Of a DNA stretch of 64,000 nucleotides, positions 1 to 64,000 are shown in pieces (position 1 is the first letter of the stretch; the number at the start of each line of letters is the position of its first letter). A program made the position numbers and the translations under genes. The notes beneath the pieces are model-generated. The model was not told where the DNA came from. It worked only from the letters and a program-made list of their open reading frames with translations, and ran no database searches. The stretch comes from Microthyrium microscopicum. Taxonomy: Eukaryota; Ascomycota; Dothideomycetes; Microthyriales; Microthyriaceae. The stretch covers positions 2,647,988 to 2,711,987 of the forward strand of contig MU004234.1 in NCBI GenBank assembly GCA_010405405.1, read 5' to 3'.

Positions 1-2118
1 TGAGAAATGCCAGATGCCAGACAACGCAAGGATCAGAAAATGGCAGCAATGATGGATCAGAACGAAGCAGAGTGGGAGCTGATGAAAAATCTCGGGCTTG
101 GGCTGCTTGGGGGCAGGACCGCAGCAAAAACTGCCACGGCCCACGGCAAATCCGCTCAAAGAGTCAAGGGCCCCAACAGATTGAGCGACACGGCGGCGTC
201 AGGGCGTGGAGCAAAAGGCAAAGGGCCAGACATGCAAAAGCCAACGAGAAGCCAACGAGAGGCTGAAGGCTGAAAACGAAGACCAACTTGTGAGAAGCTA
301 AAGATGATCAGAAGCACGGGAGCCGACCTTGAATCACTGCGAGGCTGCCACTTGCGCTTCTGTGGAATCTCTGACGAATCACCAACTGCTCCGGCAATTG
401 TCCACATCATGTCCACATCATCCTGGGGGCTTTACAGTTTACAGTTTTACAATTTGCACAGTCAAGCAATCTGAGCTGTGAGCAGTGAACACTCAGCAAG
501 CACAACAAGGCTGGCGACAGGCTCATTCCTCACCAATGTCACCGACGCGCCCAGCTGTGCAGATCAAGGTTTAGGTAGCGGAGCCAATGGTGGCACCAGA
601 ATGAAATGATAGTCTTTGGTGACCCAGCAGAGTTTAACTTAGAGTACGTTGACCCACACTGCTGAGGTTTGATACAGGCATTTTAGGAAGCAGTAACAGG
701 CCCATAGGCCCGTCGGCGTTACAGAGACCGCCGTGACTCTTGGGAACAAGAGTGCAGACACTACGACGCAGCGGGTGAGCAGTAGGCAGCCAAGGATATG
801 GCAAAGAAGAAGAAACAAGCACAGGCCCTGGTATGTCGGGTACATCTGATCCATAATCCATTATTGAAGAGAATTAATGGGGACCACGAGCTGCGGCAAG
901 GCTACGGCATTGCTGAAGGCTGCAAAGCCTGCGATATGATGTGGAATAACAGGAATGATATGATGAACGGAAGGGATATGATTTTGGCAAAATATGCAGC
1001 TATTATGCCGTCTACGAATGGGTAAGATTGACTGGTTGAATGGCTCGTCTGGAGCAGACCCAAGCAGGCCTGCCTGCAAAGCCGAAAATGAAGAGGAATC
1101 CAGCCCCATCCGCGATTGCAGCGTAGTGCAGCGATTACAACGATATACAACGATTGCCGGGCGGTGGTTAATGTTGTTGTACGACAAATCCTGGTTCGTT
1201 ATGTGTGAGAACTTACAGTACTCTACCTGTTAGTAGTAGATGTGTCCAACAGATGATGAGGAAGCCATCGGAGACGTCTGGTACAGGGTTGACCATCGCT
1301 TGCCAATTATGGTTGCTTGCCCAATGCGGCCTAGAAGGCTAGGAAATGGCAAAATGCACAACGGGCGACTGATTATTGGAGAAACACTCCCACAGCACCC
1401 TTCTTTTCATCGGAAACTTCCACACCACTGTACTGTCTTGCAGTTTCAACTCTTTTTTCATTGTACACCGCTGGCAGCCTTGCCTTGCGGATGGTTACGA
1501 ACGACTAGCGTGGCTTTGCCGTGCAATATCTGACCGATAGCTCTCTCACAAACTCACAAGCTCACAAGCTTGCAATAGTCGAAGCGCAGCTGGGGCAAAC
1601 ACCTGGAAGCCGAGACTACAAATCGACATTACATGAAGAATATACTCTATGATACGATGGGGCTGGGGAAGCTTTAAATTCGGCTTTAGTGGTCACACCT
1701 GCGTTGGCTTGCTTCCCTTGGCTCCAACATTACCGTCGTCAGCCTTCTGAACCAACTCCACCCATTTTGCACTTTGATCCTCCACACGGAAACGTGAAAA
1801 TAGGGAAAAGTGTCGACCGTAAGCTATTGCCCTTTTGACCAATCAAACATACGTTTGAGCAAAGCAACCTTAATAAATGCGTCCCAGCCGAGCCTTGTAG
1901 CTTACTCCGGACGTTAGGCCATTTGCCCCTATCCCCCAGCCTGCGAGCCCAGCACATCAAATCAGCACTTGACACCACTTTGAGCGATGAGTAGCGTTAC
2001 GACATGTAATGCGATAATCATCTCGCGGTTCCAAGGGATTTGCGGCTGCGGTTTGAACCGTTTGATCCATATTTTCTCGAAATAACAGTCATTCGGTCTC
2101 GCTCAAACCCCAATAATA
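1..2118. other. Intergenic, no supported gene
   Basis: Reading frames here are all short (under about 110 codons), overlap on both strands and show no recognisable domain, conserved motif or convincing intron structure. Base composition is ordinary, unlike the AT-rich island further on, so this does not look like RIP-mutated repeat. I see nothing that can be called. Confidence 0.5.
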
Positions 2119-2362
2119 CCGTGTTTGTACGTCGAATCCCCCCCCCAGGCTAGTGACTCAGCAAGGGGGCAAATGGGGCTGTTCAGACTTTCGGAAACGG
2201 AAAAACATAGGCAAAAGGGACATCTGGCTCATGAATTGCCCATGAACAGGATCCACATTTGTACGGATGAGGCGTACTTTTTGGGGCGGAGCCCATCAAA
2301 TTTTGCGACGCCACCACCGGTTCAGGTTTAGCCTGGGGGGGGGATTCGACGTACAATTACGG
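2119..2362. mobile_element. MITE, Tc1/mariner-like, 244 bp
   Basis: The two ends are near-perfect inverted repeats of about 34 bp. The left end starts CCGTGTTTGTACGTCGAATC and the reverse complement of the right end starts CCGTAATTGTACGTCGAATC. Both then run through nine C residues and AGGCTA. The element is flanked by TA on both sides (2117-2118 and 2363-2364), which is the target duplication of the Tc1/mariner/pogo superfamily. The interior carries no meaningful reading frame, so it would be non-autonomous. It shows no obvious RIP decay and may be fairly young or too short for RIP. The family assignment rests only on the TA duplication and the inverted ends. Confidence 0.85.
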
Positions 2363-2364
2363 TA

Positions 2365-3996
2365 TCAAAAACTAACCCCACTGTCTTGTCTTTGGTGGTA
2401 TCCGCTCTATCCCTGTTCAACTCTAGAGTACAGATGATCCAGCTTCGCTTAAGGTAGTACTTGCTTCAATTTCCTGCGCATTTGTCTATCACAACATCGT
2501 GAGCCGTGGCCTAACGCATTTTGTCTATCAACTGGCAAATAAATGCGGCATCGGCTGATGGTCCCACTTCTAATCTAGTGGAGCAAACTAAGCTTGACGG
2601 TTACGTATACTGTATCGCCGCTTGACGCGGGAAATGATGTCTAAATCTTTGAGTTGGAAGTTGCAACTGCAGTGCATTTGGGCTGGTCGTTCATGGTCGC
2701 AGCCATTTTCTTCTTCTCGTCCGTTTTATCAACTTACCAAGGATCGACTAGCCTTGCCGTCGGGTCGTGCAAAGATTTATACGTTTGCCTATCGAGTGCT
2801 TGCCAGTAATTGCCTATCTTTTACGATCAACCAGACGCTGCGTTTTGGTGCATGCAACCGACTCTTCGACCGTGAGGGAAGTATTGGATGGCAAGCACTT
2901 TGGTCACATTTTGAATATGTCCACCCTTGCTGGCCTCCCTTGAGCTTACCAGCCGTTGTGCAACGAGAATTATTCTTTCCAACCTTGGAAGTTCTACCAA
3001 GATCACGATACATCGGAAAACATGCTACAAGTAGTAACCGCAGCCATAAGATAATGGCAACTACCGAGATGGATGGGATGACAAGATCACGTTGCGCTGT
3101 TCAAGCAGAAAAATGAATCATGCATTCTCTGTTGAACAGACTTGGGTTTCGGTCCGATTGCCGCTTATAGGAAGATCATCCATGATTGGATTCAAAAGCC
3201 CGCATGTTGCATGGCGTTGGAGGTTTCGTGCTTGAGCCTGAGGGAATACGTGGAAATTGACTTGGCCGCAAAGTATATCTTTCAGGGAGAAACATGCCTA
3301 TTATTACGCTTCCCGGGCATTTACAAAGCACAGAAGTGTTGCGATCCGCAACAGGACCGCTCACAGAAGCTTCACAACTGAAACATGCACAGATGACGGG
3401 AGCTGGAGGATTTTGCTGGCGGATTTTGCTGTGTTGTTTCGATTTGCAATACTTACCGAGAGAAAGGATTAAGGATCGTAAGTTTTATATCTTATCCTTG
3501 ACCCTTGACCATTCCACGTCATATAATGGCGAAAAATATAGTCTTGCTCTGTCTGGTGTAATGTTTCCCATCATGTACGATATCTACTACTACATGTACC
3601 TACCATGATACCATCCACGACGCCTCTACAAGCAAGTAATAGTTCTCTAAACTCCTACCAGACAGAAACTATATCGAATAATGCGATGGTAATTGAAGCA
3701 AATCGCCATCATGAGTTGCTGTCAGATGTTGTTATTACGTTGACCGTTGGTCCTGCTATCAAGATGTGCCACTATCAAAACGGAGTCACAACTTCAACTT
3801 TGGTACACTAAACCATTATCTACGAGTCAAAGTCTACAGAACAGCTTAGTTAACCAAATAACGATATATCCTCCATCATATTCTCTTACATTCTCTTTCA
3901 TCCTCTATCCTTGATCAACTCTCACCATCTTCAACGCTCCTCGTAATTCATCCTTCAATATAAAGTATAACTGGAGATACAAGATGTCCGTGCGAA
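2365..3996. other. Intergenic, one doubtful reading frame
   Basis: The only sizeable frame is on the plus strand from an ATG at 2634 to a stop at 3116 (160 codons). It is rich in Ser and Arg and has no recognisable domain, and shorter frames overlap it on the other strand. I do not call it a gene. The last ~150 bp before 4.0 kb turn CT-rich and belong to the promoter of the next gene. Confidence 0.4.
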
Positions 3997-4005
3997 TATA
4001 AATAG
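3997..4005 (+). promoter_or_regulatory. TATA box of the orphan gene at 4063
   Basis: The sequence TATAAATAG lies 58-66 bp before the start codon at 4063 and follows a CT-rich stretch (about 3870-3955), the usual layout of a strong filamentous-fungal promoter. An ATG at 4022 lies between this box and the start codon and opens a 34-residue overlapping upstream frame. Confidence 0.5.
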
Positions 4006-4062
4006 GATATCGCATCTAAACATGGACATTTCTAAATCCTTGCAGAAGATTCGAAGTTCAGA

Positions 4063-4836
4063 ATGGATTTCAGCTCCTTCAAAGCATTACACTCATCGGC
4101 CTACGATGCGCGTGGTACCCATATAACCGGAGAGCTAGTACGTGATATAGAGAATCTCTATACCGAAGATGCGGAGGAATTCTGGCGTTCGAGCCAATTC
4201 TTCGTCAAGGTATGGCACTGCGATTACAATATCCGCGAAAGATTATCAGCCATTCCAGACGACATGTTCAAGTGCCTTACTAGTTTATGTATTGACCTGG
4301 GCTTCCACTGGGTCCCAGTAGGTGGACTAACTCCTGTATACAATCCCCAGCAGGAAATGCTCCTAAAGGATCTTCTGCGTCGAGGAAATGAAAACCTTGT
4401 CATCAAGGTTCTTTGGTACACGACCTTGTTGCTTCAGGTCGATTCAGGTCGAGCGATCAACACTGGACGACCGAAAATTGGGGAGTTTTACTTTTGTGCC
4501 AATAATGGAGAAGAAATTGACGACTTTAAAGACTGGTATAACTCGTGGAAAGAAGGTCATGTCCAGCTCTTTACGAGGATTTCCTGGAGAGATGGATGGC
4601 CAGATTGGCATTGGGAATGGGAGTATGAAGAGCAGAAGTATGAGCAGTGGGAGAAGATTTTCGCAACTGATAACGTTTCACCATCTGAAATAGACTTCCG
4701 ATATGACTTCATATATAAACGAATTGATATTGAAGACGGATTGTCATGGACCGGAACAGAGGAGCAGACAAGTCAGCCTGATGGTAATCTTTTAGTCACA
4801 GTCTGGCAGGGGATATGGAAAAGTATTTGGGGATAG
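4063..4836 (+). CDS. Orphan protein, 257 aa
   Basis: This is a single-exon gene for a 257-residue protein that I do not recognise. It is acidic and very rich in Trp and Tyr, most strikingly in residues 165-205, where Trp recurs every few positions among Asp/Glu (for example WRDGWPDWHWEWEYEEQ). There is no signal peptide or membrane segment. The start is the first ATG of the frame and has a TATA box 60 bp upstream. A second ATG at 4022, in another frame and ending at 4126, overlaps the true start and could lower translation. The length, clean frame and promoter make it a credible gene. Its function is unknown, and a lineage-restricted protein is likely. Confidence 0.65.
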   Translation: MDFSSFKALHSSAYDARGTHITGELVRDIENLYTEDAEEFWRSSQFFVKVWHCDYNIRERLSAIPDDMFKCLTSLCIDLGFHWVPVGGLTPVYNPQQEMLLKDLLRRGNENLVIKVLWYTTLLLQVDSGRAINTGRPKIGEFYFCANNGEEIDDFKDWYNSWKEGHVQLFTRISWRDGWPDWHWEWEYEEQKYEQWEKIFATDNVSPSEIDFRYDFIYKRIDIEDGLSWTGTEEQTSQPDGNLLVTVWQGIWKSIWG

Positions 4837-5945
4837 TTCAAGACGAGAAGACCTGTAATTTGCCGCAAGAATGCCCTCAAGGGGCTCTCGTTTGACCTCA
4901 CAAGTTAAGTACTAGGTACTCACTATGCATATCATTGATGTAGACATATAGTAGGTATATGGCAAATGCCGAAATGAGCATACATGTGTAACCCCATCCG
5001 TGCCGAACATTTGATACGCTCTATCTAAAGACTCGTGTAAATGCTTCTGCTTCTTAGATATTGAATGTTGCTCCCGAGAGAAGTTCCAGATTTACTCTAC
5101 TATACTATGATCGCCATTATCAATTGATCCTTCACAAGTCTCAATGTCGAAAGTTAGGACACCCTGATTACCATGGAAGAAGTCTATACACGAGCAGCAA
5201 TATCACTACATCAAAAGAATATTACTCTCGGCGAGATATCTTCTGTCGACATTGATAATTTGATATCGATCGTCGCGACTTGATTGATGTATGGGTCACT
5301 TCCATAGTTCTCCACGTTGACAATATTTCAAGCGGCATCATCCTCTTCTAGGGCAACCCAAATGAGCTCGGAGTTGGGTCTTGAGGAGACAGAAAGAGGT
5401 TCATCGTCATCGCAGAAGCTCGTTGGCCAGGTAATGGACGAAACAACTAGTAAGTTCAACCGGTGGATAAATTAACTGGCGTGCTCCCATCGAGTTCGAT
5501 GGCTCCTACATGATACGCTTTGCTTTTGAGTGCTTTATTTCCTATAAAGGGCGTTTGTACTAGTATAGTTTATCGAACGCAATAGAAAATATAGCATCTT
5601 CTGTTTAGTACCGTTTATGGAAGCCTTTGAAGTTGATGGGGGCACGCCAATTATTTCGTCCACCGGTTGTAATCTCTCATTTACCACGATGTTTTCTCTA
5701 TGCGAATACGCCCTCATATAGGACATTTGCTTGTTGCTTGTTGCTTGTTGCTTGTTGTCGCTATTATCGCGATGGGATATCTTTTACATCAATCATTACG
5801 TAGGAGAAGTGTGGACATCCTTCTTCTGGCATCAGAGATGAAAATGGCCTAAACAACAACGAGCGCTTGTTATATGAATCTTCAGTTGAATATGAACTGA
5901 GGGTCTCCGGCTATAGTACAATGGGTATATTTTTGCAACCTGGAA
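4837..5945. other. Intergenic with a 7-bp microsatellite
   Basis: No gene is supported here. Around 5727-5757 the unit TTGCTTG is repeated about four times in tandem. The rest is unremarkable sequence between the 3' ends of the orphan gene (plus) and the uL15m gene (minus), which converge. Confidence 0.5.
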
Positions 5946-6942
5946 TCACCATATGCGATTATCCTCCGTACTAGCTTTGTCTTTCCTTGACTTGACACCA
6001 TGCAAACCAGGAGTCTTGAAGAACAAACTTGGTGTCTCTCCTGGTGGTACCATATAGCTCAGATAGCCTCGATGAGCAGCATTTCGGTAGTATTCCAGAT
6101 CCTTTCGACCCGTTGGGTCTGGAAGCGCATACTGGCTCTCTTTTGGCGCAGACACTAGGTTTGATATAGGGGTAGGTCGGAATAGTCTTGAATGTACAGG
6201 ATGTGTAAGGCCTTGTAAGATGTTCTTCATGGCCGGTATTGTGTAAAATCGCGTTGTGATGGTGCCTCCGACTGCTTCGATTGCCTCGATGGCTTGTGTG
6301 GAGGCTCGAGAAACTATGAGGTGAACGGGAGTCTTGAGAACTTCACGACCCTACATCTTCAAGTTAGCCAAGTTCAAGAGCCTCTGTCGTGAACGTACTC
6401 TGGCAAGAATCTTGACTCCATCTTTTATACTGCTGATGCAGCCAGAACGCATAAGCTCGACAACGGTTATAGGTCGATTTGGATTTATCCTCCCTTGGTC
6501 AATCCACGTCTGTAAGCGATCGAGATTGACTTCTGCCATGTTTTCAGAGTTCCTGGAAAGATAATAAGCAACGATTCACAACAGTTCAAACGACTACTAA
6601 CCTGTTGACAAATCCTTTGATGCCGGCGACTTTCCACTCAGGAGTTTGACCTCCCTGAAAACCAAATGGCACCTTGCCTCTCGCCTTTTGACCTCCATGA
6701 CCACGTCCTGATGTTTTTCCCTTTCCCGATCCTGGGCCCCGACCCCGTATTATCTTCTTGTTGATTGAACCTGGATTGTTCCCGAGTGTGTTGATGATGG
6801 AGGCATTGCGAGCGAAGATGAGTGATAGGATCGTGGGTTGAGGCCTCAGAGTATGTCGCGTAGGGGCCGTACCTAGCAGCGAGGCGTTGACGGGTATTCG
6901 ACAGGGCATAGTGAGCGAACACGGCCAGGTAATGAGGCCCAA
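5946..6942 (-). CDS. MRPL10: Mitochondrial ribosomal protein uL15m
   Basis: This gene encodes the mitochondrial large-subunit protein of the bacterial L15 family (yeast MRPL10). It has three exons on the minus strand, 6942-6602, 6552-6399 and 6350-5946. The introns are 50 and 48 nt and the phases agree, giving 299 aa, close to yeast Mrpl10. The family signature lies at residues 65-100: [20 protein letters not shown] followed by [16 protein letters not shown], the basic glycine-rich segment that threads into 23S-type rRNA. The N-terminus is basic and hydroxylated, as expected of a mitochondrial presequence. The second exon carries the conserved [14 protein letters not shown] region and the third the [22 protein letters not shown] core of the L15/L18e fold. 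The start is the first ATG of the frame. Confidence 0.93.
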
Positions 6943-8521
6943 GAAAGTCTTGATATCAAGATCTCATCAATTTGAAGCTTTAGAAAAGTTGGAGACCATC
7001 CGAGCCGAGGAAAAGCCGACCTGACAGGGTAATCCCTGACCAGCGCGACTGAATAAGCGCGCGCAAGTCATTATGGCTGAGGATTATTTGCTATGAAGTG
7101 CTTATTATTAGTTAGCTCTACATTTCCATTCGGTAAGTTCGGGCGATTCGTATTATTTGGGATGTTTGATCGTATAATAGTTGCTGATGAGAATTGAACA
7201 CCGGGTTAGGTACAGCTACTCCGTAGAGTACCTTGAGGCCCAGAGTAGATGTATCATGTAGCCCCATGTATGGACGGATATTGTTCTAAACTTAGCAGCT
7301 GGTAAAGTGCTAACAGGTAGGAACTTAGGAAGGTGCTCTCTACCTTGCATAATCATATCTTGATCCTTGTTTTCCAATGTTTTGATTAATCTGTCAGCTT
7401 GGTGAACAGAAAAATGCAAACTCGATTGATTTGTAGGATCCAACTCGGCAGTCTTGGCTGTGATAATCACTAGCAACACAAGATAACGTGTGTATGATAC
7501 ACTCCCAATGATCGAGGAAGATGCGGATGCCGGAGCCTAGAAGACGCGCAATTCGCAACTGAAATTGAAATCCAATGCAAGTCGCTTCAGTACGAATACG
7601 GTACGTGCACTGCCTACCAGGGGCATCCAATCAGGCAGAGTATATTGAGCCTGTCAGCTGTCTTTTATCCTCAGTCAGCAGTGCTTACCTGATGTATGCT
7701 GAATGTAGCAGGATCTAGCTTCTCTAGGCGAGTTTGTTCTTGCTGCCAAGAGCGGCTATGCCCCATTGGATACTATTGCAACACCAATTCAAGCCTCCAA
7801 TTCTCTGCTCCATCCTCAATCTCGACTCCAGAAACCTTTCCCAACCTTATCTTCCTTACAACTGCTCTCCTGGACCCTTTTCGCATCCTACAAATCTCCT
7901 TCACGCCAATTGCTCTCACAATTAGTCGAAAAGTTACGGATCCAGCACCATCGGATCAAATCCTCGGCACCGAGTCCAGAACAACACCAACTGAGGCTTA
8001 CTGAGAGCAGACTACGATCTCGAGCCTGGATTGTTTGCATCACCTGAGCCTTGTTCTCTCTTCTGTTGGTCTGAAGGTCCTCTGACTGGATTGTTCCTGC
8101 ATCTCGCTTTATGACCGCTGTCAAATTCTCCCAATCCACATCAATCGATCCCGAGATACCAGGAATTGTCCCCGCTGCTTCCACACACTTTGACGCTGCA
8201 CACCCCCTCAGGATCAGCTTCCCCGATTAGCTGTGCCCCCCATCGCATCCACACTCCCACGTTCTCCCATCGTCCGGTTGCTGTACTTACTACTCCGCCC
8301 TTGTAAACACACATACAACTCTCTTTATCCCTACCACATTCCTGCTGTCACCTCAAACTTACCTCTACCAACTCTGCCGGCCCTTTTTCCAGCGTCTCCA
8401 CGTCCTCGCCGTCGTCCTGGCGTCTCTTCTCATACAACGGTAGCAGCAATAGCTGCGGGGACTCGCACCACCTCGCGGCTCTGCCTTTCCTCGTGCGTCG
8501 CTAAACCCGTCACGGCGCAAC
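6943..8521. other. Intergenic, divergent promoter region
   Basis: This 1.6-kb stretch separates the uL15m gene (minus) from the glycosyltransferase gene (plus). Frames of up to about 100 codons exist on both strands but none shows a domain. From about 7770 to 8520 the plus strand is strongly C/T-rich, typical of the promoter and long leader of a filamentous-fungal gene. Short upstream ATGs are possible in this leader. Confidence 0.5.
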
Positions 8522-10468
8522 ATGCGTGATAGACCGCGGCAGAAGAGCCGCTTCCTTGGAGTCTTGGTCTTACTCAGGAACCTTATCGCCGCCGCTTTAA
8601 TATATGGTCTCGTGTTTGGCATAATACTTTTACTTAAAGCACCAACGAATGGAGTCAAAGGAAAACTTGGTATACCAAGTGAGCTGGACAAGACTGGACC
8701 AGCAGACATATTAAGGACGACAAAGTCAGGCGTTCAGGTCAAATTTGCTGCTTCGAGTTCCAGTGTAACGATCAACCCACATGCAAATGTATTCAACAGG
8801 CCGACAAGCTTAGTTGTTGCGCATGATGACTACTTGGGAGCGCGACCTCATGTGGACACCGAGGCGGATCTGGATATCCTGGTGAATGAATGTAGAGGAA
8901 CTTATGATGGCATGGAAAAGGTGAAAAATATATTTGGTTGCATGACGTTTCTGGCAGACGGACAGAAGAAATACTTCAAACTACCACTACTAGAGAATCG
9001 CGCTAGCCGCAGAGATCCCAGGAAATCCGAATATCTCAATTCTGATGGACAAGACAACACTGTGGAGCGATACCCTGAGCCCGAGAAAGCTGAGGTATCT
9101 TCGAAAGACTTTATAGGAACCTGCCCTGGTCCAATAATACCATATCACACATACTGGTCTGGAACTGGAACTTGGAGGTTAGAGATATTCATCAAGAGCT
9201 ATCTTTACACTCAGAATCTCGCCTGTTCTAGACTACATATATGGATAGACGAAGACAGACACCTAACAGCGGTGGACAAGATGATGAACAAGGACCCTTC
9301 ATTTGCGCGATTCCTACCCTTCATTGAGCGTGGAGATGTTCAACTCAAAAGCTGGACATTCCCCTCTCGAATTGCTCTACCCAAGCATGTGGACAATACA
9401 GATGGAATGGGATACTACAAGAACCCCGGCAAACCAAATACCAAAGGGGAAACAATAGTTGCAGATGGCATCGTGGAAGACTCAGATGGTCAACAGTGGC
9501 TGATCCTCTCTCCAAAGCAAATGACATTCCTCCCACAATCAGTCTCGGATGCAGTTCGTTTTGTTGTTCTTCATTTGTATGGAGGAGTGTTTTTCGAAGT
9601 TGACGTTCTCATGCTTCGAGATATGAGACCACTCCTTCTCCCAGCAAAACACAGCTTTGCTGGTCGATGGGCAGCTTATCCACATCCTGGTGATTTCAAC
9701 ACTGCTGTGATGAGTCTTACAGCGAATTCGAGTCTTTCGTCATATCTCATTCGAGGAGGTGTGAGGATGGGGCTAAACTTTCATCCTCGCGTGGTTGGAC
9801 GCATGGCTTGGAAGGACGGCCGTGACCAGGAACTCCTTATGCTGGAGACCGCCGCGTTTGATCCCCTTTGGACAGAAGCGACTTGGGGCCGTGATGGTCG
9901 CTGCACGGTACCATGCCTCAAAGACTACTCCGCAGCTTTCAAAGGAAAAGCCAACGTCATCAAAGAAGAATGGGAATCGTATGATGGCCCATCTGCCCAA
10001 ACCGTTGATATCAACAACCCACCGACAGCTACCAAGGATAACACTGCTAGATCAAAGCGGCGAGATCAGTCTGCCGAGCAAGCCTTCCCACAAGGTCCAG
10101 CAGGAGCACAAAGAAGGCTACACCGCCGACAAAATCTCAACGCCCCACCAAGTCCTGAAGCAACAAACTCTTTCACAGCGACTTCTGACGAAGAAGCCGA
10201 ATTACGTAGAGCTGGAGCGATAGCCGATTATCAACTGGAGGAGGACAAGTTCCCTCCAAACAACAGAACTATGGAAAACTTTTACAAGGGAGCATGGAGC
10301 TATCACGTCCACAACCAATGGCTAAAACACCCAGAACCTTCCTCCTGGCTTGCCATCATTGAGCACGCCCACGACGGCTTCTTTGCTGGACATCGTACGA
10401 ACATGTACGGTGAGGTATGGACCGGGCCACAAGTCAATCCTTACAATTACTGGCCCGAATTTGTATGA
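8522..10468 (+). CDS. GT32-like type II membrane glycosyltransferase
   Basis: This is a single-exon gene for a 648-residue protein with a short basic cytosolic tail and one membrane anchor (about residues 18-41, LIAAALIYGLVFGIILLL). This is the type II topology of Golgi glycosyltransferases. The lumenal part contains the GT32 (DXD sugar-binding) pattern: YHTYWSGTGTWRLEIFIKSY near 220, then SDAVRFVVLHLYGGVFFEVD near 341-361. The nucleotide-sugar/metal motif reads E359-V-D361 instead of the usual D-x-D. After it comes a typical acceptor-side segment with FAGRWAAYPHPGDFNTAVM. A Ser/Pro/Thr-rich, low-complexity insert lies around residues 490-565, before a conserved-looking C-terminus. The donor sugar and acceptor cannot be told from sequence; a mannosyl- or inositol-phosphoceramide-type role is only a guess from the family. 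Confidence 0.75.
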   Translation: MRDRPRQKSRFLGVLVLLRNLIAAALIYGLVFGIILLLKAPTNGVKGKLGIPSELDKTGPADILRTTKSGVQVKFAASSSSVTINPHANVFNRPTSLVVAHDDYLGARPHVDTEADLDILVNECRGTYDGMEKVKNIFGCMTFLADGQKKYFKLPLLENRASRRDPRKSEYLNSDGQDNTVERYPEPEKAEVSSKDFIGTCPGPIIPYHTYWSGTGTWRLEIFIKSYLYTQNLACSRLHIWIDEDRHLTAVDKMMNKDPSFARFLPFIERGDVQLKSWTFPSRIALPKHVDNTDGMGYYKNPGKPNTKGETIVADGIVEDSDGQQWLILSPKQMTFLPQSVSDAVRFVVLHLYGGVFFEVDVLMLRDMRPLLLPAKHSFAGRWAAYPHPGDFNTAVMSLTANSSLSSYLIRGGVRMGLNFHPRVVGRMAWKDGRDQELLMLETAAFDPLWTEATWGRDGRCTVPCLKDYSAAFKGKANVIKEEWESYDGPSAQTVDINNPPTATKDNTARSKRRDQSAEQAFPQGPAGAQRRLHRRQNLNAPPSPEATNSFTATSDEEAELRRAGAIADYQLEEDKFPPNNRTMENFYKGAWSYHVHNQWLKHPEPSSWLAIIEHAHDGFFAGHRTNMYGEVWTGPQVNPYNYWPEFV

Positions 10469-11338
10469 AGATTCAAGCAAATTTTGCATAAAAGTTCAGC
10501 CTCTCACTTGGATAATCATGTCCAACGTTCATCATCACGTCACGCCGCCATCCACCACACACAACCCTCATCTGCAATCTAACGATCGTGCCTCACGACT
10601 CTTGCATGCGTTGACATGCACGAATTCCTGTCAACGCTGGCGTTCATGTTTTCATTTCATATCTCTTTTCTGGGAAGGAACTTTTCATTAGGCGTTCTCA
10701 CGGTCGGGGGGAAAGCGATGTACCAGATCTCGCTAGTCTTGGATCTGATGTGTTTTTTGTACATATACATAACCTTTTTCATACTGTCTATATTCTTGGG
10801 AAGCTTTGCAGCACTGCAGCTTTATTACCATCATTCGCTTATTGTGTATTTTTGACTGGGGCAGTTTCAGCGGGCTTCTCGTGATTTGAGATTCAGCCGT
10901 TTTTTATTTTAGTTTGGAGAGACGAACCTCTCACCCGGGTGGTTCAGACTTTGATGTCTGCTAAGTATTGTTTGGGGAGATGTTGGATGTGTTGAAGAAG
11001 GTTAGAGTAGCTAGCTGACCTTGATTAAATCAATACTTTATAACATCATTGAATTTGGTATTTTTGTGACACCCTATTGACGAAGTTTATTGAAGCTGTA
11101 AACTATGGCTCCATGGAAGTTTCTGTCCATGACCTAAATAGCAAAGAATACATGTGATGATCAGGCTGAGTGGCAAGGCTGAAGTTAGACACTTCATCCA
11201 TGGATCGCGAACGGCTTAAATCGGATGTCGCATAAATTCGACACCACACTTTCAACTTTCTCGCTCAAACACAACTTCGCTAAACTCGTGTTTCCCACAC
11301 GATCTCTGGGAGCAACCCTTCCTAATTAATCTGGAACT
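10469..11338. other. Intergenic
   Basis: This is the 3' flank of the glycosyltransferase gene and the promoter of DPH2. Frames under 115 codons are seen but none is convincing. Nothing else is recognisable. Confidence 0.5.
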
Positions 11339-13081
11339 ATGGCCGAGATAAATATCCATCCTATCGCTCCGCCAGTTCTCTCAACTCCAGAAACGCATAT
11401 TTTTGAAGAACCTAGCGCACCCACATATCAGACAGCGCGCGAGCCACTTTCGAAGGAAGAAATACATGCTGTGTATGAAATTCAGAGAACATTAAACGAG
11501 ATTCAGGAGGGTAAATGGAGACGGATCGCGCTGCAGTTTGAGGATTCGATGTTGCCGGATGCTGGTCGGGTTTATGATATCTTGAAAGCAAAGCTATCAC
11601 AGACAACGCCGAACAGCCAGGAAGACCAACCAAACCAACCGAGCCAACCAGACTTGGAAAACCTTTCTATTCAAGAGCAGGGTCAAGATACATTGCAAGA
11701 GCTTAGTCTGTTCGTGTTGGGCGACACATCCTATGGCGCATGCTGCGTGGATGAAATTGCTGCTGAACATGTGGATGCCCAAGTCGTCGTTCACTACGGT
11801 CGAGCATGTCTCTCACCAACAGCTCGACTGCCGGTCATTTATGTGTATACCACAAAGCCTTTGGATTCCGAGACAGTGGTGCAGACGTTCAAAGACACAT
11901 ACGCCGGCCGCGAGCAGAAGGTCATCATCGTATCTGACTTACCATACTACTCCCATCAAGACACAATTACCATGAAACTAGAACACGAAGGCTATCAAAA
12001 CGTCTTTGCCACAAAAGTACTACACAACCCATCATCTCCAATCCCCAACCGGACCATCCCAGAGGAAGCAGATCTCAACGGTAACATACTAAAAGAGTAC
12101 GACATATTCCACATTGGCGAACCACCCGCTGCACTCCTCCTAACCCTCTCGTCCCGCGTATACTCAATCCACATCTACACCCCCTCCACCTCCACACCCA
12201 ACCGCGCGGCTCTTCGCGCCTCCACTGCCATCGCGCTACGCAAACGCTACGCACTCATAACATCACTCAGCGCCGTAGGCATCTACGGCATCCTCATCAA
12301 CACGCTGTCCGTCGCCAACTACCTACCCATGGTCGAGCACGTCAAAGCGCAGATCAGCGCGGCGGGCAAAAAGCACTATACGTTCGTCGTTGGCAAAGTG
12401 AATGCAGCGAAGATTGCAAACTTTGCGGAGATCGGTGGGTGGGTGGTTATTGGATGTTGGGAGAGCAGTTTGGTGGAGAGCAGTGATTTTTATAGACCGT
12501 TGATTACGCCTTTTGAGTTGCGGTTGGCGTTGTTGAGCGATGAGGAGAGGACGTGGACGGGTGCTTGGAGTAGTGATTTCAATGATGTGTTGAGGACTGC
12601 GGTACCTGGCGCCACTGATACTTCCAATGCCAGCACTATCGCTGCTGCCAGGGCCAACGACACAACCAATGCTACAGATATCACATCACAGTCTAGCATA
12701 GAAGACGAAGATCCAGAAGAATCCGCACCCCCAGAATTCGACCTCCGCACCGGCCGCTACATCTCCCACTCACGCCCCATGCGCGCACCACCTGCCCAGT
12801 CCGCACAAGGCAACACGCCCAATGAGGGAGACGAACCAGGCAGCAATTCACTTGTGGCGCGGCGACCTGGTGAAATCGTACAAATTGGCGGAACGGCGTC
12901 GCCAGGCGCAGAGTTTCTGAGGGCACAGAGGACGTGGCAGGGACTAGGGAGTGACTTTGCGACGGATTTCACGACTGGTTCAGGCGGTGGTGCTGGGGAG
13001 GATGAAGGGGCGGTTGTGGAGGAAGGTAGACGGGGAGTTGCGCGTGGGTATGCGGATGGGATGGATGAGAGGCGACGGTAA
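11339..13081 (+). CDS. DPH2: Diphthamide biosynthesis protein 2
   Basis: This is the Dph2 subunit of the Dph1-Dph2 radical-SAM-like [4Fe-4S] enzyme. That enzyme moves the 3-amino-3-carboxypropyl group of S-adenosylmethionine onto a histidine of elongation factor 2, the first step of diphthamide synthesis in the cytosol. The gene is a single exon of 580 aa. Family landmarks are RRIALQFEDSMLPDAGRVYD near 61-80, LFVLGDTSYGACCVDEIAAE near 124-143 (Cys135/136), VVHYGRACLSPT near 150-161 (Cys157), and VVIGCWESSLVESSDFYRPL near 369-388 (Cys373). The three cysteine positions match the cluster-binding cysteines of the family. The C-terminal ~150 residues are low-complexity (Ala/Ser/Asp, then Gly/Glu/Arg) and variable. 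The start is the first ATG of the frame, 6 nt after an in-frame-free leader. Confidence 0.95.
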   Translation: MAEINIHPIAPPVLSTPETHIFEEPSAPTYQTAREPLSKEEIHAVYEIQRTLNEIQEGKWRRIALQFEDSMLPDAGRVYDILKAKLSQTTPNSQEDQPNQPSQPDLENLSIQEQGQDTLQELSLFVLGDTSYGACCVDEIAAEHVDAQVVVHYGRACLSPTARLPVIYVYTTKPLDSETVVQTFKDTYAGREQKVIIVSDLPYYSHQDTITMKLEHEGYQNVFATKVLHNPSSPIPNRTIPEEADLNGNILKEYDIFHIGEPPAALLLTLSSRVYSIHIYTPSTSTPNRAALRASTAIALRKRYALITSLSAVGIYGILINTLSVANYLPMVEHVKAQISAAGKKHYTFVVGKVNAAKIANFAEIGGWVVIGCWESSLVESSDFYRPLITPFELRLALLSDEERTWTGAWSSDFNDVLRTAVPGATDTSNASTIAAARANDTTNATDITSQSSIEDEDPEESAPPEFDLRTGRYISHSRPMRAPPAQSAQGNTPNEGDEPGSNSLVARRPGEIVQIGGTASPGAEFLRAQRTWQGLGSDFATDFTTGSGGGAGEDEGAVVEEGRRGVARGYADGMDERRR

Positions 13082-13768
13082 TGTATTAGGTAGACTTGTT
13101 AGTGGGATTGTGGACTTCAGGGAGGCGAGTAGTAGAATTAAAAGCGCGCATATCCGTTCTTTTGTGGGTGTTTTTGTTAAGGTGTTGTTTGGATCTTTAG
13201 ACGGCTCCGAGGGGTTTGCGTCTTTACTTGATGTAGCCATATGGACAAACGGGGTTTAGTTTACTTAAGTAATTGGCTAAGTCAGTATAATGCCGGTAAG
13301 TGATTGGATTTAGTGTTGTAATTTAGCTGGTTAGGGCGATGTGCTGTCTCTCACAGTCTCTGAGTCTGACTGAGAGTACATACAGTACTCAACCGCCTGA
13401 TTGCTGACTCTTGTTCCTGTTTTTTTTACAATTGTTGCCAGACTATTCGCCTCTCAAAACAATTATTCTGTACTAATAACATCCTCAATCATCCAGACTC
13501 GCCAGATTCTAGAGTTGCTGGAGTGGTACAGGGCCTTGCACAGGCAAAACCGCGCTGTGGCCACCATACACCACCACCACCTCACGCCTCTCACTGTTCG
13601 CCCTCTCTCACAACCGCAGACTCCTTCTCCGCCGCTGCTGAGACTGCTGAACCATTTGTACTACCTGACTTCTGCTCCCTCCTAACCCAACATCCAACAC
13701 CACCACAACCACCCTCCGACCCTCCCCTTTCTGTCCACATACCATTGCCTCTTCCTTCTCCTTGTCGC
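13082..13768. other. Intergenic, CT-rich leader of next gene
   Basis: No separate gene is supported. From about 13560 the plus strand becomes C/T- and CCA-rich, and the frame of the next gene stays open back to 13523. The codons there encode only Pro/His/Ser-rich low-complexity sequence and offer a GTG rather than an ATG, so I read this part as untranslated leader. Confidence 0.5.
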
Positions 13769-16700
13769 ATGGTTCCATGCTCACTTAAGCGCGAAAACTG
13801 TCTCCGAGGCCGTGAGCTAGCCGACCGTCTCAGTTTCGACCGTTTATTCCCCAATCCGGCCGTCTCTGCAATGTCAACGCCTGCCGGTCCTGAACTGCCT
13901 GTTGTGCCAGGCTCCTCCTCTCAGCCTACTCACGATCTATGGACTGGCTTACCCATTGCACCCTCCCTCCTGGTGGAGAGCATGCTTCTAACCGCTCACG
14001 AGGGCACGCCCCTTGAGAGAGTCCACGCAAATATCGACGAACTGCCCGCTGAAATAGATACAGCTTCACCCTTTGAACGCATTCTATCGACCTACGAACC
14101 CATTCTTCAGACCCTTCTCGCCTTCCTCCCTACAACGTCCATATTCAATCTCTATCATACCTCCCGATTACTTCGAGACTTTCTAAAAGATTATCCGCTT
14201 GCCTGGAGATCTCTATCATTCCGCCTTCCGCAACTTAACAATAGCCTCACATCTCCTGGCGTAACGTCACCCGATCTAGAAGAATGGCAGACCAAACAAT
14301 ATGCTCTGGACTTGGCTGTCAAACGGGTGTTTGTGCCACTTGCCACCCGCCTTACCAGTCTGGATCTCTGCAATACACCAATTGAGGGCTCTATGCTTGT
14401 AGGATCTGTGTTGGAATTGCGAAAGGAGACTCTGCAACATGTTTCGGTTCGTGGCTGCAAACACGTATCACTCAAGTACCACATTGTACCGTTTCTACAT
14501 CAATGTAAAATCGAAATGAGAGCGTGGGGTGATAAGCGCGCCTTTGCGCTCAAGAGTTTGTACACTTATCGCTGTAGACATCATCGTAGGCGGCCGTACC
14601 TACCATCCTCATTGGCCCGTCGAGATTCGGATTCAGAACCCACCCACGATCTCATCGAACTATGTCATCAATTAGGGATATGGACTGACACGGCTTGGTG
14701 TCCGACTCCTGGGCCACGTTGTCATCGCCGAAAGGACTACCACGGGAACAGGGCCGCTCCAGGGACAATGGAAGTTTGGGTACCTTTCGATCGATTATGG
14801 CGCTCTGGCAATCGTATTGGGCCAGCAGAAGAGCATACACAGCGAAGACCATTAGTCGGTAAACTTTGGGAGGAAGGAGAATGTGGCTATGATGGAGAAC
14901 CGCTCGGTACCAAGGATTCAGCCATATTCGCCGGCGAAGGAAAAGATGTGCCTACACATCAACGGAAGAGCCACCTTACCTTTGTGGATAACATCAAATG
15001 CGACCAGTGTGGTGATCGTATATTGGAACGATGCGAAACCTGCAGTATTAGGATGCATTGCATGGGTTGCAGGAAAACATTATGCGCAAGTTGCGCCTTT
15101 AACAGACCACTCAAGAAGAAGAAGCGAGGATCTATAGCTCAGTCGGACGTTTCAAGTTCACACGATCCCCAATCGTCTAAGAGTCGAAAGAAGGAAAAGA
15201 AGGACAAGTTTTGGTGGGCTCCTGGATCTACACGATCACCGAATATCATGACAGACATATCAGAGGATCCGGACTCTGACGACGACACTAACCATCGAAT
15301 CATTCCCCCTAGACCACAACAACATCCCGGCCCGCTCAAGGTCAAGATGCATTGGTGTTGCTTGGAACCACTCTTTTCAGGAGGTGGAGGCGTTGCTTTT
15401 GTTGGGCCCGGTCTTGGTGGACATGGATCAGAACGTATACGCGCAGTACCGTTACAACAAACTAGAGAGTATATGGACCCGGACTTTGCGCCAATCGAGG
15501 CTCTCATGGACGAGAACTTTCAGCGTTTCGACAATCAAGTCAATTCAAACATGGACATACTCCCCTACCTCCAACAACAAACCCTCGAACTGCAAGCAAA
15601 GACATGTCCACGTTGTCTGTGCAACTCCTGCTATTCATCTTTTCGATGGAAGGTAGAATGTAAAGCATGCAAACGAGCAATCTGTAAAGAACACGACTTT
15701 CGCGCACTCAAAGTTCGAAAGTGCGGATATCGAGATCTCACCGAAGAACGCGAGTACGTTCGCAACCCACCAAAGCATGCGCGTGATGATCTTGCACGTG
15801 AATCAGAGTGGCCTCGCGATCTACACATACCGGACTTCCAACCTCCTGTCGAGTCGCCTGGCGAAGCTGCCTCTACTACTGACACGGCCAGCGAGGACGA
15901 GCGCCGCACGCGCCAGTCCGACGATGTCAACGAGAGCCAAGAGTGGTCTGACGCAGGCAGCACAGCTGAAGGGCCTGGCACACGCGATCCCAGCACAACT
16001 CCGCGCGCAACTCCATCACCTGCTGCGGATCGATCGAGTAGCGTTGCGTCAAGAGCGGCCGAAGTCGTAGGTCTGGCGCAGGCGATTCAGAATATGGATC
16101 TTGTGGAACGCGCAGAGTTCATCGCGACAGCGAGACCGCCAGTACGAGGCCGCTCGTTCAGTTTGTCGGAATTGACTGTCGTGGGCAAAGGCAAAGGTCG
16201 CTTGATCGTCCAGCCGCCACAGCCAAAGGAACGCCTACTTTTACCGGGCAATGGCAGCCATCCGGTCCAGTGGAAGGGCTGTGGTGCGTATTACTGCCAG
16301 GGGTCGCGCAGTGTGGGTGATACGAGACCGCGTTGCTTTGCGACTGGGAAGGAGTGTAGTGAGTGTGGCGTTTATGTCTGCCAGGTAAGTTCATTTCCTC
16401 ACACCTCTTTTGGTGTTCTCCCTCTTCCCCAAGTATCCCATTTCTAATAGCGATTGTGTCTAGCTCTGTCTTCCAAATCAAACTTTATGCGACTGCTCCT
16501 TCTGCGAATCAAATTACCACTGCCCAACCTGCACCCTCAAACCCGACATCCAGGCCCAATGCACGCACGAAGCGGAACGTCGCGCTGAGGCTGAGCGGTT
16601 AGTGCGCGAACAGGAAGAGGCGCTGCAGCGCGCCCAGCAGGAACGAGAGGATCGGAAACAGGCAGATGAGATTCTCAATTGGGGATTTGAGTTTTGGGGA

Positions 16701-16997
16701 ACGTTGGCTGTCAATGGTTACGTTGAGGCCGATGGATCGGCAGGTCATGTTGGTGTCCTCTCAGAAGAAGACCGAGTCGCTGCTGTCGCCGCCGTCACCG
16801 CCATTGTCGCCAGAGAAGATGAGACTACTGTTCCTAGCGATACGCAAGATGATGGAACTCTTGGAGAAGATGGCGAGACCACACCGCGAGCAAGCATCAC
16901 CGTAGACGAAGTAGACATTGGCGCAGAAACAGAAGTCGACGAGCCGGAAGCGGACGAGGAGACCCAAGTAGTCCCCCCTCCTGCCGCCGCAGCCTAG
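13769..16997 (+). CDS. F-box-like protein with cysteine-rich zinc-finger clusters
   Basis: There are two exons, 13769-16384 and 16464-16997. The intron is 79 nt with a CTAAT branch site, and the phase is intact. The product is about 1049 aa. After a Ser/Pro-rich start, an F-box-like helical segment (ILQTLLAFLPTTSIFNLYHT and RLLRDFLKDYPLAWRSLSF) is followed by a short leucine-rich stretch (LTSLDLCNTPIEGSML). Three dense Cys clusters follow: CDQCGDRILERCETC with CMGCRKTLCASC; CPRCLCNSCYSSF with CKACKRAICKEHD; and, across the splice junction, CGAYYCQGS, CSECGVYVCQLCLP and CDCSFC. These could form RING/B-box-like zinc sites. The C-terminus has a coiled coil (EAERLVREQEEALQRAQQ) and an acidic tail. 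The likely role is protein ubiquitylation, as substrate adaptor or ligase, but this is inference. An alternative start is the ATG at 13871. Confidence 0.75.
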
Positions 16998-18019
16998 TAT
17001 GGCGTATTTTTGTTGGAAGATAAAAGTATACTTACGTATTGTTTGGTGGCCGAGAAATCGAACGACATATTGTTATATGCAGAACAGAACAACCAAGAAG
17101 CGATGGATGGTGTATTTGCATAGCAGTCATGCATGGGAAAGCGTGGCGTTTTGGGAAATTTTATCTTTCACTTTTGTTATCACTCACGAACGAAAGAACG
17201 TCCTTGTTTTTTTTTGTTCGGCATTTGGTTTTATTTGCATGGAATGGATGAAATGAAATTGTTTTGTGGTGAATTGGTGGAAGAATTGAGCTGTATTTTG
17301 GCGACTTGGGATTGGGGGATTATTATACTTATATCTCTTGGTTCCATGTAATGCTACAATTCTCTTATTCTTGATTATTAGGTCTTTCTTGCATTGTGCA
17401 TTGTGCTTTCAGCGTTGGGAAAAGGCACTCGATCGTGATAGAATGGACAGAAGAAGGACGTGTTCGGTTTCTGGCGAATGCATGAATGGAGTCTGCTTGT
17501 TCTATTCTGTGTGGGAATAGTGTATAGCCAAGTACGACTGAAGATACTTTGATCTTTTCTTAGAGGATAATAGAGCTATTACTACACATCGCTTGCCATT
17601 GAGTGTCTAGCTGTTTACACGGGATGATAGAGATGATGGCGTAGGATCACCATACAGTTATAGGTACTAGTTGCGGTAATGACAGTGTTTTAATTTTATA
17701 GCTAGTAGGTATGTTGTATCAACAGGTCTTTTTGTACGTTCCTAAACAGGTTCCATCGATTCCACAAGCTGTTGCTTCCCTATAACGTCCCATCGACAAA
17801 GTCCCATTCCCTCTGAATCATTCTTCATTGACTAGATCGTAACACTGATCTAGTCCATCGCCCACTGAGCCCCACGACAGTCGAAACCGAAATAATAATA
17901 AATAATAGCTCTTTTTAAAAACGATCCATATAACCCGCTTCATCAACGGAAGCCACGCACACAACCAGGACAACAACCACACTTTTCACCCATCACTTTT
18001 GACAACTGAAGCTGCAATT
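16998..18019. other. Intergenic between convergent genes
   Basis: This holds the 3' flanks of the F-box-like gene (plus) and the CCCH zinc-finger gene (minus). T-rich runs near 17180-17240 and A/T-rich sequence near 17900 would suit polyadenylation signals. No gene is seen. Confidence 0.5.
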
Positions 18020-19815
18020 TTAGCACTCAGCAGCAACAGTTCCAAAAATCTTAGTATCAAAACCATAATGCTGCGCATCGGTAAATTGGCACTTGTTATT
18101 CGTGCATTGTTCCAACCACGGACACTGATGGCCTAAGAAGCAGCTCTCCTTGATACATCCAGTGCCGAAAGGACACTTTAGAGCGCGTGCCTTGTGGCGC
18201 AAGGTCTTGCGCATTCCATCGTCAATGGGATCGTGGTCGTATACGCAGTTGTACTTGCCGCAAAAGCCGGTGAGATGTAGATTGTTGCAGAGGTTTGCGC
18301 CGGATCTCTCTCGACGCTTGTTGAATTTCTCAAGTTCGATTTGGTTGGGTGGTTGGAGAGGAATGTCGATGCGTTCTTTGGCGCGGTTGACGGGGATGCC
18401 TTTGGGCTTGGGTGGGGCGGGTTTTACGGATATGTTACCGGGTTGTCTTTCTGGTGGTTGTTAGTACGGCTTTCTTAGAGATTATAGAGAATATGTTTGG
18501 GTGCTTGTGAATATGCTTTTGGAGTATCTTGACAAACATGAATCGTTGTACATAGGAGGGGATGGACGGGAGTATTGTGACTGTTGTCGTGAGAGATCAC
18601 ACGTGAAGACTCACCTTGATTTGCAGCCGAAGTGATACCAGCATAAGAATTAGAGTTCGAATTGCTTGGTCGTCGATCACCATTGACTGAAGATTCTTCA
18701 GGAGTTGGTAAGCGAGGAGTCGTAAGAGGGTTAGCAGCGTTGTTAGCAGCCTGAACTGCATGGTTGATCGCGGCTCCATTGGTAGTTTTCCCATTTTTGA
18801 CAGCCTTGGGAGTAGTGACAGTATTGACAGCCTGTGGAATAGCAGCAGCGCTGACAGGACTTGGAGAGCCAATTGGCAGCAATTGAGTAAACTGTGGAGA
18901 ACGAAAGATGGGTTTGTCTGGCATTGGTTCAAAGACTTCGCCAAAGTCGACCATTCCGAAGGGAGTATCGCGATATTGGGCTCCAGTATTTTTATGCTTA
19001 ACAAGAAGAGTCTTATTTCTTGCGACTGGATCGTGGCGGTACTTGTCCAATTCAGCAACGTAACCATTATCATGGCAACAAGCTAAAAAGATCCTTTCGC
19101 AATGAATATCATGAGCATAGAATCGATAGGTGTCTGTGATATCATAAGTATATATTGGCCAGCTTTGCAGACATTGAACAAACCTCTAAGCTTGGCATCT
19201 GCCCGTTCTTTTCCATATCCACAGTCGATAAAATGAAACAATGGTTGATGTCCTGGGACGTGTTAGTAAACTCATCCAAAAGAAGTGTCGTCGATAATAG
19301 TGATATCAACACAATCTCCAGCAGAACTTACCAAAAGACCAAAAAAATTGATCAAACCAATCTCTAGATTTAATCTGCCCAGTTTCAAATAATACTTTAG
19401 ATAGGCCCAGCCTATTCGCAAATACATTAACCATGACATCCACATCCGCACCCAACGACACAACATTGTCTTGCAATGCGTTCATCACTTGTCTCCGCAG
19501 CGCGCTCGCCGCCTCTTCACCACCATTCTCATGTGCTGCCTCCAAAAACGAGCTCTTGAATTTGTAACCGTCGCCATCAATGAGGACAACGACAAACTTC
19601 TTGCGCTTGATGGCTTGGTCAGCTGCCTGGGACATTTCGCGGTAAGTCCGTTTATGTTCGCGCTCTTCGTCTAGATCGGCCATGAGCTGTTTAATTCGGC
19701 GGGATTGTTCGTCATTCTGGGTGACTAGTTGCTCGAGTTTGACTTGGCGGTAATCGTCAAAGCGTCGAAATTGAGCTACTTCTTCGAGGGCGATTATGGG
19801 TTCGGATTGCTCCAT
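18020..19815 (-). CDS. CCCH zinc-finger protein with NYN-like (DUF7923-type) domain
   Basis: There are four exons, 19815-19332, 19252-19184, 19133-18615 and 18450-18020. All phases are consistent, giving 500 aa. Residues 1-70 form a coiled coil (EEVAQFRRFDDYRQVKLEQL). Then comes an NYN-like domain of the type seen in many fungal CCCH proteins: FVVVLIDGDGYKFKSSFLEA, a HFIDCGYGKERADAKLRDTY segment assembled across introns 1-2, YAHDIHCERIFLACCHDNGY and the TLLVKHKNTGAQYRDTPFGM end. A Ser/Asn/Thr-rich linker follows. The C-terminus has CCCH fingers: C-x8-C-x4-C-x3-H in CNNLHLTGFCGKYNCVYDH, C-x5-C-x4-C-x3-H in CPFGTGCIKESCFLGH, and a third, looser cluster. An RNA-binding or RNA-processing role is inferred. 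The ATG at 19815 is preferred, because the frame upstream of it codes for implausible sequence. Confidence 0.85.
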
Positions 19816-20597
19816 GGTTTTAGGGGTGTGGCCTGGTTGCAGGCGAGCTGGTAGGTGTGCGGTCAAGCGAGAAGATGGGCGGTTTCTAGGGAGGCTGAAG
19901 TAAAGAATTCGAACAGGGAAAGAGAGGCACTGGGCAGTGTAGATCAAGGCTACTAGTTGTAGGTGTAAAGAGGTATTTTGGAGTAGTAGATGATAAGCAA
20001 AGAAAAAGGTTGAGGATTGGGGGAATTTTTGGACAAGCTGGAGGTGAGGTTGAAAAGTGGGGCTTGCTATCAGCTTGGGGCTACCCTTTTTAGGTACAGT
20101 ACTAACTAAGGTTTGAGGTGCTGAAACGAGTGTAAAATCGATTAATCCGAATTCAATACTCGTAAATTGTAGAAGAATACAAATCAAGGAACGGTGACCT
20201 TCGAAGTAATACTGACGCAGGATACCAGCAAATCATTTCGTCTCTTCATTGCTAACAAGACCTCAGCCCTACAGTGCCATTGCTTCTTCAAACAAGATAG
20301 GGGCTATCGAAATGAGAGACAACATTGAACGCTGGAAAGACATCGAAGAATAGTATCCAATGGCAAGCATATCGAAGGCACCTGAATGGTCAATTGTTTC
20401 ATTATCAGACAATTCTCGAACAGCCTTCTTATAAGGCATAACACATACACAAACAGCATTTGTAAACAACGCTTCTAAACAATCCTTACCATCCCAGTAC
20501 TAAAGCCGCTTCTAAAGGTATCAAGTTTATCATAACGGAATCAACAGTACGAATCCAACAATCATGGCAGTCCACAGCCATGGGAAACCAGCAATCA
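19816..20597. other. Intergenic
   Basis: This is the promoter of the CCCH gene and the 3' flank of the SNF2 gene, both on the minus strand. A frame runs back from the CCCH start to 20187 but has no coding character. Nothing else is seen. Confidence 0.5.
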
Positions 20598-23500
20598 TCA
20601 ACGCCTACCATAAACAGGATGCTCCTCCCGCCTAACCTTCCCAGCCGCATTGCCATCACGAGGTCTCGCAGAGCCATCAGACGCAAAGACTGGCTTGCTT
20701 CTATCAAGCAACACACGAACTGACTCGGCGCCTTGACCAACATGTACGAGACCATCGTATTCGCGGACTTGGTGCTCAGCATCTGGTTTGAAGAGCGCAA
20801 TGATGTCGGCCATGTTGAGTTTGGCCATGGATTTGCCTCCTTCCAAGGCTGCCTTTGCTAGTGCGCGTTTGGCTTCTTGCAGTTGGAGAATGCGTTCTTC
20901 GACGGTGCCGGCGATTGTCAGACGGTAGACCGTTACGTCTTTGGTTTGGTTGAGACGATGGACACGATCGATGGCTTGCTCTTCGACGAACTGTAGATGT
21001 TAGTAAAAATACTGGATATGAATGGGATGGTACGTACGGGATTCCAAAATGGTTCCATAAGAACGACTCGGCTGGCTGCTGTGAGGTTGAGACCCAAGCT
21101 GCCACATTTGAGAGAGCAGAGTAAGACTCGACATCGCTTGTCTTCGCGTAATCTACGTAGACTCTCTTCTCGCATATCGTTCTTCATGCTACCGTCATAT
21201 CTAGCAAACTTGTATCGGCCTTGAAGGAAGGGTTCGATAATGTCCAACATAGACGTAAACTCGGAAAACACAATCACCTTGTGTTCAGGAGTCTCTGTCT
21301 TCAGGATATTAAGCAAGTGTGTGATCTTTGTCGACGCGGTCAAATTCGCAAAAGGCAAGTGTGGCGAGTTTTCTTCGTCTGAGATTTCCTCCTCGGAGCT
21401 CTCATCATCCTCATCATCCTCATCATCGTCGTCGTCGGTTTGAGAGTCTTCACTGCCTAGCCACTGGCCACCCTTTTCTTCGTCTTCATCATCGGTATGT
21501 AACTCTCCGTCTTGTGCACTCGATTGCTTTGTTTTCGGGACAATCCATTCGCCTTCTGCGCCCTCTTCGTCTTCGTCATCGCTGTCGATGATGCGACGCT
21601 GGCGAGCGCGAGCAGCTCGAAGTTTGGCTCGTTCTTCCTTACGTTCCTTCTTTTTGAGAGACTTCAAAGCTTTCTTGGATTCTTTCTTGACCTTTCCTAG
21701 GAGTCTCTCCATGCCAAGCTCCTCTTGTAGATCTTGTTCGCAATCCTCGCAGCGGAGCTGGCCTTTTGACGTCTCCTCCTTGGTCAAAGCACTCTTGCAA
21801 ACATCGCACTTCTGAGTCTTGACACTGAGTCCTCCCAACATATCAGCAATGTCATCGACATCCTTGTCATCATTCGTTTGCTGGACTTGTGGTGCAATGC
21901 CAGTCGCCATTGCATCCTTGTCCCGCTCAATCTTTCCTCTCATCAATTGCGGATGGTTGCAGGCCTGGCGAAGTCGCAACAACAGAACGAGCGCGCCCAT
22001 GTAATTCTGTTTCTCTCCGCTCATCATTTCCTTGAGACTGTCGTTGGCACGGCTTTCCAAGCGGGCATAGAATGTTCGCTCATGATCGCTGAAATCCGCT
22101 GAGATGTTTTCAATCTTCCGCTCAACGATCTTGAAGCCGTTGGAATTCTTGCCGTCTTCACTTGCCTCTCCAAGGGCGCCCTCTTTCTTCATGACATCCT
22201 TGGTTCGTCGCTTCATGAATGCGGTCAAGAAGACCTGAAGGCGGCGCATCGCAAGAAAACCTCGGCCATTCTTCAATGGTGTTATGATTTGCTGTTTCCA
22301 GCTAGTGTAGTCGCAGTAGGGTTTAATTCGAAGAAATCGTATCAGGCTTTGAAGTTCATCGAGATTGTTCTGCATGGGAGTTCCGGTGAGGCACCATCGG
22401 AACGCAGATTCTAATGCGTAGCAGGCTTGGGTCATCTTTGCATTGCGATTCTTGATGCTGTGTGCCTCATCTAGAATGATTCGATACCAATTTACTCCGA
22501 AGCAACCTGTTTTTGAGCCCGCAGCGTGTTCAGATGTCAAAGTTTGATATGTGGTTACCACAACATCGTATGACTTTAGTTTGGTTGCTGATTTCGTTCG
22601 AGAGGGACCATGGTGAACAAGAACTCGAAGAGAATCGCATTTCGTCTCAATTTCGGATTGCCATTGTCGGATGAGGGCCAATGGCGCTACTACCAATGTT
22701 GCTCCGGAACAGTCGAGCGGAATTCGAGGTTTTCGAGCGCGTGTGTCTTTTCGTTCTTGCTCAATCTCATCGTTGGTTGGTCGGCTATGTAGGATAATGA
22801 GAGATAATGCTTGAATCGTTTTTCCCAAGCCCATATCATCGGCTAGAATTCCGCCATTAGGGATGACCTGTCTACCATTCTTCTTCTCCTTTTTGCCACT
22901 TTCTTTATCTTGCATCCAGGCAACACCTGCAATTTGATGAGGCAATAATTTGACCTTGAGACCGTCAACAACTCCAGTCTCTTCTTCTTCCTCTTCCTCT
23001 TCCTTCTCCTCTTCCTTCTTATCGTTTACGTCGAGAGTCTTGAGCTTGTCGGCCAAACTCTTGGTGGCATCCTTTACAGCTTTGACAACTTTATTGGATC
23101 GACGTAGTCGAGGTTTGAAGTTCTCATCGTCTTCATCATCAAAAGCGCCCTCCAGTAGTCCTTTGATATCCTCACTAGCCTTTTCCGGGTCGACGTACAT
23201 GAAGGGATCCTGAGCACCAAATGACGTGTTACGTAGTGCCGCGTCGGGATCGAATCCGTCTTCCGAATCAGAATCATTGGCTGCGTATTGAGAAGCCTGA
23301 GGCATGGTAGGCACACTCGGTCGAACATTAATCGGCTGAAAGCCCCCGCCGCCTAAAGAAGAGAATGTAGGTGCAGGACGTGATGTAAATAATGAAGATG
23401 TCGGTCCAGGTGGCGCGGGTGCAATCCAAGGAGGCGCAACGGTATCACCAGGCATTCTAAACACTGGACGACTTGATTGCGGCGGCGGTCTACCATGTTC

Positions 23501-23950
23501 CGGTCGCGGTGCACCCTTTTTGGGAATGTTGAAGAGGTGCGAGTTCTTCTGATCAGCGAGACTGCTTCGTGGATCGCCTGGCATGCGAAAAGCTGGTTGA
23601 CTATAGCCACCAGTGACTGGCTGCGCTTTTTGTACTTCGGGATTGCGGTTCTCTTGCTCAACAGTGTTTGTAGGCGCCGGAGCGCTTGGGCTCCCGGCCT
23701 TTTCCTTCGCCATCTTGTTGAAATCGAATGGGCTGTTCGCAGCGCTTGCAGGGGAGTCGAAGAGGGATGTAGAGTTTCCAATTGAGGAGTTCGCAGGCGA
23801 TGGTTTTTGAAAGCTAAATACTTTGGGCGGGGAGTGACTGATATGATCGAAGAGGTAGTTGTTGTCAAAGAGATTGGAAGGTGTAAAGGTGAAAGCACCC
23901 GTCCCAGGTTTGCGCGGCTTTGCCGAACGAGGCGTCCTGTGATCAGTCAT
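20598..23950 (-). CDS. SNF2-family DNA-dependent ATPase (Rad5/Rad16-like group)
   Basis: There are two exons, 23950-21038 and 20990-20598. The intron is 47 nt and phase 0, giving 1101 aa. The SNF2 N-lobe starts near residue 330 (LLPHQIAGVAWMQDKESGKK). It has Walker A in GGILADDMGLGKTIQALSL, the DEAH box in RIILDEAHSIKN and the CLTGTPMQNNLDELQSLIRF motif. A Cys4-type element (CDVCKSALTKEE...CEDCEQDL) and strongly acidic Asp/Glu runs separate it from the C-lobe. The C-lobe carries HKVIVFSEFTSMLDIIEPFL, GSLGLNLTAASRVVLMEPFW and, after the intron, FVEEQAIDRVHRLNQTKDV. The N-terminal 300 residues are Ser/Pro-rich and disordered. It probably remodels protein-DNA complexes in repair or chromatin; the exact ortholog (Uls1, Rad16 or TTF2 type) is unresolved. 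The first ATG of the frame is at 23950. Confidence 0.92.
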
Positions 23951-24428
23951 GTTAGAATATTCCAAATCAGCGCAAGAATGAAGGGCAGAAGTTACAATAA
24001 GCAGTCGGTAAGCTCAGCTGGTAGAAGAGGAATAAAGGGGTGTTGATTGTAGGAAAGTTGGTTGAAATGAGGTCAGGGATCCAAAGTTCGCGCGCTAACA
24101 TTGAAAGTCGAGTCCTCAACTCGAATTTCTGCGGTGGTTGCCTTGCGCTAGCCTAGCCCATGTTGCCACGGAAACAGCTTCCAACGCGACTTTTTTCACG
24201 CGACGCGACTCGAGCACTTAAAGGACGAATTGAGATTGACTGGCTTGAGCAGTGCTATAAACTAATGTCGGACATGAAATATCAGTGATAGATACTAGGA
24301 AGCCAGTCTATTATTTTTCAACACCTGTATCATCGCACTGCATCTCAAAATTTTAGAGATAGTAGCGATGAACGGGGTGTTGACAACATTGAAAGTGTAG
24401 CATTTTGCAAATTATAGCTACATTATGC
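23951..24428. other. Intergenic
   Basis: This is a short promoter region for the SNF2 gene and the 3' flank of the C3HC gene. I see no gene and no convincing tRNA. Confidence 0.5.
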
Positions 24429-25943
24429 TTAAGGCTGAATATCATCCTTTCGTGAATGCTTGAAAATGCTCCCGGTCGTGCTCCGAAACGAAGTTGTACT
24501 CCTCGATGAAGCTGGCCGAGGACCCTTCTTGATCGTGTTCTTGACTGAAAACGCTCTCTTCAATCTCGCTAACCGTGAATCTCGCGCTTGATCCTCCTTG
24601 TCTCGTTCGTCAACGCTCAGTCTGAGAACTTCTTCTTCACTCTCGCCGTCCTCATTGTCCATATCTTCATGCTCTTTGCTATGACTGACTCGCTGTTGGG
24701 TCCGGTCTAGCTCGTTCTGCAATAGATCCGCAATTATTTGCCAGCCAGCAAGGCCAGCATAAGAACCAGAGCCACATTGAGATGCGCTGTTCTGCCAGGG
24801 ACAATGCGTACGATGGAGCATCACCGCGTCAAACCGCATCTCTGGTGACCCATCTGGGCCGGTTAGGCTCGCGTAAAGCCAGAGCCCGACTCGAGCAAAG
24901 CACTTTTGACATGACGCTATACTGACTCCTCCAACATCTTGGCCTGTCCAGCCGCATAGTGCCATTAGCAATGCCGTTTGATTTATGGCTTTGTTTGCAG
25001 ATATTTCTTTCGGTTGAGTGGAGTCGTCTTTCGGGTCGCTGTCTGTGCCGGACTTTGGTTCGGCTTGCTTGGCAACAATACTGGGCGCGAGATGTTTGGC
25101 AATACCACCTATACGGAATATAGGCTGGCTCGGGGTACCCTCTGTTTGTTGTTCCACAACTTGTGCAGGTAGGGAGGAAGGAATTTTCGCAAGGGTTTCG
25201 TATCGTTGTATAAGTTCGCTTTGCCATTGAGCAGGATCCGAGAATTTGATGCGGTAGATGTCATCTGCGGTGCACAATCAAAGTTAGCAATACTCGCAAC
25301 AATAGCATCCGATTTACTGACCTTTGCAGCCTGCCTTTCTCCACAAACAGTCTTCCGAGTGACCATCCGCTAGGAGCGTTTGATACTTTTCCACAAATAT
25401 GTTTTCCGAGTCCGCTAGCCACCATTTATCTTCATCATCCTTATTTTCCTTGCTGCTCTTTTCGGTCTCCTTTGTAGGATCTGCACCAAGCTTGACCACT
25501 ACATGCTTTCCACACGCCTTGCAGCCAACTTCATCTTTGGCCACGACAGACCACCCTCGTTTAGCCCATTGCACTTCTCCTATTGGGCTTGGCTTTGACG
25601 ACCAGACTTTGACATCAGTGAAAGTCTTTAGTCGCTCGAGGAACTGGTCTTGGTTCCAAGGCGCGTAGCTTCCAGCGAACCGCTTTGAGTTGGGAGATGA
25701 TGAGGCCGACTGTTTGCCAGTTTCGAAGGTGGATGAGATCAGGCGAACGCTGGTAGTAGATGATCGTACAGCTCCTGGACGCTGGAAGTTTGACATGGAC
25801 ATACGGGAGCGCTTAGTATGTCGATCATTTGCTGGTGTTGGTGGGGTGCTATCTTGAGAAAGGTCAGGCTGTGAATGAAGTTTTGAGGAACTGAGGTTGT
25901 CTAGCAACTTGTAGAACTTTCTTTTGCTAGTTGCTAGAGCCAT
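24429..25943 (-). CDS. rsm1: C3HC zinc-finger protein, Rsm1/NIPA-like
   Basis: There are two exons, 25943-25322 and 25264-24429. The intron is 57 nt, and the phase is kept across the codon for Asp in CKDDIYRI. The product is 485 aa. Residues about 90-215 form a zf-C3HC domain: YAPWNQDQFLERLKTFTDVK, WAKRGWSVVAKDEVGCKACG (two Cys), then HSEDCLWRKAGC (His and Cys). A second C3HC-like region follows with CGWTGQDVGGVSIASCQKCF and HRTHCPWQNSASQCGSGSY. S. pombe Rsm1 acts in mRNA export and human NIPA/ZC3HC1 at nuclear pores, so a nuclear-pore-linked role is likely. The C-terminus is acidic, then basic. The RIP-degraded transposon begins only 218 bp upstream of the start codon, so this gene's promoter is squeezed or partly replaced. 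Confidence 0.88.
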
Positions 25944-26160
25944 AGTATCGAGAAATAGAGGATGGGAGGTTGAAGGGTTGTTTGATTGGCCACGAGCCTA
26001 TTAGCGGCCAGGGAGAATATATTTTAGGTATCAGCTTTGAAAGGTTATGAGCATAATCAAATTATTGTGTTCATCACAGGTTGATTTGTCGATGAGAAGG
26101 GACTCGAAACAGTGCTTTGGATGAACCTGGAGAGCTTCTTCCTTTGCTGGAAAACAAATA

Positions 26161-26197
26161 CCGCAGAGAATTTTCAGGATGCAACATTAATTAGCCT
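26161..26197. repeat. Left terminal inverted repeat of the island
   Basis: This begins CCGCAGAGAATTTTCAGGAT and matches the reverse complement of 33033-33070 with a single one-base gap. It is preceded by TA. Just inside it the sequence becomes AT-rich at once, though traces of similarity to the right subterminal region (an ACTAATT word near 26224) remain. Confidence 0.88.
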
Positions 26198-28535
26198 CTT
26201 TTAGTTTAGTGCAATAATAATTTTTACTAATTATAGATCGTAGTACTACTCTTTATAATTATATATTGGTTTTATAAAAGGGATAATTATATCCTATAAC
26301 TAGTATACTAGATTTAGCAACTTACTTAGCTACGCTAAATTACTAGTAAAAGGGTAATATAGAGAGGAAAGCTATAGAAAAGGCTACTAATAAACTAAAG
26401 ACTTTATAGCCTTAATTAAACTATAAACTTAACTATATATATAAAAAATATATATAAATTACTAGTAAAAGAACTTAATTAACTAAAAATAATATAGTAA
26501 GGACTAATTCTAAGGCAAAATCTATTAATAGATGCTAAAAAGGCTAACCTTTAGGTAAGGCAAAGTCGCTTTATTAAATATAAAAAGACTACTAAAGAAT
26601 TTAGTAATTAGGATAGTAAGATTAACTACTCTACTCTAAAAAAAAGAGCTTTTAAGATATATAATATTACTATATAGACTAAAATCCTAGGATAGATAAT
26701 TTATAAATATTACGTCCTTTAGCTATATAAAAAGTAAATTCTATATTTACGTCTAAAGCTTAGATACTTTAAAGATCTAGTAACTAGGTAATTATAGTAG
26801 TATATAACGTTTAAGGAAGCAAGTAACTACTTTTTAGTTAATAAATCTATAGTCTCTTATTAGTAAAAAAAGCAAGATAAGGCTAAATTTATTACTAGTA
26901 ACTAGAAGAAGATAGAACTTAATATAGAATAAGAATACTTCCTAGACTTAGAATTTATAATCTATTGCTAGTTTATTATTTAGCTTATAGAGAACTAAGA
27001 GATTTTATCTAGCTAGTTCTTTAGAGAGGCTACTTAATAATAGCCTCTAGTATATACTTTCCTTATAGCATCTAGATAGGCTATTCCTTAAAGACCTTAC
27101 TTTTTAAGAAGCTAGCTTATAAGGTTTTAAAAACGCTACTAGATTTCTTATTAAAAGATAACCTATATAAGCTAAAACCTTTCTTAAGATTAGAAACAAT
27201 TTATTAATCGTTTTATTTCTTTTTATTAGTAATGCTATACTAGGTTAGTTACTCCTATAGGCTATAAAGTAGAGGCATATACCTAAATCCCTACTTATTT
27301 TATTATAAATAGTAATAAAACTCCTTATATATATAAAACTATACCTAGCTATATCTATTACTTAGTAAGATTAAACAATATGTCTTATACTATTTCTAAA
27401 AGCAAACGAAAGAAATAATTAATAATAGTATATTTAGGAGCCTTTACTAATAAGAAGATAGTTATAAAACTATTAATTATATTCTATAGATTACCTACTA
27501 AATATTACGATTAAAATAAAGTTATTAAGGGATTTCTTTATAATAAACGCGTTATTATAAAGTTTAATAAAACTACCTAAATAAATTTATTCCTAATTAT
27601 TCTATAGATTAAAGATTAATAGGTTCCTTATATAGATTCTAAGTAGTACTAACTTAAGTAAGAATAATATTACTAATAAGCTTAAGGTAAGGATACTCTT
27701 CTTTAAATTTATTTTTATTCTAACTTATTCTTTAGAACGTAGTATAGGCTTTAATTCTTAAAGTAATAAAGCTTATGCTTTTATTACTACTAAACTTATA
27801 AAGTTTAATAGTAGTCCTACTAACTAAATTTACTTATTAATATAGTCTATACCTTCTTAGCTAACGTTAAAGGTTATTATTAACTCTATAGTATTTTATA
27901 TAACTAAAGAAGTTAAGGCTTACTATTACGCATATAGTATTATTCTTATAGTTATTACCCTTAGACTAATAGCTAAGATTTAACCTTTAGATATTAGCAT
28001 TAACTAAGTTATTAAGAAGTACCTTTAGGAATATTAAGACAAAATTACTTTTAAAGCGTATCTAAATAAAGATTTTTATAATCTTATTATAAGCAAAAAA
28101 TGTATTATCTTAACTAAAATAGTTACTTACGCGTAGGAAAAGGCTTATACTTAGTAAACTTATTAAAAATATAATATTATAAAGTATTCTTTTACTTATA
28201 CTAGAATTAATATTACTCTAAATAGCTTAGAAGATTATCTTATATTAGTAAAAGGAATAGCTACTAGTAATATTAATTTATTAGATTAGAGATTAATACT
28301 ACTACTAAGAAATAATTCTAATAATTTAAATCTTCCTAAGGAGATAAAGATTAAAAAAGAAAAGAGTATTCCTTTATTTTACGCTAACTAGGCTAATAAA
28401 GAAGAGGTTAATAATTACTTAAATTAATAAAAAGAAGAAGCTAATCCTTCTTCTAACTTTAAATCTAACTCTAAGTATATAGAATTAGAGCCTTTATAAT
28501 ATATAGATCCTTCTATAGTTATAGCTCTAGTTTAG

Positions 28536-28572
28536 ACTCTATTTTAGCCTCTATTTTAGCCTCTATTTTAGA
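28536..28572. repeat. Short 12-bp tandem repeat in the RIP island
   Basis: The 12-base unit CCTCTATTTTAG (first copy slightly different) is repeated three times in tandem inside the degraded island. It may be a relic of a repeated coding or spacer segment. No more can be said. Confidence 0.6.
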
Positions 28573-29529
28573 CTACTTATCCTTAATCTCTACTTTCGTC
28601 TTAGTCTTACTCTCTATCTTAGAATTAATATTAGACTATTTATACTTAATCTATTTTTGCTTTTCTAACTTAGTATAAAGCTTAACTAACGGATTAAACT
28701 TAAGAAGAGTAGCACTAACCTATTCTTTAATATTAGAGTTAAGCAAACTTTAACTATTAGAATAGACTTTCTCTCCTTATAAATTACTATCCTTCTATTT
28801 AGGTTCTAAAGAAGAGCCATAGCAAAAAGAAGGATAATTAGTCTTAGAAACCTAATCCTTCTTAGTAATAAAATCCTTAACTAGTAAGTCTTACTAATTA
28901 GGTAAAGTTTAATCTAAATCTTTAGCCTATTACAAAAGTTATTTAGAAGAGAGAACTAAGGGAACCTTATAAAAAGAAGGATCCTTAGGCTATAAAGATG
29001 CCTATAATAAAGAAGTTAATTATAAAGAAGCTTATTCTAAAGAAGTAATTAATAAAAGTAAAGAAATAGATTTTATATACTAATAACTACTACTAAAAGT
29101 TAGAGTTCTCTATACGTTAAGTCTTTTATTTTATCTTTATAAAGTATAAGAATCTTTTTTAGTTATTTATAAAATAACTTATATATTTGCCTTTAAAGCT
29201 AGTTTAATTAGTTACTAATTATATTAGTAAACCTATCTATAGTATATTATATCTCTATTTATAGAAGGAGTTATAGAAAGTAATATACTATCTTAAAATA
29301 AACTTTCTTTATTAGTAGTAGCTCTAAGAACTAAGTAATACTCTTCTTTAACTAAGAAATTATATAAGGAGATATAATTATAGGTTATATCTAGTATATA
29401 TTATTAATAAATTATTTTTTTAGTATAGCTAGGTATACCTATAAATAGTACTATAAGATCCTATAGTTTATATTTTATAGTTTAACTACTAGTAAATCTA
29501 TAAAGAATAATAGAAGATAGAGAGGCTAG

Positions 29530-29660
29530 AAAAGAAAAGAGAAAGAAAGAGCTAAGAAATAAGGTAAAGCTAAAGAGAATAGCTAAAGAGGAATAGCTAA
29601 AAAGAAATAGCTAAAGAGAAGCTAGAAGGAAATAGCTAAAGAAAAGGTAAAGATAGGAAA
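29530..29660. repeat. Purine-rich degenerate minisatellite in the RIP island
   Basis: A run of loosely repeated A/G-rich words built on AATAGCTAAAGAG-like units spans this stretch. The strand asymmetry (almost pure purine between TAGCT words) stands out against the surrounding sequence and may descend from a Lys/Glu-rich coding repeat. Confidence 0.5.
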
Positions 29661-31097
29661 TCTATAAAAGGAAAAGATATCTAGAAGCTATCTAGGATAA
29701 TAATTAATAGTAAATCTAGTCTAGAGTATAAAGCTTTAAAAGTTAAAGAAGCATATATAATAATCTAGTATTTAGGAATCTAAGCCTAACCTAAATAGGC
29801 TAGTTACTTTAAGAGAGCTAATTAGTAGTTTAGAAAATCTCTAGGGTTAATAAACTTTACTAGAATCTAACTTTATTTACTATTACTAGTAATAGAGATT
29901 AGTTATATAGTTATTTTTATTAGCTCTCTAACTTACTAAGAACGTAAGAATAATTTAAAGTAAATATAGTATAACTATCTTTAAAGATATAAGTTAGCTT
30001 AGGCTATCTTAGGCTTTTATCTTTCTTTATAAAAACTTATATCTTAGCCTATTATACTAAATAAATTATTATTTAAGAAGAGCTTATTAAATTAATCTTA
30101 GAGTTAGTAAATATCTTAGTATACTTATATATAAGTCTTATCTATTATAGTATCCTTAAGTTAGTATATATTATAAATCCTAAATAAATTAAAGTAATAA
30201 TTTATACCTAACTTATAGAAAAGTTTAAAGTAGTAAAGTTTAAGAGTAAAAAGAGATAGAAGTACTTATAGCCTCTAAAGTAATAATTATATAGTATTTA
30301 TTACTAAGCTTAATAAAAAGGGCCTTTATATTACTAACTTTTACGTATAAGACCTTAAGATTAGCTTTATTACTACTAATATAAAGTACTATATAGTAGT
30401 AATAAATACTAAATAGATATACTATTAAAAGACTAGATATTCCCTTTCTCTAAGTATAATACTTTTCTTTTAGAAAGTAGCTTACTTTTATATTAAAACT
30501 AGCTTTACTCTATAGGAAATAAGTTAATAAGAGGCTTACTACTCTCTTACTTAATCTATAAAAGCTTTTATACTAAAGATTAATATATTTACTAATAGGC
30601 TAAAAGCTATATAGACTAGTTCTCCTAATAATAATAATATACGTTTATTATTTATATATTTTTATTAAAAGGTACTTAATATAGAAAGTATATATCTAGT
30701 AACTAATAAAATAAATAGAAATAGATAATTAAACTATATTTCTTAAAAGATAGGCCGCCCTAATCTTTATTACTATTTTAGTAAAGATAAGCAAGATATT
30801 TTTATAGAAGCTATAAATAACGTCTAGTAACTACTCTAGCTTTAATTTACTATCTTTTATAGTAAATATATATAAATTAGATTAATATACTACCCTATAT
30901 ACTATGCCGCCCTAATAACGCTTTTTATTTAATTTTAGCTTAGCGTTATATTCTATTAGTCCTTCTTATTTAGAAATATTTACCTATATTTTAATATAAA
31001 ATAAATATTACCTAACGTAAGTAGAAAGGACTAAAATATAATTTATTAAAGTTCTACTTTATAAAATATATAAAGTTTATCTAAAATAAAGTATTTA

Positions 31098-31191
31098 CTA
31101 TCTAAGTAGAACTAAACTACTTTAAACTATTTAAGTAGAACTAAACTACTTTAAACTATCTAAGTAGAACTAAACTACTTTAAACTATTTA
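31098..31191. repeat. 29-bp tandem repeat abutting the assembly gap
   Basis: A 29-base unit containing AAGTAGAACTAAACTACTTT is repeated just over three times and runs directly into the gap. The unit itself contains an inverted repeat (AAGTAG/CTACTT). The array probably continues into the gap and caused it. Confidence 0.8.
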
Positions 31192-31756
31192 NNNNNNNNN
31201 NNNNNNNNNNNNNNNNNNNNNNNNNNNNNNNNNNNNNNNNNNNNNNNNNNNNNNNNNNNNNNNNNNNNNNNNNNNNNNNNNNNNNNNNNNNNNNNNNNNN
31301 NNNNNNNNNNNNNNNNNNNNNNNNNNNNNNNNNNNNNNNNNNNNNNNNNNNNNNNNNNNNNNNNNNNNNNNNNNNNNNNNNNNNNNNNNNNNNNNNNNNN
31401 NNNNNNNNNNNNNNNNNNNNNNNNNNNNNNNNNNNNNNNNNNNNNNNNNNNNNNNNNNNNNNNNNNNNNNNNNNNNNNNNNNNNNNNNNNNNNNNNNNNN
31501 NNNNNNNNNNNNNNNNNNNNNNNNNNNNNNNNNNNNNNNNNNNNNNNNNNNNNNNNNNNNNNNNNNNNNNNNNNNNNNNNNNNNNNNNNNNNNNNNNNNN
31601 NNNNNNNNNNNNNNNNNNNNNNNNNNNNNNNNNNNNNNNNNNNNNNNNNNNNNNNNNNNNNNNNNNNNNNNNNNNNNNNNNNNNNNNNNNNNNNNNNNNN
31701 NNNNNNNNNNNNNNNNNNNNNNNNNNNNNNNNNNNNNNNNNNNNNNNNNNNNNNNN
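31192..31756. other. Assembly gap (565 N)
   Basis: These are undetermined bases within the AT-rich island, so the true length is unknown. The tandem repeat on the left edge suggests repeat collapse during assembly. Confidence 0.99.
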
Positions 31757-32020
31757 AAAATCTAACTTAATAATAAACTATTCTAAACTTAGGTCTAGTT
31801 TATAGTAACTAGTCTAGCTAATGCTAGATCTAGTAGAAATATATCTAATCTTTAAAAATTTAAGACTTAGTAAATATATCTCTAAACTATAGCTAAGAAT
31901 AGAATTTACTTAAGAATTAACTAGAATTACTATAAGAATTAGTAGGCATAATTACTAATTTTATAGAATCTAAGCTAAATTCTTATCTTTTTTATAAAGT
32001 AGCTAAAAATATAATCCCCT

Positions 32021-32111
32021 AAAGCCCTTATAGCTTAGGGATTAGCTATAGTGAAACACTAAAATATGCCCCTACTACTATATATTCTACTACAAAGTAG
32101 CTTAGGACTTA
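32021..32111 (+). repeat. 91-bp direct repeat, RIP-mutated copy
   Basis: This aligns without gaps to 32654-32744. Most differences are transitions to A or T in this copy, as expected when one copy was hit harder by RIP. The pair lies 633 bp apart and encloses the 162/151-bp tandem repeats. Confidence 0.85.
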
Positions 32112-32159
32112 AGAGCCTTAAGTCTATAGAGCTAGACTAATCTAGGACTAGCTTTAAAT

Positions 32160-32515
32160 CTAGCCCTTTACATCCAAAGGGCTAGATTATCCTATAGTAG
32201 CTACTTAAGCTATTTGAATCTATAGTATTTAACACGTAATATTAAGATCTAGGAATTACTAGATCTTAATATTGTGATTACGTACCATGTCACGTGATAG
32301 TCACGTGCTAGATTACGTAATCTAGCCCTTTACGTTTAAAGGGCTAGATTATCCCACAGTAGCTACTTGAGCTATTTAAATCTATAGTATTTAATACGTA
32401 ATATTAAGATCTAGGAATTACTAGATCTTAATATTGTAATTACGTACTAGATTACGTGCTAGATTACGTTATCTAACCCTTTATATTTTTAAAGAGCTAG
32501 ATTATCTTATAGTAG
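32160..32515. repeat. Tandem repeat of ~150-162 bp with internal palindromes, ~2.3 copies
   Basis: Copies begin at 32160, 32322 and 32473 (the last partial) with CTAGCCCTTTA or a close variant. Each full copy contains a hairpin around CCCTTTAC/AAAGGG and a longer perfect palindrome, for example 32238-32273, with 15-base arms AATATTAAGATCTAG separated by six bases. Between the copies lie CACGTGATAGTCACGTG-like inverted motifs. Such subterminal hairpin repeats can be transposase-binding or structural sites of the host element. Confidence 0.85.
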
Positions 32516-32653
32516 CTAAAAATAACGTATTTTTAGATAGTAGCTATTTTAACTACTAATAGCTAATATTAGCTATTAGTAGCTAATATTATAACTAATA
32601 TTAGGGGGGCGCCCCTAATCCTCTTTATTAAATAGTTAAAAATACTATTTTTT

Positions 32654-32744
32654 AAAGCCCTCATAGCTTAGGAATTAGCTGTAGCGAAATACCAAAATGT
32701 GCCCCTACCACTACATATTCTACCACGAACTAGCTTAGGATTTA
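32654..32744 (+). repeat. 91-bp direct repeat, RIP-spared copy
   Basis: This is the partner of 32021-32111. It keeps more C and G and sits at the boundary where the RIP signature fades out toward the right end of the element. Confidence 0.85.
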
Positions 32745-32922
32745 ACATGCATTATCTCCATATGTGTTGTCCTCTTTGATTAGCGCCTGTTTGTCTCTTT
32801 TGATTAGCGTTGTCCCCTTCGTTGGTATTGTCCTCTTCGCTTGCAGTACTATAGCTATTTGAGTGTTTAATAGGCTTAATATAAACGCTAAGACAAAGGG
32901 GACAATTCGTAGTAAGCTAGAG

Positions 32923-32999
32923 CCCCTAAAATTAGCGACCCTATAGTACGCTACACCCCCTAAAATTAGTTAGCGCTATGTAGGGTCCCCTAAAATTAG
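32923..32999. repeat. Three subterminal 13-bp repeats
   Basis: CCCCTAAAATTAG occurs exactly at 32923, 32957 and 32987, 34 and 30 bp apart, just inside the right terminal inverted repeat. Repeated subterminal motifs of this kind are common binding sites for a DNA transposon's transposase. The left end has decayed too far to show the same array clearly. Confidence 0.75.
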
Positions 33000-33032
33000 T
33001 AAGTAGTAAGCACCTGTTTTGGGGTCCCAAAA

Positions 33033-33070
33033 AGGCTTAATTAATGTTGCATCCTGAAAATTCTCTGCGG
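33033..33070. repeat. Right terminal inverted repeat of the island
   Basis: This is the reverse complement of the left end apart from one extra base, and it is followed by TA. It lies in sequence that shows no RIP decay. Confidence 0.88.
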
Positions 33071-33072
33071 TA

Positions 33073-34792
33073 ACAAGATTGAACGGCTTAGGTGGGATGT
33101 GAAAGTTGAGGTTGATCTTTCGGCATGCCGATGATGGCGGCTCGGCAAGATGCCAATCACGTGATCGGGCCCTTCTCGGCTTCAAGCTTTGATCAAGTTG
33201 ATCTTACTCCAGATTTCCCGCACTGAGTTCCTCGGAGGACGCGACTCTCCTGCCCTGATTCCCCTGAGCATCTTGATCCTTCGCGAATCGCAAGCAGTTC
33301 CCAAGCAACCCATTATCACTAAACCCCACGCTGCGACATGGGAATGCTCACTCATATTCGATAGACACTGGCGCATTGTTCGGTCATCCTGTACCTGTCG
33401 CGTTGCACAATATCAGTCTTGGAATCCTTCGGACCAGGCACTTTTCAACTTCGTGACCTGGACTTGCGTCTTGCTTTCGCGTCATGATAGTCCCCATGTA
33501 TCTCTTCTTTTCGGTTGAGTTCGACTTATCGCATCCTACTGCAACTTGGTGTCGAGCTGCTGGTCGTTTGATTGACCCAACGCTCAGTCCGTGCTAGGTG
33601 ATCGCTACCCAACACTAACAAGTCCGGCAACTCAAGAAGTCAGATCCTCGCATCTCCGTGCGTAGGGTCACTCAGACGGCCGTTTGAGTTGCGTTTGCCA
33701 GACCAGTTTGAGTCCAGAACGAAGCAGGTGCAACCCAGAGCATGTCACAACAGTCGAGTGGTATAACACGCGACCTCCGTAATCTTATTTTTAGTTCGAC
33801 TGCCATCTTCTCCAAGAACATTGGTTAGCTTGGCTTCGAGCCGCATTGGTGCTGTTCCATAACCACTTGCCTCTTTGGGTCTATGCTGCCTACTTATCTC
33901 TTTCCGGCCACCATTCTTTGCAACCTACCAACGACATGAGAAGTCATTTTCGTTTTTGAAACGTCGAGTATGCAGAACAATTCGACGTTCTGGAAGGACA
34001 CATTGTTTCTATTGCAAGGTATGGACAGTAGGTATTGACTGATGTAACCCTAGCACAACTGAAGACCAATGAACACAACTTTTGGCTGAAATACCTGTGT
34101 ATGATAATTCTACTAGTGTTGAAGCTCAAATCCCCAACCCAGCGTTAGCTACTCTGTTGACTAGTACAAACGTCACTACGGGTATATCCGAACCAGAGGA
34201 GCAAGAAACACAAACGTCCTGCCGTGCCCTGCTCTACACCCCACAGCTTCAGTTGAGAACTCTTGGTTCCTGTTGCCTTCCGGTAACACAGACTTGGTCA
34301 TCTCACGATGAAAAGAAAGATGCCATAGATTTGCACCTAGGTCAAGATTCTTATCGCAATGCGGAAGCTGGTATATGCTTTTTGCACCTATAAGAAAGAA
34401 GAGCTGGGAGTTGAATATGGGGCATGGATCTGTAAAGTCCAACCACCATGACCATTTCCGGGTCGAGGGTATCATTAATTTAAAGCACCCTTTTCAACAT
34501 GCAAACAAGGATTACTTATCTCCCGCCCTAACGGTATATGACTTGCCAAATTAAGGATAACTCCGCACCAGCCTGTAGTCAACTGCCCCAGTAGAACCGT
34601 TGAGATACAACCACAAACTGGGCAATTTTGGCCACATGGCATGGTTTAGGATCTTCTTGTGAGACTATTTGCCTTCCTTGCTTGGGTTTTGCTATCGTCT
34701 GAGTGTGCGGCGTAGCTCGGTCTACAAAAGTACACCTATTCCCACCGTCCCTACCGCATCAATCTGGAGAACGCATCATACACATCGCCACT
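33073..34792. other. Intergenic, OPT promoter side
   Basis: This is 1.7 kb of normal-composition DNA between the transposon and the OPT transporter gene. Only short frames without domain similarity are seen. It probably holds the full upstream region of the transporter gene. Confidence 0.5.
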
Positions 34793-37581
34793 ATGAATCG
34801 ACATGGAGGACCTCAGCCGGATGAGCACGAGGGCGCGGCCCGGTCGACGGCTATTAGTCGAGATGGAGAAACAATACCACAATACACATCGGCCGAGACA
34901 GCAGAGCATGACATTGCAATGTTCTCCAAGATGCACGCTTGGGATCCTAATGTCCCCAACGACAAGCTCAATGTGCTGGACGCGGCGGTGGAGAAGCATG
35001 ACACTGACGCCGAAGAAGCTCTCGATCAAGAGCTAGAAGAAAACTCGCCATATCCTGAAGTTGTGGCAGCCGTGAGCAACACTGATGACACAACAATCGA
35101 AGGTGGCACGTTTCGAGCCTGGTTCCTAGGACTCTTGTTCGTCACACTCGGCAGTGGTCTGAACATGCTCTTTTCGTTGAGACAACCCAGTATATCCATC
35201 GGTGCACTTGTAGCTCAGCTATGCGTGTATCCTATTGGTGTATTATGGGCTAAAGTGGTGCCCAGTAAAGAGTTTAGCGTTTTTGGTAAAAAGTTCAGTT
35301 TCAATCCTGGCCCGTTCAACAAGAAGGAGCACACCTTGATCGTTGTCATGGCTAATGTCACTTTCAATGGTGGATCCGGTAAGTGATACAACCGTCGTAC
35401 AATTCAAGCTCTCGCTAATTAATGTCAGCTTACTCTACATTGACAATCGAGGCACAACGAGGTTTCTACGGACTTGACTGGGGATTTGGATTTGCAATTC
35501 TCTTTACTTTGGCGACACAAATGACAGGCCTGGGTCTTGCTGGTCTCTTCAGAAACTTTTTGGTGTACCCATCATCTATGATCTGGCCCTCGACATTGCC
35601 AAATTGCGCTTTGTTCAATACCCTGCATGATGGCAAGACGGCTATGGACCCGGCTGATACGAATGGCTGGAGAATATCCAGATTCAAATTCTTCACCTGT
35701 AAGTGGACCATGGTCCGAGCCTATGACATTGCTAACATGAACAGATGTTTTGGTTGGCGGATTCTTTTGGTACTGGTTCCCTGGCTTTATCTGGCAAGGA
35801 TTGAGTGTATTTGCTTGGGTGACTTGGATCAAACCAAACAATGTTATTGTTAATCAAATCTTCGGTGGTACCAGCGGATTCAGCTATGGCGCGCCATTCA
35901 CGATCTTTACTTTGGATTGGACAACGATCAACGGTTATATTGGAAGTCCACTGGTAGTTCCATGGCACGCAATCGCAAATACCAGTAAGACAGAGCTCCT
36001 GTGGGTTGAAACATATCACGTACTAACGTATGCTAGTGATCGGCCTTGTTATTTTCACATGGGTTCTTGCAACTGGCATTAACTATAGTGGAAAGTGGTA
36101 TTCTGACTATCTTCCCGTCTCAGACTCCAACAGGTCCGTAGTGGTCTTACTATACCAAGAGACTTTGCTAACAGCTGTAGTTACGATAACATGGGCCACC
36201 GCTATAATGTCACTAGGATTTTGAAGCCAGACTGGACACTGGATCCAGTCAAGTACAAGACATATTCACCAATCTTCTTATCGACGACATTTGCCCTGCA
36301 GTATGGCCTAAGTTTTGCGTCCATTGTCGCGGTTGTCACCCACACCGCCGCATTCCATGGCAAAGAGATCTGGCAACGATTCCGAAATGTTCGAGCTGAA
36401 CCCAAAGATATCCATATGAAGCTGATGCAGTCGTACCCTGAGGTACCGCAATGGTGGTTCATCACCATGTTCGTTATCATGCTCGCAATTGGACTGGCAA
36501 CTGTTCTGCATTACCCTCTCCAACTACCATGGTGGGCTTTCTTCGTCTCCATTTTAATGGCCGCCTTCTTCATGGTGCCCATTGGCATGATCCAAGCTAT
36601 TACTGTAAGTCAAAGCCGACAATGAATACTGACTGTAGACTAACTCGAGTAGAATATCCCAATTGGTCTCAACGTCATCACCGAATTCGTTGTTGCTTAC
36701 ATGCTTCCTGGCCGTCCCATGGCCATGATGGCTTTCAAGACTCTTGGTTATATCACTATGGCGCAAGGCATAACGTACGCCCAGGATCAAAAGATGGCAA
36801 TGTACATGAAAGTCAAACCGAGGACCATTTTTTGGGGTCAGCTTTGGGCTTCAGTTCTCAGTTCTTTCGTTCAAGTTGGCGTTTTGCTCTGGGCATTCAC
36901 TAACATCGAGGGTATCTGCACCAAAGACCAGCCCAACAAGTTCACATGCCCCAACGGCCGAGTATTCTTCAATGCCAGCATCGTATGGGGTGTCATTGGA
37001 CCAGGAAGAGTAAGTCCCATCATCTTCAGTCGTCTTTGGAGTTAAGAAGCTAATTTCTTGTAGATGTTCGGTCCTGGTAGTATCTATGAATCACTCCAAT
37101 GGTTCTGGATGATCGGTGCCCTTTGCCCCATCATCATCTGGGTCGTCGCCCGTAAATTCCCCCGCGGACCATGGCGCTATCTTCATTTCCCAATTATCTT
37201 CGGTGGTACTGGTCAAATTCCTCCGTAAGCTCCACCTACCTCCCAGCCGTCCCCAAAAGTATCATTACTAACGAAACCTACAGTGCTGTACCCATGAACT
37301 ACCTCATGTGGGGCATCATCGGCTATATTTTCAACAAGCACATCCGCTCGCGCGCACGTGGCTGGTGGTCCAACTACAACTACATTCTCTCCGCAGCGCT
37401 CGATACTGGTCTAGCTCTGTGCACAATCGTCATTTTCTGCACGCTCACTATGACCAAGACTGAGCCGCCTAGCTGGTGGGGCAATAACGTCGTGAGCACG
37501 ACGCTGGATTCTCAGGGAACGGCGATTCGTAAGGTGCTGCCCGATGGCGAGAAGTTTGGACCCCCGGTCGGGTCTTGGTAG
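34793..37581 (+). CDS. OPT-family oligopeptide transporter
   Basis: This is a proton-coupled plasma-membrane transporter of small peptides (OPT family). There are eight exons: 34793-35378, 35429-35698, 35745-35984, 36037-36133, 36181-36604, 36653-37009, 37064-37224 and 37284-37581. All introns are 46-59 nt and the frame closes at 810 aa, typical of fungal OPTs. The N-terminus is acidic and hydrophilic. The first membrane segments begin near residue 108 (TFRAWFLGLLFVTLGSGLNM). The OPT signatures NPGPFNKKEHTLIVVMANVT and the KIPPR-like MYMKVKPRTIFWGQ are both present, as are about a dozen hydrophobic segments up to LALCTIVIFCTLTM. The frame is open upstream of 34793 but has no ATG there, so this ATG is the start. 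It could take up peptides, glutathione-like compounds or siderophore-type ligands; the substrate is not readable from sequence. Confidence 0.94.
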
Positions 37582-38219
37582 TTGGGTGCGGTTGAGATAG
37601 TAATTTGTGTAGTAATTTGAGCTTAATTGAGATGTAGCGAAGCTTGTAATCATTCAATACCCTTTACTCAAGCTGACTTTGCTCGTGCCTTACGCTGTGA
37701 TATCAGAAGAATCTAGAAACATTGCTCATGCTGAAGATCAACCTTGAGTGACTATGCTGTTGTGTCTGTGGCAAGTTATAGCAAGGGTAAGAAAATGAGT
37801 AATGGAGCAAGATATATCATGCAACAAGATCTAAAGGTCTTGTCAAGGTCAGAAAACAAAGATAGTCGTTCTCAATATCATCGTTGGTTCCAATGAAGCG
37901 GCACAATGGACGTATAAGCTTGATTGTCCAATATGATACGAATTGAGCCTTCAAAATCTTCATGTCCGCTTTTCCGCTGATATCCCTAGGTGAGTTGTTT
38001 TTACCATATCAACATGGTTATCTTTCTCCTTGAAGGATCTTTCTCATGGCCTTGGCTCCGTATTGAGCACCCGCAAGTCAACAAGTATCATCGCTATTCA
38101 TCACACGGACCCGAACAAATGAGTCAGCTAGTGATCTTCCGTGTCCTCTTCCATCAAGATTTCTTCTGTGGTATGGCCCTGCTCGTTACTCTTTTCCGCA
38201 GTATCTTTTTGCGTCATTC
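37582..38219. other. Intergenic between convergent genes
   Basis: This holds the 3' flanks of the OPT gene (plus) and the first gene of the minus-strand array. Nothing else is seen. Confidence 0.5.
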
Positions 38220-38797
38220 TCATTCCATAGTGTCGTCTTGATCTGTCTCGTCAAGTCGCTCCTGCATGTTATCTGGGTCCTGATTTTGAAATTCCTCCAG
38301 GAGATTCTTCCCGCGGATGGTAACAAACAAGTCAATCAACTTCTGGCACTTCTGCGTAAACTCTTCCTGAACTGGTCGGCTACGAAGTTGCTGCATTTTG
38401 GTGCAATTGAGGCAGATTTGGAGAATGGAGAAAGCTTGCAGGAATTTGGTCTTCATCTTCTGGTATGTATCGTCTACGTCCTGAAGAAATTCCGTGATCT
38501 TTCTGATGGACTCTTGTGTCTCCGCTAGAAGCTTTGAATTAGAGCGGCCTATCGTGGTCTGAAAAGAGTTAGTCCTGGCTGATTGATAATTGCTGACAGA
38601 AGCGGCCTTACAACTCTCTGCTTGAATGTCTCTAAGAACCTCAATGCAGCTCCAGTTGATTCTGAGTCTGACATCATCTCAGATATTGGCCCTCGGGGCT
38701 TGATGAACTCGTCTATGTCCGAAAGGAACTTGCTATCCGCGCTCAGCAGTTGGAGAGCCGCAAGGATCTTTCGACATTCGTGATGTTCGCTGGCCAT
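38220..38797 (-). CDS. Unrecognised helical protein, member 1 of a two-gene pair
   Basis: There are two exons, 38797-38612 and 38558-38220. The intron is 53 nt and phase 0, giving 174 aa. I do not recognise the protein. It is predicted largely helical, with no signal peptide or membrane segment. It aligns end to end with the gene at 39277-39845. Shared features are the start MASEHHECRKILAAL versus MAREIQECRRIAAVL, an LS.D....L...DE core, the same intron position, and the block QQLRSRPVQEEFTQKCQKLI...LF...RGKN versus QRMRSQCIQDEYTEKCQQMT...LF...RGEN. The tail is acidic. The ATG at 38797 is chosen because it matches the start of the paralog. The two genes are a tandem duplication, now strongly diverged. 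Confidence 0.75.
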
Positions 38798-39276
38798 TGC
38801 TGCGCCGTGCTTCAATTGTCTGTACTTGTGGTATGGGATTGAATTTCAGGATGCTGAAGGAGTGCTTGTCGTTCTGTAAAGGCGTTGCGGTAGATAACGT
38901 TAAAGCTATGGGAAGAGTGGAATTTGAGGGAAGCGAGAGAGCTGTCTAGAGTTTTGTGGTCAGAATTGAATTGTCAGTGCTAGTGCGTTGCCTAATGGTA
39001 CCCGCTTCAATGTTGTGATTGAGGCAATGACTGGAGAATTCCGAGGTAGTTACAGTACTCTACGCTTTGAGGTTGGTAAATATGTAGTTGATAGAATTAG
39101 GCAAGAATGAAAATGGGAAAGCAAATGGCAAGAGCGTCTAGTACTCCTGCCAGGTGATCCAGTCTCTCGCTTCTATCTCAAATTTCATCATATCAGCCGG
39201 CCTGATATCAAACTTCACCTAATATGCTGAACGCACAATATCAAAATGTCAAGTTTGGCCCGCTCTGCTGAGCAGG
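38798..39276. other. Intergenic within the minus-strand array
   Basis: This is the promoter of the first array gene and the 3' flank of the second. No further gene is seen. The SCACCTCRAA box found before four other genes of the array is absent here. Confidence 0.5.
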
Positions 39277-39845
39277 CTAATCTTCCATCCTGTTCTGTTC
39301 TATTCTGCTTTCTAGATTCTCGAGCGCATCTTGTAACTCCGGTTTCTGCAGCTCTTCTTGAATGTTTTCTCCACGAAAGCTGGTAAAAAGCTCGGTCATT
39401 TGTTGACACTTCTCTGTATACTCATCTTGAATGCACTGACTGCGCATACGTTGCAGGTCAGGATTCTCAGCAGATTCTTGTATTGTATGGAACATGCTCA
39501 GGAAGATGCCCTTAAAGGTCTTGTATTCGCTCTCCACCGAAGTCATCATTTCGGTCATCTTTGAAATGTCTTCTTTCTCTGTCTGGGACTGTTCAAGTTA
39601 GTCACTTTTCGTGAGAACCATCCAATGTGTAGGGTTTGTGGACGCACCAGAGCTGAAATATTCCGGTCCAAAAGTCGGAGCATGGCCTCTGCGCTCGCGA
39701 AAGTGTCTTTAGACATGGCAATTGCATCCATCGCGGGCCTCATGCGCTTGAGGGATTCGTCCAATTGGCAAAGAACTCGATGATCGAGACTTAGTTGTCG
39801 AAGGACGGCAGCGATTCGCCGGCATTCCTGTATTTCCCTCGCCAT
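39277..39845 (-). CDS. Unrecognised helical protein, member 2 of a two-gene pair
   Basis: There are two exons, 39845-39648 and 39588-39277. The intron is 59 nt and phase 0, giving 169 aa. It is the paralog of the gene at 38220-38797, with the same exon layout and a similar Cys-Arg-rich first helix (ECRRIAAVLRQLSLDH). It also shares the QRMRSQCIQDEYTEKCQQMT block and an acidic, Glu-rich tail (EELQKPELQDALENLESRIE). There is no secretion signal or known domain. Length and codon content are normal for a functional gene. The pair's function is unknown; intracellular, possibly coiled-coil-forming proteins are all that can be inferred. Confidence 0.75.
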
Positions 39846-40283
39846 GAGTACTCCAGGCTTGAACTAAGGTGGTTAAGAAAGTCTGTGTCGGTTGCGTGTT
39901 TGTTCTTCGGTCGGGTGTCAAGTCTTGAGGAGCGGCTAGTGGTTGGTAAGGGCGCGTTGTCAGATATATTTGATGGTCAAAGAATGATGTTAGAGTGAGA
40001 GAGGATGTTAGAATGAGAGAGTACTATAGCAATTAAGCGTGTAGGAAGAGTTTGTGATAGAAGACATTTGAGTTCTCGGTCACCGGTGTATTGGTCTTTC
40101 AGTCTATTGCTCCATGGTACTTGCCTAATATTGAAGCAGCGAGTGGAGCAATTATATGGCCGAAATGGGCAATAACCAAGTAAGAATGTATTATGGCAGG
40201 AACTATCCAAGCAACAACAAACAACACTGTCCAAGATAAATAACAAAAAAGCTCATTCAGTTATTTGATGTCCTTCCTCCAAC
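39846..40283. other. Intergenic within the minus-strand array
   Basis: This is short flanking sequence with a small AT-rich direct repeat (GAGAGAGGATGTTAGA-like words near 39995-40020). No gene is seen. Confidence 0.5.
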
Positions 40284-41440
40284 TCATTCTTGAAGTCTCC
40301 ACTCGCCCTGACGACTGATAAGTGTGCCCAGGTCGAGCTCATCGCTGCTTGAATCAATTGTCTCTGCGTCAACCAAGACTCGCCTGCTTGTCTTCAGACT
40401 CGGGAGTTCGTCCCATGCTGGCATTACCTCAAACTCGAACAAAGCGAAATGAGTTATCGTACCGCATAAGTGATTTACGCCTTTCGTGACCCATTCTGCT
40501 GCACAATGGAGCTTTGCCAGGTAGTGATCAGTGAGTTCCAAGTCCTCGATGATCTTTTCAGTCAAAGCGTTGGCCTCTTCCAAGAGCCGCTGAAGTGAAT
40601 TAGTATCGTACTTTCCAAAGATAGGCATAGTTCTTACCTTGTCCCATAGAGCACGAGACTGATTATTGCCCGTGTTTGATCTGTGACGCTTCTGGGAACT
40701 AGATGTACTCGATTGTGCTTGAAGGGCTCGCTTATTTCCTTTGCTAATTTGCCTGAGCTCTTCCCAGGATTTTGATACGATGGTCTGCTTTGCCTTCTTC
40801 TCGTTGAGTGTGCGCTCAAATCCGTCCAGAAGGTTTCGACTCATTCGAGCGCATCGCTCGCGAAGCTCGGGACAATCCATTCGCGCAGCTAGGTTACAAA
40901 GGTTACACATCTGGTCAACGACTTTAGCTTCCAATTGCTGTAACCGTATTTCATTTCCCACTCCTTAGTTGTATATTTCAGAAGAGGTTCCATATTAGCT
41001 TTCAGAGTGGGATTTGCAATACCGACCTTGTAGTGTTAGTGACTATCGCACTGTTTATACTATTCATCATTGAAACTCACGACACTTTTCTTGAGAACGT
41101 CAACCTCGTCATCTACTGCGGGTATCCCGGCTGGATCCATGTAGTACTCTTTGTCCATCTCTTTGCTGTAAGTCTTGCTCTGTCCGTCTGATCCCTTCAA
41201 AGTCACTTCGTCGCTCTTTATGAATCTGTTGGGATAAGACTGCTCGATGTGTAAACCAGCCATATTTGTCTTGGCAAGGAACTGTTGGAATAGCTGTAGG
41301 CTGGCTTGAACGATGTCTCGATCCACATATTCTGAATCGGAAGTCTGTGTGGTAGTGAAGCTTGCCTCGTCACTAGACTCTGAAGATGATACAGAAAGGA
41401 AGATGTCTTCGTCAAGAAAGATGACCTTAACATTGGAAGC
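40284..41440 (-). CDS. Unrecognised protein, 5' end unresolved
   Basis: Four exons can be joined in phase: 41440-41081, 41026-40945, 40888-40638 and 40589-40284. They give 332 codons after a splice acceptor at 41441. The start codon is not found: a candidate first exon starting ATGTCAGAATTGAGC at 41585 does not connect in frame. Either the first exon lies elsewhere, an unusual donor is used, or the gene is losing function. The protein is acidic with a Ser/Thr-rich segment (SSSESSDEASFTTTQTSDSE), then mixed helical sequence with CPELRERCARMSRNLLDGFE and a basic linker. The last intron (48 nt, TACTAAT branch site) is in frame and stop-free, so retention would add 16 residues. A donor GTTACA for the third intron is atypical. 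No domain is recognised, and it is not clearly related to its neighbours. Confidence 0.5.
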
Positions 41441-42205
41441 CTGAGTTCGGAGCTATCAGCCGCTCATAAATTGAAAAGATTCATCAAGAAGGCCTCACCA
41501 TTACTGTGGATGGCTTTCGATATAGGCTGAAGCCCTCTGAAGCTGTGAATACCGAACAGGGGGATGTTCTGGCTCAATTCTGACATAGGCCGAGTTAGTA
41601 CTCAATTAAGTTAATTGTGACACGCGGCCAGGGTCAAAAAGCGTTGAACTTACAAATGTAATTGTGATCATGGATGTAGTGGAGATGAAGAAGGATGCAG
41701 ATGATCAAGTTTAGCGAAAGAAATATACGAAATCTTCACCAGACAGTGCAAATTCTTCTGCACAACAGATGACTCTCAGTCTTTGATGTACATCCTAGCG
41801 TAGAAAGAAGGCAGTCAAAATCTCTGATCATTTGATTATGAACTCATCAGAGCGGAACGAGAAAGGAGACGACTGCCAGATAGGGTATGTGACTGCAGTG
41901 GAATCTTTGGTCTCTATTGCTCACCACGGTAAGAGAAACACTTTCAACGAAGGCCTTGACGATAATGAAGATTTACTAAAGTAATAGCAGAGGAGCGATG
42001 ATAGGTAAGTGATTAACTGAAGGTTATCTTCCTGACATTCACCAGTTTTGCTTGGCCATAAACATAATGAGGCGTACCGCAGGTTTTAGCTATTAATATT
42101 GCGAGCATATCTACTCCGAAATGTGATACAAAGAGTGATTTAACAACTACAAGTACTCGACGGTCAATTATCTTCCTACATCGTTCGGATATCCATCCAT
42201 AGTCA
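41441..42205. other. Region upstream of the unresolved gene
   Basis: This may contain one or two small 5' exons of the gene at 40284-41440 (an intron-like GTAAGT...TATGTCAG unit lies near 41590-41655) and the 3' flank of the next gene. Nothing can be called firmly. Confidence 0.35.
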
Positions 42206-43404
42206 TCACATCATCTCAGTATCACCGTCGTCCGCTGCAATTGCATCGTCCGTTCCTGCTATAGGACCTGGGAGCGTCCACCCGTTTAGCTCCGAAGCAA
42301 GCCACTTGTCAATGGTCTTTTCGATAGCATGGGCATAACCGACCAGCTTGCAGATGATATCTTTCCAAACATCCCACAATTTTGGCCGGCTGAAAGCTGC
42401 GATGCTAAGTACTTCTACTGGATCAACTGGGACACCGGTATTGTAAGGGGAACTTCCCTTGGAGATCTTGGACATCTTGATATACAGGTATCTGAAGAAC
42501 TCGGTCTGTTCTGGCGTTTCATTCCCATGTAATGATGGCCAGATACCATTGGTCTGAAAGCGTTCTTTGATGTAATGAACACAATCAAACACTTCCCGAG
42601 CATGACACTGCTCTACAACCAGAGTCGCAGCCATTGTGTTAGTGTCCCTTTTGACAGTTTGAAGCGCATATTCCACCGCTTGAAGCTCTTTTGAAGAAAT
42701 TGGGCGGGATATTCCTGACTCTGCATTGCTTAGGCTCAATTGTGAGAAGGATATGTCAATCTCGTCTTGGGATCCGAGTGGAGGAAATTGTGACATTTCA
42801 AGCTCAAAGAATTCTGCGGCGGAGGAGATCTGCTGTTGTGCCTCGTTGATATAGTTTTGCAGCTCCATCATGAGGAGCTCGTTGGGGTGAGCCGAAGAGT
42901 CAGAGTAGTAAAGCTCGACGATCGCTCCATATTCCAGGTCGTCCTGTAGGGCAGTTATAGTGCCAGGTGCTTCCTCTTCACTTGAGATCACTGGAACATT
43001 GTAATACTGGTTGAGTACCTTGGGCAAAGGATGGAGCAAGTGAGCGATTGCTTCGAAAAGAAACTCCTGCTGGGCCGCGACTAAGTGCACAACTTTCCAG
43101 TGCTCCGTAGATCGCTTCTGACGTTGGCCGGCCACTGGGCTGGGCTTCGTTGACCTTTTCTGTCGGTACTGCCGAGCAACATGTCGACTCGTCGAATTCT
43201 TCCCGCAATCTTGCTGAATTAGCTGAGACTTGGATGGTCGAGTATGGATTGGTAGAGTCATCTGAGCCAACTCTTTGTTTTGGCGCACTTTGCGCTGGCG
43301 GATAGGCAAACTTGTAAGCTCTCTATGATATAGTTAGTATCCCAATATACTGGAGAATAAAGGGGAACTCACGCGAAATGCGATGGCGTCTGCTTTGGTG
43401 CCAT
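42206..43404 (-). CDS. LPIRQRK-family paralog 1 (unrecognised)
   Basis: There are two exons, 43404-43373 and 43322-42206, giving 382 aa. The 32-nt first exon encodes MAPKQTPSHF plus two bases of an Ala codon, and a 50-nt intron leads straight into ELTSLPIRQRKVRQNKE. This layout is shared with the genes at 44183 and 45828. A basic Gln/Ser-rich stretch follows, then conserved block 1 (VAAQQEFLFEAIAHLLHPLP...YYN, near 85-115) and a long variable helical middle. Conserved block 2 is near the C-terminus (VLSIAAFSRPKLWDVWKDII followed by AHAIEKTIDKWLASE). The tail is acidic and ends at Met-Met. No signal peptide, membrane segment or known domain is seen. The basic start could be a nuclear or nucleic-acid-binding tail, but that is speculation. 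Confidence 0.8.
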
Positions 43405-44182
43405 AGTGACGACGGGGCAGATATATTGTTGTGTGATATAGCTGATGTGATGTTGATATAACAGTGGTTCAGAGCAATTATGGCTGAAGTCTGCGTGGTG
43501 GAGCCAAAAGAGCCCGGTTGACTGAAATTTTCCCAGTTTCTTGGACGCGGAGTAGCGGGATTGTAGTGTGGGAAGAGTAGGTTCTGGACAACAGGAACCT
43601 GGGGACGCTCGGAAGTAAAGGGAGATTCTGAACGACCGGAGTGACCCCCAGCGTCGACTTTAGGTTGTGTTGACTTCACTTCTTTGCACCTCGAATTTGT
43701 CGTTGGAATAGATCATTCCCGAGATGCCAGTGACCGTCAGAGTAGATAGGCTTGCGTGATCCGGGTATAACTCCTCTACATAGCAACTATGGACAGAATG
43801 TCAAGAGATTGGATGGGTTTAAGTAATGCCATCAGTGGTATTGGACACACCTTCCGCCTCGAGAAATCTGATTTTTACAATTAAGCTATATCGCTCCAAA
43901 ACGATCGAACTTTTAGCTCTCATCTGCCAATTGTGGGCTAAATGATATGATTCAAGGTATCCTATTCGAGACGAGATGAGCCTTTCTAGGTATAGGAATC
44001 TCTCGTTTGTTAAGATTCTATTTAATGGTCTACTGTGTTGATCAACTCAGCTTAGATACAAACATGCCTGGCTACAAAGAAATACCGTTTCTCTCGCAAG
44101 CGACTCCTAGATTCAATTTTCTCAAACAAAGTAATTTTCTGGCCTGACCAGTATATAACTCCTTTTCAATCGCCCTTATGCC
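43405..44182. other. Intergenic within the minus-strand array
   Basis: This holds the promoter of paralog 1, including its SCACCTCRAA box at 43686-43695, and the 3' flank of paralog 2. No gene is seen. Confidence 0.5.
43686..43695 (-). promoter_or_regulatory. Shared promoter box, paralog 1
   Basis: GCACCTCGAA on the plus strand (TTCGAGGTGC in gene direction) lies 282 bp before the start codon. The same box recurs at similar distance before the other three paralogs. Next to it, TTCACTTCTTT resembles TTCACTTTTAC next to the paralog-2 box. Confidence 0.45.
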
Positions 44183-45238
44183 CTAGAGCGATGCGAGCCA
44201 GCTATCGACAAGTTTTTCGACCGCTGCGGCATGATCAATAAGCTTCGTCGCCGTCTCTCGCCAAAGCCTCCACAATTTCGGACGGTTGAACGCCGCAACC
44301 GCCAGAAGCTCCAGAGAGCGAGCTCGAGGACCGCTGAAAGGAGAGTCCGCGTTGGATAGGTTGACATATATAAACTTCAATAGATCAGCCGCGAGCCTAC
44401 TCTCTGTCTCATCCGGCGTTTCGTCATCCAGGGGTGCCGAGACTGCACTGTTATCGAACTGTTCTTCGATAGACAATGCGGAACGCAATGCTTCAAGTAG
44501 CTGGCACTTTTCAGCAGCCAATGTGGTGGAACTGACGACAATGTCCTTTTTCAGATCTCTTAGGGTATGTTCTACAGCCAGGCGCTCTTGCAAAGGCAAT
44601 GGCTGGTAAACCGTCTCGTTGACACTCAACTTATTGAAGATGATATGCAAATCATCCTCGCTTCCTGGAACCAGAAAAGGAAGGACTTGTGGAAGCTTAG
44701 TATACAACGTAGTAAGCTTGACTTGAAATGATTCTGCTGCGATGGGAATATGCTTTTCAGCTTTGGCAACACAGTCTGGCAAATTCTCCATGATACAACT
44801 ACGAATTGACGAGGAAGAACTTCGGGGCACTGTTGACAGCCCAAATAATGATCGCTCAACCCTGATCGCCTGGTTGTTTTGATAATGGTTCCACATGTCC
44901 GGTAAGGGGACATGCATGTCAGCGATGGTTTCTAACAATATCTGCTGCTGAGCTGCCACAAAGGCCACGAATGATCCGTGGTCGGAACGTTTTGGTCGCT
45001 TTGGTATTGAGAGTCTAGTCGACTTCTTCGGCTTTTGGGTCTTCTTGATCATTCGTTCATCTTTTCGGGAGTGTGTTGGAAGAACCGACGGAGTTATCTC
45101 TTGTTGTTGCCGGGTCTTTCTCTGCCGGATCGGCAGGTTGGTGAGGTTTCTGTTTAGAATCAGCATTATAGTAAGACGGATTAACAAGAGGGTAATGAAG
45201 ACTTACGCGAAAGGCTTTGGAGATTGTCGAGGCGCCAT
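44183..45238 (-). CDS. LPIRQRK-family paralog 2 (unrecognised)
   Basis: There are two exons, 45238-45207 and 45149-44183. The intron is 57 nt and phase 2, as in paralog 1, giving 332 aa. The first exon encodes MAPRQSPKPF and the second opens NLTNLPIRQRKTRQQQE, followed by a Lys-rich stretch (KKTQKPKKSTRLSIPKRPKR) that looks like a nuclear localisation signal. Block 1 is FVAFVAAQQQILLETIADMH with PLPDMWNHYQNN; block 2 is LELLAVAAFNRPKLWRLWRE with AAAVEKLVDSWLASL at the very C-terminus. It ends earlier than paralog 1 and lacks the acidic tail. The middle carries an ERLAVEHTLRDLKKDIVVSS helix that matches ELQAVEYALQTVKRDTNTMA of paralog 1. These two are the closest pair. Function unknown. Confidence 0.8.
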
Positions 45239-45827
45239 TCTGGAGGAGTGCAATTGGCAAGCTCGAGATTGTAATTGTGCTAATAAAGTTGGAATAAAAC
45301 AATGCAAGTACGCGTGGAACGGGAAGGTTCGGCGCAACTGTCCTGAAAAGCTTAGATGTAGCGTTTGGGAGTGTGGTGATGGTAAGATTAATGTTTGAAC
45401 AATCCAAAGGCGCATTGTATATATGGGGAGTCTTCGAACATCTAGAGTAAGTTCTTGCGCCTGCTATGGTGTCAAGTGACCGTGTCAAGTTCACTTTTAC
45501 GCACCTCGAAGCGTGAGGTGAAAGATCGGATTCTTTAGGTGCCATCATACCTTGTAAGCCTAGATATCTCGTAGGTAAAATTTGGTAAGCAATGCATCTC
45601 TTCTGCAATTTGATGATAGGAGGTCAAGAAAATAAGATAATGGGAGATTATAGAAACCAGGAATCAAGGGAATGACAAAGGATAATATAAGGAACCTGGG
45701 AAAATGAGACATCTAGAACAACAGACTGGCCGCTCCATTGCAGCCAACAAAATGCTGTGTAATAGAGTTGAGTATCCTTTCTGAAAACCTCCTGTTCGAA
45801 AATTAGGCCCTTAGCAACCTACATCAT
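45239..45827. other. Intergenic within the minus-strand array
   Basis: This is the promoter of paralog 2, with the shared box at 45501-45510, and the 3' flank of paralog 3. Nothing else is seen. Confidence 0.5.
45501..45510 (-). promoter_or_regulatory. Shared promoter box, paralog 2
   Basis: GCACCTCGAA lies 263 bp before the start codon and is identical to the box of paralog 1. Confidence 0.45.
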
Positions 45828-47180
45828 TCAGATGAAATCTTTCGACTCCCTCTGTGGAGTTTGTTTTATACCTATATCATATCTCTTGCCCAATTCATGC
45901 TTAGCGGTATGCGTTTTCGAGCCCCAAAGCGATTGTCCTTTTGCCTCCAAAGCAAGCCATTGCCTGAACGACTTTTCCACAATAGCAGCCTTCTCATCAA
46001 GCTCAATAGTCATCTCTCCCCACCGCTTCCATAGTGCTGGCCGGCTAAAGGCCGCAAGCATGACCATGTCTTTTATGGGGAGAGGCGCACCTGGGCGATG
46101 AACTGCATGCAGCTGGGCCATCTTGGTGTTTACCCATCGTTCAAACCCAGCAAAGGCTCTAATGCTTATCTCTTCTGGGCTTTCAACCTTTAGAGGGATC
46201 CAACTATTGCTGAGCTTGAATCCCCATTGGAGGATCTGCATAGACTGCAAGACGTCTTCGACATTGCTTTTCTCCAGGTCCAGCTTTTGGTGTACTAGTC
46301 GAGCTTCTGTATACATCTTCGCCAGAACCGGATTCGTAGCGAGACGATCGTGAAAAGCCATTTCCTCTGTTACAATCGTCATCCAATTCATGAAGCTTAT
46401 ATCCGAGAGAATATTAGTGACTTCATTCTCCTCTTTGTCAACGAACGATAAGACATTCGGTAGTGTATTTGAGATTCTTGTAAGCGTAGATCGGAGAGAT
46501 CCTCGCGCAGTAAGTAAGCGTTTATTCGCTGAGCTAATCTGGTTCTGGAAATCTTCCTTGAAGCGATCATGCTTTGAAGTGTTAGAGTCCATATGATATC
46601 GTTGGAGAATATCTTGAAGCAGTCAGTAAATTCATCTTGTTATCTTTTGCTGACACATACTGTCCAAGTCTTCCTCAAATGGTACTGCCGCGAGGTTTGG
46701 GTATAGCGCACAAATTTCGTTCAACGACGCGAGCATCTCTTTAGTGTTCTGCGAAATGATCTTGCGCTGTATACCTGCCATTGCTATATAAGCCTCATGG
46801 TCTCGAAGGCTCTTAGGAGCTGATAGATCTGACTCGACAATCGAGATGTTGGTTGGATGACTCGAACTTTTGCCATAGCGTAAACGAAAAACCATGCTCT
46901 TGCTTTGGTGAGTTGAACGAGGCGGCTTCTCTGAGAGACTTGCATGATGATCCGGCCCTTTGCCTTGGCGTAATGGTAGAGCTATGCTCTTGTTCTGATG
47001 ATTAGGAACGGCCTTCTTCTCGTGACCTCGGAAAGGCAGCGTCATTTCCTTGTGTTGATCAATTTTGCGCTGTCGGATAGGAAGATTCATGAGGTTGCTG
47101 TGCTTAAATTAGCATAGCATATGGATAGGCCCTGGTGTTACTACTCACGTGAACGGTGTTTCTGTCTTCTTGACTGCCAT
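45828..47180 (-). CDS. LPIRQRK-family paralog 3 (unrecognised), with internal motif repeats
   Basis: There are three exons, 47180-47149, 47097-46661 and 46612-45828. Phases agree, giving 417 aa. Exon 1 (32 nt) encodes MAVKKTETPF; exon 2 starts TNLMNLPIRQRKIDQHKEMT. The N-terminal region then repeats the motif twice more in degenerate form (SIALPLRQGKGPDHH and SMVFRLRYGKSSSHP) within a ~29-residue unit (EKKAVPNHQNKS / EKPPRSTHQSKS). Block 1 is weaker here (MAGIQRKIISQNTKEMLASL). The second intron interrupts an Asn codon (LDNILQRY), at the same place as in paralog 4. Block 2 is VMLAAFSRPALWKRWGEMTI with AAIVEKSFRQWLALE. No known domain. The extra intron and repeat units show continued change of the N-terminus within the family. 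Confidence 0.8.
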
Positions 47181-47646
47181 GGTGATAAAACCACTGGGCT
47201 ATCTCAAAATAGGGGTTTGGTTTATGATGTTTGAAACGGAGAGAGCAGTAGAGGCGTGCGCAGAACCTGGGGATGCGATGAGCTGTAGCGCAGGAGTAGA
47301 TAGGAGAAAGGTTGAGAGAACTGGGAGGCGTGTTAAGGTTAAGAGAAGCCTTCGAACTTGCGAAGTGACTAGTCTAGATGTTGACCTCTATACCATTTTC
47401 AGGCATGTGCACCTCAAAAGCTGCTAGATGAAGGCACCTACCAAATGCCAGTCACTTTGAGAACAGGAGCGCTTGGTAGTCTAGAATAGAGAATCTTGCC
47501 CACCAAATAAGAGTAGAAACTCTACTGCAGAGATCAGATCATGTCCTTCATGGCGTCGTGCATATATATACTAACTACAACGAACTTCGAACTTTGCAAG
47601 CTTCGATTCAGACCTGCCATCCTGTATTGATGGCTGAGTGAGCCCA
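47181..47646. other. Intergenic within the minus-strand array
   Basis: This is the promoter of paralog 3, with its box at 47409-47418, and the 3' flank of paralog 4. No gene is seen. Confidence 0.5.
47409..47418 (-). promoter_or_regulatory. Shared promoter box, paralog 3
   Basis: GCACCTCAAA, one base from the box of paralogs 1 and 2, lies 229 bp before the start codon. Confidence 0.4.
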
Positions 47647-48959
47647 TCATATATCTATATCCATGTTCTCGTCTTCCATCATGTCACCGTCACTGTTGTC
47701 TCTATTCTTAGAGATCGAGCGTCCTTTTGCCGTATGGGTAATCCACATGTCAAGAGCTTTCTCGACAACACAAGCCTGCTCAGATAGCTCTTTCGTTGAG
47801 TCAGCCCAGAGTTCCCAGAGTCGGAGCTGGCCATATGCTGCGATGGTAAGGAGTAGCATCGGATCAGCTGGGGAAGAATCGTCAAGCGTGAGTAGACAAG
47901 TGGCTTTCAATGAGAGTGACTTCAGGATTTCGCTCTGAACTCTGCGCTTGGTTTGCTCGGGCTCTTCATCCCACAGAGGAACACGGATAGCGTTGGTTTC
48001 GAATTGTTGGCTGACCGATTTGACGGTCTGCAATATATTTTCCACTTTGATATGTTCCGAGCGAAACAACTGCGAAAACCAGCTGAACGAGATCTTCAAT
48101 TGCTGTAGCTTTTGACGTAATTCGGGAGCGTCTGAAGGATCTGAAGTCGATGCCTCCGCTTCTGAGACCAGTGGTGCCGTGATTCCTTCCGTGAAGGCCA
48201 TGCGTTGTAAAAACTCGTGAAGATTGTCTGCGTTGAGGGAAGCAGCAGTCTTTTTTTCTGTCAAGTCCAGGCTCTGGAAGTCCTTGAGCAGATCTTCTGT
48301 AGCATGAGTCTTCAGCAGCGGAATCTCTTGGTAAAGTGTTATGATATAGGCCTGCGCTAGCATTGCGTTGAACGCAACTCGCTTGGTTTGAGATTTGACA
48401 AACGTGTCCAGGTTGTTCTGTCGCTCGTGGGGAAGGGGCGATGTAGATCCAGCATAGAATTCATCCAAGATATCTGTTATTAGTCAGTGCATAGCTTGTA
48501 GGTTACTTTGGGGCAGCAAATACTTTGCTCGTATAAGGCGGTCTCTTCTCTACCAGCCATAGCTAAAGATAGCTTCTCCCCAGTGGTAAGCATAGAAACG
48601 CTGTTATAGTGCTCGAAGACGCAGCGCAAAGGGATAAGCATCTTGGCGACGGTCGCTGATACAACCCTATGTTGAATATCTACCATGGTCATCACTGGCC
48701 ATGGCCCCCGTCGTGGTGGACCTCGTCGGATCAGGGGAAGTCGTGATGGCTTGGAACCGTTGTCTACGATAGACAGGAATTTGCCCTTGCTGATTACGCG
48801 AGTCTTATTGGCTCCTGAATTGAACGAGGCACCCATTTTGCTGAGACACCCAGAGTTGGGCTTGCGGTCTTGGGGGGCTGTTTTTTGGCTAACGCGAAGT
48901 TAGCATGCTGCTAGATAACCAGCACGAGGCAATACCACGACTTACTTTGGAGGGAGCAT
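47647..48959 (-). CDS. LPIRQRK-family paralog 4 (unrecognised), divergent N-terminus
   Basis: There are three exons, 48959-48946, 48888-48524 and 48473-47647. Phases agree, giving 401 aa. The 14-nt first exon (MLPPN) is a minimal model; the splice signals GTAAGT and GTTAG support it, but a start at the internal ATG 48836 (MGASFNSG) is possible. The N-terminus has lost the exact LPIRQRK motif and keeps only a basic SRLPLIRRGPPRRGPW. Block 1 is MVDIQHRVVSATVAKMLIPL with VFEHYNS; the following intron falls in the Asn codon of EQNILDEF as in paralog 3. Block 2 is LLTIAAYGQLRLWELWADST with ACVVEKALDMWITH, where the Arg-Pro of the motif is replaced. The tail is acidic. It is the most diverged member. 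Function unknown. Confidence 0.75.
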
Positions 48960-50110
48960 AGGTAGATGCGTGAGAGAAGGAGTAATCTGATGCGCGTATA
49001 CCCAAAGCGGGAGATTAATGTTGAGGGCGTATGTTGCGTGAAGTTGACCAAGATAGCGAATGCTGTAGTGGGTAAGGAGTGGATTGCGTGTTGTGAGATG
49101 TTGGAAGAGCTTTGAACTTGGGAAGAAGTCCTTCGAGTCTGTTGCAGTGACTTTGCAGGTGCCGAATCGTTCACTCCCCTGATGGCCACCTCAAAGCACC
49201 CAGCCTAGGACTCTCCCGCCTATCAGTCACTGCAAGCCCAGGAGGCATCAGGCTGCCTTTCTGGTCTGGAAATTTCACCCGAACTTCTAGTGGCCAGATT
49301 TTGTATCTACTTCATGAATCTCGGCCAGATGGAGAAACGATGACTGCATATCAGTGGAAGGATACGACAGCTACATACCTAATTTCCATCTATCGGAGGT
49401 CCACTTGCACGAAGCAGAGGCACCGAATCGCTCGATATATGACGTTCTAAGCTAAGAAAAGGACATAGTACTTCCTGAGTAGCCATAATTAACGCTGCAT
49501 ATGGACACGAAGAAGGATTGAAATGTGGGTTCAAGGTGAAGTTGCGAAGCTGGGTTTGTTTACTTTTGTACACTCAGCCTATGAGGAGTCACTAGGTAGG
49601 TATATAGAGACAATAGAGGGACACTTCATTTTAAAGCGATGAGATTTGGAAAAATTATCCAATAGGATAAAAACAGAGTATACATGTCTGCTGTATGTGA
49701 TGGTGGTACTCTGATAGTAGTGAGGGGAGCAAGCCCCTTATTTTGCCATCCTGCTGGTTTGTTTACGCCTTTAAGGGGTGGCAATCAAGACAGCTTGCGC
49801 AACTTCCACCGATTGCTTGACCAGCGCGCATAAAAGCAGGCAGTCTTTACCAGGGAAGGAGATACAGCATATATCATCGAAGAACAAGAAAATATGTTAA
49901 GAAGAATTGTAAATTGATGGGTGTGATGTTGGGTGCAAAGTGGGTGCAAAGTGGATCCAAGAACAATGGCTTTTTGCTCATCCGCGTCTAGCCGAAAGGG
50001 GCTTTTTGGAGAGACGTCAGATGGTCCAACTCCAACAACAGTTCTCTCCCCAGATCAACTCTCATTGTCTTTACCACTTTCGGATATCATGACAATAAAT
50101 CAATAGTACA
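48960..50110. other. Intergenic, array promoter and BCKDHA promoter
   Basis: This contains the SCACCTCRAA box of paralog 4 and, closer to 50.1 kb, the promoter of the dehydrogenase gene. A frame of 64 codons on the minus strand (49379-49573) has no support. A direct repeat GGGTGCAAAGTGG occurs twice at 49931-49953. Confidence 0.5.
49186..49195 (-). promoter_or_regulatory. Shared promoter box, paralog 4
   Basis: CCACCTCAAA, a relaxed copy of the box, lies 227 bp before the start codon. A nearby CAGTCACT word has relatives near the paralog 1 and 3 boxes (CAGTGACC, CAGTCACT). Confidence 0.35.
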
Positions 50111-51549
50111 ATGTCCTTACGCCCAGCCACCAAGCGTTTTCTCCCGTCTCCCAGAATCCTCACCACATCCCTCAACACCACCCACCACTCCCCTAGACAC
50201 CACAAACAAAGCATACGATGGAGTTCAGTATCCCAAGCACCAGGCTCAGACCGGTACGAAGCTTCTCCCTCTCAAACTCACCAATCTAACGTCTTCCCAG
50301 AGTCCACTTCCCCGGCGCAGTAAACTCCAAATTCACACCCACCCTCTCCTTCACAAACCCCTCCACCCTCCCCGCAATGCCCACCTACCGCACCATCGAC
50401 GCCGACGGTCTCCTAATCGACTCCTCCCGCCCACCAATATCCGTACCCGATGATATAGTCTTGAAGATGTACACCGACATGTTAACAGTCTCCATCCTCG
50501 ACCCTATAATGTACCAAGCGCAACGCCAAGGCCGCCTATCCTTCTATATGGTCTCCTCCGGCGAAGAAGGCATCGCCGTCGGTTCCGCGTCAGCCCTCAC
50601 AGCATCCGACGTCGTCTTTGCACAATACCGTGAAGCTGGAGTATTTCAGGCGCGGGGCTTTAGTTTGGATGATTTTATGAATCAACTTTTCGCGAATCGC
50701 CTGGACGTTGGTAGGGGGCGGAATATGCCGGTACATTATGGGAGTAAGAGTTTAAATATGCATACTATCAGTTCCCCATTGGCGACGCAGATTCCGCAGG
50801 CGGCGGGCGCGGCGTATGCGCTCAAGTTGCAGCATTTGCAGAATCCGGAGAGTGTGGAGCGCGCGTGCGTGGCGTGTTATTTTGGCGAGGGCGCAGCGTC
50901 GGAGGGGGATTTTCATGCGGCGTTGAACATGGCGGCGACGAGAGCTTGTCCGGTGGTTTTTGTGTGTAGGAATAATGGGTATGCGATTAGTACGCCGACG
51001 CTCGAGCAGTATCGGGGTGATGGGATTGCGAGTCGTGGGGTTGGGTATGGCATCCATACGATAAGAGTGGATGGGAACGATGTGTTTGCTGTGCGCGAGG
51101 TTATGCAGAGGGCAAGAGAGTTGGCGCTTGAAGGCGATATGCAGCCTGTGCTGGTGGAGGCGATGAGTTATCGCGTGAGTCATCATAGTACGAGCGATGA
51201 TAGTAGCAAGTATCGGCCGAGTGGGGAAGTTGAGGCATGGAAGAGGAGGGATAATCCAATTACGAGGCTGAGGAAGTGGATGGAGAATAAGGGTCTGTGG
51301 AGCGCGGAGAAGGAGGAGCAGGCGCAGAAGGAGATTAAGAATGCTGTTATGGCGGCTTTTAATAAAGCGGAAAAGGAGAAGAGGCCAGAGTTGAGGGCGA
51401 TGTTTGAGGATGTTTATGAGGAGGTTACTGAAGAGCAAGAGGAACAGATTGAGCAGTTGAAGGATGTCATTCGACGGTATCCTGGTGAATATGATGTGGA
51501 GCAGTTTGAGGGTGGGCTTGAAGGACTAGATAAAGCTCGATCACGATAG
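50111..51549 (+). CDS. BCKDHA: Branched-chain 2-oxoacid dehydrogenase E1 alpha subunit
   Basis: This is the thiamine-diphosphate-dependent E1-alpha subunit of the mitochondrial complex that oxidatively decarboxylates the 2-oxoacids of Leu, Ile and Val. There are two exons, 50111-50253 and 50301-51549. The intron is 47 nt, giving 463 aa. Residues 1-45 are a Ser/Arg/His-rich presequence without acidic residues. Family landmarks are RVHFPGA right after the intron, MPTYRTIDADG near 74, FYMVSSGEEGIAVGSASAL near 130, and REAGVFQARGFSLDDFMNQL. The TPP fold motif GEGAASEGDFHAALN begins near 243 and ends in CRNNGYAISTP near 270. The phosphorylation loop YRVSHHSTSDDSSKYR matches the kinase-regulated loop of animal E1-alpha. 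The C-terminal 80 residues are Lys/Glu-rich helices, as usual. Confidence 0.96.
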
Positions 51550-51890
51550 ACTTGATCCTAGGGGACAACTCTCGATCCATGTGGTGGTCATTTAGATATA
51601 TTTGGTCTCTTATAGTTGGCTTACAACATTGTGTATCAGCTAGCGAAGCATAGATATCCCATGAACCCAAATAATGAGAAGCAAAAGCATACTACCATGT
51701 CGCACTACGCAAACGTATGTGAAATCGAATGATAGACGGTATTGAAACATTGATTCAACATGAGCTTTCTACTACATCAAGTCATACCTCATCAAGATAG
51801 TCATCCATCCGGCCTGCTACACGCTGCTCGCAAGCCCAACGTCAATGCCGCATCTTTTCACATAACAGACTTTTCAAATACAGCAGAGAT
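51550..51890. other. Intergenic between convergent genes
   Basis: This is the 3' flanks of the E1-alpha gene and the epimerase gene. No gene is seen. Confidence 0.5.
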
Positions 51891-53487
<1,597 letters not shown>

Positions 53488-56400
53488 CTAGCGACCTCGA
53501 GCCATTGCCAGAACTTCGAATCCAAGGTCATTCAGAGTCCGCTGGTCATCTAAACCCCAAGATATTGTTGATCCTTCTGCAATAAGAGCTTTCAATCGCT
53601 CTACGATGCTCGTAGGTGTAGCAATAACCCGCTGGCTACCCTCAGCCTGATCAACCGCACCAGTTTCATCAGGTAGTACCGTCTCATCAGCCATAGGCGC
53701 CACCGCCATAGCCTTGCCGTCCATAATCTTCTGCCGCTTCTGAGGAGAACTATCCTGTGAAGCCGACTTTCGAGTCAATCGCTCCTTTGACGAACTATCA
53801 TACGAACTTTCCCGACTAGCCAACAGCTTGGCAGAGGGTGTTCGCAGACGAGGCTGCTGTGTATCCAATTGTTGTTCCTCAGAGTCCTGAATTAACGATA
53901 GCTCGATAGATGGCACTGAGGCTCCTGTCTCCGGTATGATGGTTTTGGGAACAACGGCTTCTGGGACTGCATTTGTAACAGGTGGTTCTGGTGTAATATC
54001 AGACATGCTATGTCGGTTTGATGGCTGGCGTTTTCGTGGACGGCCGGGACCGCGCTTCGTCTGAGTCGATTGGCTTGCTGATGTAGAAGACGTGAGGGAT
54101 TGCTGCGATCTGTCTGTCCCAGTTGTAGCCGAGCCTTCGAAAGATGAGTTGATTTGTGTTTCTGGTGGACCATTTGGAAAGGCGTCATCGAGTGTAGTGA
54201 TAGTTTTGAGGAGGACTTGTGTAGGCAGAGAGTTGTGTAATTCCGGTATAGTTGTTTGTCGAGTGGCAACAGGTCCGTTGATTACTTCAACAACAACTGG
54301 CCGCTGTGGAGAGGATTGGCTTGCTAATAATTCTGCCACAAGTTGCGAACTAGGCAAATCATCAGAAGACAGAGCGGATGGACTCTGGTTGCCATTGTTG
54401 CCCATCTCGATATCCAGAGGCTCTGCTTCAGCAAGACTTGGTACAACGGTAGCCTTGTCTTCAATCTCATTGACAGCAGAAGTCATCTCGACATCTTGGA
54501 TATCCTCAGGGACTGTGGGCTGCTGCTGAAGTGAACCGGATGCAATTGACTGAAACAAATCCGACTCGTCATCCAATTCCGAGCCTATCGACAGTGGCAC
54601 TTCCTTCTCCGCTGCTTTTTCTGGTGGACTCGAAGGTATTTGTAGACCTCGTGGACTCTTCGTTGTGCTGGAGCTGCGATGTTGTCGACGAGTCACACTG
54701 GCTGCAATCGGCGAACTTGGTACATCATCATCCACCCCATCATGCACCGGTCCAATTTCAGGTGTAGCTGGATGTAGCATTTCCCCGTCATCAGATTCCG
54801 AATCGCTACTAACAACGACAACATCCGAGTTGATCACCAGCGGTGTCGAAGGTTGAATGTCTCTGAACATGGCCTCGGAATCCGCCTTTTGGCGCTCAGC
54901 AACTTCTTTTTGGTGCTCGGTCAGATTCTGAGTCTCATCGGCGCGCATAGGTGAGGAGGATGGAATCGGCTCAAATTGTATCTGCGAGTCTTCATGGCGA
55001 AATTTCCGGCGAGGAGTTAAATTTGGCTGCGGTGAGACCATCTTCTTTGTTGTTTGCTTGGGCATTGGCGATAGGCGATTGTGATTCCGAGCTGGCCCCA
55101 AGGGCCGAACTGCGATGGGGCTTTGGGAGTGCTGCGAACCATAGTCGCTAAAAGTTATCAGCGTCCGTGGAGTCGTAGCGGTTTCCGTTTCCTCCGTGAT
55201 AAAAGCAGCTGGCAAGTGAACATCACTAATGGTTCGCAAGCGTTTGGCAGCCTTGATCAACGACGACGGGAAGCTTATATTGAGGTTACGTGTTGATGAG
55301 AGTTCGACGATATCGTTCCAGAGCAGAACAGACACGTTAGCAATTGACTCGCGTGGACTGTTCAGGCCGGCGAGTACAAGACGCTCCACACTCTCAAGCC
55401 AATCTGGTGAGGGGCTCGTAGCCTGAAAATCTGTACGGTATTTCTCCGTAATATCCTGCCAGAGCGATAGTATCGAGCCCAGAACGCGACTGCCGTCAGG
55501 TAGCTTACTAGCATCTTTGATATTGCGCTTTTCATCGAGGAGCAGACACGCAAATCCATCTTGAGCAAATCGTACTAGAGCGTGGAACGACCGAGCAGAA
55601 CGCGCAATATGGCGTCGAATCGCCTCAAGAAATTTCGAGTACGCGACAACCATGTCGCTGGAGAGGCCTATGTGTGCATAACCATAGAGTAATGCGGCAT
55701 CAACCAGGCCCCATATATTAGTATGCGCAAGATCTGGGTTCTGTTGTCGTTCGGATATCGGCGATACACCTCCATACATGGTTCTACGGGCTCTCTCCAC
55801 AGCACCTAGGCGCGGACGAGTGTCATTATCGACGATGAGTGTAGCATAAACAAGCAGTCGTTCGCACTTTTCTGGGCTATTTTGTGCAATCCAGTTGGTG
55901 ATATGACGGGACTGCGGCTCTGTGACAGCAAGTAAAACTCCGGCGTCGCCGCTAATACCTCGTGCAGCTTTAACAGCATGGGCATAAAGAATGCGTGGAA
56001 GTCGTTTGGCTTCAATAAATGGAACTGTGTGGCTGAGTATGCGGACAAGTGCCAAGACATGGCCAGTAGAGAGTGGTTGAGAAACAAGCTGAACCGCACT
56101 CGCGGTGACGGTCTCTTCGCAAAGCTCGATAAAGAGGTCTACCATTTCATCGAGAACGTCTTGTCTAATGGAGCTCTCGCTGCGTAGCGTTTCAAGAGAC
56201 TCGGCAAGATCTCCCAAGAAATCAAGCTTGTGCTGTCGAGTCGCAAGAGAATGGAAGCAACGCGTTACGGTCGTCCGCAACAGATCGGCATTTACAGATA
56301 GGCTCAGGCGGTCTGATGCCATAGATACTTGCAAGATGAAAAGATGAGCCATCGGCGACAGAACGGTTCCTTCAACTTGTGCTCTGCTCGATGGCGTTGG

Positions 56401-58533
56401 TGCAACCTCGAATCCTGAAGAATTTGTTCGTAATAGTAAACGCTCAGTGAAATGAGAGGGCCCAAGTTTCTCCATAGCACAATCAACCAACGCGGAGAAG
56501 GCCTTGTTTGCATGGAAATCACCTTTGTCGAAATCTCGAAATGCCTGGGCGATTTGATGGAGACTATTGACCACAGAAGCAATCGCATTTTTCAAGTCTA
56601 GCGATACAGTAATCTCTTTCAGACCAGCTTCTCGTACGGCGTCCATGACAGCAATCCATGTGGTCATGCCGAGACTGTCAACTTGATCGTGTTCGAAGGA
56701 GCCGTCCATTCGTTCATCGTCGACAGGATCCCAGGCTGATCGATTGACGAGGAATGGGGTCAATAGATTGAGTATTTTACTCAATCTCGAGCGGATCCAT
56801 CGTGGTTCTATGGAAGGAAGTTCGTCCACGTCAAACAGTGGAGGCTCCTCGTTGGCTCTATTTTCATTCCAAACCTTCTTTAGCCGGAATAAAGATTGAA
56901 GAATTGAGCACCCATAGAAAAAATTGTCGGGTGACTTGGGACCGAATTCCGACAGCACTGATGCCACATAATCATCCCAATAATGGTCCAGTTGCTCGAA
57001 TCGAGGAGTTGGGCGTAAGCTGTAGTAAAGAAGGCAAAAATAAGTTGACATGACCGTTCGACCAACACCCTTGACAAAATCTCGTTCTTTCATCAGATTG
57101 GCCACAACTGGTGCTTTCAACATGCCTTGAACAGCAGGCATGGTCTTTGACTCGGGCATGACAGCGAAAATGAGTCTGTTCCAAGCCATATTGGTTTCCA
57201 TCTTGATCGTGCGATCAGGAGAATTGACACAGTCAGTAGCCAAATGTATCCATGGTTTGAACCACGCCCAATGCTTTTCCCCTTTGTCAAATCTTCCACG
57301 CAGAAAGAGCACAGTTACAGCCCAGACTCGGGGCGCAGTGGGATCTTTGTGCTTGAGAAAGGCCTGTAGTCGCTCTATGGCATGATACGAAAAGGTTTTG
57401 CCTTCAAATTCCTTATCCAAAAGCTCAAACACCAACCGCGAAGTGTCCGCATTACCACCGAAGCGAATGGAGGTCAATATACCAAGTTCGATAGCCTGGT
57501 CCCGAAGCTCTTTTTTGTTACAAATCATGGTAGTAAAGAGATTGACGATCCAGTCTCCCACTCGGTGACGCATGATATGCGGACATTGATCCATCAGTCG
57601 TCGATAGATAAGGAGTCGATATGCTCGGACTCCATTCCCCGATATTTTGTCATGTATAACGATCATGGCTGTTATAAGCTTGTTTGCGCGGTCAGGGGTT
57701 ATTATTCTGGGTCCGAATTTTTGTTGGTATAGGAAAAATAAGTGGTGCGTCAAAAGCATCTTGGCTGCGGTGGCAGTGAAGAGGGTGGCAATAGACATGT
57801 CGACTATCGGAATTATCTCTTCGTTTTCAAACTCTGCTGAGACTTCAGGGATCCTGACGAGACTGACGAGGAATTTTATGGCAGCTACTGGGAGTTTCAA
57901 TTCTTGAGGAGTTGGATTCGGTCGAGGTTCCATATCTCGACGGATAAACCGTAAGAAAGTCGTCGAGTGTTCAATCAAGATGTCGGAATTGGGACATGAA
58001 TCCAGATTTTGCAATGTTGAAAAGCAAGTGTTGTAAGCTTCGGACCGCGCCGCAACATCATCCCCAGATAGCTTGACAATTGCGGACTGCAACATCGAGC
58101 TCAGCGAGTCGTATGGTATGCTAGCCATTGAATTCATGACTGCTTGCCTGAACGGCTTGAGAATCGACTTGGATACCTTCCGATCTTTTGAGGGTGCGAG
58201 TGGCTTGACTGGAATCGAAATTGCAGTTGGTGGATGGATGGGAGGATTATGAAAATCCCATTGTACAAATGGGGTGAAGTTGACCTTTTTGTGCCCACTT
58301 TCACTACGACTTCCACGATTCGCCAACTCAGCAGATGAGGATGGTGTTTGACTAGGTGTGTCTAGAGTTGCATTCGCAGTGTCTTCTCCAACTGGTGTTC
58401 CAAATTCTGACCCCAAAAACTCAAGTGCTTCATCAATGGCGTTATCAATTTCGGGAGGTAGCGCTACTTCGGGCTCTTTTGGCGGAGTCGGCGGTCGTGT
58501 GGAGAGGTTCTGGAGTAGACTCATTCCAAACAT
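53488..58533 (-). CDS. RIF1: Rif1 telomere and replication-timing factor
   Basis: Rif1 recruits protein phosphatase 1 to chromatin to delay late origins, and acts at telomeres and double-strand breaks. This is one continuous exon of 1681 aa. The PP1-docking motifs are both near the N-terminus: KVNF at residues 83-86 (RVxF type) and SILK at 123-126. They are followed by the long HEAT-type helical Rif1 N-terminal domain (about 140-1080, e.g. LQSAIVKLSGDDVAARSEAY). From about 1150 on the protein is Ser/Thr/Pro- and Asp/Glu-rich and disordered, with an AT-hook-like KRGPGRPRKRQPS and several SQ/TQ sites suited to checkpoint kinases. A compact conserved-looking end, STISWGLDDQRTLNDLGFEV, closes it. 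The start is the first ATG; a CTCAG acceptor-like site lies directly upstream, so a 5' leader intron is possible. Confidence 0.92.
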   Translation of the reverse strand: MFGMSLLQNLSTRPPTPPKEPEVALPPEIDNAIDEALEFLGSEFGTPVGEDTANATLDTPSQTPSSSAELANRGSRSESGHKKVNFTPFVQWDFHNPPIHPPTAISIPVKPLAPSKDRKVSKSILKPFRQAVMNSMASIPYDSLSSMLQSAIVKLSGDDVAARSEAYNTCFSTLQNLDSCPNSDILIEHSTTFLRFIRRDMEPRPNPTPQELKLPVAAIKFLVSLVRIPEVSAEFENEEIIPIVDMSIATLFTATAAKMLLTHHLFFLYQQKFGPRIITPDRANKLITAMIVIHDKISGNGVRAYRLLIYRRLMDQCPHIMRHRVGDWIVNLFTTMICNKKELRDQAIELGILTSIRFGGNADTSRLVFELLDKEFEGKTFSYHAIERLQAFLKHKDPTAPRVWAVTVLFLRGRFDKGEKHWAWFKPWIHLATDCVNSPDRTIKMETNMAWNRLIFAVMPESKTMPAVQGMLKAPVVANLMKERDFVKGVGRTVMSTYFCLLYYSLRPTPRFEQLDHYWDDYVASVLSEFGPKSPDNFFYGCSILQSLFRLKKVWNENRANEEPPLFDVDELPSIEPRWIRSRLSKILNLLTPFLVNRSAWDPVDDERMDGSFEHDQVDSLGMTTWIAVMDAVREAGLKEITVSLDLKNAIASVVNSLHQIAQAFRDFDKGDFHANKAFSALVDCAMEKLGPSHFTERLLLRTNSSGFEVAPTPSSRAQVEGTVLSPMAHLFILQVSMASDRLSLSVNADLLRTTVTRCFHSLATRQHKLDFLGDLAESLETLRSESSIRQDVLDEMVDLFIELCEETVTASAVQLVSQPLSTGHVLALVRILSHTVPFIEAKRLPRILYAHAVKAARGISGDAGVLLAVTEPQSRHITNWIAQNSPEKCERLLVYATLIVDNDTRPRLGAVERARRTMYGGVSPISERQQNPDLAHTNIWGLVDAALLYGYAHIGLSSDMVVAYSKFLEAIRRHIARSARSFHALVRFAQDGFACLLLDEKRNIKDASKLPDGSRVLGSILSLWQDITEKYRTDFQATSPSPDWLESVERLVLAGLNSPRESIANVSVLLWNDIVELSSTRNLNISFPSSLIKAAKRLRTISDVHLPAAFITEETETATTPRTLITFSDYGSQHSQSPIAVRPLGPARNHNRLSPMPKQTTKKMVSPQPNLTPRRKFRHEDSQIQFEPIPSSSPMRADETQNLTEHQKEVAERQKADSEAMFRDIQPSTPLVINSDVVVVSSDSESDDGEMLHPATPEIGPVHDGVDDDVPSSPIAASVTRRQHRSSSTTKSPRGLQIPSSPPEKAAEKEVPLSIGSELDDESDLFQSIASGSLQQQPTVPEDIQDVEMTSAVNEIEDKATVVPSLAEAEPLDIEMGNNGNQSPSALSSDDLPSSQLVAELLASQSSPQRPVVVEVINGPVATRQTTIPELHNSLPTQVLLKTITTLDDAFPNGPPETQINSSFEGSATTGTDRSQQSLTSSTSASQSTQTKRGPGRPRKRQPSNRHSMSDITPEPPVTNAVPEAVVPKTIIPETGASVPSIELSLIQDSEEQQLDTQQPRLRTPSAKLLASRESSYDSSSKERLTRKSASQDSSPQKRQKIMDGKAMAVAPMADETVLPDETGAVDQAEGSQRVIATPTSIVERLKALIAEGSTISWGLDDQRTLNDLGFEVLAMARGR

Positions 58534-59588
58534 ATCTGAGGAAGCAATTGATCGTGCTACAGACCTGATCCAGCGATAAGAAGCGCGTTATGAGAAGGCT
58601 GGAAAGGAGGAGAGCAGGGGCGGTGAAAGGAGGGTCAGGAAGCGGGGAGTCCAGATCATGCCAGCTGAACGGAGCAGGATCAGAGAAGAGGTCGAGATTC
58701 CAGATTTGAGGAGGAGGTCACAATCTAAGAAGTGAAGTCAGGACCACCTTCTGCATGAGAAAAGATATTGATTGGCAAAGAGATGTGGTACGACAGCGCC
58801 GCGCAGGTTCAAGGTTAAGGTTAATAGGTATCGCGAGGTAAAAGGCGCGTTGGACACACGTCGCGAACACGCTTTAGCCTTTAGCCGCTCAGACGCGCTT
58901 TCACGTGCACCCCATTCCCAGCCTTGTCTCAGCCTTGTCTACAGCCTTATCCAACTACAAGTCACTCTGATCATAACTCAAGAAATGTAATGTAAAATCG
59001 ACTGCAACTCTCATCATTGTTACTATATTACCTTGATGTGAGTTATTTCTCCGTATGACCTTCTTGACTCGAGTCTTCTTTGTCCTCGACCTCAAGCTCT
59101 TTATTCGCCCTACAGCTCTGTGCATTCGAGATATCTGACTGGTCACAAATTGTTTCCGACTTTCATCTGTTCAATGATTGCAAGTGCGAACTATTTAGTT
59201 GCATGACCATGAATGACTTCAAATCTTTTTTACTCAATACGTTTGCTTTTCTAGCAAGGTTCGTACCCACGCCCGATCTGGTTAGCGTCTTGGCACTCGA
59301 TCTCTCTTAACTTCAACTCAATTTCCCCGGCGCTGTCCCATGATCTAACCATCTATCTTCTGTTCTTGCTTCTTTTCTAGCACATGGAATTGGATTTCAC
59401 TACTCGGCAGGATCATAGATGCTGACTCTAATTTGCTAGTCAATGTCGCGTTGGCACTACGGAGTATTTGAAGATGCACTGGGTATTTTCAAGGCAAGTG
59501 GAAGATTACAGATCATCTATACATCTAACATATGGAGAAGAATCTAATTTATCATAGCCTTCAGGATACTTCAACGTCATAACTGTGC
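58534..59588. other. Intergenic
   Basis: This is the promoter of RIF1 and the 3' flank of the flavocytochrome gene. Purine-rich sequence follows 58580. No gene is seen. Confidence 0.5.
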
Positions 59589-62071
59589 TCATTTTCCCTT
59601 TGTCTGCGCAATAATTCTTGCTGTTGCCTCCTCGGCAGCAATCATGATGATGGCCTGAGTATTACCAGTTGGCAAGTCAGGATGGAACGAAGCATCGGTG
59701 ACATAGAGATTGTCAGTGCCATAGACCTTGGTTTTCAAGTCAACTACCGCCGTGCCGCCCTTGGTGCCATCATCTGGGCCCATCTTAGCTCCACCGATGA
59801 AATGAACACCTTGCTGGACCGGTGTTTTGAGGACCGTTTGTGCAGTGGAATCTTTGCCGGCGGAGTAGGAGAGACGGCTACCTTCCTTGCGGGTCATGTT
59901 GAAGAGGTCATCAAGGGCTAAAGTCATAGCCTCCTTGTCGTGGTCGGTCTGGAGCCAAGGTTGCGTCTTGAAAAACGTGTTGCCAAAGGCGTTGATAGAG
60001 AGCTGGCCCTTGGAAGTCTGCCCGTGGGTCATGAGGAAAGTAAACTCAATTTGATTGCCTGCGTCGAGGAGAGGGACGGCGCAATGTGCTTGGTAGAAGA
60101 CGCTCTGGCCAGCCTTCGTTACCACACGTTTGAAGATATCCATGCGCATGAAAGATTGAGTTAGCGCACCAATGCCTTGCTGATACTGAGTTTTCACTTC
60201 TGCTGCAGGGAACGCCATGTTGAAGTTGCTGTAAGCCTTGACACCCTTGGCCACATTGAATGTGAGCATATATCGAGAGTGGTCCATGACTTCCATGCCG
60301 ACTGGAGACTTGATCCAGTCCTTCTCATCTGGAAGCTGAACTGGAATTCTGCCTGTCTTGACTGCGTTGATTTGCTCAGGTAGTCCGATTCCTGAACGCC
60401 ACAGAATACGGGGAGTGGACATAACGCCAGCGGAGAGAACAACGCTTCCGCCTGCCTTTAGGTTGTGAAGCTCTCGAGTGCCCTTGGCATTCTCAATTTC
60501 CACTCCGGTCATTTTCGAGCCATTACGAGTAACGCGGATTACCTTGCTCTGTAGCAGCAGCTTGAAGTTGTCCTTTTTCTGTACTAATGGCAAGTATGTC
60601 ACCAAAGGACCTCCGCGCATGCCGTTGTGGATCTATGTAGAAGGTTAGTTTAGTGCTAATATGGTCCGACTGAGGTTTCTTACGTTGAGCGCAGGGCGAC
60701 CATAAGTATGATTTTTATCGTCTGGGGTTTTCATACTATCGGCTTCATTCCAGCCATTGCTCTTGAAGAACTGCTCCAGAACGTCATAGATGTCGGCATC
60801 ATACCACTTTCCATCTTTCGAGGGTGCAGTAGTACCGGGATTTCTCTCGTAAAGACGTGCAGCGGGCTTCGCCATGTCTTTCGATTTCCAACCTGTTGGC
60901 CAACGTGTATCGAAATCCCAAGACGGCGGACGAATGAAAGCCATGCCATTCATTGTTCCACCACCACCAAGGATGCAACCTGAAAGACCAGCAGTATCGG
61001 TGCAGAAGCCCTCTCCTAGTGTGGCAAAAGGCATGGGAATAAAAGTTCCTGGGACATCATAGTATGTTAGGGTCTTATTCCAAGACACCCAATTCTTTCC
61101 GCCCGTTGCGGCGGTGGAGGGACCACCTCGCTCGACAAGAAGAACGGACTTTCCGGTTTCGGCCAGTCGTGTGGCTGTAATGAGGCCAGCAGGGCCGGTA
61201 CCGACGACAATGTAGTCCCATGTGGAGTTGGAGACAGCTGCTGGTGTAGTCGGGGCTTTGGGAGGTGGAGTAGCTCCCGCTGGCTTGTCAGCGGCTCCTG
61301 CAGTTGCGGCCCACGTGGCGAACTTTGACGATCGTGCCTTTGTGAGGTCGATTGGGAACAAGCCATAGCCTGATGCGTGGAAAGGTATGGCGGACTCTGG
61401 GTCAGAGGGCTTGGTGACGGCAGTCGATGTGAGACCGTAGCCTAGGTTAGGAGTGGTGTCGTCAGCCTTGAATGTCGATGTATCCGTCTGGATACATCCT
61501 TTGCACAAGAATGTGTAAGTCCACGTTGTACCATCAGCGGATGTTCCAGCTGCTATCGGTCTCAGCGACATGGTAGTATTTGCGCTTGGTGTTGGCATTT
61601 GATATCCTACGGAATCCCGCAGCGAAGCAACAACATTTTTGCCATTAGGCCATGCGATAACCATCAGACTTTTAGCCATCGGTCCTCCAAGCGAAACACC
61701 CGACCCTAAAGAGCTTGTCAGCCTCAATTCTCATTAACGTTTGGGGTGTTGGCCATGAACATCAAATGCATTGAAGAACTAGTGTCCCATCCTACTGGAA
61801 CAGCAACATCACACATAAAAGATAACGATTCGGAATTATAGGATTTCCACTTACATCCTTTGGCACCTGTACCAACGAGTCGACCGATAAAGTCGCCTGT
61901 TGGTTTTTCAGGAAGAGCAATGCCAAATGTGAAGCCCCCTTTGGCAACCTGTTGGAACTGAATTCCCGACTTAGCATCAGTGAAAGCGGTTGATTGAGCC
62001 TGCGTGGTTCTAACAAGGCCAAGGCCGAGCGAGACCGCCGTCAGAATGGTATTCCAAGCCATGATTGGCAT
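59589..62071 (-). CDS. Cellobiose-dehydrogenase-like flavocytochrome (cytochrome + GMC)
   Basis: This is a secreted oxidoreductase that would oxidise a sugar at FAD and pass electrons through haem b to outside acceptors such as lytic polysaccharide monooxygenases. There are three exons, 62071-61855, 61705-60684 and 60632-59589. Introns are 149 and 51 nt, giving 760 aa, the usual CDH length. A signal peptide ends near TTQAQS. The cytochrome domain (AA8) has the Met ligand in SLGGPMAKSLMVIAWPN and the His ligand region in IPFHASGYGLFPIDL. After a Pro/Ala linker comes the GMC domain: YIVVGTGPAGLITATRLAET (FAD Rossmann motif), CILGGGGTMNGMAFIRPP, and the catalytic pair His in GVHFIGGAKMGPDDG and Asn in LPTGNTQA. 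No cellulose-binding module follows, so it is class II without CBM. The substrate may differ from cellobiose. Confidence 0.92.
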
Positions 62072-62905
62072 CGCACAAAGACTGAAAGGTCGCGAAAGAG
62101 ATTCTTCCTAGTCGCACCCAGAGAGCCGTACGTTGAGAAATCCAAGCCAATGGACTACAAGGAATGGTTGACTTCGATGAAAATCCCCCATCTCGACCAG
62201 AAGATAAGTATCCAAGAAATATATAGATTGCACTGGCCTCAATATGGGTATGTCAGATTAAGCTTTTTCCTTTAATTGAAGAACAATTGGTTAATTGGAG
62301 CCAGTGTAGGACTTTGATTGACATAAAGAACCGTATTTGAGCAATCATTACCTATCTCGCTTTCGTACTTTTCAGAAGGTCTAAGCTCTACCAGAACTTG
62401 GCTTATGATTAAGATCTCTTAATCAAGGCTTACGCCTAATTTGATGTTATGAAACCAGGTAGGTGAACAGAGCTTGGAGCAGGTGAGCTTTGAAAGCCAA
62501 TCAGAATCACGACGTACCTAATATATATTATAGACATCCGAACTGATCGGTTCAACGAAGCATCGTTCACAACCCTAGCCGAATAGATGGCCTGCAGGCC
62601 TTCATAATTCCCCAAGATCGGTCAGCCGAAGTGTACGACCGTATTTATAGTACGATCAAAAACCTGCTCATTACTGGTCCCCAATATGTGTGGGGCTATC
62701 ATGTTGCGATGCATAATACCGACAGGATGAAACTATTTTTGTTCCCTGGATCGAGTTTGCCGTCAGTATATTTATTATACCTATGTGCGCCTGCATGTGA
62801 TGCTTCCTTCGCCTCTTTACCTTAAGAAAGTTCTGTAAGTCTGAGGGTTCCTTCGCATTCCAAATCACAACTCTCCTTCTGTCTCACGCCATTCCTTCAA
62901 GCAAC
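62072..62905. promoter_or_regulatory. Divergent promoter between flavocytochrome and cytochrome genes
   Basis: This 834-bp region lies between two oppositely directed genes for functionally related secreted redox proteins. It is long enough to hold independent or shared control sites. AT-rich, TATA-like stretches occur near 62520-62535 and near 62640. I cannot point to a specific carbon-response site with confidence. Confidence 0.5.
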
Positions 62906-63742
62906 ATGAAGCTTCTGAGCCTTGCCCTCCTTGCTACGGCAGGCTATGTTTCTGCTCAAGACGCTGAGGCAGCAAAAGCCTTCACTGATCCAGCCACGGG
63001 AATTTCCTTCCAGGCAATTACCAGTGCAAAAGGCACAAAATTTGGTATTGCATTACCGAAAACTGGGAGCAAAGATTTGATCGGCTTTTTGGTACGTGGT
63101 TCTATCATTAGGGTGGTTCGCAAGCGATATGACTTGTGCAATAAACGAAGTGGCAATGATATATCGAATTTATGCTAACCAGTTTCTAGTCTGCTCCAAA
63201 GGGCATGTCCTACACAGGCGGAGTTCTGGGTACTAAGATGAATGGCACTGTAAGCTAGCATCTCCTGTTCACCACGGCCTTGGACTATGTCCATGTTTGT
63301 TGCACTGGCTAATTGTCTCCGCTGTTAGGTCCTTCTCGTCGCCTGGCCTAATGGCAATAGCATGATGGGCTCTATCCGCAAGGTGCCGGACGGTCCCAAA
63401 GGGCATGCCTCACCAGTAGAGTTGAAAACTGACATATCAATGGCTGTAATCCCTAAAGGATCATTCGTTGCGCCGTCCGGTGACTGGCAGTACACATTCG
63501 TCTGCACCGGCTGTCTTGGTCGCAAGGACGTTTATCCTGCCACAGCTGCCAAGGAGACTCTAGCATGGGCAGTTAGCACGACACCATTGACAGAGCCAGC
63601 GAAGCAAGATGGCCCACTAAACCATCATCATGCAGGAAGTGGAAGATTCACAGTGGACATGGTCAGTGCACGACATGAGAAATACGATCAATGGGCAAAG
63701 ACAGCAAAGACAGCTACCAAGGCTACATACCTACTCAGATAG
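62906..63742 (+). CDS. Secreted stand-alone CDH-type cytochrome domain (AA8-like)
   Basis: There are three exons, 62906-63091, 63190-63249 and 63329-63742. Introns are 98 and 79 nt, giving 219 aa. A clear signal peptide (MKLLSLALLATAGYVSAQ) precedes a domain homologous to the N-terminal cytochrome of the neighbouring flavocytochrome. Shared features are AFTDPATGISFQAITS versus AFTDAKSGIQFQQVAK, FGIALPKTGSKDLIGFL versus FGIALPEKPTGDFIGRL, GTKMNGTVLLVAWPNGN versus GGPMAKSLMVIAWPNGK (Met ligand), WQYTFVCTGC versus WTYTFLCKGC, and HHHAGSGRFTVDM versus FHASGYGLFPIDL (His ligand). No flavin domain, cellulose-binding module or GPI signal follows, and the protein stops soon after the domain. It should bind haem b and act as a soluble extracellular electron carrier; this is inference from the family. 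Confidence 0.85.
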
Positions 63743-64000
63743 AAATCTAGACTTAATTAAGCGGTTCTCCACATTATCTAGCATTACTACCACGTGGTCC
63801 GACTTTCTAATTGCTTTAAGCGAACAGAATGGGAGATCTAGAATGATGATCCCTGCGAACGATTGTGGCGTGCAAAATTACCAGGTCCCTGAATACTATA
63901 TCCTACCGCTGAGAAATAGGAGTTTATGGTTTGACCATGATCATTACGTACTTAATCTGGGGAAAGACAAGGATCAAGCTACAACTTCAAGGGACTTAAT
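63743..64000. other. 3' flank of the cytochrome gene
   Basis: Nothing is recognised in this last stretch of the window. Confidence 0.5.

Follow-up and report, generated by a model that had tools for sequence, protein, structure and literature searches.

Four old tandem paralogs in Microthyrium microscopicum that match no named domain in Pfam or NCBIfam

Four adjacent minus-strand genes in Microthyrium microscopicum raise the question of whether they form a true gene family, how old that family is, and what its proteins may do. We analyzed them within a 64,000-nucleotide stretch of contig MU004234.1 (the window), for which an earlier note had described a tandem array of four paralogs sharing two conserved stretches, block 1 and block 2. 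The genes are numbered g1 to g4 by position, and all coordinates are collected in Table 1.

Table 1. Positions in the window of the four genes, their exons and block 2, the upstream elements, and the neighboring gene pair hA/hB.
Feature	Position	Strand	Description
g1	42206-43404	-	382 aa; exon-intron model spliced, single open frame
g1 exon 1	43373..43404	-	32 nt; codes MAPKQTPSHF plus 2 nt
g1 exon 2	42206..43322	-	LPIRQRK, block 1, block 2, acidic tail
g1 block 2	42293..42400	-	36 codons
g1 upstream element	43667..43695	-	TTCGAGGTGC; GAGGTG at -288
g2	44183-45238	-	332 aa; exon-intron model spliced, single open frame
g2 exon 1	45207..45238	-	32 nt; codes MAPRQSPKPF plus 2 nt
g2 exon 2	44183..45149	-	protein ends directly after block 2
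g2 block 2	44189..44296	-	from sequence pattern and alignment
g2 upstream element	45482..45510	-	GAGGTG at -269
g3	45828-47180	-	417 aa; exon-intron model spliced, single open frame
g3 exon 1	47149..47180	-	32 nt; codes MAVKKTETPF plus 2 nt
g3 exon 2	46661..47097	-	LPIRQRK and two more LPx(R/H) copies
g3 exon 3	45828..46612	-	helical region including block 2
g3 block 2	45948..46055	-	from sequence pattern and alignment
g4	47647-48959	-	401 aa; exon-intron model spliced, single open frame
g4 exon 1	48946..48959	-	14 nt, then phase-2 intron
g4 exon 2	48524..48888	-	basic N-terminal region and block 1
g4 exon 3	47647..48473	-	block 2 and acidic tail; preceded by phase-1 intron
g4 block 2	47734..47841	-	diverged, AAYGQLRLW
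hA	39277..39845	-	169 aa, one phase-0 intron
hB	38220..38797	-	173 aa, one phase-0 intron

Four homologous genes at one locus

The coordinates in the earlier note are correct, and all four gene models splice, with GT-AG introns of 48-57 nt and intact frames and splice sites in every gene; the ATG of g4 is less certain than any other part. The first intron is in phase 2 throughout and falls at the identical residue position in g1, g2 and g3, while its exact place in g4 is uncertain owing to the shorter exon 1 of that gene. A second intron, in phase 1, is found in g3 and g4 only. In both genes it splits an Asn codon immediately before an aligned I-L, and the two split Asn residues lie in different columns around a gap in the MAFFT alignment. 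This intron may have been lost before the split of g1 and g2, or gained in an ancestor of g3 and g4.

Pairwise BLASTP comparisons, with the search space fixed at 1e7, were significant for all six protein pairs (E values from 3e-47 for g2/g1 to 3.4e-10 for g3/g4), and 100 shuffles per pair gave z-scores of 19-72. The description of the locus as four consecutive minus-strand paralogs is thereby borne out. At the nucleotide level, the coding sequences are 38-53% identical, and no aligned 100-nt stretch exceeds 63% identity. The proportion of synonymous differences is higher than that of nonsynonymous differences in every pair (pS 0.63-0.87 versus pN 0.39-0.55), with the smallest gap in g1/g4 (0.626 versus 0.544). 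Since the synonymous distance is saturated and undefined in four of the six pairs (the remaining pairs give 1.35 and 3.33), dN/dS serves here as an indication of constraint only. Relative codon adaptation is 0.82-0.84 in g1 to g4, compared with 0.82-0.85 in the four neighboring conserved genes that also served as the reference set, and it drops in both shifted frames, in g2 frame +2 only barely (0.825 versus 0.822). With synonymous sites near or past saturation and protein similarity nevertheless retained, the data show that g1 to g4 are four homologous genes, old duplicates that have been kept under constraint.

The closest pair by BLASTP score is the neighboring pair g1/g2 (up to 177 bits in the best direction), followed by g3/g2 (98 bits) and g3/g1 (86 bits). 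The most distant member, g4, scores 75.5 bits with g2, 63 with g1 and 54.7 with its neighbor g3. These scores fit an old tandem duplication in which g1 and g2 would have split latest. They do not fit a strictly stepwise duplication from neighbor to neighbor, as g4 matches g2 better than g3, a statement about scores and not about a tree.

We searched the M. microscopicum genome, 20 contigs totaling 36.9 Mb, with the g2, g3 and g4 proteins as queries and found matches only at the four loci themselves. Every match with E ≤ 10 fell on g1 to g4 (4/4 for g2, 4/4 for g3 and 5/5 for g4, counting two g4 exons), these counts being lower bounds. A DNA pattern for block 2 matched g1, g2 and g3 only, and the three exact genome matches of a pattern coding for LPIRQRK, a heptapeptide near the start of exon 2, were likewise those in g1, g2 and g3. 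Allowing one mismatch raised the latter count to 27, versus 13 for the control, a reversed pattern; we translated nine of the one-mismatch matches, and no family-like start was among them. Local duplication, as the earlier note had proposed, is supported by the tandem same-strand arrangement, the common first-exon architecture of g1 to g3 and the lack of further copies for the three queries. The word "expanded" is better replaced by a statement of ancient duplication, given the undefined synonymous distances in four pairs and the low nucleotide identity.

Beyond this genome, pattern matches in viral contigs (25 with the four-protein alignment, 15 with hA and six with g2) yielded no confirmed relatives, nor did 15 matches of the four-protein alignment in prokaryotic genomes, all as expected. 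In literature searches by words, not by sequence, no title or abstract start among the papers listed dealt with such a family.

Surroundings of the array

The island extends beyond the four genes described earlier: downstream of the array lies a second tandem pair, hA and hB, related to each other at E 1e-20 (BLASTP). Their phase-0 introns are about 10 alignment columns apart, and all four matches in a genome search with hA fell on the pair itself. No named domain was found in either protein. Comparison of hA/hB, and of a third frame represented by its fragment 40287-40910, with g1 to g4 revealed no similarity (hhalign probability 0.2%; shuffle z ≤ 2.3).

Beyond hA/hB, at about 26.2-32.9 kb in the window, is an AT-rich block. 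Taking a high TpA/ApT ratio together with a low (CpA+TpG)/(ApC+GpT) ratio as the criterion for RIP (repeat-induced point mutation, a genome defense of the Neurospora type), its main part (26250-31190; GC 0.226) carries a strong RIP signature, with values of 1.73 and 0.08, respectively. The signature is absent from g1 to g4, in which TpA/ApT is 0.62-0.72 and (CpA+TpG)/(ApC+GpT) is 1.28-1.54. The genome contains six C5-DNA-methylase matches at four places, one of them a 710-aa frame that we take to resemble RID/Masc1.

The locus can be set beside the paralogs of RIP genomes of the Neurospora type, which it resembles in the RIP-marked AT-rich block within the window and in the C5-DNA-methylase matches, and from which it differs in that g1 to g4 are free of the signature. 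Passages of one study state that RIP impedes evolution via gene duplication, and that the majority of paralogs in N. crassa are older than RIP (PMC12543289). The diverged, old tandem copies described here fit this picture; they may predate RIP or may have escaped it.

The upstream regions of g1 and g2 share an element that is 79% identical over 29 nt. One GAGGTG lies between -233 and -288 from the ATG in all four family genes, and none is found within 500 nt upstream of either hA or hB. A genome-wide regulon built on TTYGAGGTG was considered and rejected: the only two exact matches are those at g1 and g2, and the two-mismatch count equals that of the control (4 versus 4). On these counts, the repeat, which was noticed post hoc, seems to be left over from the duplication of a promoter, or else to be a shared control site.

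Conserved parts, domain searches and predicted fold

Block 2 is present in all four proteins, with AA, LW, W, L, A, EK and W as common residues; 15 of its 37 gap-free columns are identical in g1 to g3, and 10 of 37 when g4 is included. Of the consensus previously given for it, the block as such stands, and the opening AAFxRP applies to three of the four proteins, g4 reading AAYGQL. Block 1, described before as ending in PL and YxN, was the weakest of the earlier claims: four of 32 gap-free columns are identical in g1 to g3 and three of 32 in all four, g3 lacks the PL and g4 lacks the YxN, so that a weak element is what remains. Outside the N-terminus and the two blocks, identical columns number 24 of 220 in g1 to g3 and nine of 218 with g4.

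At the N-terminus, 11 of the 22 gap-free columns covering the first 22 residues are identical in g1 to g3 (four of eight with g4 included). Set against the 15 of 37 columns of block 2, this makes the contrast once drawn between fast-changing N-termini and a fixed block 2 wrong for the extreme N-terminus of g1 to g3, which is at least as conserved; the contrast does hold for the linker behind it. The shared architecture reported for three genes, a 32-nt exon and a phase-2 intron followed by LPIRQRK, was recovered in g1, g2 and g3, where the heptapeptide sits a few residues into exon 2 and is preceded by E-L-T-S, N-L-T-N and N-L-M-N, respectively. Because g4 lacks LPIRQRK, the motif is not required by every member of the family.

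A looser version of the motif, LPx(R/H), occurs two, two, three and zero times within the first 105 residues of g1, g2, g3 and g4, and nowhere beyond them in the four proteins. Shuffling gave means of 0.02-0.03, and the counts of g1 to g3 were reached in ≤0.0004 of 5000 shuffles, for a pattern chosen post hoc from sequences already inspected. The first 115 residues of all four proteins are basic (20-28 K/R/H versus 5-10 D/E), whereas the C-terminal tails of g1 and g4 are acidic.

Scans with single sequences support the earlier statement that no known domain was recognized. In Pfam, the best score was 17.7 bits against a curated cut-off of 25 (g4, SelB-wing_1, E 0.003), no family was common to two members, and g2 and g3 had no matches; neither STAND, HET or other known recognition domains nor any transposon domain appeared among the results for g1 to g4. 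The NCBIfam scan reached E 0.006 at best, in one of the four members, and yielded no credible domain. Profile searches of the PDB, with the whole alignment or its core and with a profile built from only four sequences, stayed at chance level (E 0.36 or worse). The array is therefore a genuine gene family to which the Pfam, NCBIfam and PDB sequence searches assigned no named domain.

AlphaFold2 models, computed from contiguous exons and an alignment of only four sequences, were all-helical and of low confidence, both in a first run (mean pLDDT 49.0, pTM 0.34) and with the core alone (pLDDT 55.8, pTM 0.40); this low confidence makes the helical reading of the core provisional. A fold search of the PDB with the low-confidence core model returned 201 matches at E ≤ 10 and none at E ≤ 0.001, the best at E 0.33, and the best 50 of the 201 were mostly unrelated helical proteins. 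By Kyte-Doolittle hydropathy, the highest 19-residue value in g1 to g4 is 1.15 and the first 30 residues reach at most -0.18, giving neither a membrane span nor a signal peptide-like start. Because a hydrophobic leader and a membrane span are both absent, the proteins are probably soluble and intracellular. They are also probably mostly helical.

Possible roles and competing explanations

The four proteins can be pictured as tripartite. In g1 to g3, they would begin with a short conserved motif that ends in L-x-x-LPIRQRK. Next would come a basic and probably disordered linker, which in g1 to g3 carries the extra LPx(R/H) copies, and then a helical region at the C-terminus. The most invariant piece of this region is block 2, predicted to consist of one short and one long helix that carry the conserved tryptophans. 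Judging from composition and motif conservation, the N-terminal part might dock to a common partner or target the proteins to the nucleus. The helical region could mediate protein contacts, possibly between paralogs, and the paralogs, rather than being enzymes, might serve as adaptors or structural subunits that have diverged from one another. We put at roughly 0.45 the probability of this reading, in which g1 to g4 form an old orphan family whose products are helical, stay inside the cell and carry a basic tail for docking or targeting; their biochemistry is what we infer. A more specific version, in which a tryptophan-bearing helical bundle absent from Pfam was coupled to a novel docking motif at the N-terminus (L-x-x-LPIRQRK, with LPx(R/H) as its repeated form) and amplified into cooperating, diverged subunits, within an orphan-gene island that includes hA/hB and lies near the RIP-scarred block, strikes us as unlikely.

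Old tandem families whose function is unknown are already familiar. Genes that lack a named domain are common in fungi, and for that reason g1 to g4 are an ordinary kind of finding. They resemble the tandem orphan (lineage-restricted) gene families of filamentous ascomycetes in their common strand, adjacency, shared intron phases, lack of a named domain and diverged middle regions; they differ in that the copies are old and that the family is known here from one genome. The array is nonetheless a well-defined candidate family, with four old, intact paralogs at one locus, three of which carry a conserved N-terminal motif and all of which share a conserved C-terminal stretch. Should the helical region prove to be a new fold, it would be a structural target and offer a test of how tandem copies persist in a repeat-mutating genome.

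The four genes might instead belong to a known family that goes unrecognized. They would then encode a rapidly evolving subunit of some conserved complex, such as a chromatin protein or a structural coiled-coil protein, with homologs that have diverged beyond the reach of our searches. Constrained, helical, basic-tailed proteins are common among such subunits, and a profile from four sequences and single-sequence Pfam and NCBIfam scans would leave room for missed homologs. Against this stand the lack of any PDB match to that profile or of a Pfam match, and the fact that four diverged tandem copies are unusual for a stoichiometric subunit; we consider this explanation doubtful.

Another explanation is that the proteins are fast-evolving interaction factors, involved in recognition or incompatibility or acting on another organism, with tandem copies retained for diversity. 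Their rapid divergence outside the conserved motifs, with so few columns identical in all four, the detection of copies, with three queries, at a single locus near the RIP-scarred AT-rich block, and the proximity of a second pair without a named domain all speak for it. However, none of the four begins like a secreted protein, the Pfam scan showed no known recognition domain, and pN is below pS in all six pairs, although saturation of the synonymous sites leaves room for episodes of positive selection. Overall, we judge this explanation improbable.

That g1 to g4 are the remains of a mobile element, or a domesticated one, is suggested by the presence of multi-copy genes without a named domain close to an AT-rich, RIP-mutated block. 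The three genome queries found no dispersed copies, however, and the four genes share introns of the same phase, bear no RIP signature and encode no Pfam transposon domain, which makes such an origin very unlikely. Finally, gene models that rest on sequence rather than transcripts could in principle describe non-genic ORFs or decaying pseudogenes, but we give this hardly any credence, as frames and splice sites are intact in all four genes and protein similarity has been retained at near-saturated synonymous divergence.

Tandem pair hA/hB and a probable neighbouring gene

Beside the four tandem paralogs g1-g4 lies a second tandem pair, hA and hB, which encode similar proteins (E 1e-20 in protein comparison) of 169 and 173 aa, respectively, and each contain a single phase-0 intron. 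A search of the M. microscopicum genome with hA as query found no further copies, and a Pfam scan of the pair gave only weak matches, all under the cut-off. A TTYGAGGTG-like element is positioned 233-288 nt before the ATG in all four of g1-g4, and in neither hA nor hB. Between the families we read by eye a probable third gene with at least two exons. Its fragment 40287-40910 showed no similarity to g1-g4 or hA/hB in protein comparisons and in shuffle tests, and Pfam returned only weak, under-cut-off matches for it.

Features of the region
Feature	Position	Strand	Basis
AT-rich block with RIP signature	26200-32900		base composition
hA and hB, second tandem paralog pair	38220-39845	-	protein similarity
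Probable third gene, between g1-g4 and hA/hB	40284-41452	-	reading by eye

AT-rich block

The AT-rich block carries a strong signature of repeat-induced point mutation (RIP), with TpA enriched and CpA+TpG nearly absent. The block also contains short tandem repeats and a run of 565 N (31192-31756). Elsewhere in the genome, one locus (L040) carries a 710-aa frame that matches C5-DNA-methylase and presumably resembles RID/Masc1, the RIP enzyme.

GMC oxidoreductase match and its surroundings

A GMC oxidoreductase match (59592-60632) forms part of 59589-62107 (minus strand), where the preceding frames resemble, by eye, the cytochrome domain of cellobiose dehydrogenase. Comparable cytochrome-like frames, also read by eye, face this region from the opposite strand (62801-63742, plus).
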